40,622 nucleotides of DNA, taken from positions 1 to 40,622 of the IMG/VR virus record IMGVR_UViG_3300044684_000130. The stretch is one strand, 5' to 3'. Source of the DNA: a virus. The notes under the pieces are model-generated. The model did not search any database. It was given only the letters and a program-made list of their open reading frames with translations, and was not told where the DNA came from. Every line of letters starts with the position of its first letter. The stretch's first letter is position 1. This document shows positions 1 through 40,622 of the stretch, piece by piece. Made by a program: the position numbers and the translations under genes.

Positions 1-1
1 T

Positions 2-151
2 GAGTACGCGTTGCTGTTGGAGCAACGCGAGCGTTGGATCTCGAAACTCCTCAACACATACCGCCGCGAATGGTACAGTGACGGTTCGTTAGTGCTGATG
101 GATGTCTCTGAGGATTGGCACCACAAGATCGACCAATTTCTGAAGAGGTGA
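2..151 (+). CDS. 3' end of an unrecognised gene (partial)
   Basis: An open frame enters from the left edge and reads 49 codons to a TGA at 149-151. The visible peptide is charged and probably helical (it begins EYALLLEQRERW and ends DQFLKR), with many Arg, Glu and Trp residues. No family is recognised and the start lies outside the window. A ribosome-binding sequence for the next gene (AGAGGTGA) overlaps its stop, so the two genes are probably co-transcribed. The reality of the frame rests on its openness to the edge and the tight junction with the next gene. Confidence 0.6.
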   Translation, partial: EYALLLEQRERWISKLLNTYRREWYSDGSLVLMDVSEDWHHKIDQFLKR

Positions 152-157
152 TAAATC

Positions 158-430
158 ATGATCTCGCACATCTTTCTCCTGACGGTCTCTGCGCCTGTGA
201 ATGGCCATCGCACGGTTGTGATCAATGATATGATTCATGATCATGAAGAAGTCTGGACGACAAGTGAAACGGATTTGCGAGAGTGGGCGCGCTTCATGTT
301 CGTCAGTATGAAATACACCGTGAAGGAAGTCAGCGAAATAGGCTTCGTTCCCTCTCCTCATTTCTATGTGATTACTGACAAGCCGGAGGTTTCCTTGAAG
401 GAAGCCACCGAAAAGCTTGAATTTGATTAA
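158..430 (+). CDS. Hypothetical small protein, 90 aa
   Basis: A 90-residue ORF starting with ATG 7 nt after the upstream stop. A Shine-Dalgarno-like AGAGGTGA (145-152) stands just ahead of it. The protein is soluble and mixed alpha/beta in composition, with a hydrophobic N-terminal strand (ISHIFLLTV) and an acidic, His-containing centre (NDMIHDHEEVW). No family is recognised. An overlapping antisense frame at 89-361 is treated as a shadow because it lacks a start signal and would oppose the tightly packed plus-strand operon. It belongs to the small accessory genes ahead of the DNA ligase. Confidence 0.7.
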   Translation: MISHIFLLTVSAPVNGHRTVVINDMIHDHEEVWTTSETDLREWARFMFVSMKYTVKEVSEIGFVPSPHFYVITDKPEVSLKEATEKLEFD

Positions 431-460
431 CTATCGGAGAAACCTATAAATGCTGAGTTC

Positions 461-718
461 ATGAAACCCCTCTTGTTGTTCATGATAGTCTGTACTCTCT
501 TGTATGTTCCTACCATCCTATTGATCGTGAACTATATGGAAGGTAAGTTCACAAAACCGTTGGCATTTATCAATGCCAAACGTTGGATGATCTGGACATA
601 CAACATTTTAATCGGCTTTGTCTGTTTCATACAAACAGTCGCAGCAACTTTGTTCTGGGTTTGTATGGCCATCCTGATCTGGCGTTTGATTCATCAGCCA
701 TACTGTTTGTCGAAATAA
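461..718 (+). CDS. Small membrane protein with two predicted TM segments, 85 aa
   Basis: The protein has two hydrophobic stretches, about residues 4-24 (LLLFMIVCTLLYVPTILLIV) and 49-73, separated by a short basic loop containing KPLAFINAKRW. This suggests a two-pass inner-membrane protein. No family is recognised; a holin, superinfection-exclusion or host-membrane role is possible but unsupported. The start is uncertain. The best ribosome-binding sequence (GGAGAA, 436-441) is 8 nt from an ATG at 450 that opens only a four-codon frame (MLSS) ending in TGA at 462-464, overlapping the ATG at 461. Translation of this gene may therefore be coupled to that mini-frame. Confidence 0.65.
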   Translation: MKPLLLFMIVCTLLYVPTILLIVNYMEGKFTKPLAFINAKRWMIWTYNILIGFVCFIQTVAATLFWVCMAILIWRLIHQPYCLSK

Positions 719-723
719 TCTGC

Positions 724-729
724 TATAAT
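724..729 (+). promoter_or_regulatory. Possible -10 element TATAAT
   Basis: A perfect TATAAT hexamer lies in the short gap between the membrane-protein gene and the Cys-rich gene, 20 nt ahead of the ATG at 749. No convincing -35 is present at the usual spacing (TACTGT, 17 nt upstream, is poor). It may be a host-type extended or activator-dependent promoter, a T4-type late element, or chance in an AT-rich gap. Confidence 0.3.
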
Positions 730-748
730 AAAGCTTTTGGAGATTGCT

Positions 749-955
749 ATGCCCGGTCCTGTGAGCGATTCCTATCAAGGTCCTTCTGACGACAGTCCCT
801 ACGTTCCAAGCTGGTGTTACAGCAAAGGACCGAAGATGTGTCCATGTGGTCATCATGAAGGATATCACAATGACGAAGGCGAATGCCTCCAACACGAATC
901 CTGCAGTTGCACCGGCTTACCGGCTGACTGCCTCACTCCCTTCGACGAGATGTGA
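749..955 (+). CDS. Cys/His-rich small protein, probable metal binder, 68 aa
   Basis: The start is set at the ATG at 749 because TTTGGAG (736-742) is correctly spaced; an in-frame TTG at 737 would overlap that ribosome-binding sequence. The centre is dense in ligands: CPCGHHEGYH, then CLQHESCSC, giving a C-x-C-x-H-H...H...C-x-x-H-x-x-C-x-C pattern compatible with one or two structural zinc ions or a small iron-sulfur site. The N-terminus is Pro/Ser-rich and likely disordered. The stop overlaps the alternative GTG start of the ligase gene (952), so the two are translationally close. Function is unknown. Confidence 0.65.
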   Translation: MPGPVSDSYQGPSDDSPYVPSWCYSKGPKMCPCGHHEGYHNDEGECLQHESCSCTGLPADCLTPFDEM

Positions 956-957
956 TC

Positions 958-2319
958 ATGAAGACTGTATACGACACCATCATTGCCTGTCGCAAAGTCA
1001 GCGGTAAGAACGACAAACTTGCCATTCTACAGAAGCAGAAGGAAAACAAGGAGCTCAAGGAGTTCTTGCGCGTGACGTACGAGCCGCGCATCAACTTTTA
1101 TCAAAGCAAGGTGGACACCAAACTGTTGGTTGTCCAGCAACCTCTTTCTCTCAGCGTGGAGTTGATTTATGAATTGATCAACCAACTTGGTGGGCGTGCC
1201 GTCACTGGTGATGCTGCCAAGCGCTATCTGGCTTCGATCTACAAGAGCTTGAGAGAAGATTGGGAGCGTGAATTACTCGCAATGATGATCGAACGTGATG
1301 TCAAGGCTGGTTTCAGCACCAGCACGATCAACAAGGTTTGGCCAGGTCTCGTCACTGATGTGCCTTACATGCGTTGTTCGCTTGCCAAGGATTCCAAGCT
1401 CAAGGAATTCCACTGGAAGGATGGTGTGTTCTCGCAAGTGAAGGCAGACGGCATGTTTGCCAACATCGACATCTTCGACAAAAACCATATCGATATCATT
1501 TCGCGCAATGGCTCTCCGTTTCCCATCGATGCTTTCCCCGAGATTGTCAACGAAATCAAGAATGATCTGTTCAATCAGAAGGGCATTCAGCTGCACGGTG
1601 AGCTTCTCGTCAAGAAGGGCAATGACATCTTGCCGCGCGAGAAGTCTAATGGCATGCTCAACAAACTGCTGAAGGGCGGTGAGTTGGATGCTGGGCATCG
1701 CGTGATCTACAAGGTTTGGGACATAATTCCAATCAATGAAGCAGTGGCTGGTGGTTCTTACATTGTTCCGTATCAAGATCGCTGGGAGAATCTGTGTTGC
1801 ATGGTCCCGGAAGTCGGCAATGGTGCCATCACTCGCATCAAAACCAAACGCGTATATTCTCAATCAGAAGCCAATGCACACTACGTCAAGTGTCTTGAAG
1901 AAGGCGAAGAAGGCACTGTGTTGAAGGATCCGAACGCGATTTGGGAGGACAAAACTTCCAAATGGCAGGTGAAATTCAAGCTGGAAGTCACCGTCGAACT
2001 GCGCGTTAAGGGCTTCAAACCAGGACGCAATAAGTTCGAAGGAATGGTCGGATCTCTCGATTGTGAGAGTGAAGACGGCAAATTGGCAGTGAACGTTTCT
2101 GGGTTTGATGACGAAACGCGTCAAGACATGACTGACAATTTCGATCATTGGAAGAACACAGTGATTGCAGTCACCTCTAACTCCATCATGCCAGAACGTA
2201 ATGGCACATACAGCCTGTTCTTGCCTCGTTTCGCCGAACAGCGTCTCGACAAGAAGAAAGCCGATACGCTCAAGCAAATTCAGGATCAATTCGCAGCTGC
2301 AGCTGAATCATTACTATGA
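958..2319 (+). CDS. 30: ATP-dependent DNA ligase (T4 gp30 type)
   Basis: Seals nicks in duplex DNA using ATP through a lysyl-AMP intermediate, for Okazaki-fragment joining and recombination. The nucleotidyltransferase motifs are in order. Motif I is KADG with the adenylated Lys at about residue 162. Motif III is HGELLV at about 213. Motif IV is EEGTVLK at about 318. Motif V is WQVKFKLE at about 336. A C-terminal OB-fold of about 110 residues follows. The N-terminal ~150 residues are helical, as in T4 gp30. At 453 aa it is close to the T4 enzyme (about 487). ATG 958 is preferred (weak GAG-rich site at 946-949); GTG 952 is an in-frame alternative adding two residues. The stop overlaps the next start (ATGA). 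Confidence 0.93.
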   Translation: MKTVYDTIIACRKVSGKNDKLAILQKQKENKELKEFLRVTYEPRINFYQSKVDTKLLVVQQPLSLSVELIYELINQLGGRAVTGDAAKRYLASIYKSLREDWERELLAMMIERDVKAGFSTSTINKVWPGLVTDVPYMRCSLAKDSKLKEFHWKDGVFSQVKADGMFANIDIFDKNHIDIISRNGSPFPIDAFPEIVNEIKNDLFNQKGIQLHGELLVKKGNDILPREKSNGMLNKLLKGGELDAGHRVIYKVWDIIPINEAVAGGSYIVPYQDRWENLCCMVPEVGNGAITRIKTKRVYSQSEANAHYVKCLEEGEEGTVLKDPNAIWEDKTSKWQVKFKLEVTVELRVKGFKPGRNKFEGMVGSLDCESEDGKLAVNVSGFDDETRQDMTDNFDHWKNTVIAVTSNSIMPERNGTYSLFLPRFAEQRLDKKKADTLKQIQDQFAAAAESLL

Positions 2320-2894
2320 AATTGCTCAAGACAAACATCATGGACCGCGATCTGTGCGAGGAACTAAGGAAGGTTCCTCGCTCATTCACGCAAGGCAGAA
2401 TTTATTCAGGAGAGCAGTCGAACATCAGCATTGAACCAAACATACGAATGGTGTTTGAAAGCGATGTCAATCATCCTGAGTTTGAAGAGCTGTACAAACA
2501 ATTCGTCTATGATCGACTTGTGCCTTTCTTCAAATTGCCAGAAAACATATCATATGATATGACATACATGCGATATTTCCCAGGTTTCTTCTTCAGCAAA
2601 CACAGAGATCAAACAGAAGCACGCACTAAGACGAAACCCAAGGTTCGTATTGTTTCTGTCAGCATTTGCGTTGCCGATGAATACGAAGGCGGTGATTTAG
2701 TCTTGTACGATGAGAATGGTGTTGCTATCAACAACCATTTGACAGCTGGTTCACTCCTTGCCTTCGATTCGACTATACTACATGAGGTGAAGCCAGTTAC
2801 AACAGGTGTTCGTGATGTCATCGTTTCCTGGCTCAAATTGCCTAACATGAGCGAGGAATATGAAGCTAAGAATTTGGAGCGATGTACATCTTGA
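2316..2894 (+). CDS. 2OG-Fe(II) oxygenase, prolyl-4-hydroxylase-like (copy A)
   Basis: A 192-aa member of the 2-oxoglutarate/Fe(II)-dependent dioxygenase superfamily. The double-stranded beta-helix signatures are visible. FFSKHRDQ gives the HxD iron ligands (H96, D98). YEGGDLVLYD is the typical strand-turn-strand. LHEV gives the distal His (H156). GVRDVIVSWLK gives the Arg (R166) that binds the 2OG carboxylate. Substrate is unknown: it could hydroxylate protein side chains or a nucleobase. The start overlaps the ligase stop by ATGA, indicating translational coupling. The 3' end overlaps the phosphoesterase start by 35 nt. It is a diverged paralogue of the gene at 3639-4202, sharing the GxRxxxxxWxKxPN ending. 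Confidence 0.88.
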   Translation: MKLLKTNIMDRDLCEELRKVPRSFTQGRIYSGEQSNISIEPNIRMVFESDVNHPEFEELYKQFVYDRLVPFFKLPENISYDMTYMRYFPGFFFSKHRDQTEARTKTKPKVRIVSVSICVADEYEGGDLVLYDENGVAINNHLTAGSLLAFDSTILHEVKPVTTGVRDVIVSWLKLPNMSEEYEAKNLERCTS

Positions 2895-3642
2895 GTTCGG
2901 TGAATTAGTTTGGACCAAACACGAAGATGACAAAAACACCGTGCTAGTGATAGCCGGTGATTTGTTTGTTTGGAAGCAGAAAGAAGAAGGTCAACGATTG
3001 TTGCGTGAGTTGTGTGACAACTTCAAGGCAGTTGTGTACGTCTGCGGCAATCACGAATTCTATCATTCTGAGATCAGCGAAGTCATCAATGGGCAATACC
3101 AATTTGCACTAGAAATCCCCAATCTGTTCTTTCTTCAAGATGACTACTGTGTCATTGATGGTGTGCGCTTTGTCGGCAGCACATTATGGACAGACTTGAA
3201 CAATGCTGATGATATTGTCATGCAACAAGCTCGCATGTGCATGAACGACTATCGCAAAATTCGTTATTATGATGTCAATGATGATCGTGAACGCGAATTG
3301 CGTCCATCAGATGTTATTGCAATGAATGACAAAACACGTGATGTGCTTGCGAAGAATTTGTTCAATCTCTACGATAACAAGACGGTGATCGTGACACATC
3401 ACCTTCCTGATGTCAAGTATGTCAACGGTTATGCTGACGGGTTGTTGCAATATGCCTATGGCAACACTTTGATGGACACCTACTTTGGTGCGTCAAATCT
3501 GGTGATGTGGATTCATGGGCATGCACATATTCGTCAAGAGTATGAGATCAATGGTGTGAAGGTTGTTGCTAACCCACGTGGATACATTGGTCATCAACAC
3601 ATAGCCTATACATTCCAAGATGATAAGGTTTGGGAGATATGA
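2860..3642 (+). CDS. Calcineurin-like metallophosphoesterase
   Basis: A 260-aa metallophosphoesterase that hydrolyses phosphomono- or diesters with a two-metal centre. All canonical motifs are present: SDVHLEFG (D8, H10), AGDL (D34), CGNHEFY (N64, H65, E66), VTHHLPD (H180) and the closing IHGHAHIRQ (H221, H223). The ending NPRGY is typical of single-domain phage and bacterial Icc-like members. The start lies inside the preceding oxygenase gene and has a good GAGGA site (2853-2857). Sandwiched between two paralogous 2OG oxygenases and downstream of the ligase, it may process a modified nucleotide or nucleic-acid end, but the substrate cannot be read from the sequence. Confidence 0.92.
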   Translation: MKLRIWSDVHLEFGELVWTKHEDDKNTVLVIAGDLFVWKQKEEGQRLLRELCDNFKAVVYVCGNHEFYHSEISEVINGQYQFALEIPNLFFLQDDYCVIDGVRFVGSTLWTDLNNADDIVMQQARMCMNDYRKIRYYDVNDDRERELRPSDVIAMNDKTRDVLAKNLFNLYDNKTVIVTHHLPDVKYVNGYADGLLQYAYGNTLMDTYFGASNLVMWIHGHAHIRQEYEINGVKVVANPRGYIGHQHIAYTFQDDKVWEI

Positions 3643-4202
3643 TCCTTACTCACAACAATTTGTTAACAGAAGATCAAGCACAACACATTATTGACACGCC
3701 TCGTCAAATGCGTTGGGGTAAAGTGCATATCGCGCGTGGTCGTGAAGTGCATGAGGTTGATTTCAAGAGACGCAAGGTGTGGTTGGGTGAAGCAAACGAA
3801 CCTTTTGTACAAGAGATCCTACAGCCATACATCATGGATGTTGTCGTTCCAACGTATGACATATGCAAACGTTTCAATGTGACAGAAGATAAGATCAGCT
3901 TCAACACCATCATGTGTCAATATGATGTTGGTAGTTTCTTCGAAAGACATCAAGATCAACCAGATGTGATGACGCAAACTCAACCACATTATCGCGTTGC
4001 ATCAATCATCGTTGGGTTGTCGAGTGATTATGACGGTGGTCACTTGATCGTGTACGGAAAGGATTACAACGTTGACATGCGCACGATGCGCGGAGATGTT
4101 TTGGTGCATTATCCAGAAGATGAGCACGAAGTGCAACCAGTGACTTCAGGAACTCGTTACAATTTGGCTTGCTGGGTCAAGATACCCAATCCATATCGAT
4201 AA
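3639..4202 (+). CDS. 2OG-Fe(II) oxygenase, prolyl-4-hydroxylase-like (copy B)
   Basis: A 187-aa 2-oxoglutarate/Fe(II) dioxygenase. FFERHQDQ supplies the HxD ligands (H104, D106), DEHEVQPV the distal His (H163), and SGTRYNLACWVK the 2OG-binding Arg (R173). YDGGHLIVY matches the YEGGDLVLY strand of copy A. The ATG at 3639 overlaps the phosphoesterase stop (ATGA) with GGGAG two nt upstream, so re-initiation after the upstream gene is likely; a TTG at 3630 is less likely. Copies A and B share fold landmarks but are diverged elsewhere, suggesting an old duplication with different substrates. Confidence 0.87.
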   Translation: MILTHNNLLTEDQAQHIIDTPRQMRWGKVHIARGREVHEVDFKRRKVWLGEANEPFVQEILQPYIMDVVVPTYDICKRFNVTEDKISFNTIMCQYDVGSFFERHQDQPDVMTQTQPHYRVASIIVGLSSDYDGGHLIVYGKDYNVDMRTMRGDVLVHYPEDEHEVQPVTSGTRYNLACWVKIPNPYR

Positions 4203-4211
4203 CAAACATTG

Positions 4212-4220
4212 GATAAATAC
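4212..4220 (+). promoter_or_regulatory. Candidate T4-type late promoter element GATAAATAC
   Basis: In the 51-nt gap ahead of the zinc-ribbon gene. It resembles the T4 late consensus TATAAATA and the degenerate form (NATAAATA) described for T4-like cyanophages. A 5-bp hairpin with a GTAA tetraloop (TGGGT, 4224-4228; ACCCA, 4233-4237) follows at the expected transcript start. The same nonamer recurs at 34168-34176. No late sigma factor gene is visible in the window, so this is motif matching only. Confidence 0.35.
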
Positions 4221-4253
4221 GCCTGGGTGTAAACCCACAACCGGGAGTTTCCA

Positions 4254-4436
4254 ATGCGCTCAGAAAGAACTGTGTTTTGTGATCATTGTAAAACAGTTCG
4301 TGATGTTTCAGGGGTGAAAGCGCCAGTGTACTATGTTGAGAAACTCATGGACAGAGAGTTGTTTGTTCTGTCCTTCATCTGCGACTTGTGTGACAGTCAC
4401 ACTGTCTCCTCAATTCGTGAACCCTTTGGTGACTGA
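4254..4436 (+). CDS. Zinc-ribbon mini-protein, 60 aa
   Basis: Two CxxC knuckles (CDHC near residue 9 and CDLC near residue 43) separated by about 30 residues with beta-strand character form a classic zinc ribbon. The start has a clear GGGAG site (4243-4247). Such small ribbons in T4-like phages may bind nucleic acid or host transcription factors; no specific family is recognised. It stands alone between the oxygenase and the gp59-like gene, with a possible late promoter just upstream. The segment encoding CDSHTVS contains two overlapping palindromes (4388-4406). Confidence 0.75.
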   Translation: MRSERTVFCDHCKTVRDVSGVKAPVYYVEKLMDRELFVLSFICDLCDSHTVSSIREPFGD

Positions 4437-4479
4437 ATGAGCTAATATACTGCTCTTAAGCAACTCGATGATTTAAAGA

Positions 4480-5103
4480 ATGCGGCTACCAGTATCTCTT
4501 CAGACTGAATCCAAATATACACCTTACCAATTGTATAGAATGTATCTCGCACTCAAGCTACATTTCAGCAGTGCGAGCTATGATGTGTTCAAGTACAATG
4601 GTAAGGTGAGTGCATCTGAAGAGTCGTTTGACACTCGCAAAGACAAATACAAGTTTGTCAAATTGTCGAAGCATAAGGACCCTGCAGGGCTACTGGTGGC
4701 CAATTTTATTCAGAACCCGAAGTTTTGGGTTGGATCAATTGATGATCCTGAGTCTGAACAAGTCTACTTGCAGTGGCTCAAGGTCCAAGAGTCACTCGGT
4801 TACACATTTTCTCAAGAGATGAAGAAGCTCTTTGATGGCAAGAGTATGGATGACGTTCTGTATGTCCCAGAAGGTCAGCACCCACTTTTGCTCTCCAAGC
4901 ATTTGCGTGGAGAGGTGTCTGTTGAGAACATCGCCATTCTGCAGGACATCCTCAACTTCGTGCCCTATTGGGATGAAAGCATTGCTGATCCTGTTTTGTG
5001 GAAGGAAATCAGAATGCTGTTGCTCAAGTACAAACCATTCTTAGAGTTCAGCCGAGAGGAATATCGGAAGAAGCTAGGGCAATACGTTGACCTACAGTCG
5101 TGA
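4480..5103 (+). CDS. 59: gp59-like loader of the replicative helicase
   Basis: A 207-aa homologue of T4 gp59, which binds replication and recombination forks, displaces or bridges gp32 on ssDNA and loads the gp41 helicase. The N-terminal region matches gp59 in order and spacing: YTPYQLYRMYLALK, then YDVFKYNGKVS, then the basic DKYKFVKLSKH; FWVGSIDD corresponds to the T4 W-I-G-D-I-S segment. Length agrees with T4 gp59 (217 aa). The all-helical C-terminus (about 115-205) fits the second gp59 domain. The ribosome-binding site is weak (AAAGA). A TATACT at 4446-4451 might be part of a promoter. The gp32-like gene lies directly downstream, so partner proteins are adjacent. Confidence 0.88.
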   Translation: MRLPVSLQTESKYTPYQLYRMYLALKLHFSSASYDVFKYNGKVSASEESFDTRKDKYKFVKLSKHKDPAGLLVANFIQNPKFWVGSIDDPESEQVYLQWLKVQESLGYTFSQEMKKLFDGKSMDDVLYVPEGQHPLLLSKHLRGEVSVENIAILQDILNFVPYWDESIADPVLWKEIRMLLLKYKPFLEFSREEYRKKLGQYVDLQS

Positions 5104-5229
5104 GACAGATGGTCTGATTCGTATATCTACTCGTGCCTAATGGCATCGAGCTTACATCATGTTGTGGCAGTACCGCCATTGTGAATAAGCATCATACAAG
5201 AAATACATCACAATACAAGGAATACACAA
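5104..5229 (+). promoter_or_regulatory. gp32 leader with ATACA repeats, candidate autogenous operator
   Basis: A 126-nt gap before the ssDNA-binding protein. A small hairpin is possible at 5165-5178 (TGGC, 6-nt loop, GCCA). It is followed by a G-poor, unstructured stretch with four ATACA copies at 5194-5198, 5203-5207, 5213-5217 and 5222-5226, spaced 9-10 nt and surrounding the AAGGA ribosome-binding site. T4 gp32 represses its own translation by cooperative binding to an unstructured leader next to a pseudoknot; the layout here is analogous. No protein-binding data exist for this sequence. Confidence 0.4.
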
Positions 5230-6150
5230 ATGGCAATCAATTTCGCAGAACTCAAGAAGCAGCGCAAGTCGGACTTCGAGAAGATCCAAAAGGAAATCGA
5301 AAAGGTCTCCCAGAAGGGAGGTGCTAATGACGATGCATCCTATTGGCAACCGACTTTGGACAAGGCAGGCAATGGCTATGCTGTGATCCGCTTCCTTCCT
5401 GCACCTCCAGGTGAAGACGCAACGTTTGTTCGTCTATTCACTCATGGTTTCAAAGGTCCTACTGGCAAGTGGTACATCGAGAACTCGTTGACCACGCTTG
5501 GTAAAAAGGATCCGGTTGGCGAACTCAATTCACAGCTGTGGAACTCCACCGAAGATGACAAGAGCCCAGAGCGCGAACAGGCTCGCAAGCAGAAACGTCG
5601 TCTTGGTTTCACCTCCAACATTCTTGTGATCAAGGATGCTGGCAATCCTGACAACGAAGGTAAGGTCTTCAAGTATAAGTACGGCAAGAAGATCTGGGAC
5701 AAGCTTCAGGCTGTCATGTATCCAGAAGGTGGAGAAGAAGGTTTCAATCCATTCGATCTCTGGGAAGGCGCAAACTTCAAACTGCGTATTCGTACTGTCG
5801 CTGGTTTCAAGAACTACGACAATAGCGCATTTGATGCACCGGCTCCTCTGAGCGATGATGATGAGGAACTCCAGAAGATTTGGCAGTCTGAATATTCACT
5901 TGCTGCTCTGATTGCTCCTGATCAGTTCAAGAGCTATGAAGAGCTGGAGAATCGACTCAAGGAAGTTCTTGGTGATGCTGCAAAGCCAGTAACCAAGAAT
6001 GCTGAATCTCTCGGCTTCGAAGCACCAGCTGCTGAATATCGTCCGCGCAACACACCGAAAGCTGCTGAGCAACAAGCAGCACCGGCTATTCATGATGATT
6101 CAAGTGATCAAGAAAATCTTGACCAGTGGTTTGCTGAACTGGGAAAGTAA
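5230..6150 (+). CDS. 32: gp32-like single-stranded DNA-binding protein
   Basis: A 306-aa homologue of T4 gp32, which coats ssDNA cooperatively during replication, recombination and repair. Visible landmarks: a basic N-terminal cooperativity region (LKKQRKSDFEK); the OB-fold core with THGF at 71-74, GKWYIE at 79-84, FTSNILVIKDAG at 127-138, VFKYKYGKKIWDKLQ at 146-160, WEGANFKLRI at 178-187 and GFKNYD at 192-197; an Ala/Pro linker; and an acidic end (NLDQWFAEL). The T4 zinc site uses one His and three Cys; here the His (72) is kept but the protein has no cysteine at all, so that site is absent. It ends 24 nt before a terminator. Confidence 0.92.
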   Translation: MAINFAELKKQRKSDFEKIQKEIEKVSQKGGANDDASYWQPTLDKAGNGYAVIRFLPAPPGEDATFVRLFTHGFKGPTGKWYIENSLTTLGKKDPVGELNSQLWNSTEDDKSPEREQARKQKRRLGFTSNILVIKDAGNPDNEGKVFKYKYGKKIWDKLQAVMYPEGGEEGFNPFDLWEGANFKLRIRTVAGFKNYDNSAFDAPAPLSDDDEELQKIWQSEYSLAALIAPDQFKSYEELENRLKEVLGDAAKPVTKNAESLGFEAPAAEYRPRNTPKAAEQQAAPAIHDDSSDQENLDQWFAELGK

Positions 6151-6173
6151 ATTCAACTGTCTGTTTGAATGTT

Positions 6174-6203
6174 GGGGAGAGCGCAATGCTCTCCCCATTT
6201 CAT
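6174..6203 (+). terminator. Intrinsic terminator after the replication block
   Basis: A perfect 9-bp stem (GGGGAGAGC at 6174-6182, GCTCTCCCC at 6188-6196) with a 5-nt loop is followed by ATTTCATTTT. It lies between the convergent gp32-like gene and the minus-strand tail block. Only the plus-strand transcript has the U-rich tail; on the minus strand the hairpin is followed by AACATTC, so it would act weakly there. Confidence 0.85.
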
Positions 6204-6240
6204 TTTGCTCTATATCTTTCTGCTCTAGAAAACGTTCCTA

Positions 6241-8229
6241 TCAAACATGAGCTCTAAATTCTGCAGGAGTTGTTGCTGACAACGGTGCTTGATTGACTGT
6301 CTGATTGTTCTGTACATTATTGACGACAGGAGCAACAACTGCTGGTGTTGTTGATGCTGCTTGTTTTGCTGACTGATTGGTCTGTGCCAGCTGAGCGCCA
6401 GCCATTGATGACGAACCAGACAATGAAGATGGAGCAGAAGCAACCATGGATGATGAGATATCAGATGCGATGTTTGCTGCTCTTGCAGCACCACCAGATG
6501 CTTTGTTGCCAGCGAATCCATCATAAGCACCAGCGCCAGAAGCATCCTTCGGCAATGATGCCCACTCAAGAGACAGTTGCTTCTGAATGCCAGCAACACC
6601 ATCCTTGGCACCAATGCGAACACGATGCTCGAACAAAGCACGACCCATCTTTTCTTGATTCTCTGGTGAGAACTTGTCTGACAATTTCAGACCTGCCCAT
6701 TTTGCTGCTTCCAACAGTGTTGTCTTTGGCAAGAACTGATATTTGCCAACAGCACCAGTAATGGTCTTTGTGATCTGACCAATTGTCATCTCAGTCAAAC
6801 CAGGAATTGGTGCACCATGATGTGCATTGTAACCCGCAGCACCAGACTCTCCTTTGGCAATTTCTGGAGACAATTTCTTCCACAGTGCATCCATATCAAT
6901 GTTATTTGCAGATAGAGATTGATTGTTTTGTTTCTGCAAACGACCACGAGCACTCATCTGTGTGGTGTATGCATTAACATATGATGACTGTTCTTGATCA
7001 GAACCGAATGTGCGGCCAAGGAAGCCGCGACTATCACTCACAATCTTGTTGAGCTGTGCTTTGTCCTGATCAGTTGCATATCCTTGCTTCTGGATCTTTT
7101 GTCCGATATCATTCCACTGTTTCTGTTGATTGACGTCGAACTTCTCTTCAAACTTTGCTCCAGTTGCATCTTCTCTGATCTTGCGGTCAGTTGTCTGTGC
7201 GACTGTCTCTTCCTGCTTCTCATATGCGCCCATATGTGCATACTTGAGCAATGCATCAGGAATGATTTTCTGTACGGAAGCAGGCAATGATGACAATATC
7301 TTATGAATCACATCTCGTGGATCGAAGTCAGCAATTGCTTGGAAGACATCATGAATGTGATCCAGCAATTTGTTGAAGACACCTTCATTCTTACCATCAC
7401 CAGAGAACCAGTTGTTGAATGCTGTGATTGCATCTCCAACCCAACCAACCAGTGTTTTGAATCCATCTGCTAGTTTGCCAATCCATCCTGTTGTCTTGTC
7501 AAGACCATCAGCAAAACCAATGAACAACGGAATGAGCAATCCCTTGATCACGCCAGACAGACCGTCCAATAGTTTCATGAAGGAAGAATCACCGCCGCGC
7601 CTGAACACACGGTTCTCACGCGGCTTTTTCTTTTCCTCATTGTCCTTTTCTTCGTTCTGCTCTAAGTTATTGCGTTCTTGCTGAGCATCAATCTGTTGCT
7701 GTCTTTTCTTGGAATCAGAAACTGCACGGATGAATGTCTTGAGGAATGTGCTGTTGTTTCTATGTGCTCTGACCAGTGTGTCCAGCATCTCTGTCTGTTC
7801 ACTGATCTTCTCATTCATGTACGACACCACTGATGTGATGTTGTCTAGAATGCCAAACAGATGATTGTCACGTTCCTTTGCTTCAGCTGCTGCCTTGGAA
7901 GCAAATTGTCCTTGCGCATTCTTCCACATTACCTTGCCGTTCTTATCAACAACGCGAGTGAGCTTCTCTGGCTCTTCTTGCTTGCGTTGAACAGCACGTG
8001 GTGAAGCATTGATGTTACCAACCTTCACACCAGCAACAATTGCTTTCTGCAAAGAGCGAATTGCTGACACCATCGTATCAAGCAATTCGCTCTGATAATT
8101 CATCTGCTCGCTTTGATACTGCGATGCTTTTGCTGATGTCTGCGTGGCATCCAAGATCCCCTTTTGAATCGAGAGGAACTGTTCCTGAGCGGTTGGTCCG
8201 TCATTAAACAAACGGGGAAGGAGTGCCAT
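6241..8229 (-). CDS. Tape-measure-like tail protein (gp29 position) with muramidase-like domain
   Basis: A 662-aa protein, last in the minus-strand tail operon. Residues 1-210 are helical and charged (Gln/Glu/Lys-rich coiled-coil, RGGD at 211-214). Residues 217-275 are hydrophobic (LLIPLFIGFADGL, GWIGKLADGF, LVGWVGDAI), as in tape measures. Residues about 448-570 resemble a lysozyme or transglycosylase fold: IAKGES with candidate catalytic E461, then GAVGKYQFLPKTTL at 492-505. The C-terminus is Ala/Ser/Asn-rich. The order gp54, gp26, this gene matches the T4 hub cluster, where gp29 is the tape measure (590 aa). The tape-measure assignment is from position and composition; the wall-degrading domain is from motifs. 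Confidence 0.72.
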   Translation of the reverse strand: MALLPRLFNDGPTAQEQFLSIQKGILDATQTSAKASQYQSEQMNYQSELLDTMVSAIRSLQKAIVAGVKVGNINASPRAVQRKQEEPEKLTRVVDKNGKVMWKNAQGQFASKAAAEAKERDNHLFGILDNITSVVSYMNEKISEQTEMLDTLVRAHRNNSTFLKTFIRAVSDSKKRQQQIDAQQERNNLEQNEEKDNEEKKKPRENRVFRRGGDSSFMKLLDGLSGVIKGLLIPLFIGFADGLDKTTGWIGKLADGFKTLVGWVGDAITAFNNWFSGDGKNEGVFNKLLDHIHDVFQAIADFDPRDVIHKILSSLPASVQKIIPDALLKYAHMGAYEKQEETVAQTTDRKIREDATGAKFEEKFDVNQQKQWNDIGQKIQKQGYATDQDKAQLNKIVSDSRGFLGRTFGSDQEQSSYVNAYTTQMSARGRLQKQNNQSLSANNIDMDALWKKLSPEIAKGESGAAGYNAHHGAPIPGLTEMTIGQITKTITGAVGKYQFLPKTTLLEAAKWAGLKLSDKFSPENQEKMGRALFEHRVRIGAKDGVAGIQKQLSLEWASLPKDASGAGAYDGFAGNKASGGAARAANIASDISSSMVASAPSSLSGSSSMAGAQLAQTNQSAKQAASTTPAVVAPVVNNVQNNQTVNQAPLSATTPAEFRAHV

Positions 8230-8235
8230 TTCTTA

Positions 8236-8655
8236 TCACTTCTGATCTGTGGTTACTGGTTGATTCAGTGCATCGAATGGCGTTGTGCCATTGCCAATAT
8301 CAGCCACTGATGGTTTCTCTGGCTTGAGCTTGGCAATATGTTCCCATGTTGATGTACCAATGTACGCACCAATGATGGTGGTGGTTGCCATGTAAAACCA
8401 AGAGATGACAGAATCGAGCGCTGCCATCCTTTGTTGCGGAACAAAGAAGAACATTGCTGCTGTTGCCAGAATCATGGCAGCCAAAGCCACCCATGACATC
8501 CTGCGCTTGGTCTTCCAACGTTCTTGTTCGATCTGTACCTCAGCCTTCATGGTGAGATAGTTGAACTTTGCTGCAGCAACGTCTTGTGCTGCAGCTGATG
8601 ACTCTTGGAAGTCATCATACTTGGTTCTTGTTGTTTGTTGTGTGGTGTCAGCCAT
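8236..8655 (-). CDS. Two-TM protein between tail chaperone and tape measure, 139 aa
   Basis: An N-terminal soluble helical part (about 1-50, Ala/Gln/Lys-rich) ends in a basic KTKRR. TM1 follows at about 53-72 (MSWVALAAMILATAAMFFFV) and TM2 at about 80-101 (WFYMATTTIIGAYIG), then a polar tail. Both ends are predicted cytoplasmic. The start codon overlaps the stop of the -1 frame downstream of gp26 (TGATG), and the next gene begins 6 nt after its stop, so it is embedded in the tail operon. It could be holin-like, or help tape-measure insertion into the host membrane; neither role is shown. No named family is recognised with confidence. Confidence 0.75.
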   Translation of the reverse strand: MADTTQQTTRTKYDDFQESSAAAQDVAAAKFNYLTMKAEVQIEQERWKTKRRMSWVALAAMILATAAMFFFVPQQRMAALDSVISWFYMATTTIIGAYIGTSTWEHIAKLKPEKPSVADIGNGTTPFDALNQPVTTDQK

Positions 8656-9523
8656 CAGGAGTTCTCTCGTTTGTGGTCATCCATGATCATTTGCACGTAG
8701 ATGTCTCGTTCAAAGGGCAACCATTCAAGCACATCCGCATCGCTGTATCTATGTGGTTCTTTGCGCAATGCATGCATGGTTCGATAGTAGTTACCCAAGT
8801 CTTGGTAGCCGACACTTACTCGAAAAAATCTTGTAGCCCTTGCAGACGGAATGTCTTATCTGTACCGTCTGCTGCTTTGTAATGCACATCCAAGTAAATG
8901 TATGGCATGTCTTCCAAGAACTCTTGAATTTTCTTGAATTGGTCAGCATTCAATGACTGCAAGAACTCATCAAGTTCTCCAGGATCAGCACTCTTCACAT
9001 CATACACATCTTCCTTATCATAGATGCTAACGATGATCTCCTTGAACAACTCGAATGCCAACTGTGTCTGTTCTGTGCCATCAGTGTTGAAGTTTGCCAG
9101 CTTATCGATCACAGAGAATGTTGGATAGCGTAGCACTACACCAACGCCTTGTTCTTCTGACAAAATCACCTTGTTGCTGAGTTTTGCCTTGTTCACCTTC
9201 ACATCATTCAGATCAACCTTGATGTTGATCTCTTTGTCATCCTCTGTCATGCGCAATTCGAGGATGTTGCTCACGCTCTTGCTACGCAATTGTAGAAACA
9301 GCCATTCAATGTCAAACGATGGCATTTCGTCCACATCCAGCTCATCCTGTACACAATTGTTGATGATCTGCTTCATTGCAAGAACCATGCTCTCTGTGTC
9401 TTGAGCAGCCTGTGCAATCAGGAGGATCTTCTCCTCACGAACAGTGAATGGACGGAATGTGATTTTCTTGTTGTTGGATGGGAGATTTGTGGTAAACAGC
9501 GGTTGTTGGATCTTTGGAAGCAT
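8655..9523 (-). CDS. Predicted -1 frameshift fusion of the gp26-type chaperone (289 aa)
   Basis: The gp26 frame contains GAT TTT TTC GAG TAA at its end. T_TTT_TTC (8828-8822, minus strand) is a canonical X_XXY_YYZ slippery heptamer in the correct phase, two codons before the stop. After a -1 slip the frame stays open for 55 more codons (starting RVSVGYQDLGNYYRT; containing YSDADVLEWLPFERDIYV; ending KRENS) to a TGA at 8657-8655 that overlaps the next gene's ATG. The extension is protein-like and has no good independent start: the ATG at 8777 lacks a ribosome-binding sequence. Tail chaperones just upstream of tape-measure genes (lambda G/GT) use this strategy. Frameshifting here is inferred. 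Confidence 0.72.
8816..9523 (-). CDS. 26: gp26-type baseplate hub assembly protein / tape-measure chaperone
   Basis: A 235-aa homologue of T4 gp26 (the T4 baseplate hub family). The N-terminal signature KKITFRPFTVREEKILLIAQ is the hallmark, followed by a mixed alpha/beta region with acidic stretches and the ending LQGLQDFFE. T4 gp26 is needed for assembly of the central hub around the tape measure and is thought to act as an assembly factor. This is the zero-frame product; a -1 product is listed separately. The start ATG lies 2 nt after the gp54 stop, with only a weak upstream site, so coupling to gp54 translation is likely. Confidence 0.85.
   Translation of the reverse strand: MLPKIQQPLFTTNLPSNNKKITFRPFTVREEKILLIAQAAQDTESMVLAMKQIINNCVQDELDVDEMPSFDIEWLFLQLRSKSVSNILELRMTEDDKEINIKVDLNDVKVNKAKLSNKVILSEEQGVGVVLRYPTFSVIDKLANFNTDGTEQTQLAFELFKEIIVSIYDKEDVYDVKSADPGELDEFLQSLNADQFKKIQEFLEDMPYIYLDVHYKAADGTDKTFRLQGLQDFFE
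8822..8828 (-). promoter_or_regulatory. T_TTT_TTC slippery heptamer for -1 frameshifting
   Basis: The heptamer is in phase with the gp26 frame (GAT TTT TTC) and 3 nt before the zero-frame TAA. Both tRNAs can re-pair in the -1 frame (TTT TTT). A weak hairpin, TA-CCAA-GAC-TTGG-G-TA on the minus strand (8807-8792), begins about 14 nt downstream and might act as stimulator. The -1 frame is closed by a stop only at 8858-8856 upstream and 8657-8655 downstream. Confidence 0.7.
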
Positions 9524-9525
9524 GA

Positions 9526-10353
9526 TTAGAATAGACTCGAGAGTTGATTGAATGAATTGACAACAGCATTGATGTTGATGTTGCCAGAGGCAATGCTGTT
9601 GAGAGCGTTTGCAAGATCAGGCGCACCAATGAAACCAGAAGTGATGCTCTCTGCTTGTTGGATGAATGCCTTCTTGCTGCTGTTGGATGCAGCGTAGCCA
9701 AGGTTTGCGATGTCTGCAATCCACCCTGCGTTCAGAACAATGCCGCCAGAACCGCCTTGGTAGGATGCTGCTGTGTTCTTCTGTAGTGTGTGATAGCGAT
9801 AAGCAAATGTGACAGAAAAGGAAGCAATAGCGCCATCATTTCCCCAATCCATCTGCACATCAGACATGCTGATCGGGAATGCATCATAGAGCGTATAACG
9901 CAGAATCTCTGTGGGATTGGTTCCAGGTGCTTCATTGTATGCATACAACTCAAGATTGGTCATGTAGTTGGATGGATATTGAACCTCTCCATATGACGCG
10001 CCCTGATAGGTCTGAGCAGGATCATAGAATGTCACGGTTGAACGCAACCACTGATCAAACATCGCAACACTCTGTCCGTTACCATCACAATAGAATGTCA
10101 GAGTGACGTCAGGATGCAGCACATCGTAGGGAATCTTCTGGGAAGGACCGTAACCCCAGCGGCGCTCATCACTGGTTGCCAATGTGATGCCTGGCAGATT
10201 TGCACCAGAACAGAGATAGATGAGGAAAGATGGATCTTGACCAGAAGCAGACATGAATCCTGGAATGCGAGCAATGTTTGCCATGAAGTATGCAGGACGA
10301 ATGAATCCGAACTGCGCACCATTTGACTTGAATTCATCGACATTGAATGGCAT
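9526..10353 (-). CDS. 54: gp54-like baseplate/tail-tube junction (tube initiator) protein
   Basis: A 275-aa member of the T4 gp54/gp19 tube fold. gp54 sits on top of the hub and starts tube polymerisation. Landmarks shared with T4 gp54 and gp19: a strand block ending LTFYCDGNGQSVAMFDQWL, then TLYDAFPISMSDVQMDW, then the closing strand IASFSVTFAYRYH. The last ~70 residues are helical, Ala/Asn-rich, and end in NSFNQLSSLF, similar to the gp54 tail. The start is placed at ATG 10353 (MPFNVDEF) with AAGAGAAG just upstream; the longer frame up to 10458 would run back into the preceding gene. Confidence 0.82.
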   Translation of the reverse strand: MPFNVDEFKSNGAQFGFIRPAYFMANIARIPGFMSASGQDPSFLIYLCSGANLPGITLATSDERRWGYGPSQKIPYDVLHPDVTLTFYCDGNGQSVAMFDQWLRSTVTFYDPAQTYQGASYGEVQYPSNYMTNLELYAYNEAPGTNPTEILRYTLYDAFPISMSDVQMDWGNDGAIASFSVTFAYRYHTLQKNTAASYQGGSGGIVLNAGWIADIANLGYAASNSSKKAFIQQAESITSGFIGAPDLANALNSIASGNININAVVNSFNQLSSLF

Positions 10354-10361
10354 TTCTTCTC

Positions 10362-10988
10362 TTATCCTTTGTTGATGATCTTTCGCGAATCGCTCCAGAC
10401 CTTTTCTTTTGTAGCTTTCTTGAATTGCTCGCATGGAAGGAACAGAGCAGCCTGCCATTCATTAGGATGAATGTAGATGTATTGCGAACGCACATGCTCA
10501 TTTAGATAGTGCTTGACGCAAGGCTTGAACCAACGATAGCGAGACGATGCCTTCAGAATTTGATAGGCGCGAGCACCCAATTTCATCTTGGTGCTGTCAT
10601 CAAACTTCTGATTCGTCAACCTGTCTGTCCACAGAGCATCCATCAGCTTTGCACGAAGAGTCGGCGGCAGATAGTGCAGATTCAACCCATAGAATCCCTC
10701 TGGCACTCGCTTGTATGGCAAAATCAATGGGAACGTGTCGTAGTAGGGCAGCTCTTTCTTCAACTTTGGATCATACACCATCAGATACATGTTGCCAGGA
10801 AACCAGACTGGTCCTGTTCTGTCATATTGCGAAGTGAATTGAGATGGACGAACACTTGCCTGTGACACGCTCAACGCTCTTGCTCTGAACCAGTCCATCG
10901 ATTTCTTTGTGTTCTTGACCACAATGCCCGCCTTTGCTGCATCGCTCAAGATCTTGTCAAACACAAAGCTTGTCTTAATCGTCGCCAT
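10362..10988 (-). CDS. Conserved T4-superfamily structural/assembly protein, unassigned, 208 aa
   Basis: A basic 208-aa protein. The N-terminal ~45 residues are helical (VVKNTKKSMDWFRARAL). A compact central block follows with GNMYLMVYDP, ELPYYDTFPLILP and GFYGLNLHYLPP (residues about 65-110). I recognise this block as typical of a protein conserved near head/tail-completion genes in marine T4-like phages, but I cannot attach a T4 gene number. The C-terminal half is Trp/Tyr/Lys-rich. It lies between gp4 and gp54, and its ATG overlaps the gp4 stop (TAATG). A neck, DNA-end or tail-completion role is plausible. Confidence 0.8.
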   Translation of the reverse strand: MATIKTSFVFDKILSDAAKAGIVVKNTKKSMDWFRARALSVSQASVRPSQFTSQYDRTGPVWFPGNMYLMVYDPKLKKELPYYDTFPLILPYKRVPEGFYGLNLHYLPPTLRAKLMDALWTDRLTNQKFDDSTKMKLGARAYQILKASSRYRWFKPCVKHYLNEHVRSQYIYIHPNEWQAALFLPCEQFKKATKEKVWSDSRKIINKG

Positions 10989-11434
10989 TAGATTTGCAAC
11001 CCTTTGATGTCTTCTTCCGTCATGATGATGAACTTCATGTCATGTGCATTAGCATAAGCAGTCGCCGCTTCCCACTTCGCACTATTCACACCCCATGTTT
11101 TGACTTCCATGATATATCTCCTGGTTGGCTTCCCTTGCTTTCTGGCAGGCGGTATAGTCTGCTTCTTGGGCTTAACTTCAATCAACAATTTCGTGATAGA
11201 ACCATCCTTGTTTTTGATCTTTGCATACATGTCTATGAAGTAGCGATGAATCCTTCCATCAATCGGAGATCTGTATTTCACAATCACTTCTTCACTGTTC
11301 CATTCCAACACATCAGTATGCTTGTCAAGGTAGTTCATCAGGTGCCACTCCAATGAACTCCTGTACTGAACATTCAAGTGATTGCCCTTGTACTTCTGAG
11401 GGTTCTTCACTCTGTATTTGCCCTTCCAACTCAT
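10988..11434 (-). CDS. 4: Head completion protein gp4
   Basis: A 148-aa homologue of T4 gp4 (gp50/4), needed to finish DNA-filled heads before tails attach. The diagnostic start KGKYRVKNPQKYKGN, the block YRSSLEWHLMNYLD, the segment VLEWNSEEVIVKYRSPIDGR and IHRYFIDMYAKIK all match the family, as does the basic LIEVKPKKQTIPP. The fold is related to restriction-endonuclease-like nucleases; the visible D/E-x-K elements (YFIDMY, IEVKPK) are consistent with that, though activity is not shown here. It is the first gene of the minus-strand tail operon, opening from the divergent intergenic region. Confidence 0.93.
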   Translation of the reverse strand: MSWKGKYRVKNPQKYKGNHLNVQYRSSLEWHLMNYLDKHTDVLEWNSEEVIVKYRSPIDGRIHRYFIDMYAKIKNKDGSITKLLIEVKPKKQTIPPARKQGKPTRRYIMEVKTWGVNSAKWEAATAYANAHDMKFIIMTEEDIKGLQI

Positions 11435-11472
11435 AGCAATTTCGTCTCGCCTTATAAGAACTTCGTCTCAAT

Positions 11473-11499
11473 TTTTCTCACAATAAAAATGTGAGAAAA
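11473..11499. repeat. Perfect 10-bp inverted repeat with A-rich loop
   Basis: TTTTCTCACA at 11473-11482 and TGTGAGAAAA at 11490-11499, separated by ATAAAAA. It could be an operator palindrome or, in RNA, a hairpin. It lies between the diverging operons and does not have a U-tail suited to termination. Confidence 0.75.
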
Positions 11500-11546
11500 C
11501 AAATGTGTGCTCTCTGTGAATCTCTTCGTGCGTGCTTCATAGATAT

Positions 11547-11575
11547 AGAGACTCTATCTTCGTTATAGAGTCTCT
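11547..11575 (+). repeat. Perfect 11-bp stem-loop in the gp48 leader
   Basis: AGAGACTCTAT at 11547-11557 pairs with ATAGAGTCTCT at 11565-11575 around a CTTCGTT loop (a UUCG-like core). It ends 26 nt before the gp48 ATG and leaves the AGAAG ribosome-binding sequence free. It may stabilise the leader RNA or act as a regulator site. T4-like phages often place CTTCGG-type stable hairpins near transcript ends. Confidence 0.7.
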
Positions 11576-11600
11576 CAACCTCTCTCTAGCAGAAGACGCA

Positions 11601-12569
11601 ATGACATCTCTCACACAGCAGCTGATGAATCTCCCATCGCAGGCAATCTCTGCCTCGCGCAACAACACATCACCGCAGAATGCAGCTCTGAAATTCCCAA
11701 CGAACGAATCTCCTGTGTATGGCATGATGTTCAAATTCGTCAAATATGCCTATGATGTCTCTGGCACGAAGGCGCAATTCGCAACGAACATCCAAGGCTC
11801 GCAGATCTTCCTGCCAATGCCAACGAACATCAACAACCAAATCGGTGTCAACTATGACATGACGCAGTTGGGAATCGCAGGCGTTCTCTACAAGACAGGT
11901 GTTGATGCTGGCACATCTGTTGGCGACATGCTCACTGGCAAGCAAATGGTCTCAGGATCAGCAAGCGATGTCTTGAAGCAAGCAGCAGGAGTCGCAGTTG
12001 ACACCAGTGCATATGTGGCTCGCAAGTTTGTGCAGGGATTGTCAGCAGAGACAGGAGCAAGCATTGATCTCTCACGTGGCACAGTTCCAAACCCATACAC
12101 TGTCGCAACATTCCAAAACGTGACACCAAGACAACACACTCTCACATTTCGTCTGGTGCCAACTTCGCAGAAGGACTCGCAAGCCATTCAGAAGATTGTG
12201 AAGAACTTTGAATATCACTCGTTGCCTGGCAAGAGTGGGTTGTTCCTCACATATCCTGATGAGCTTGAGTGTGCTTTCTTTGGCACACAATATCTGTTTC
12301 AATTTGCTCGCTGTGTGATCATGAACGTGCAAACCAACTACACTCCGCTTGGACCATGGACGCCGATGGTCGATACTGCGCCTGCTGCTGTTGAGTTGAC
12401 ATTGACGTTGCAAGAGATTGAGCAGCTCACACAAGAAGCGTATGGCACGACAGACATCATCCAGGCATCATCTCCTGACACACAACAGCAGGATGGTGGT
12501 GATGCTGACAGTGACTTGCCAACGATTGACCCTTCATCCTATTCATCAGTGCCAACGGTGAACTTCTAA
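11601..12569 (+). CDS. 48: gp48-like baseplate tail-tube cap protein
   Basis: A 322-aa homologue of T4 gp48, which binds the hub and caps the first tube ring together with gp54. Recognisable elements are YGMMFKFVKY near residue 40, the LPMPTNIN strand near 72, TPRQHTLTFRLVPTSQKD followed by a helix (IQKIVKNFEYHSLP), and LFLTYPDELECAFFG with the late NYTPLGPW motif and VELTLTLQEIEQLT. The ATG at 11601 is chosen because AGAAG precedes it (11591-11595) and the 11-bp hairpin occupies the alternative 5' extension back to 11532. The C-terminus is Asp/Ser-rich and flexible. Confidence 0.82.
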   Translation: MTSLTQQLMNLPSQAISASRNNTSPQNAALKFPTNESPVYGMMFKFVKYAYDVSGTKAQFATNIQGSQIFLPMPTNINNQIGVNYDMTQLGIAGVLYKTGVDAGTSVGDMLTGKQMVSGSASDVLKQAAGVAVDTSAYVARKFVQGLSAETGASIDLSRGTVPNPYTVATFQNVTPRQHTLTFRLVPTSQKDSQAIQKIVKNFEYHSLPGKSGLFLTYPDELECAFFGTQYLFQFARCVIMNVQTNYTPLGPWTPMVDTAPAAVELTLTLQEIEQLTQEAYGTTDIIQASSPDTQQQDGGDADSDLPTIDPSSYSSVPTVNF

Positions 12570-12814
12570 TGATTGAACGTAAGACTTGGAAAGAATTTAG
12601 AGATTGCAAGATGTTGTGGTGGATCAATCGCATCCTTCACACATTCGGTTGGGCAATCTGTTTCATTGAGACACAGGATGGACAGGTTGAAGTCTTTCCT
12701 GCGCGTGTCACATTCAGAGGATTTGCTGAGGATCAAGATGCAGCTGGCTTTGCTGTGATGAGTGATTGGTTGAAAGAGAATGCTGATCGATTGGCCAAGG
12801 AAGCGAATGCATGA
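12569..12814 (+). CDS. Small conserved phage protein, 81 aa
   Basis: It starts in a TAATG overlap with gp48 and ends in an ATGA overlap with gp53. The sequence has an amphipathic N-terminus (WWINRILHTFGWAICF), a basic beta segment (PARVTFRGF) and a helical C-terminus (WLKENADRLAKEA). Small proteins of this type recur in T4-like tail operons, but no function is known to me. The strict coupling on both sides implies synthesis together with baseplate parts, perhaps as an assembly factor. Confidence 0.8.
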   Translation: MIERKTWKEFRDCKMLWWINRILHTFGWAICFIETQDGQVEVFPARVTFRGFAEDQDAAGFAVMSDWLKENADRLAKEANA

Positions 12815-13338
12815 GAGCTTATTTTTCCAACATTCCTCTGATCTCATATCGTGGTGTCAATCTTCGTGACATCATGTTGAATGCACGCATTGCACGTGAA
12901 GTGCTTGACACAGGAGTGATGTTCTATCCTTACACACTGAAAGATGGTGATACCCCAGAGAGCATTGCGTATGATTACTATGGTTCTGTTGAATACAATT
13001 GGTTGGTGTTTTTCTCCAATCAGATAGTTGATCCGCTGTTTCAATGGTACATGCAGCAGACTGATTTTGATGCCTACATTGAAGCGAACTATGGTTCATT
13101 GACGAATGCCATGAATCAAATTCATCACTACGAAAGCGCGCCGGGTGGGTTGCAATACACAGTGACTTCGTATCAGTACAATCCAACTGGTCTGGATGAG
13201 AATGGGTTGCCTCTCTATCCAGTTGATTGCTACACCTGGGAGACGCAACAGAATGAAGCTAGGCGCGGCATCAAGTTGATCAACAAACAGTACGCTAGTG
13301 CAATTGCTTTGGAGCTTGAGAAGAGATTGGCGCCGTGA
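12811..13338 (+). CDS. 53: Baseplate wedge protein gp53
   Basis: A 175-aa homologue of T4 gp53, which clamps wedges to the hub and to each other. It begins with the typical YFSNIPLISYRG, carries the LysM-like block PYTLKDGDTPESIAYDYYG and the following YNWLVFFSNQIVDPLFQW, and ends with a helical segment. T4 gp53 is 196 aa. The ATG overlaps the previous stop (ATGA) and the TGA overlaps the GTG start of the next gene (GTGA), showing continuous translational coupling through this baseplate run. Confidence 0.9.
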   Translation: MRAYFSNIPLISYRGVNLRDIMLNARIAREVLDTGVMFYPYTLKDGDTPESIAYDYYGSVEYNWLVFFSNQIVDPLFQWYMQQTDFDAYIEANYGSLTNAMNQIHHYESAPGGLQYTVTSYQYNPTGLDENGLPLYPVDCYTWETQQNEARRGIKLINKQYASAIALELEKRLAP

Positions 13339-14624
13339 ATGATCTGATCATCTACAACCAGGGTGGCGTTGACACCTTTCAATATGGCATTGAGATTGTG
13401 AAGCCAGATGGCACGTCACTTGGCATTGGCAAGTTTGTGAGCGAGTTCAATGTCTGGGAGAGCATGTTTGCGAAGGCATTGCAATTTAAGATGGGTTTGG
13501 TAGATGCTGCTGGTCTGGTTGCGAAGTTTGGTGTGCAGACAGGTGATGTGGTGAGCCTGACGCTTGCTCTACATGACAATGATGATGGCAAGATTGTGAC
13601 TGAGTTCGTCATCCTGAGCATTGATGATGGTGAGCGCACAGACAACAGTCAGGGACGCACGTTTGTGATGACTGGCTTGCATTTGTCGGCGCATCTGAAT
13701 GGATTGAAGCCAGTGACCAAGAGCTACACTGGCTCACTTGACCAAATTGTGCAGCAGGTCTGTGCTGACTATTTGAATGTGACTGACTTGGATGCAGAAC
13801 CAGCTAGTGGTACGAGAACGTTGGTTGCTCCAGGTGCAAAGCCATTTGATGTGATTGGATGGTGTTGCAAGCAAGCGCAGAATGCGAGTGGCGATGCAGA
13901 CAGCTTGTATTTCTTCTGGCAGACAGCAGACAGTCATGTGTTCAAGACATTGCGCAAGACGATTGCTGATGCCACTGTCTGGCAATACACAGTTCCTGTT
14001 GATAAGAATCAGGCAGGCGACGGCACTGACATTTGGCGTGTATTGAATTTCAAGCAGCTGAAGCTTGGTCACCAGGCACAAAAGGTGAGTGGTGGACTGT
14101 ATGAAAATGAGCTGCTGCAATTCAATCACCTGAACCGCAACATCAGTGGCAGCAAGAAGAATTACGCTGACCAAGCAAATGCGGTGAGTGTGCTGAGACA
14201 ACAACCATTGGCAGATCTGAGCCAAGTTAGCAACACATGGATCAGTGATCAGACAACCAGCATCCGTGGCTTGGCAGCAGCAATGAAAGTGCGAAGTGAT
14301 GATGCTGCCATTGAACAACAGAACAGCTATCAGAACAAATACAATCAGGCGACGATGCAACAGCAGTTATTCAATCAAATTGCGTTCAGCATTGAGATCT
14401 ATGGCAACCCAGGCATTCGCGCAGGTGACATCATTGAGATTGATGCACCTGAGCTGAGCAGTGTGAGCAACAAGGGCAAAGACTGGGTGCTACATGGTCA
14501 ATTTTTGGTGGCAGATGTGAGACATCGCGTGTGGCATGCTGAGCACTATCGCACTTATTTGACAGTGTATGCTGATGGCTACGACACAAGCGTGATGGCA
14601 AACCCAGGGCAGAACGGAAACTGA
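13335..14624 (+). CDS. 27: gp27-like baseplate central hub protein
   Basis: A 429-aa hub protein, 391 aa in T4. gp27 trimers form the ring onto which gp5 is threaded and which adapts the sixfold tube to the threefold spike. The sequence is beta-rich with the hub features IEIVKPDGTSLGIGKFVSEF, SLTLALHDNDDG with LSIDDGERTD, YTGSLDQIVQQVCADYL and the late GNPGIRAGDIIEI element found in gp27/gpD/VgrG hub domains. The identity follows from these elements and from the direct placement before the gp5 homologue. The GTG start overlaps the gp53 stop. Confidence 0.78.
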   Translation: MNDLIIYNQGGVDTFQYGIEIVKPDGTSLGIGKFVSEFNVWESMFAKALQFKMGLVDAAGLVAKFGVQTGDVVSLTLALHDNDDGKIVTEFVILSIDDGERTDNSQGRTFVMTGLHLSAHLNGLKPVTKSYTGSLDQIVQQVCADYLNVTDLDAEPASGTRTLVAPGAKPFDVIGWCCKQAQNASGDADSLYFFWQTADSHVFKTLRKTIADATVWQYTVPVDKNQAGDGTDIWRVLNFKQLKLGHQAQKVSGGLYENELLQFNHLNRNISGSKKNYADQANAVSVLRQQPLADLSQVSNTWISDQTTSIRGLAAAMKVRSDDAAIEQQNSYQNKYNQATMQQQLFNQIAFSIEIYGNPGIRAGDIIEIDAPELSSVSNKGKDWVLHGQFLVADVRHRVWHAEHYRTYLTVYADGYDTSVMANPGQNGN

Positions 14625-14625
14625 C

Positions 14626-15651
14626 ATGCAGATTGAGAACACACCATTTGCAAACATGGTCTGGTTCATGGGTGTTGTGGAAGACATCAATGATCCGAAG
14701 GGTGTTGGACGTGTGCGCGTGCGTGCCATTGGATATCACTCAGAAGATCGAGCAGCAGTGCCACACACAGATCTGCCTTGGGCAAGTTTCATGGTGGCAG
14801 GAGCAGACACATCAGCACCCATGGTGAAGCCTGGTGATTGGGTCGTGGGCTTCTTTTTGGACAACAGCGAAGCGCAGCAACCAGTCATCCTGGGCAAGTT
14901 GCATGGCTTCACGCCAGATCAGAGTGACAGCAGCAAAGGCTTCAGTGATCCAGATGGTGTTTTTCCAAGAGTTGCCAACACACAGACAACGAGTGAGTTG
15001 TCGCGTGGTGTTGCAAACACTGTGGTGCAATACAAACAGAACACTGTTGCAAAGGGCATTGCAACAGCAGATGGCAGCAGTTGGGATGAGCCTGAGACCG
15101 CGTTCGGCGCGGTCTATCCACAGAACTATGTGATACAGACAGACCAATACAACCTGATTGAATTGGATGACACAGAAGGCAAGGCGCGTGTGCATGTGTT
15201 CCATCATGGTGGCAGCTTCCATGAGTTTCATCCAGATGGCAGTGTGGTACAGAGGACGCTTGGCGGTCAGTTCCAATTGGCTTACAAGAACTGGCGTGTG
15301 TATGTGAATGGTGACGCTAGTGTGAGCGCGACTGGCAATTTGTCACTAGCTGCGAACAAGGATGTGACAATCTCTGCTGGCGGCAAGATCAATTTGGTTG
15401 CTGGTCAGATCACATTGAATGGCAAGAGCTCAGTGAGTGTTGCAACCGCTTCGCTAACGCTTGGAGCAACAGGATCAGCAACACTGAGTGGTTCTTCAGC
15501 AACGTTGAGTGCAAGCGGCACAGCAAGTGTGAGTGGCGCGACGGTTGAACTTGGTGATAGCGGATCAGCGGGACAAGGTGCTCAGGGAACAGCAGCAAAT
15601 GTGCCAACACTGACAGTGCCAGCATTTGCTTTGCCATACGCAAATACATAA
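14626..15651 (+). CDS. 5: gp5-like hub spike, OB-fold plus beta-helix, no lysozyme domain
   Basis: A 341-aa spike protein. The OB-fold covers about residues 8-100: VVEDINDPKGVGRVRVRAIG, PWASFMV and VKPGDWVVGFFLDN with VILGKLHGF, as in T4 gp5 and VgrG. A linker of about 100 residues follows, then a short-repeat triple beta-helix (about 225-310: DVTISAGGKINLVAGQITLN, then Ser/Ala/Thr-rich repeats) and a C-terminal peptide FALPYANT. T4 gp5 (575 aa) has a lysozyme domain between these parts; none is present here. It starts 1 nt after the hub protein stop. Confidence 0.87.
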   Translation: MQIENTPFANMVWFMGVVEDINDPKGVGRVRVRAIGYHSEDRAAVPHTDLPWASFMVAGADTSAPMVKPGDWVVGFFLDNSEAQQPVILGKLHGFTPDQSDSSKGFSDPDGVFPRVANTQTTSELSRGVANTVVQYKQNTVAKGIATADGSSWDEPETAFGAVYPQNYVIQTDQYNLIELDDTEGKARVHVFHHGGSFHEFHPDGSVVQRTLGGQFQLAYKNWRVYVNGDASVSATGNLSLAANKDVTISAGGKINLVAGQITLNGKSSVSVATASLTLGATGSATLSGSSATLSASGTASVSGATVELGDSGSAGQGAQGTAANVPTLTVPAFALPYANT

Positions 15652-15671
15652 GATGATCATCGGAGATCAAC

Positions 15672-16070
15672 GTGGCAGCTAACACAGCAAATCGCCAATA
15701 CATCGATTTCAACACAGCCTTTCTACAGCATCCTGTCAGCAATGACTTGGGACGCATCTATGATGCAGAGGCTGTGAAAACCAGCATTCGTCATCTCATC
15801 CTGACGAACAAATACGAACGCAGGCTAAATCCACAGATCGGCAGCAATGTGCAGAAGATTTTGTTCGAACCCATGGATGGCACAACGACATCTGTGTTGC
15901 AAAACTACATTCGTGAGACTATTCAAAATTATGAACCGCGTGCCATTCTACAAAGCGTGATTGTCACCCCAGACTATGACAATCAGTCCTATCAGATCTC
16001 CATCATCTTCTCAACAGTGTTCACGCAGAACGCGGTGAACCTGTCATTCTATCTCTACAGGGTGCGCTAA
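15672..16070 (+). CDS. 25: Baseplate wedge protein gp25
   Basis: A 132-aa protein, the same length as T4 gp25. gp25 binds gp6 and gp53 in the inner baseplate and starts sheath assembly. The family landmarks are DLGRIYDAEAVKTSIRHLI, the basic NKYERRLNPQIGSNVQ with FEPMD, and the terminal strands. The GTG start has GGAG at 15662-15665. The TAA overlaps the gp6 ATG (TAATG), so the interacting pair is translated together. Confidence 0.93.
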   Translation: MAANTANRQYIDFNTAFLQHPVSNDLGRIYDAEAVKTSIRHLILTNKYERRLNPQIGSNVQKILFEPMDGTTTSVLQNYIRETIQNYEPRAILQSVIVTPDYDNQSYQISIIFSTVFTQNAVNLSFYLYRVR

Positions 16071-17890
16071 TGGCGAACACAAACACTGGCTTTCTGAACG
16101 CCGATCAGCTTGACTTCGTTGCGCTCAAGTCAAATTTCAAGCAATGGTTGAGTCAGCAAGATCAATTCAAGGACTATGATTTTGATGGCAGCAATTTGTC
16201 TGTGCTGTTGGACTTGCTCACATACAACACATACATCAATGCCTTCTATCTGAACATGGTTGGTAGTGAGATGTTCTTGGACACAGCAATTCTGCGACCA
16301 AGTATTGTGAGCCATGCGAAAGAACTCAACTACACGCCACAAAGCATGACATCTGCAATGGCATATGTTGATCTGAAACTGATTGGCAACAATTTGCCAT
16401 CTGTGGTCACCATTCCTGCGAACTTCCAAATTGTCGGCCAAGCAGCAAATGGCCAGAGCTTCACATTCTTGACTTCCGATGCGATCAACATTGGCGCAGC
16501 GAACAACTGGGTTGGAACAGCCATTCCGTTCTACGAAGGCAAAATTGTCACCGAGACATTTGTTGCTAATAGCTCTGTTCGCTACACATTGCAAAGTGCT
16601 AATGTTGATGTGACCAGCATCAAGGTGAATGTGCAGAACTCCAGCTCAGACACAACGAACAGCAATTGGACCAAGGCAGAAACGCTGTTTGGTTATACCG
16701 GAACCAGCAATGTGTTCTTTGTACAGGGTTATCAAGACTATCTGTACGAAGTTACATTTGGATCTGGCGTGGTTGGTGCACCTGTGCCAGATGGTTCTAT
16801 TGTACGCGTCACCTATCGTCAGACAAACGGTCCATTGGCCAATGGTGTGAAGAAGTTTGTGGTGAACACTTCGTTGGCCAACGTGCAGTCCATCACTGCA
16901 ACCATCAGTAACACGAATGTGATGGCATCTGGCGGTTCGTTGGCAGAAAGCAACAGCAGCATCCAGTTCAATGCTCCGAAATACTTCGCAACGCAAGAAC
17001 GCGCTATCACGGAAGAAGACTATCAGACGCTGTTGGAAAACAAGTTCCCACTGTTGCAAGCAGTCACTGCTTATGGCGGAGAGAAGGCAACGCCACCGAT
17101 GTATGGCAAGGTGTTGATCAGCGCGAAACCATTTTCTGGCACTGTGTTGCCAAACACTCTGAAGGAACAGATGGTCACATACTTGCAGAACAAGTGTGGA
17201 CTGACCACAACTCCGATCTATCAAGATCCTGCTTTCTTCTATGTGGGCGTGAACAGCAAAGTCTATTACAATTTGAATGTGACCACGCTAAGCGATTCTG
17301 ATATTGAATCTGCTGTGGCGAATGAAATTGTGAACTGGGGAAACACTGCACTAGCGGGCTTTGGTGGTGACTTGGCGTTCTCCAAATTGTCTGCTGCCAT
17401 TGACTCTTCTGACGAGAGCATTGTGCGCAACGATACTAGCGTGCAGATGATCTACAAGCTCAATCCATTGCTTGGCATCACTTCGTCATACACCTGGAGC
17501 TTTGGTAATCAGATCTATACAGACAGTCCAACCCTTTATGCATATCCTGCTGGGCGCGCGCCTGCAGTCACTTCTGGTGCGTTTGGATACACAAAGGGTG
17601 GCACGTCATACAACAGCTTCATTCAAGATGATGGTCTTGGAAAACTCTATATCTACACTACTGACAACCAAGGCAATAAAGTCATTCTGAACAGCGCAAT
17701 CGGCACAGTTTCATATGCAACTGGTGCGGTTTCTATCAACAATCTCATCGTTGATTCGCTGCCAACTGGTGTATCCACGCTGAATATCTACGCAAGGTTG
17801 ATCACGAACGACATCAGCACCTCCACCAACCAAGTCCTTGTCATCGATCCTCTGGACGTGACGGTTGATGCGATTGGAGTGCGCCTCTAA
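16070..17890 (+). CDS. 6: Baseplate wedge protein gp6
   Basis: A 606-aa homologue of T4 gp6 (660 aa), whose dimers make the continuous inner ring of the baseplate. The N-terminal helix pair LDFVALKSNFKQWLSQQDQF with DFDGSNLSVLLDLLTYNTY and MVGSEMFLDTA is diagnostic of the gp6/J family, followed by SIVSHAKELNYTP and the beta-rich middle. A typical ITEEDYQTLLENKFP occurs about residue 305. The C-terminal part is beta-rich and may bind the neighbouring gp7-position protein. Confidence 0.93.
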   Translation: MANTNTGFLNADQLDFVALKSNFKQWLSQQDQFKDYDFDGSNLSVLLDLLTYNTYINAFYLNMVGSEMFLDTAILRPSIVSHAKELNYTPQSMTSAMAYVDLKLIGNNLPSVVTIPANFQIVGQAANGQSFTFLTSDAINIGAANNWVGTAIPFYEGKIVTETFVANSSVRYTLQSANVDVTSIKVNVQNSSSDTTNSNWTKAETLFGYTGTSNVFFVQGYQDYLYEVTFGSGVVGAPVPDGSIVRVTYRQTNGPLANGVKKFVVNTSLANVQSITATISNTNVMASGGSLAESNSSIQFNAPKYFATQERAITEEDYQTLLENKFPLLQAVTAYGGEKATPPMYGKVLISAKPFSGTVLPNTLKEQMVTYLQNKCGLTTTPIYQDPAFFYVGVNSKVYYNLNVTTLSDSDIESAVANEIVNWGNTALAGFGGDLAFSKLSAAIDSSDESIVRNDTSVQMIYKLNPLLGITSSYTWSFGNQIYTDSPTLYAYPAGRAPAVTSGAFGYTKGGTSYNSFIQDDGLGKLYIYTTDNQGNKVILNSAIGTVSYATGAVSINNLIVDSLPTGVSTLNIYARLITNDISTSTNQVLVIDPLDVTVDAIGVRL

Positions 17891-17907
17891 TCTCTTAGGA
17901 ATCACGC

Positions 17908-20900
17908 GTGGCTTTCACAAAGCTCATTTCACCATTCGTTGCTTCTCAGTTCCCTTCTCTCTATGAGCAGGAAGGACCACTGTTCATAGCATTCGTGAAG
18001 TTGTACTATCAGTGGCTCGAAGAGCAAGGAAATGTGGTCAATGAGAGCCGATCTCTTATTGATTATCGTGACATTGACACCACGCCTGATGCATTTCTCA
18101 AGTATTTCCAAGACAAGTACATGCAGGGATTGCCAGCGGACATCGTTGGTGATCGACGCAAGCTACAGAAGCACATCAAGGAAATCTACAGCAGCAAGGG
18201 CACCATCGTTGGATTGCAGCTTCTCTTTCAGCTGCTCTATGGCACAGAGGCGTCAGTCTACTATCCTGGTCAAGACATTCTTAAGCCATCAGATGGTGTT
18301 TGGACGCAACCGCAATACGTCGAAGTTTCAGCGAACCCTCTCAACGTTCTGCTGGTGGGAGAGACCATCACTGGACGTGAGTCGGGCGCAACTGCAATTG
18401 TTGAAGACTATTCTTATCGTTATGTAAATCGCCGACAGATCAATGTGTTGTCTGTGTCCAATCTTCATGGCACATTCAAGACAGGGGAGATTTTGCTCAA
18501 TGGTGTGATCACTGATGTGTTGCAAGCGCCACGTGTCGTGGGATCAATGACAAGCATTGATGTCAACGAATCTGGCTTCAACTACAAAGTCGGTGATGTG
18601 CTTCAAGTGCTCGGCGGATCTGGCATCAATGGCGAAGCAGTCGTCAGCAGCGTGCAGCCACGCAACGGCGCAATCATCTTCACCATCGTAAATGGTGGTT
18701 TTGGCTATGCAAACAATGACTCGTTTGCACCAACCACTGTCACTGTAAATCCTGGCATTGGCTACACGGCGAATGTCTATCAGTTTGCTGTTGCAAATGG
18801 CTCACAATCTGAATTTTCTTTGTCGAATGTCAATGGAAATGTGATCTATTCGGCGGTCATCAGCAATGTGTTCGTCAAGGATTGGCAGAGCGATTGGATC
18901 AATCATCCGACTTCTGTCATCTGGGGCATTGATAGCGAGTTCCGTTCAACAATCCCTTCCAGCAGCTGGGCTATCAGCAATACGACACCAGCAAATGGTG
19001 TGCAGAGCAAGGTTGGTCTCACTTGGGGTGATGGCTATTTCAACACTGGTGTTTACATGCCAGCAGATGCATTCACCTATGCATCTAATACTGCTCAGAC
19101 TGACTTGAGCCTTGCCAATTCTGCTGCGTTTCCGCTTTTTGCAAACACTGTCTACACGGTTTCGTTCTTCTACAAGAAGGATGATGGCACACAGCTGTCA
19201 CTTATCCCGTACAATCCTCAAAACTATGTGAAGGATCCTGGGTTCGAGAGCGAAAGTTGGACAGTCAGCAACACCGGTGGTGCAGCAGCCGCAGTCACCT
19301 ATGTGACTGGCGCGAATGCGATCGATGGCAACGTTTCTCTGCAAATTGGCAACAACACCAGCAACACGATTCTTACAATCGTGCAGCCAGCAAACAACAA
19401 CTACACCATGGTCAATGGTCACACGTACCAGATCAAGGTGTCGTACAAGACCAGCGCAGATTTCAATGGTGATGCTGGTTCAATGCTTGCTCTGCGTGCG
19501 AACTTCAGTGATGCAAACATCGCTCCGAACACGGTCGTTGCTTCGCTCCAGTTTGGTCCTTCTACAACCGTCACGACTCTGTCCAACACATGGACGGCAA
19601 ACTCTGTAGCACAGAGTGCGATTGTTGCTATTCAATGTGACAGCACGGATGGCACACTGACGATTGATGATGTCTCACTGGTTGACATCACCAATGTGAA
19701 CATGCAAGACCTGATCATTCGCTTCGGCAACACCGTGGCGAACACAGGAACAAGCACGAAAGTGCCGAACACTCTCAACACCTATCGCTATTCGACCACA
19801 CTCACGACTGGCAACACAACTGTTCTGGAGTTCATCAAGAACATTGATCGCGGTGCACATGATTGGTCGAACGTTGGTTTGACGCTGACGGGTGTCAAGA
19901 TCGACATTGGCAATGTCGATAATCCATATGTCTCTCCATTCGAAAACTTCCCAGTCTCGAACGCGCTGTCGAGCATGGTTCTTCCGCTCACTCGTGGTGT
20001 TGTTCAGTACGATCCAAGCACACGCAAGTTCCTTTCTGCAACAGAGCTTTCGAGCATTTGGGCATATAATGCCAACACAAATGCCAATAACTCAACCATC
20101 ACTACAAGTGGTCTAATTTCTCCAGACAACGTTTCCACCACGCCAATTCTAGTGCATGTTGCGAACGGCACTCTAGTTGGTCAAGGAATTACGGTCACTG
20201 TAAACAACGTTGACCCTACGCAAGAAACGGCAATCAACTTGTGGATGAAGGGCAGCACAGGCGCTGAGAATGTGGTGGTTGGCATCGCAAATGGTGCAAC
20301 CCAGAGCATGACGCTTCCGACAACTTGGAAGCGTGTGCAACAGATTGTTCCTGCTGGCACATTCTCTGGCAACACATTTGTATTTGAAGCCTATGTGAGC
20401 AGCATTCTTGATTCGGCAACCGCTGCGAACAACGTTGGTTTCTATGCTGACATGTTCCAAGTTCAGCAAGGCGCAACTGGCTTCAGCAATGCATATCTGA
20501 ACTACGTCGCTGGCGCAACAAGTCCATTCACTGCGAATGCTGACTATTACACACTCGGTTCTGACAACATCCAACTGGACTACAATCCGGCTGCGAACGC
20601 GATTCTGTACTGGTCTGGTTACACAATTGGCAATCCAGGTGTTGGCGCGACATTCAGCATTGGCGAGCTATCAAATACGCAGATCATCACCACGCCAGTT
20701 GACGTTGTTGGAACATACCAAAATGTCGTGCTTTCAAGCATTGACTATGGATTCCCAGCAGCCGAAAATCTGCCAGTCAACTACACTGCATCCAACACAT
20801 TCTTTGCGAACGGAAACGGAACAAACACCACATTCACCTTGATTGGTGATATGGGAGAACCTCTTGTTGCTGCTTCTGCAAATGTGTCTGCCATCTATGT

Positions 20901-23900
20901 CAATGGTGTTTCGCAAGCGGGTTACACCGTCAATGAATCGACTTCTCAAGTCACACTGATTTCTGCTCCAGCGCTCAACTCTCAGCTGACTTGGAGCGGT
21001 ACATACGCGGCGCTTGGATCCAACTACAACACTCCATTGACTGATGCACTTGATGTTCGCAACATCACTGTTGGTACGATTGAGTCTTTGATTGGCATCA
21101 ACCCTGGTGTTGGCTACAACGGACCTGTACAAGTTTCTGTTGTGAATGATGTCATTGCTGGTCTCAATTTGACTGCTCCTGATGGCACCATCATGGGCGA
21201 AGATGCGAACATTTCTGCTGTGGCATCTGCGGGAAATGGAGCAATTGCAACCGTCAGCATCCTTGATTCTGGTTATGGATATCAACAGGGTGATGTGATT
21301 GAGCTATTCAATGCCAACAATCCATTCACTGCTGGCGGTTCTGTCAACCTTGGCCAAGGCGGAAAAGGTGCGGGTTATTGGAAAGACACACGTTCGTTCC
21401 TTGATTCTGACAAGTACATCCAAGACGATTTCTATTACCAGGATTATAGCTACGAAGTTCAGGTTGAGCTTGCATTCAACCGCTACAGCGACTTGCTCCA
21501 GAAGATCTGGCACCCAGCTGGTACCAAGATGTTCGGCAAGGTCATTATCGGCAATCTGGTAGACAGTCAATCAGAGATCGCAGAGATCAAGTTTAGTTCG
21601 ATCTTCCAGACACAATATCTCACTTCGTACGACACGTTGTTCACCACAACGCGCAACACAACGACAGCCTATCTGTCGATGTATGGCACCACGTACTACA
21701 CAGAGAAGGCAACTCAGACTTCTCAGGCAACACACGCAGATCTTTCGTATCTACCAGAATTGGTCGTCAACGGCACATTCAATGTCGACCTTTCCAACTG
21801 GAGCACGGGCTATGGTTCGGCAACCTGGAGTTCAACACAGGCGATCGAACTGGCTGCGAATACACTCGTTTATCAGCAGATTCAGACAGTTGCTGGCCAG
21901 GAATACTACATCCAGGCAAACACTTCTGGTCCAGTAACGCTGGCTGCATCTCCAAATGCTAATGGTGCAAATGCTTATGTCAGCAACACCATTGCAACTG
22001 GTCTGGTGACTGGAGCGTTTGTTGCTCAAGGTTCGCAGACATACGTGGTCATGTATACCAATGCGAACACAGCAACGAACGTTGATAACGTTTCTGCCAA
22101 GAACCTGCCGCCTTCTAGCCGTACGACTTATTACGCAACTAGCCGTTCGACGTTGACAGTGTTCGATACCAACCAGAGCACCAGTCTTTCTACAACGACT
22201 GTCTACAATACGATTTTCAACACTGCGTTCTTGACCAACATCTTGACCGCATCGACGTTCCAGACAAACTATCTCACAATTCGCAGCACATTTACTGCGT
22301 TCAACACAGCATATGCAACGAGCCGTCAGACAACACTCCAGACGCTCACGGTGTTCAACACGCTGTCTCCGACAAACTTCGCTACGAACACCACATACAT
22401 CACGACATTCGATACATCTACGCAGACTTCTCGAATCACGATCACAACTGGTTCTACAAACTATGCGACAAATCGTCTAACCACGACGACCACAACGACT
22501 GTCTACGATACAGCATATCAGACTGCGATTGCAACCGATACTACGGTTTCAACCAGTGCTCAGACCAGCCGAGCAACAGCTACAACTACAACGACCACAT
22601 ACATCACAACCTATTTGTCGATGTATGCAACGAACAATCTCACGGCAACAACTCGTTCGACGATTGCTCCTACAACATACGAAAGTCTCTGGAACACAGT
22701 TTTCATTTCGACATATGCAACAGCGTTCGGAACAACGATCGTCACGACATTCAACACTCTGACTGTCTTCAATACGACGACTTCGCGTTCGACCATTACC
22801 ACAACGATCAAGCCAACCAACTACCTCACTACGACAACGTTTGGCACGGCAACGACAACTGCATATGCAACAAATCGTGCAACAGATACAACTGTTTCTA
22901 CGATCACGACTTACAACACGACGTTCGATACAGCGTTTGCAACTTCACGCGCGACAGCAACAAGTCAACAGACGCTGACGGTATTCAACACTACTTCGAC
23001 GAAGAACACCACATACGCAACGGTATATCCTTCTTTCTTTGCGACGAGCGCATCAACTTCGCGTTCTACTACAACGGTATTTGATACTTCGGCTTCTACG
23101 CTGACGGTATTCAACACAACCACCGCAAAGGCAACGAATTTCCTGACGACTACAACGTTCTTGACTTCGTATCTGACATACTATGCAACAAATCGTGCAA
23201 CAGATACCAACGTCCAGACTTCGTTGAACACGACGCAGCTGACTTCCGCGTCGACCACGACAACGTTTGCGACGACATATTCGACGTTCTACGCAACAAA
23301 TTTTGCAACCACGACGACATACACCACGACGTACAACACGACGTATTTGTCTGCTCGCACAACGACGTTTATTACAACATTCAACACGACCACCGTATTC
23401 AATACGACGACAGTGTTCAACACGACCACTTCTTGGTTGGTTGCAACAAGTGCTGTTACTTCGCAGGCAACCACGACAGTGTTCAATACGACCACGACGT
23501 TTGTGACCGTTTGGATCACTTCTTCGCGAACACCAACAAGTTCTCACTCGAAGAACACTACGGTTGCAACATCTCGCGCTACTTCAACATCTCGCGCTAC
23601 TAATACTTCTTGGACGACAACTTGGAATACAACATACAGCCAGCTGACCGCTACTTCGGCTTCTACAGCGACCTCCCGCGCAACGGCTACGACAAATAGC
23701 ACGTCACGTTCTACCAACGTTACCGTTGTGCGTGCAACTAGTCAGCTCACTTCTAAGTCTACGACGACTGTGTTCGATACAAGTCAGATCACGACAGGTT
23801 CGACGAGCCGTGCGACCACAACATCGTACATTACCACATTCGTCACAACTTGGGCAACATTTTACGCAACGACAACCACATTTGATACCAGCACAACAAC

Positions 23901-25143
23901 TTCCAAGAACACAACGCTTCAGACGTTGACGTTGTTCAACACGACTTCTGTCAAGGCAACGAATTTCCTGACGACGACTGTCTATCCAACGAACTTTGCA
24001 ACCACAACAACGTTCGTCACAACATACGACACGTCAACTCAGACTTCTGTCATCACGACAGGTGTTACGAGCACCACCAAGTCAACGAACTTCTTGACGA
24101 CCACGGTATTCAACACCACAACGACTTACGACACTGCATTTGCAACAAGTCGTTCAACAACCAACAACACACTCACAGCTTTCGCAACGATCACCACGTT
24201 TGACACTGTGATTGCAACAACCAAACAGACCAGCGCACAAACGCTGACGGTGTTCAACACCACATCAAACATAAACACCACAACGGTGTTCGCAACAGCA
24301 ACAAACTTCTTGACTGCTACATCGCGCAACACCACATATGACACAAGCCAGATCACGACTGTTTCGACGAGCCGTCAGACGGGAAGCATCACCTCCCGCA
24401 ATACCTCGATCATTACCACCTTCAATACTACAACAGTCTATGATACGGGTGGCACAGTCAATCGCTCTACATCTCGTACAACGGCAACGAATAAGATCAC
24501 AACGTACGCAACTGTCTTCAATACAGCATATGCAACAACGACAGTCTATCCAACCATGGTGGCGACTTCCGCAGTCACTACCACGCTGAAGAACACTGCG
24601 TATGACACGATCTTTGCAACGAATAAGCAGACCACCACGGTGTTTGCTTCGTTCTTTGCAACGAGCCAATCGACGATTGGTGTCACTACCACCGTCTTCA
24701 ATACTTTGAAGTCGACCAACTTCTTGACGACAACGACGTATGCAACAACATACGACACTGTCATCCTGACTGAAGCTGCAACGAACACCGTTTATAACAC
24801 TGTGTTCAACACTTATACATACAAGGTCACTTCGATTGTAACGAATCGAAACACTTCGCAGCAGACGCAGAATGCAACAACCACTGTTTATCTGACTGCA
24901 TTTGCTACGAATCGCACGACGACCACCACATTCGACACCAATCAGTTGACTGTGTATGTCGTTGTTCCGACCCTTTATCTGACGTATTTCAACACGCTGA
25001 CATCTGCTCCGACGTCGTACGACACTGGCTACCCAACTACTCGCTCGACCGGAACAACGTACGACACTTCGTACCAGACAGCGCGCGAAACATCACTTGC
25101 AACAGAAACCAACATAGTGCTGGCTGATACTCCAGCGCTCTGA
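17908..25143 (+). CDS. Giant gp7-position baseplate/tail protein with Thr-rich tetrad repeats, 2411 aa
   Basis: The GTG start is preceded by TAGGAA. Residues 1-132 form a domain I recognise from T4-like marine phages, with FPSLYEQEGPLFIAFVKLYY, a basic helix and YYPGQDILKPSDG. Residues 133-440 carry Gly-Tyr beta modules also found in the gp8-like neighbour. Residues about 442-597 and 1282-1405 look like carbohydrate-binding jelly-rolls (DPGFESESW, NGTFNVDLSNW). Residues 1232-1279 and about 1405-2398 consist of four-residue repeats such as YATN, RATD, FNTT and FDTS. Placement between gp6 and gp8 matches T4 gene 7 (1032 aa), but only position links it to gp7. The frame is unbroken. Confidence 0.85.
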   Translation: MAFTKLISPFVASQFPSLYEQEGPLFIAFVKLYYQWLEEQGNVVNESRSLIDYRDIDTTPDAFLKYFQDKYMQGLPADIVGDRRKLQKHIKEIYSSKGTIVGLQLLFQLLYGTEASVYYPGQDILKPSDGVWTQPQYVEVSANPLNVLLVGETITGRESGATAIVEDYSYRYVNRRQINVLSVSNLHGTFKTGEILLNGVITDVLQAPRVVGSMTSIDVNESGFNYKVGDVLQVLGGSGINGEAVVSSVQPRNGAIIFTIVNGGFGYANNDSFAPTTVTVNPGIGYTANVYQFAVANGSQSEFSLSNVNGNVIYSAVISNVFVKDWQSDWINHPTSVIWGIDSEFRSTIPSSSWAISNTTPANGVQSKVGLTWGDGYFNTGVYMPADAFTYASNTAQTDLSLANSAAFPLFANTVYTVSFFYKKDDGTQLSLIPYNPQNYVKDPGFESESWTVSNTGGAAAAVTYVTGANAIDGNVSLQIGNNTSNTILTIVQPANNNYTMVNGHTYQIKVSYKTSADFNGDAGSMLALRANFSDANIAPNTVVASLQFGPSTTVTTLSNTWTANSVAQSAIVAIQCDSTDGTLTIDDVSLVDITNVNMQDLIIRFGNTVANTGTSTKVPNTLNTYRYSTTLTTGNTTVLEFIKNIDRGAHDWSNVGLTLTGVKIDIGNVDNPYVSPFENFPVSNALSSMVLPLTRGVVQYDPSTRKFLSATELSSIWAYNANTNANNSTITTSGLISPDNVSTTPILVHVANGTLVGQGITVTVNNVDPTQETAINLWMKGSTGAENVVVGIANGATQSMTLPTTWKRVQQIVPAGTFSGNTFVFEAYVSSILDSATAANNVGFYADMFQVQQGATGFSNAYLNYVAGATSPFTANADYYTLGSDNIQLDYNPAANAILYWSGYTIGNPGVGATFSIGELSNTQIITTPVDVVGTYQNVVLSSIDYGFPAAENLPVNYTASNTFFANGNGTNTTFTLIGDMGEPLVAASANVSAIYVNGVSQAGYTVNESTSQVTLISAPALNSQLTWSGTYAALGSNYNTPLTDALDVRNITVGTIESLIGINPGVGYNGPVQVSVVNDVIAGLNLTAPDGTIMGEDANISAVASAGNGAIATVSILDSGYGYQQGDVIELFNANNPFTAGGSVNLGQGGKGAGYWKDTRSFLDSDKYIQDDFYYQDYSYEVQVELAFNRYSDLLQKIWHPAGTKMFGKVIIGNLVDSQSEIAEIKFSSIFQTQYLTSYDTLFTTTRNTTTAYLSMYGTTYYTEKATQTSQATHADLSYLPELVVNGTFNVDLSNWSTGYGSATWSSTQAIELAANTLVYQQIQTVAGQEYYIQANTSGPVTLAASPNANGANAYVSNTIATGLVTGAFVAQGSQTYVVMYTNANTATNVDNVSAKNLPPSSRTTYYATSRSTLTVFDTNQSTSLSTTTVYNTIFNTAFLTNILTASTFQTNYLTIRSTFTAFNTAYATSRQTTLQTLTVFNTLSPTNFATNTTYITTFDTSTQTSRITITTGSTNYATNRLTTTTTTTVYDTAYQTAIATDTTVSTSAQTSRATATTTTTTYITTYLSMYATNNLTATTRSTIAPTTYESLWNTVFISTYATAFGTTIVTTFNTLTVFNTTTSRSTITTTIKPTNYLTTTTFGTATTTAYATNRATDTTVSTITTYNTTFDTAFATSRATATSQQTLTVFNTTSTKNTTYATVYPSFFATSASTSRSTTTVFDTSASTLTVFNTTTAKATNFLTTTTFLTSYLTYYATNRATDTNVQTSLNTTQLTSASTTTTFATTYSTFYATNFATTTTYTTTYNTTYLSARTTTFITTFNTTTVFNTTTVFNTTTSWLVATSAVTSQATTTVFNTTTTFVTVWITSSRTPTSSHSKNTTVATSRATSTSRATNTSWTTTWNTTYSQLTATSASTATSRATATTNSTSRSTNVTVVRATSQLTSKSTTTVFDTSQITTGSTSRATTTSYITTFVTTWATFYATTTTFDTSTTTSKNTTLQTLTLFNTTSVKATNFLTTTVYPTNFATTTTFVTTYDTSTQTSVITTGVTSTTKSTNFLTTTVFNTTTTYDTAFATSRSTTNNTLTAFATITTFDTVIATTKQTSAQTLTVFNTTSNINTTTVFATATNFLTATSRNTTYDTSQITTVSTSRQTGSITSRNTSIITTFNTTTVYDTGGTVNRSTSRTTATNKITTYATVFNTAYATTTVYPTMVATSAVTTTLKNTAYDTIFATNKQTTTVFASFFATSQSTIGVTTTVFNTLKSTNFLTTTTYATTYDTVILTEAATNTVYNTVFNTYTYKVTSIVTNRNTSQQTQNATTTVYLTAFATNRTTTTTFDTNQLTVYVVVPTLYLTYFNTLTSAPTSYDTGYPTTRSTGTTYDTSYQTARETSLATETNIVLADTPAL
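21601..21745 (+). repeat. First block of Thr-rich tetrad repeats
   Basis: Encodes about 48 residues of the tetrapeptide pattern (TQYLTSYDTLFT, TRNTTTAYLSMYGTT). It is separated from the main repeat block by a jelly-roll-like insert (21751-22119). Confidence 0.7.
22120..25100 (+). repeat. Main Thr-rich tetrad repeat block (12-nt period)
   Basis: About 990 residues, roughly 250 tandem degenerate 12-nt units. Thr, Ser or an aromatic/Arg occupies alternate positions, giving units such as TAYA, TNRA, FNTT, VFDT, YATN and RATD. Longer strings recur, for example LTVFNTT. Codons vary between copies, so the protein pattern is conserved more than the DNA, though short exact duplications exist (around 23570-23605). 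No Cys is visible in this block. Confidence 0.85.
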
Positions 25144-25155
25144 TGAAAGGCTGAA

Positions 25156-26892
25156 ATGAGCACTAACATTCTCTCCAAATTCAAGCAGAACGAGATTGCT
25201 AACTTCATTGATAGCATCGATTCTCCAGTACGCGCGATTCAAATTTTGTCTGCCGGTTCTGGTTATGCAAATGGAGAGAATGTTTTGTTTGCCGGTCCAG
25301 GTACACAAGCGAGTGCAAAAGTGTTCACAGATCCAAACGGGGCAATCCAGTACATTGCCATCATCAACGGCGGCAATTACGAAATTGCTCCGACACTGAG
25401 TGTTTCAACTGCAGCTGGATATGGTGCTGTTTTACGACCAGTTTTGGACAATGAGAACTTTTATGTGTTTGCCGGTCGTCCATTGCCATACTCACCAAAT
25501 GACAACAATCCAGATCCGAACTACGAAAACGTCTATGATGGTTACAACTTCCAGTTCGATCAGATGTACTTCGGCGTCAAGCTGACCAACACAGACGTCT
25601 CATTCGTTGCACCTCGTCACACCTGGCAGTCTGGTTCTGTGTATTATCAGTATGATGATAAGGACACTAATCTCCCGAACGAAGCATTCTATGTTGTTAC
25701 CAGCGCGAATCTGGTCTTCAAGTGCATCAACAATAATGCGAATGGCACTTCAACCATTGAACCTTCAAACACCCAGAGCACAGGCATGCCTCCGGTTCTT
25801 TCGGATGGCTATCAGTGGAAATACATGTGCACTATCACGGGTGTAGATCAGACCAAGTTCGGCACGAGCCAATTCATCCCAATCATTGAAGATGCAAACG
25901 TTACTGCCAATGCAATTCCTGGCGGAATTTTCAACGTTTTGGTGGAATCTGGTGGTATCAACTATCCATGTTCAGTCGGTCAAGTTCTTGGCGTCAGCGG
26001 AACACAGGTCGTAATTTCTGCTAACACCACACCAATCAACAACTATTATGCCAACAGCACATTGACTGTGTTTGGTGCAGGAAACGAAGTTACAAACTGG
26101 CGTATTGTACAATCCATGCAGGTTGGTGCAAATAACGTTATTGTCCTCGCGAACACCTTCACACCTGATCAGATTTCGGTGGGTTTCAATTATCAAATTG
26201 CGCCAACTCTGAATGTGATCGGAGATGGTTCTAATTTTGAAGGCTACCTAGTGATGAATCAACAGAGCCAATCCATTGTCTCTGTTCAAATTGTCGACCC
26301 CGGTCATGGATACAACATCGCGAATGCGCAAGTCATTTCTGGTTCTAGCTTTGGTACTGGTGCAAATCTTCGACCAATCATTTCTCCACCGGGTGGACAC
26401 GGATCTGACGTACATGGCGAACTTTACTGCCAATATCTCGGTCTATCAGCACAGTTCGCAAATAACTTGGGACTTCCTGACAACGTTACTATCAGAACAG
26501 TTGGTTTGTTGAAAAACCCACAAGTGTATGGTTCTAACAATACACCATACACTAATGAGACGTTCGTTCAGACAGTAGCTCTACAAGTATCAAATACAAC
26601 CGCATCGATGTTTAGCATCGGTGAAGAAATCATCGGCAACGTTTCTCGCGCGCGCGGTGCGGTTGCGCTGTGCAACTCAACAGTTGTTGTGATCACCGGT
26701 TATATCGGTGAATTCTTGACTGGTGAAACGTTGAATGGCCAGACTTCTGGCGTTCAGTTCGTGTTCAACAGCGCCAACACAACACCTGCTGTCAAACTTT
26801 ATTCCGGCGATATTCTCTACCTTCAGAATATCGGCGCAACAGAACGATCGCCAACTTCATCTGAGCAATTGAAAATGATTGTGCGACTTTGA
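25156..26892 (+). CDS. 8: Baseplate wedge protein gp8, enlarged
   Basis: A 578-aa homologue of T4 gp8 (334 aa), an outer wedge component. The gp8 core is at about 95-250: FYVFAGRPLPYSPNDNNPDP, VKLTNTDVSFVAPRHTWQSG, VYYQYDDKD, NEAFYVVTSANLVFKCINNN and DGYQWKYMCTITG. Extra Gly-Tyr beta modules lie before it (ILSAGSGYANGE) and after it (VDPGHGYNIANAQVISG); they resemble modules in the preceding giant protein and account for the greater length. The ATG follows GAAAGG with normal spacing. It lies immediately after the gp7-position gene, as in T4. Confidence 0.88.
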   Translation: MSTNILSKFKQNEIANFIDSIDSPVRAIQILSAGSGYANGENVLFAGPGTQASAKVFTDPNGAIQYIAIINGGNYEIAPTLSVSTAAGYGAVLRPVLDNENFYVFAGRPLPYSPNDNNPDPNYENVYDGYNFQFDQMYFGVKLTNTDVSFVAPRHTWQSGSVYYQYDDKDTNLPNEAFYVVTSANLVFKCINNNANGTSTIEPSNTQSTGMPPVLSDGYQWKYMCTITGVDQTKFGTSQFIPIIEDANVTANAIPGGIFNVLVESGGINYPCSVGQVLGVSGTQVVISANTTPINNYYANSTLTVFGAGNEVTNWRIVQSMQVGANNVIVLANTFTPDQISVGFNYQIAPTLNVIGDGSNFEGYLVMNQQSQSIVSVQIVDPGHGYNIANAQVISGSSFGTGANLRPIISPPGGHGSDVHGELYCQYLGLSAQFANNLGLPDNVTIRTVGLLKNPQVYGSNNTPYTNETFVQTVALQVSNTTASMFSIGEEIIGNVSRARGAVALCNSTVVVITGYIGEFLTGETLNGQTSGVQFVFNSANTTPAVKLYSGDILYLQNIGATERSPTSSEQLKMIVRL

Positions 26893-26953
26893 AGCACTGA
26901 AAACAGGCTATATACAACAATGCAGATAGTTGAAACATTTTTGGAGATCTTCC

Positions 26954-29900
26954 GTGTCGCTTGACATTGCCAACACAGTTCTAGCATCAAGCCCTTATTT
27001 CGACGATTACAATGCGTCGAAGAACTACTACAGAATCCTGTTTCGTCCATCTGTAGCCGTTCAGGCTCGCGAGCTAACACAGCTCCAGACAATGATGCAG
27101 GCTCAGATTGAGCGTTTCGGCGACAACGTCTTTAAAGATGGATCTATTGTTCAGGGTTGCTCAATCGAATATATCACTGATCTTGAATACATTGGCATCG
27201 AGGATCAGTTTACAAATAACTCTTCGTTGGCACAAAATGACCCGCGCCTCATCGGTGCGATTGCAATTGGCCAGACTTCTGGCGCCCAGGCACTCATCGT
27301 AGAAACACAAGCAGGATTCATTCGTCAGAATCCTGGCCGTTTCTTCATTCGTTATACCAGTCCAGGTGCCAACAATCAGCGTACATTCGTCGCAGGCGAA
27401 ACGCTCAACATCTATAACGAAGATACCTCTTATGTTGAAGACGTTGTGCTTAATGTTCCAAACGCTGCGCCGTTTGCTAATTCTCTCGGACTAGCAGTCA
27501 CTGCAGTTAGCACCAGCAATACTGCGAACATTACTGCACGAGCTATCATCGTAGACGTTTCTACAACAAACAACACTATCAAAGTCAACAATATTAAGCG
27601 ACGCTTCAATGTTGGTGATACTGTGTTCTTGCAATCCAACACCAGTACTTCTGCAATTATTGCTAATGTTGGATATGACGTTTCTTCTCTACTCGGCACC
27701 ATTAATACACTGACATCTAACACAGATGGCATTGCAATTGCCAATAGTGATCTGGCTGGTTTTGCATATGGTGCGCACGTTTCTGATGGCATCATCTACC
27801 ACAAAGGTTTCTTCCTTTCGGTAGCAGCTTCTGACATCATCATTAACCCTAACTCGAATGACCCATCAAACTATCTCCTGGGCTTCGAGACGGCAGAGAA
27901 TGTCATCACAGAAACAACTGATTCTTCTCTGTATGACAATGCGCTTGGTTCTCCGAACTACAATGCACCGGGCGCTCATCGCCTACAACTTGTCAGCACG
28001 CTCGTTGCTAAACTGGCGAACACCGTTGCTAACACTGATGTGTTCTTCCCGGTCGTCACGTTCTCAAACACTGGTGTTGCTTACGACCGCACTGATCCAC
28101 AATATGCTGCACTCGGTGATAGCATTGCTCAACGTACTTACGAAGAATCTGGTCATTTCGTTGTCAAGCAGTTTGGTATTTCTTCTGCTCCGGATCACAC
28201 GAACGCTAATGGCGTCGTCTATGAAATCACTCCTGGTCTCGCATATGTCAAAGGTTACAGAAATGAGCTTCTGACAAATTTGCCGGTTAACGGCAGGCGC
28301 GGTACAGACACGACATCGTACACCAATCAAATTGTCACGATGTCATATGGCAACTATGTTGAAGTTCAACAGGTTCGCGGCTATTTTCCGACGGATCATG
28401 CTTCTGTCGTTACTCTGTTCGGCGGTAAGCAGTTGGCAGTGTCCAACAATCTGACGTCTTCATCGAATGCTCAGGGTACTGCAATTGGTACCGCTAACAT
28501 TCGTGAGTTGGTATATGAATCTGGCACCAAGGGCTCTGCGAACGCTGTTTACAAGGCTTATTTGTTCAACATTCAAATGTCAAACAGCAGCTATAGCTTC
28601 TCGAATGTCCAGTCATTGGTCTATGAAGGTTCGAGCGGCAACGCATTCGCAGACGTCATTTCTTCGCCAGCAACTCTTCAAGAAAGTTCCTACGTTCCAA
28701 TGCTGTTCAGCGTTGGTGCTTCTGCTGTCAAGTCTCTGACGGACGCAAACGGAACTTCTGCGTCTCAATACTACTACACTGCAGCCAACACTTCAGCTTC
28801 TATCGATGCTGGCGGTAACATCGTGTTCCGTGTACCATCTGGCGGCGGTATCCTTGGATTCAGTGACGGTTCTGACATCTCAGAACAACACATCGATGTT
28901 GTAACAACGGCTAACCTCACATTCGCAAATGTTGTTGCAAATGCAACGTTGTACGCAAACGGCGTGATCAATGGTTCTGGTCTTGGTGGGCTCGTTCTGC
29001 CAGGTGAAACCATCATCCATGGCGCAAACCTGTATCTGGTCGCATCCACCATTGATGGTAACACGGTTGCTGTTGCAAACACAATCACACTGGTTGCTAA
29101 TACTGGTCAGACGCTTGGTCGTATGCACTATGCTGGTTCTCTGATTTCGTTGTCAGGAACTGGTCGCACACTCACGATAAATGCCAACAACCAAGCTACA
29201 ATCAACCTTGGTGCTGCTCCAAACAACGCTCCAGTAGCAATTGATCTGCGCTTCTACACTTTGCAGAACCAAGCTCTGCAAATTCAGAAGGTGATCAATC
29301 GTGGAACGACTGTCATTATCAAGACAGCCAATACTGGCACTGACGTTGGTCCTTGGAACCTTGGTATCCCAGATGGTCTGCGCCTCGTTGCTGTCTATCC
29401 TGCAACAGGAGCTGTCAACGCTCTGGCAGTAGACACAACTACTAATCTTGCGAACGTGTTCGTCTTCCACAATGGTCAGACGGATAGCTTCTACGATCAT
29501 TGCTCGATTTCGTTGAGCAACATCAATGATGCTAACACTTATTCAAACACTACGTTTGCTGTGGTCATCGATCACTTCACTGCAAATACTGCAGTTGGTA
29601 AGGGATATTTCAGCGTCGATTCTTACCCAATCGATGATAGCGAAGGAATGGACGCGAACGTTTCGATCCACACATACGAAATTCCTGCGTACTATTCGAC
29701 CTCTTCTAGCAAGACGTACAATCTTCGTGACTCTATTGACTTCCGTCCCTACAAGGTCGCAACGGCAAATGTCACTGCTAATTTGTATGCAGCTACGCTG
29801 AGCCCAGTAACGACTAATCTGTTCGACGCCAACACCTCAGCGTACAAACCGTTCCCTGGTGAAAACTTCGAGCTGAATTACACGCACTACATCGGTCGTG

Positions 29901-32398
29901 TAGATACGCTTGCGTTGACGCCGGCAGGAACATTTGTTGTCGTCGAAGGTGTACCTTCGTTGACTCCAGTTCCACCAGCAATCAGTAATGATTCGTTGAC
30001 TATCGCACAGATGGTTGTTCCTCCATTCCCGTCACTGACGGACTTGGAAAAGCAGTATTCTAACACGACTGCTTACAACATCACCATCACAGTGCAGAGT
30101 CACCAGCGTTACAGAATGTCTGACATTGCTGCACTTGATGCACGTATTAGTCAGCTTGAATACTACACCACGCTGAACACCCTACAACTGGCGGCTGCTA
30201 ACACGTCAATTATGAACAGCAGCGGAAATGATCGCTTCAAGAATGGTATCTTTGTTGATCCATTTACCGATCACTCATTCGCTGCAGTTAGCGATCCGCA
30301 TTATCGAATCGCTATCGACGAACAGAATGGTCTAGCACGTCCATTGTTCATGCCTGAATTTTTCGAAATGGAGTTTGATTTCCCGAACTCCGCAGGAGTG
30401 ACCCAAGTCGGCAATCAGATTTTGATGTCGTATGGTGAAACTTCGTTCCTCAATCAGCAATACGCGACCCAGGCACGTTCGTTGTCTGGTGCGCCGCCTT
30501 CTTACAACGGAACGCTCAAGCTCGTTCCTAATGTTTGGTCAGAAATCGAAACGCTGCAAGGACCAGTTACCATCGTGGCTTCTGATGCTCCAGCATCAGC
30601 ACTTTCGTCCATGACGACTGCTCAGCTGTGTGCTCTGTATGGTTGGTGGCGCGTGGATGGCAATACAGTGACCTCGTCCAATACGACAGCAAACAATGCA
30701 ACGGTCACAGTTCGTCAGGCAACAACTTCTTCAGCGAACAGCGCTTCTGCAATCCTGAGCTACATTTCTCCGCGCGAAGTGGCATTCGTTGCTTCTGGTT
30801 TGAAGCCATACACGACCTTCAATCTATACATTGACGATTATGACATGAGTCAATGGTCAGCTCCCGGTAACATTGCCAACACAAGCGCGGTTGATGATCA
30901 GTATGTCACACGTACTGAAATTTGGGGTTCGCAGCTAGAATCTGACTCGCGCGGAACACTTTCTGGAAAGATCTCAATTCCAGCAAATCGTTTCAAAACG
31001 GGTGGTCACACGGTCAAGCTTCTTTCTGAAGAAATCGATGCAACCACCAATGCTCAAGTTTCGACTGCAGCTGCTGTCTTCACTGTCAATGTGACGTACC
31101 AAGAATCTCCTGGTCCGGTCATTGTGATTCCGAAGCCAGCTCCGGCACCAGCACCTGCTCCGGCACCAGCACCTGCGAACACGAACACTGCTCCAGCTCC
31201 AGCTCCAGCTCCAACACCGCCTTCGGCCAAGTTCAATTGGTCTGGTAGCACCTATGTTCAAGCACCTTCTGGTCACACAATTACATTCAGCGATGCTTCT
31301 ACAAAAGGAACAGGAACAATCACTTCCTGGCAGTGGACATTCGGTGATGGTAGCACATACAGCGGTCAGAATCCACCTGCCCACGCGTATGGTGGTATCA
31401 ACGCTGCATCTACCAATCCATACACAGTGACACTGAAGGTCACAGATTCAAATGGTCTGTCATCTTCATACACACAGACCATTACCCTGTACACGTTGGC
31501 GCCGCCGCCGACCTCGACAATCAACGTCATCAACTACTCGAATGGTGTGTTGATTGGTACTGGCGCAATTGGTTCTGGTGGAACAGAAGCAAACATCAAC
31601 ATGGTTGCTTCGGCATCGAATCCAGTTGCAGGCGCTTACTTCAACTGGTCGTACAACGTTATTTCGGGTAACACCATTAACTACACGACCATTCAGGGCA
31701 CTGCGAACAACACGTTCATTCCTCATCTGATTGATACAAACCCAGCAGGACATGCTAACAATTTGTCCTCTACGATCGCAGTTACTTGCCAATACTTGGC
31801 ATCTAACGGCTTCGTGATTGCTTCCACCAGCCAGAACTTCACACTGTGGCTGACAAACAAGCTCGGTCCGGTCAACTATGGTGTTGCTTCGTACGCAGAT
31901 CCTCCGAGAAAATCAGCGATCAACGAATCGGGTGGTTATGGTCGTGGATGCGTTGTTTGTGAGGCATGGCTAAATAATGTCACACGCGCTGCTGAAGTTG
32001 GACCCAAGTTCTTGGCAGACACATGGTCTCCAGGGGAAGATAACATTATGCCATGCGCTCCAACAGAAATTCATGATCCTCGTTTCAATTATTGTGTTCG
32101 TCTTGAAACAGAATCTGGAATTGAATTGACACTTTCTGTTGACACACCATTTAACCTGAAACACGCAACATCTGACCTTGCTCCAGAAACCACAAAATAC
32201 GCTCCTGACATGCTTGGAGAAGAAGTTCTGGTTGATGACGGTGGCGAAATTCGTTGGGAAAAGGTGGTCAACATCTATGACGTTGGAGAAAAGATGGTAG
32301 TTCCGCTTGGTTTTGGTGGTCGCTCATTTGCCGCTGGTGATATTCCAGACCGTCGCATCTTCAGCCACAACATGCTGAAGGCTATTATTGGTCTATAA
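26954..32398 (+). CDS. DUF4815-type structural/adhesion protein with PKD, Ig-like and C-terminal Hint domains, 1814 aa
   Basis: The GTG start at 26954 has GGAG at 26942-26945; longer TTG starts are less likely. Residues 1-500 are DUF4815-like (SSPYFDDYNASKNYYRILFR, VAVQARELTQLQTMM, ITPGLAYVKGYR). A central beta-rich part contains a short coiled coil (DIAALDARISQLEYY). A Pro-Ala linker (about 1393-1423) leads to a PKD domain (about 1424-1516: SWQWTFGDGSTYSG), an Ig-like module (about 1516-1650) and a Hint-like domain from Cys1666. The Hint end SFAAG...RIFSHN resembles intein C-termini, but the usual block-B His is Val here (LSVDTPF). It lies in the T4 gp9/gp10 region, so a baseplate-fibre connector is likely. 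Confidence 0.82.
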   Translation: MSLDIANTVLASSPYFDDYNASKNYYRILFRPSVAVQARELTQLQTMMQAQIERFGDNVFKDGSIVQGCSIEYITDLEYIGIEDQFTNNSSLAQNDPRLIGAIAIGQTSGAQALIVETQAGFIRQNPGRFFIRYTSPGANNQRTFVAGETLNIYNEDTSYVEDVVLNVPNAAPFANSLGLAVTAVSTSNTANITARAIIVDVSTTNNTIKVNNIKRRFNVGDTVFLQSNTSTSAIIANVGYDVSSLLGTINTLTSNTDGIAIANSDLAGFAYGAHVSDGIIYHKGFFLSVAASDIIINPNSNDPSNYLLGFETAENVITETTDSSLYDNALGSPNYNAPGAHRLQLVSTLVAKLANTVANTDVFFPVVTFSNTGVAYDRTDPQYAALGDSIAQRTYEESGHFVVKQFGISSAPDHTNANGVVYEITPGLAYVKGYRNELLTNLPVNGRRGTDTTSYTNQIVTMSYGNYVEVQQVRGYFPTDHASVVTLFGGKQLAVSNNLTSSSNAQGTAIGTANIRELVYESGTKGSANAVYKAYLFNIQMSNSSYSFSNVQSLVYEGSSGNAFADVISSPATLQESSYVPMLFSVGASAVKSLTDANGTSASQYYYTAANTSASIDAGGNIVFRVPSGGGILGFSDGSDISEQHIDVVTTANLTFANVVANATLYANGVINGSGLGGLVLPGETIIHGANLYLVASTIDGNTVAVANTITLVANTGQTLGRMHYAGSLISLSGTGRTLTINANNQATINLGAAPNNAPVAIDLRFYTLQNQALQIQKVINRGTTVIIKTANTGTDVGPWNLGIPDGLRLVAVYPATGAVNALAVDTTTNLANVFVFHNGQTDSFYDHCSISLSNINDANTYSNTTFAVVIDHFTANTAVGKGYFSVDSYPIDDSEGMDANVSIHTYEIPAYYSTSSSKTYNLRDSIDFRPYKVATANVTANLYAATLSPVTTNLFDANTSAYKPFPGENFELNYTHYIGRVDTLALTPAGTFVVVEGVPSLTPVPPAISNDSLTIAQMVVPPFPSLTDLEKQYSNTTAYNITITVQSHQRYRMSDIAALDARISQLEYYTTLNTLQLAAANTSIMNSSGNDRFKNGIFVDPFTDHSFAAVSDPHYRIAIDEQNGLARPLFMPEFFEMEFDFPNSAGVTQVGNQILMSYGETSFLNQQYATQARSLSGAPPSYNGTLKLVPNVWSEIETLQGPVTIVASDAPASALSSMTTAQLCALYGWWRVDGNTVTSSNTTANNATVTVRQATTSSANSASAILSYISPREVAFVASGLKPYTTFNLYIDDYDMSQWSAPGNIANTSAVDDQYVTRTEIWGSQLESDSRGTLSGKISIPANRFKTGGHTVKLLSEEIDATTNAQVSTAAAVFTVNVTYQESPGPVIVIPKPAPAPAPAPAPAPANTNTAPAPAPAPTPPSAKFNWSGSTYVQAPSGHTITFSDASTKGTGTITSWQWTFGDGSTYSGQNPPAHAYGGINAASTNPYTVTLKVTDSNGLSSSYTQTITLYTLAPPPTSTINVINYSNGVLIGTGAIGSGGTEANINMVASASNPVAGAYFNWSYNVISGNTINYTTIQGTANNTFIPHLIDTNPAGHANNLSSTIAVTCQYLASNGFVIASTSQNFTLWLTNKLGPVNYGVASYADPPRKSAINESGGYGRGCVVCEAWLNNVTRAAEVGPKFLADTWSPGEDNIMPCAPTEIHDPRFNYCVRLETESGIELTLSVDTPFNLKHATSDLAPETTKYAPDMLGEEVLVDDGGEIRWEKVVNIYDVGEKMVVPLGFGGRSFAAGDIPDRRIFSHNMLKAIIGL
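31130..31222 (+). repeat. Pro-Ala linker repeat
   Basis: Tandem GCTCCGGCACCA-type units encode PAPAPAPAP stretches between the structural body and the PKD domain of the DUF4815-type protein. It is a likely extended, rigid spacer. Confidence 0.85.
31946..32398 (+). other. Hint (hedgehog/intein-like) domain, copy A
   Basis: The C-terminal ~150 residues of the DUF4815-type protein. The first Cys is in GRGCVVCEAWL, the block-B-like segment is ESGIELTLSVDTPF, LGEEVLVDDG follows, and the closing element is FGGRSFAAG...IFSHN. The His of block B is replaced by Val. The residue after the final Asn is Met, not Cys/Ser/Thr, so full splicing is not expected. It aligns along its length with copy B at 39469-39906. 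Confidence 0.7.
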
Positions 32399-32421
32399 TT
32401 GGTATTCTGATAGGAAATTTG

Positions 32422-34089
32422 ATGGCAACCACTACTTCTACTGCCCTTGATCTAACAGGATCGATGTCTCAAGTGTTCACAGTCCAGGTACCCGAAGGGG
32501 TGCCTGGGTTGTTCATCACAGGCATTGACTTGTTCTTTGCGACGAAGAGTTCATCTTTCGGCGCACAATTGCAGTTGCTTCAACTCTCAAATGGTCTTCC
32601 TGATGCTTCGCAAACCATTCCAGGATCCGTTGTAACTCTGTCGTCATCACAGATTAACGTTTCCAACAATGGTTCTGTAGCAACTCGTTTCCAGTTTGAT
32701 TCACCAGTCTATCTGACAGCGGATAAGAGTTATGCATTTGCAGTCCGTGGTCTCGGAAACAGTCCAGATTACACGTTGTATACAGCTGTAAATGGCAACA
32801 ACGATCTTGCTAGTGGCACTTCTGTATCATCCAATCCTCTTTCTGGTGCTGCATATTATGCGAAAAATTCGACAACATGGCAGCAAATTCCGAATGAAGA
32901 TCTGAAGTACAACATCTATCGTGCTCAATTCAACATTGGATCTACTTCAAATTGTCGTTTGAAGAAAGCTCCAAATGAAATGTGGTCGTTGACACATCTT
33001 GGTTTTGCTTCCGGTCCAGTGAGTATTATCGCTGGCGATGAAGTATATCTGCTCAATGACAATTGGTTCATCGACACGACCAAGACTGCCAAAGTTGTTA
33101 AGTACGACGAAGTCAACAACTATCTGTATGTTCGTAACTCTACCGGCAATTTCCTTCTGAATGACCGAATCGCAATTTGCCGAACTGCGGTTGAAGGTCA
33201 AGTTTCTGCGAACACAGACGGTATGATGTGCATTGCAACCCTTGGCGAAATCTTTGACATGCCGATGCATGGAATTGTACCAAAGGTTGCAGTGGTCAAC
33301 AATCCATTGACAACTTCTAGCATTCAATATCGCGGAACATACAAGTCGGGAAGCCCAGAAGTTCCGGTGAAAGAAACTGGAGTAAACGATTGGATCACTC
33401 TCAGTTCAGACAATGAAACAGAGTTCTTCGATAAGACTCGCTATGCATTGTCGTACAGCAATGAAGTTGCCAACCTCGCCGGTAACACATCAGTTGAATT
33501 GTCGATCAACATGTCGTCAACTTCTGATTATTGCTCTCCAGCTATCGATCTGAACAGCCATTCTATCATCGGCATTCAGAATCTCATTGGTTCTGATGTT
33601 GATGGTGAAGATGGTCCATACGGTTTCGCAGAATCTCGTTACATCGGAAAGACCGTTACACTTGCCGATGGACAAGAAGCAGAAGACATTCAAGTTTATG
33701 TTGATGCATACAAGCCAGCTGGCACAGAAGTGTTGGTGTATGTGAAGTTCTGGAACAACCAAGATCCAGATACATTTACAAACAAGCCATGGACTCAGCT
33801 CGTTCAAGTAACTGACGCTTCTGTGTATTCTGTGACGAATAACTTGAATGATTACCGCGAATATCAATTCGCAGTTCCAAACACTTCTCCGACCATTCCT
33901 GGCGCGGCTTGGCGTCCACCTTCTGCTAATACACCAGATGGATTGCCACTGCAGTATTCGACGTCACTTGGAACGTTCATCGGATTCAAGCAGTTCGCGG
34001 TTAAGATTGTCCTGGCAATCCAAGACGATTCTACAGCATACATCTATCCGCGCTTGAACGACGTACGTGCTATTGCTCTACAACTTTGA
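32422..34089 (+). CDS. Virion structural protein, DUF4815-neighbour type, 555 aa
   Basis: The ATG at 32422 has TAGGAA upstream (32411-32416). The N-terminal ~150 residues look like a jelly-roll (GLFITGIDLFFATKSSSFGA, VYLTADKSYAFAVRGLG), similar to beta-sandwich domains of secreted proteins. The middle contains LKKAPNEMWSLTHLGFASG and a beta-rich region. The C-terminus (SLGTFIGFKQFAVKIVL, YPRLNDVRAIAL) resembles companion proteins found next to DUF4815 genes in marine T4-like phages. No enzyme motif is seen. A fibre-baseplate connector or part of the outer wedge is likely from position. Confidence 0.75.
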   Translation: MATTTSTALDLTGSMSQVFTVQVPEGVPGLFITGIDLFFATKSSSFGAQLQLLQLSNGLPDASQTIPGSVVTLSSSQINVSNNGSVATRFQFDSPVYLTADKSYAFAVRGLGNSPDYTLYTAVNGNNDLASGTSVSSNPLSGAAYYAKNSTTWQQIPNEDLKYNIYRAQFNIGSTSNCRLKKAPNEMWSLTHLGFASGPVSIIAGDEVYLLNDNWFIDTTKTAKVVKYDEVNNYLYVRNSTGNFLLNDRIAICRTAVEGQVSANTDGMMCIATLGEIFDMPMHGIVPKVAVVNNPLTTSSIQYRGTYKSGSPEVPVKETGVNDWITLSSDNETEFFDKTRYALSYSNEVANLAGNTSVELSINMSSTSDYCSPAIDLNSHSIIGIQNLIGSDVDGEDGPYGFAESRYIGKTVTLADGQEAEDIQVYVDAYKPAGTEVLVYVKFWNNQDPDTFTNKPWTQLVQVTDASVYSVTNNLNDYREYQFAVPNTSPTIPGAAWRPPSANTPDGLPLQYSTSLGTFIGFKQFAVKIVLAIQDDSTAYIYPRLNDVRAIALQL

Positions 34090-34090
34090 T

Positions 34091-34321
34091 ATGAGTCGTT
34101 CATCTGAAACAATGCGCCGAGCGCGCGAGGCACCGGATTACCTTGTCGATTCAAAAAACGGGGCAATGATAAATACGAACAATCAAGCGCTCAGAGCGTA
34201 TAAAATGAAACGCGAATATGACAGAAAAATGGTCGGTGTCGCAGATCGCGTTGAGCGTTTAGAAAAGGACATGGGAGAGATCAAGTCTCTTCTACAAATT
34301 CTTGTTGAGAGATCCGCATGA
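34091..34321 (+). CDS. Small basic coiled-coil protein, 76 aa
   Basis: It starts 1 nt after the upstream stop and ends in an ATGA overlap with the fibre gene. The N-terminal half is Arg-rich (SSETMRRAREAPDYLVD); the C-terminal half is a predicted coiled coil (DRVERLEKDMGEIKSLLQIL). There is no good ribosome-binding sequence, so translation is probably coupled to the upstream gene. It may be a small structural or fibre-assembly helper; family unknown. The GATAAATAC motif lies inside it. Confidence 0.7.
   Translation: MSRSSETMRRAREAPDYLVDSKNGAMINTNNQALRAYKMKREYDRKMVGVADRVERLEKDMGEIKSLLQILVERSA
34168..34176 (+). promoter_or_regulatory. Second copy of late-promoter-like GATAAATAC
   Basis: An exact copy of the nonamer at 4212-4220, here inside the coiled-coil gene and 142 nt ahead of the S74 fibre gene. 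It could drive a separate transcript for the fibre genes, or be chance. Confidence 0.2.
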
Positions 34322-35328
34322 CAATCGCAATTGCTAACGTATATCTCCAAAATACGTTCGGACATTGGATCCAAAGAACGAACGAAATGGCGGCAGCAAT
34401 GTCGACCGTTGTGCTCACCGTTGGCAACACTGCGACGGTTGGTAATGCTTCACTTCAAGGTACATTCAGTGCCAATGTTCTTTCTTCCCAGATCATAACT
34501 GGCCAGGGAAATGTATCAGTTCAATCTGCGAACCTGATCATTTCTTCAACTGCTTCTCTACAAACGGTTGGAACTGCGCACATTTCTGGCAGCATGATCA
34601 TTGATACGATCTCCAACGTACAGATTCCAGGTTCGTCAAACAATGTGAATTTCCTTTGTGCGAACCCAGCAACCGGCAACCTGTTCTTCGCGGAAGTGCT
34701 GATTCCAATTGGACAGTTGACGAATGTTACGGACACGGATGCCAACACGAAGACAAATCAATCAATTCTTCTTTGGAATCCTAACACTTCTTCTTGGTCG
34801 GTAAATACTCTCGCGTGGATTTACCAGACACACATCGGCAACCTTGCGGTAGACAACGTTACTTCTGCTCTCCTTGTTTCAAACACTGCCACCATCGGCA
34901 ACACTTTGTTTGTCACGATTGGCAAGGTTGGCGTAAATACCAATACGCCTAGAACTGCGTTGGATGTCAATGGCACAATTTATGCAACGGGTGATATTTC
35001 TAGCTTCCAGACTTCTGATAGATCTCAGAAGGAATTGGATGAAGAGATTGATCCATTGGTCGCATACGCGTTATTGAAGCAGTCCAGACCAGTTCGATTC
35101 CGTTGGAAGGAAGAAGGAAAGTCAATCTATCGTTCGCCGAATGCTGTAGGATGGGATGATGGTTTAATTGCTCAAGAGTGGGAAAAGTTGTTCCCAAAAC
35201 ACATTTTCACTCGACCAGACGGAACCAAAGCAATTGATTATACAAAAGCAATTCCGTACCTCATCGCAGCGATCAAATATCTCGGTCAAAAGGTAGAACA
35301 GAAATATGGCAACGAAGATTCATATTGA
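34318..35328 (+). CDS. Short tail fibre with C-terminal S74-type self-cleaving chaperone domain
   Basis: A 336-aa fibre protein. Residues 1-230 are beta-rich and Ser/Thr/Asn-rich with short repeats (GNTATVGNASLQG, NTATIGNTLFVTIGKVG), ending in the fibre motif TALDVNGTIYATGDI. Residues 233-336 match the intramolecular chaperone (peptidase S74) domain: SDRSQK with Ser233 and Lys238 in the Ser-x4-Lys spacing used for self-cleavage, then VRFRWKEEG, GLIAQEWEKLFPKH, IDYTKAIPYLIAAIKYL. This domain promotes trimer folding and then cuts itself off before the Ser. It overlaps its neighbours at both ends. Confidence 0.85.
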   Translation: MTIAIANVYLQNTFGHWIQRTNEMAAAMSTVVLTVGNTATVGNASLQGTFSANVLSSQIITGQGNVSVQSANLIISSTASLQTVGTAHISGSMIIDTISNVQIPGSSNNVNFLCANPATGNLFFAEVLIPIGQLTNVTDTDANTKTNQSILLWNPNTSSWSVNTLAWIYQTHIGNLAVDNVTSALLVSNTATIGNTLFVTIGKVGVNTNTPRTALDVNGTIYATGDISSFQTSDRSQKELDEEIDPLVAYALLKQSRPVRFRWKEEGKSIYRSPNAVGWDDGLIAQEWEKLFPKHIFTRPDGTKAIDYTKAIPYLIAAIKYLGQKVEQKYGNEDSY

Positions 35329-35716
35329 GATTGATCAAGCGACTGATCTCAATAAGACTATTTTTCATGTTCGTGATGTGTATGGCAATATCGTCGATAT
35401 GTCTAAGCAGAGTGGTATTTGTATGCTTCGAAAGAACTACACTGCTATCAACGGATATTCGATCGCAGTCACGTTCAATGCCAATGGCGATGTGATTTTA
35501 ACAGATAGCGCGAACAATACTGCAAATATTGTTCCAGGACGCTATGTTTATGATGTGGTCGCTAAAGATCCAACCACAGGTGATGTTGAGCGAATTGTTG
35601 AAGGATTTGCTTATGTTTCACCAGCTATTTCTTGGTTTGGTAATACTGCTCCTGCTCCTGAATTTGAACCAGGAACAACATTCACACAATTGACGGCTGT
35701 ATTGCAACAAGTTTGA
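35306..35716 (+). CDS. Fibre-associated structural protein, 136 aa
   Basis: The ATG lies 23 nt inside the S74 fibre gene. The protein is a single beta-rich domain (IHIEIDQATDLNKTIFHVRD, YSIAVTFNANGDVILTD, VPGRYVYDVVAKDPTTGDVE, VEGFAYVSPAI). It resembles small immunoglobulin or BppU-N-type domains found beside fibre genes of T4-like marine phages. The C-terminus is Pro/Phe/Thr-rich. A terminator follows at 35744-35780, so it ends the transcript unit. Role: probable adhesin or connector; not proven. Confidence 0.7.
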   Translation: MATKIHIEIDQATDLNKTIFHVRDVYGNIVDMSKQSGICMLRKNYTAINGYSIAVTFNANGDVILTDSANNTANIVPGRYVYDVVAKDPTTGDVERIVEGFAYVSPAISWFGNTAPAPEFEPGTTFTQLTAVLQQV

Positions 35717-35743
35717 GGAAATAATTACAATAATCCTCATCTT

Positions 35744-35780
35744 GAGCCAGTTCATACATAATGAACTGGCTCTTTCTTCT
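35744..35780 (+). terminator. Intrinsic terminator ahead of the giant fibre
   Basis: A perfect 12-bp stem (GAGCCAGTTCAT at 35744-35755, ATGAACTGGCTC at 35761-35772) with a 5-nt loop and TTTCTTCT tail. It lies 28 nt after the stop of the 136-aa gene. Its 3' arm contains the ATG at 35761, which argues against that codon being the start of the next gene. Confidence 0.85.
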
Positions 35781-35790
35781 CGGACATCAG

Positions 35791-38700
35791 ATGACAACAC
35801 CGAACGTTGCAAATTCGAGCCTCTCCATGTCGCAAGTCAATGGCGAGCTCAATTATCCAACTAACACCACTCGCGCATTGAATGATATGATCGTTCGCGA
35901 GCTATCTGGCGTTCGCGCAAAAACTGTACAAAACACAACGATCAGTTTTAGTGACCTGTCAAACAAGACTGCATTCGGTGGTCTTTTTTCGAACAGCCGA
36001 TCAAATACTGTCAATGACTTTGGTAGCATCCAGCCAACTCTCACGTTCGGCACTTACACTGATCTTCTGGATGCCAATATTGTTTGGAGTGCAAATGTCG
36101 TTTCTGGTTGGCAAGGCATTGCTAACTCACAGACAAATGCAAACAACTTTTCTATTTCTTTACCACTGACCAATATTGGCTCAGCTACAGCGAACGTTCT
36201 AGTTTCCGTCACCGTTTCCTATGCAGGTCATTTGATTGGTACTGCAAACCAATATGTGACATTGACAGGCACCGTATATGATCCTGCATTGACGTTCACT
36301 GGTAACACAAATGTCAACGTTCAGGGATATGTTGCTCAAACTGCAACAACCACATTGACTGCTTCGTCAAACGCATCGAATGCTACCATTTCATTCACAG
36401 TGACTCCGAACACCGGCGTTTCAGTGAGCGGAAACTCTGTGATTTTCAATGTTGTTGCACCAACAGTGACAACAGATAATACCATGGTTTACACAGTTCA
36501 AACCAACGTAAACTACAAAGGCGCTGTGATCGCGTCAAACACACAACAAATAACGGTTCGAGCGGTCTACAACGGAGCAGACTTCAATTTCGTTGTTCCT
36601 GCAACATCGAACAATGTGTTTGCCAACAATGGTCCTGTGACTTCAACCCTTTCTGTTGCTGCATCTCACAACATTCCTGGCGCCAATATTGCTTGGTCAT
36701 ATTCGTTGCTTTCTGGCGCGAATGCAGTGTTCACAACAGACCCAACGAATGCAAACTCAACCGTCACTTTGACGGCGAATGATGCTTCGTTTGCAAAGAC
36801 CATTTGCTATGTGACTGCCACACTTCAGTATGCAAATGGCTATGTTCTCAACACGAAGACTACGCAGTTGACGCTGCGTGCCGGTGCATATGACTTGACT
36901 GTCAATCCTGGTGCGAACGTTGCGCTGTCTGGATACAACGCTCAAACCGCAACTTCCACAACCACTATTTCTTGGGGAGCAGGAACGTTCTCGCTCGCAT
37001 ACGCACTTGCGAACGGCACTACTGCGGTTGTCTCTAATACCGTTACACAGAACAGCGCTTCTTTGTCGTTGACAGAATATGCCAACACAATGGGCGTGAC
37101 TTCTGCCGGTGTATACACTGTAACTCCGATCATCACATACGATGGCATCGTTGTTTCGAACACTCCATTCCAGATGTCCGTTTCGGCAGCATATCTGCCA
37201 TACACATTCAACGTCAGCGGACCTTCATCCAATACACAAATTGGGTCAGGAATCGTCAATTCGTCCATCACTCTGGTAGGAACACACAACGTTCCTAACG
37301 GTGTGATCAACTGGATTTCTACCAACGCGAACGTTGCATTCACAACGAATACTTCTTCCGCGACAGTATCGATTTCCTCAAATACGATTCTGACTCAGAA
37401 TACAACCGTTATTGCAACGCTTCTTGATGCAACTGGGCGTACCATCACCGTACAACAGTTCCCATTGATCTTGCGAGCATATGCACCAAACGTAATTTTC
37501 AACGGCGCCAACAACGTATCTGTTTCTGGATACGCAGCGAATCAAACTGCCATCAGTTCTATTGCGGCAGTATGCACGGTTCCAGGCGCGAACACATTCA
37601 CTCTCGGAGCCCAGAAGGTATCCGGAAATGATCTACAAATCATCTATTATACAGGTAACACCTCCACTGACCAAATCACTCTTGAGGTGTCTACTGTTAC
37701 AGGTTCTATTGGAACTCAGAGCGGCACGTACCAACTCCAAGCAAACGTCGGATACTATGGAGCAACTTACACTGCCACTGAAAATGTAACCGTCACAGCA
37801 ACCACGCTCGATCCTAAATTCACGCTGACACCAACAGGACAATCGAACACAGGCTACGCTCCGGGTGTTTCTTCAGTTGGTCAGGTGGTTGCATCATACG
37901 TTGTACCCAACGGAAATGTTCAATGGTCGTACACTGGTGGAACACCAACGTCGTTTTCGTCCAACAGCACAGTGTTCTCTTTCACCAACTTGGCGAACAA
38001 CGTTGGCTACTCGAACATAAACTTGAATGTAACGGCAACACTTGTGGACGCGAACAATTTGTTTGTTGCATCTCAGACGGTTTCGGTCAATACATCGTCT
38101 CAATTTATCGCACCTACGCCTACTCTTTCTGGCAGCACGACAGTTAGCACGTCCAACTTGTTCTCTTCGAAAGCAAGTACAACGTTGACTGCATCAACAC
38201 CAACAGCTATTCCTGGAGCAACTTTCCAGTTCTCGACGACGTTGGTTTCTGGAACTGCACCAGCAGTTTCTACAACTGCAAACACCATCTCTCTCTCATT
38301 GAGCACGGCTGGTTCTGGTGTAAGCTCAACCTGCAAAATCAACGTTACATGTAATGTAATCATCAACAACGCAGTTGTTGCATCAACGACTGTACCGGTG
38401 ACGTTGACATCTTCATGCCCAGTGCCGACCATGAATTATGCGGCATATGCTAACAATCAAGCTTCGTACAACTATCCAATACAAGCTTGGGGTATCGCGG
38501 CGGCAAACTGGGGAGCAACACCAAGTTCTGGTGAATACATTATCATCAGCTACAGTCTTGCATCAGGTCCTGTAGCTTCTGTTTCTACAACGGCTGGTTA
38601 TTTTGGTTCTCCTTCTTCCTCAGGTTCTGTGAACATGGGAATGGGAGGCAATCTTTACTTCAATCAACAAACTAGTGCAGTCGGCGCAACAACCTCAGTT

Positions 38701-39906
38701 TACAACATCACCTATCAGTTCTACAGTCCGAATGGTTTGTTGTTAAATCAACAGAGCAATCAGGTTGTCGTAACTGCACAAAGAAGAGATCCAGGGTTTT
38801 CGTTCAATTATGGCGGTGGACCTTCTTCTGTAACTGCAACGGGCTGGACGCAGCAAGGAACTGTACAAGCTATTGTTGGCATGCAAGCATATCAAAATTC
38901 TGATGTGCCAAATCCATCATATTCTTTCAACCCTCAACTTGTTTCAGGCACGCCTGCTAATTTCAATTACAACAATGCAACAGGAGCTTGCAACGTTCAA
39001 TTGATTTCAAATGGTTCTGCGGCAACTTCTCAGTACAACATCAGCTGTACATTGTATTCGAACGGACAACAAATTGGTGGACCTATCACTATTCCAGCAA
39101 CGTGTTCTGTTCAACCTTACTACATTGCTATAGCTTCTCAGTCATCTACAAACGGTATCATTTCTTCATCAGAATATGATACAGGCGGTGTTACTGTCTA
39201 TTACACCTCCAATTATCCAAATTTCCAAAACTACTTCTCATACACATTAGCCAATACGGGTACTCCTTCAGGAACAACGTACAGATCTCCGCAAAGCGGT
39301 CAAGGTTTTACAAGCCCGTACACATACGTTTACGTTCAATACAGCCCGCCGCCGCCATCGCTTGGTAAATACGGCTGTTCTGGAATCATTACCCCATATG
39401 TTGCTGGTGTTGCTGGTCCACAAACACCATTCTCTTATCAAATTTGGGTTCAATATGTCCAAACGACGTGTGTCGGAGAAAACATGTGGCTGGACGATGA
39501 TTATCAGGCTCATCAAATTGTGGAAGGAATGATTTTTGATTCATGGACGCCAGAAGATGGATTCAGCATTGATTTTGTCAAGTCGACCGAAGGTCCGTTC
39601 AAAGTTGAAGTGGTGAGAATCACCACTCAGAGTGGCGCTATTCTTGAATGTTCTCACAACACTCCGTTCAACAACAAAGGTTCTGTGAAGGATATGGAAG
39701 ACATTACCTACGCAGCCGATTTGTTGGGTAAGGAAGTTTTGGTGGATATCTATGGTGAAACCTTCTGGGAGCCAGTCATTCAAGTTGAATATCTCGGTTT
39801 CCAAAATGTCTACAATATCAGTTTCGGCGGAAAATCTTACGCAGCTGGCGCTGATCCAAAGAAGAAAATTTATAGCCACAACAAGATTGCTGGTGGCGGT
39901 GGTTGA
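35791..39906 (+). CDS. Giant Ig-repeat tail fibre with C-terminal Hint domain, 1371 aa
   Basis: The start is set at ATG 35791 (MTTPNVANSS) because the in-frame ATG at 35761 lies inside the terminator stem; GGA at 35782-35784 is a weak ribosome-binding site. The N-terminus carries a fibre-type motif (ISFSDLSNK, about residues 51-59). About eleven tandem beta-sandwich modules of 95-115 residues follow; many open with a Tyr/Asp-Pro turn (YDPALTF, RDPGFSF, LDPKFTL) and contain a W-Y/S-SGxxA strand. The end is a Hint-like domain from Cys1227 with block-B His kept (CSHNTPF) and YSHN near the C-terminus, followed by KIAGGGG. Likely a receptor-binding or decoration fibre. Confidence 0.83.
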   Translation: MTTPNVANSSLSMSQVNGELNYPTNTTRALNDMIVRELSGVRAKTVQNTTISFSDLSNKTAFGGLFSNSRSNTVNDFGSIQPTLTFGTYTDLLDANIVWSANVVSGWQGIANSQTNANNFSISLPLTNIGSATANVLVSVTVSYAGHLIGTANQYVTLTGTVYDPALTFTGNTNVNVQGYVAQTATTTLTASSNASNATISFTVTPNTGVSVSGNSVIFNVVAPTVTTDNTMVYTVQTNVNYKGAVIASNTQQITVRAVYNGADFNFVVPATSNNVFANNGPVTSTLSVAASHNIPGANIAWSYSLLSGANAVFTTDPTNANSTVTLTANDASFAKTICYVTATLQYANGYVLNTKTTQLTLRAGAYDLTVNPGANVALSGYNAQTATSTTTISWGAGTFSLAYALANGTTAVVSNTVTQNSASLSLTEYANTMGVTSAGVYTVTPIITYDGIVVSNTPFQMSVSAAYLPYTFNVSGPSSNTQIGSGIVNSSITLVGTHNVPNGVINWISTNANVAFTTNTSSATVSISSNTILTQNTTVIATLLDATGRTITVQQFPLILRAYAPNVIFNGANNVSVSGYAANQTAISSIAAVCTVPGANTFTLGAQKVSGNDLQIIYYTGNTSTDQITLEVSTVTGSIGTQSGTYQLQANVGYYGATYTATENVTVTATTLDPKFTLTPTGQSNTGYAPGVSSVGQVVASYVVPNGNVQWSYTGGTPTSFSSNSTVFSFTNLANNVGYSNINLNVTATLVDANNLFVASQTVSVNTSSQFIAPTPTLSGSTTVSTSNLFSSKASTTLTASTPTAIPGATFQFSTTLVSGTAPAVSTTANTISLSLSTAGSGVSSTCKINVTCNVIINNAVVASTTVPVTLTSSCPVPTMNYAAYANNQASYNYPIQAWGIAAANWGATPSSGEYIIISYSLASGPVASVSTTAGYFGSPSSSGSVNMGMGGNLYFNQQTSAVGATTSVYNITYQFYSPNGLLLNQQSNQVVVTAQRRDPGFSFNYGGGPSSVTATGWTQQGTVQAIVGMQAYQNSDVPNPSYSFNPQLVSGTPANFNYNNATGACNVQLISNGSAATSQYNISCTLYSNGQQIGGPITIPATCSVQPYYIAIASQSSTNGIISSSEYDTGGVTVYYTSNYPNFQNYFSYTLANTGTPSGTTYRSPQSGQGFTSPYTYVYVQYSPPPPSLGKYGCSGIITPYVAGVAGPQTPFSYQIWVQYVQTTCVGENMWLDDDYQAHQIVEGMIFDSWTPEDGFSIDFVKSTEGPFKVEVVRITTQSGAILECSHNTPFNNKGSVKDMEDITYAADLLGKEVLVDIYGETFWEPVIQVEYLGFQNVYNISFGGKSYAAGADPKKKIYSHNKIAGGGG
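39469..39906 (+). other. Hint (hedgehog/intein-like) domain, copy B
   Basis: The C-terminal ~145 residues of the Ig-repeat fibre. The first Cys is in TTCVGENMWL, then SGAILECSHNTPF (block-B-like with His), LLGKEVLVD, and FGGKSYAAG...IYSHN. It matches copy A along its length (LG-EVLVD, FGG-S-AAG, SHN) although the proteins share little before it except the Ig-like module. Confidence 0.72.
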
Positions 39907-39917
39907 GGAACAAATTA

Positions 39918-40100
39918 ATGACTGATGTAAGAATCAAGGCTGATGAAAATGGACAACCAGATGCTCCTTCTCTCGCTACAGTGAACAAGAAGATTGAAGC
40001 ATTCGTTGAAATCCTAACTGCTGCTTTCCAAAAGCAACACGAAAGGATTCGCACGCTTGAGCAGGAAGTAGAAAAACTCAAGAAGAGCAAGAATGGCTAA
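39918..40100 (+). CDS. Small coiled-coil protein, 60 aa
   Basis: The ATG at 39918 has GAGGAAC upstream; a longer TTG start at 39903 would overlap the fibre stop. The N-terminus is polar (IKADENGQPDAPSLATVNKK). From about residue 20 the protein is a heptad-type helix (IEAFVEILTAAF, IRTLEQEVEKLKK). It probably oligomerises and may be a fibre chaperone or a small accessory protein. It resembles the 76-aa protein at 34091 in its coiled-coil ending only. Confidence 0.7.
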   Translation: MTDVRIKADENGQPDAPSLATVNKKIEAFVEILTAAFQKQHERIRTLEQEVEKLKKSKNG

Positions 40101-40622
40101 GTTTGAGTATATGAGTTCAAATGAGTGGCTTGGCGATCCAACCACTCATTTCATGAAGACCGGCGAAACGCTGAGAGCACCAAGCGAAGATCAACTTCGC
40201 TTGGGCGAAATCATTCCGCGTTTCGGAAACGGAGTGAAAGTTGAATATGACATCTCATTTTCCGTCGGTGAATATAAGGTCAAGGGTTACAAATTCACAG
40301 ATTTTATGTCAAAATGTGTCATGTTGTGCGCTCAACACGACGTGATTGGCAGAAAAAACATAACCGAAGTTGCGGCTTGGGGACCGACCGACGAAGGTCA
40401 TGAAGTTGTAAACCAGTTACGTGCACAGATTACTGACAAGTACATCACGACTTCACCGCAATTGAGTCAATATTATTGCAACGATCTGATCGTTCTTCCT
40501 GGCACAAATGTGTTAGCCAAAGAAGAAATGGTTGATTTCTTGAAAATTGATGATCTAGTGGCAAAGGGAGCAAAAGTTAAGCTGCATCCAATTACGTCCA
40601 AAGTTTGGCGCACTATGCTTTC
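40093..40622 (+). CDS. Unrecognised protein, partial (3' end outside window)
   Basis: An ATG at 40093, overlapping the previous gene by 8 nt, opens a frame that stays open to the right edge (176 codons seen). A purine-rich GAAGAG (40082-40087) precedes it. The sequence looks globular, with FEYMSSNEWLGDPTTHFM, WGPTDEGHEVVNQLRAQI and a late alpha/beta stretch NDLIVLPGTNVLAKEEM followed by GAKVKLHPIT. No signal peptide or membrane segment is seen and no family is recognised. The composition is unlike the fibre genes, so it is probably cytoplasmic and may begin a new functional block. Confidence 0.7.
   Translation, partial: MAKFEYMSSNEWLGDPTTHFMKTGETLRAPSEDQLRLGEIIPRFGNGVKVEYDISFSVGEYKVKGYKFTDFMSKCVMLCAQHDVIGRKNITEVAAWGPTDEGHEVVNQLRAQITDKYITTSPQLSQYYCNDLIVLPGTNVLAKEEMVDFLKIDDLVAKGAKVKLHPITSKVWRTML

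Follow-up and report, generated by a model that had tools for sequence, protein, structure and literature searches.

A putative giant antiparallel β-hairpin fibre in the Thr-rich extension of a gp7-like phage baseplate protein

The stretch of DNA analyzed, referred to here as the window, comprises 40,622 bases of an IMG/VR virus record. A single ORF (17908-25143, plus strand) encodes a protein of 2411 aa, whose N-terminal body matched the profile of the baseplate wedge subunit PHROG 17744 (E 6.9e-166) and, at aa 1165-1209, the Pfam family PF23786 (40.6 bits, against a cut-off of 27). The genes follow the order gp6-like, gp7-like ORF, gp8-like and VrlC-like, which was also found in DLP6 and phiM7. 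With T4 gp7 the protein has in common the N-terminal family match and the gene order gp6-gp7-gp8. These matches identify the first part of the product as a baseplate wedge protein of the T4 gp7 type, with a Thr-rich extension fused behind it (Table 1). The extension was not found when the relatives Caulobacter Cr30, Sinorhizobium phiM7, Ochrobactrum OC and Pseudomonas pf16 were scanned; among the isolates examined, it was present in Stenotrophomonas DLP6 only.

Table 1. Features of the gp7-like ORF and its neighbors, with positions in the window.
Feature	Position	Strand	Basis or remark
gp6-like gene	16070-17890		Position before the gp7-like ORF
T4 gp7-like baseplate wedge body, aa 1-1233, putative fibre carrier	17908..21606	+	PHROG 17744, PF23786, gene order
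Base of arm 1, aa 1234-1275	21607..21732	+	Pairs with aa ~2359-2400
Non-repeat domain inserted in arm 1, aa 1276-1403	21733..22116	+	HMM non-repeat run, 128 aa
Outgoing arm, aa 1404-1872, 469 residues of xΦxT/xT dyads	22117..23523	+	
Putative hairpin tip, aa 1873-1880, SRTPTSSH	23524..23547	+	Mirror centre aa 1877.5
Returning arm, aa 1881-2351, 471 residues	23548..24960	+	Mirror complement of the outgoing arm
Small bulge, aa 2352-2354, in VYVVVPT	24961..24969	+	Opposite the domain inserted in arm 1
Base of arm 2, aa 2355-2405	24970..25122	+	
PHROG 438 baseplate wedge subunit	25156-26892		gp8 position

Elsewhere in the window, an 18-base tandem repeat (GCTCCGGCACCAGCACCT) was observed at 31139-31176, inside the VrlC-like ORF (26930-32398). 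A 1381-aa ORF (35761-39906), with no PHROG match at E<=0.001, sits downstream of a tail-fibre-like gene (34318-35328). Inside the gp7-like body, the segment at 19225-19677 resembles a carbohydrate-binding jelly roll by eye, without profile support.

The Thr-rich repeat begins at aa 1234 (nucleotide 21607), and from aa 1400 on Thr makes up 32-43% of every 100 aa, compared with about 10% before. Over the whole repeat region, about one third of the residues are Thr, with only 21 Gly and 2 His among 1178 residues. The autocorrelation of Thr showed positive peaks at even lags only, chiefly 4, 10, 14, 18, 28 and 32, with values of +0.29 at lag 4 and -0.06 at lag 5. An unsupervised 4-state HMM, fitted to the window together with its relatives, recovered the cycle [T/S/x]-[F/Y/R/K]-[A/N/D/S]-T, in which two-residue shortcuts (xT dyads) were the only common variation and odd steps were almost absent. 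The pattern is one of xΦxT tetrads and xT dyads, with slips of an even number of residues in almost all cases. In an extended strand, Thr and bulky residues would alternate on one face of the chain and small residues would occupy the other. With 1002 residues, the main repeat (aa 1404-2405) makes up about 42% of the protein.

An earlier reading, made from the sequence only, had described a repeat of about 1000 Thr-rich residues with two-residue slips in a baseplate-position protein, unlike collagen, RTX or pentapeptide repeats. The length and Thr content of the main repeat confirmed the first of these claims, the HMM the second, and the PHROG 17744 match together with the place between the gp6-like and gp8-position genes agreed with the third, while the distinction from the three known repeats was borne out by period and composition. 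The repeat had also been called uninterrupted, which it is not: it is broken by a domain of 128 aa, a tip of eight residues in the middle and a bulge of three.

The inserted domain (aa 1276-1403) gave no Pfam match at E<1, and by eye it resembles a jelly roll of the carbohydrate-binding type. In L002, L003, L004 and DLP6, the same place is taken by runs of 127-163 aa without the repeat. The inserted domain and the bulge are equally far from the tip (about 473 residues), and at the best offset the base of arm 1 (aa 1234-1275) agreed in 21 of 21 face-A dyads with the C-terminal stretch read backwards. Since the base of arm 1 pairs in this way with the C-terminal end, the inserted domain can be read as an excursion from arm 1.

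The layout of the repeat, with practically equal arms in the window (469/471 residues), in DLP6 (254 + 254) and in L003 (233 + 233), led to a mirror test of the arms. The bulky/Thr pattern was compared between the arms, arm 2 being reversed, and among all positions the best mirror centre of the window was aa 1877.5 (r 0.88, 234 pairs), which coincides with the non-repeat tip SRTPTSSH. At this centre, Thr stood opposite Thr and bulky opposite bulky. The null consisted of 500 shuffles of the unit order within each arm, whose best Z averaged 5 and never exceeded 7.5; the observed Z was 13.4. The same centre, aa 1877.5, came out of a label-free test that used the raw positions of Thr (Z 12.0), and it also ranked first for complementarity excess. 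At the level of the sequence pattern, these tests showed residue i of the outgoing arm to be matched to residue 3755-i of the returning arm.

The residues that face each other were also not combined at random. In the window, aromatic residues faced Arg/Lys in 29 pairs (5.0 expected) and Arg/Lys faced Arg/Lys in none (1.0 expected), and the strictness was below that of other families, with 12 aromatic-aromatic pairs and 14 Thr/bulky mismatches. Arg/Lys-Arg/Lys pairs were absent from all nine proteins of the label-free test. When 1966 face-A bulky pairs from 24 proteins were pooled, R-R was observed once against 125 expected, F-F 36 times against 221, and F-R 357 + 279 times against 207 + 133, counts that are not independent because some of the proteins are related and all were picked by their high Thr/bulky mirror score. 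The identity of the facing bulky residues played no part in that choice. At the bulky positions, an aromatic residue faces Arg, Lys, Gln or another non-aromatic residue, and the opposite face of the strand bears small residues. A variant of the code was seen in L123 (L123:2454), where aromatic-aromatic facing pairs (93 of 134) replace aromatic-Arg.

Additionally, the window was compared with L002, which is 70% identical to it in the repeat and keeps the tip motif PTSSH. All the length changes between the two were even. From the tip outward, the extra residues of L002 were 2, 4, 2+4 and 12 in arm 1, and 2, 4, 2+4 and 2+10 in arm 2, located at distances from the tip (arm 1/arm 2) of 4/10, 32/28, 50-55/49-53 and 213/218-228 residues. 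Moreover, 17 facing bulky pairs had changed on both sides. Both the period and the mirror symmetry are conserved in homologues. Comparison with L002 gave a dN of 0.28 and a dS of 2.14, the latter near saturation, and the coding sequence is under purifying selection. All four Thr codons are in use. Palindromy at the DNA level was rejected, since no inverted repeats were found in the DNA; furthermore, a DNA inversion cannot produce a reversed protein pattern.

A scan of IMG/VR with a degenerate DNA pattern of the repeat gave at least 120 stretches, and among the matches listed all but three lay in loci with a repeat ORF. An ungapped self-mirror test was applied to 105 distinct repeat proteins, many of them cut by contig ends or from two-gene systems, and 55 scored above their own shuffles. 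The mirror r reached 0.97-1.00 in L057, L033, L123, L118 and L140; symmetry was also detected in DLP6, in L003, L004 and L007 (gapped match 0.99), in L060, L154, L095 and L100, and in L008 with 23 of 23 dyads. L015 was ambiguous, and a possible second hairpin in L006 (aa 1193-2036) scored at the edge of the null. As read from these sequences, the pairing rule holds in dozens of phage proteins. Among the matches listed, the shortest arms of gp7-type proteins had about 45 residues (L008) and the longest about 690-750 (L095). The spacing of the bulky residues was about 5.3-5.5 residues in L033, L060 and L041, compared with about 4.5-4.6 in the window, DLP6 and L007, which possibly reflects a different twist of the ribbon.

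The genes were found in diverse surroundings. In L006 and L007 the putative hairpin is encoded by a separate gene between gp7 and gp8. The carrier locus L060 has an amidase-type gene resembling the one in HMO-2011 and Pelagibacter podoviruses, the L131 carrier loci are related to flavobacterial podoviruses, and L120 belongs to a phage with a tape measure. In a prophage of the SAR92 clade bacterium H921 (L154:211-3177, minus strand), the gene lies beside capsid and collagen-like tail fibre genes, and its product has arms of about 413 and 419 residues around a tip domain of 83 aa. No repeat ORF was found in the stretches examined of Pelagibacter HTVC104P, Maribacter Panino, Flavobacterium elemoA and ctfjg026, which are isolates related to the podovirus-type loci.

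In seven loci (L073, L111, L119, L121, L131, L144 and L147), two repeat genes were found that are antiparallel complements of each other. The antiparallel reading of the two-gene loci was dominated by aromatic-Arg/Lys pairs; the parallel reading gave many cation-cation and aromatic-aromatic pairs. In L108, the pattern score was about equal both ways, and complementary pairs appeared in the antiparallel reading only. Six contigs in which the fetched repeat gene had no or weak self-mirror were examined for a partner gene, and the predicted complementary second gene was found in three of them: L253 (the L098 contig, 1639 + 1635 repeat residues), L254 (L058, 687 + 686) and L255 (L072, 922 + 962). 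In L253 and L255 the parallel and antiparallel readings were similar on pattern, and the antiparallel one yielded far more aromatic-cation pairs. Two other contigs proved to be complete self-hairpins once the whole gene was included (L256, 177 dyads, 0.99; L257, 332 dyads, 1.00), and in the sixth the repeat lay at the contig end (L045). The presence of two separate, complementary repeat proteins in one phage suggests a two-protein zipper.

The tip also differed between phages. A Gly_rich_2 domain is located exactly at the hairpin tip of L006 (aa 526-750 of the ORF 7649-13768), and L055, L067, L120, L125 and L154 share a similar tip domain of 75-85 aa (..GGYxYxRGxLxGxFxFK..RYQxRR), likely a receptor-binding module. 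A fibre that binds receptors would be expected to carry domains of this kind at its tip. The window has only a short loop at this point, in which no receptor-binding domain is evident, and its side domain lies near the base.

The simplest structure that accounts for the equal arms, the i + j pairing, the complementarity and the matched indels is a giant antiparallel hairpin. The Thr-rich extension very probably forms one such β-hairpin, a long thin adsorption fibre fused to gp7. The chain would exit the gp7-like wedge at aa 1234, with the side domain near the base, run out for about 470 residues, turn at SRTPTSSH and come back for about 470 residues. The paired arms, joined edge to edge or packed face to face, would make a long thin fibre of at most about 150-170 nm if fully extended at 3.3 Å per residue, fixed to the baseplate through the gp7-like protein and able to reach or bind the host surface. 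Both arms would gain or lose residues in matching even-numbered blocks, and in other phages they would be two separate proteins that zip together. The topology of the fibre rests on sequence evidence, and from it we infer the three-dimensional form, stoichiometry and function. AlphaFold2 gave no confident model for either a 371-aa family member (7 sequences, pLDDT 30) or the window tip (pLDDT 27), the alignment of the latter holding only 3 sequences, so that the low pLDDT is no evidence of disorder. The sequence-only reading had proposed a continuous beta structure from the alternation of residues, which fits this evidence, and a very long thin fibre, which also fits except in its reach, about half of 1000 extended residues given that the chain goes out and back.

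A trimer of such hairpins was also considered, in which the mirror pairing would be real and a six-stranded antiparallel needle would enclose the small-residue face in a narrow core, with Thr, aromatic residues and Arg outside, in place of a ribbon made by a single chain. Most phage fibres are trimers, and one face of the repeat consists of small residues. At the tip of T4 gp37, six antiparallel strands form such a needle (PMC9659904). However, T4 gp7 is a monomer (PMC3004832), and the stoichiometry would have to differ here; the HxH metal-binding pattern is also absent, with His at 2 of 1178 residues. We regard this arrangement as possible, though rather unlikely.

A monomeric beta-solenoid with short rungs made of tetrads, also raised in the sequence-only reading, would agree with the strong 4-residue period and with the quasi-repeats at 14, 18 and 32 residues. 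It does not require a complementarity at i + j = constant along about 470 residues per arm, which extends over the full length with no fixed rung spacing; the repeat spacing varies among families, and the equal arms, the mirrored indels and the two-protein versions would be left unexplained, which makes a solenoid very improbable. Even less credit can be given to a disordered, mucin-like linker carrying O-glycans: about one third of Thr and a pLDDT of about 30 are what it would lead one to expect, but such a linker has no reason to keep even parity, aromatic-Arg/Lys mirror pairing and compensatory indels, and the low dN relative to dS (0.28 vs 2.14) indicates purifying selection. Finally, a mirror that is an artefact of periodic low-complexity sequence, palindromic at many centres, was rejected as next to impossible, since, although the repeat is quasi-periodic and shuffles alone reach a mean best Z of 5, the observed Z far exceeds their maximum, the best centre coincides with the tip, which is not part of the repeat, the antiparallel reading shows avoidance of Arg-Arg and pairing of aromatic residues with Arg where the parallel one gives many cation-cation and aromatic-aromatic pairs, and the indels are mirrored between the arms.

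The hairpin fibres probably represent a previously undescribed class of phage fibre, defined by a code of Thr opposite Thr and aromatic opposite Arg/Lys with Arg-Arg avoided, by antiparallel strands of tens to more than 1600 residues, arranged as a hairpin in cis or as two proteins in trans, by exchangeable tip domains and by matched even insertions. If this is true, they would be a protein counterpart of strand complementarity, in which partners are recognisable from sequence over hundreds of residues and partner strands, in one chain or two, change length together. In that case, a large group of Thr-rich phage proteins that now lack annotation would also be accounted for, many uncultivated phages would gain candidates for their adsorption fibres and tip domains, and long protein rods of chosen length could be designed by a simple rule. 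The hairpin directly predicts crosslinks between named residues, as well as partner genes.

The window repeat had no Pfam hit at E<=1, no PHROG family and no hit among PDB sequences at E<=1, and no earlier description was found in the open-access literature, though one may exist elsewhere. The scores of some phage members against the NCBIfam model NF033849 (serine-rich protein) stayed far below its cut-off, and no true member was found across 291 genomes of one class, so we propose no link to it. Tentaclins were rejected for their C-type lectin and Ig domains. Pentapeptide, RTX, collagen and Thr-x-Thr antifreeze repeats are likewise short and some are Thr-rich, but the period of the window repeat is even and near 4, and its Gly is scarce. 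Solenoid, collagen, RTX and pentapeptide readings were rejected on period and pairing, the pentapeptide solenoid by the autocorrelation at lags 5 and 4, and collagen and RTX (Gly every third position, GGxGxD) by the Gly content.

The nearest precedent in principle is the tip of T4 gp37, where long antiparallel strands run out and back with the working end at the turn, as they would in the putative hairpin; it has no detectable homology and its histidine-iron core is missing from the window repeat, which is therefore not counted as a member. The receptor-binding elements of gp37 lie in its last 215 residues only (PMC9659904), and its tip is a trimer with iron-binding histidines (PMC6957217), a core that the window repeat, with its two His, lacks. 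The gp37 tip has no Thr tetrads, and a mirror pairing code over hundreds of residues has not been reported for it. The Gly_rich_2 domain exactly at the hairpin tip of L006 recalls the polyglycine-rich tail-fibre adhesin of phage S16, which is reportedly a separate protein (Dunne et al. 2018, as cited in PMC6957217); the window, by contrast, has a short tip loop only. In its attachment and reach, the putative fibre would resemble the long tail fibre of T4 (gp34-gp37 with gp9), also attached at gp7. In T4, gp7 occurs as a monomer, one domain of which binds gp9, the protein that attaches the long tail fibres, and these fibres are about 1440 Å long (PMC3004832). T4 builds this structure from several fibre proteins and the adaptor gp9, whereas in the phage of the window the fibre would be covalently part of gp7.
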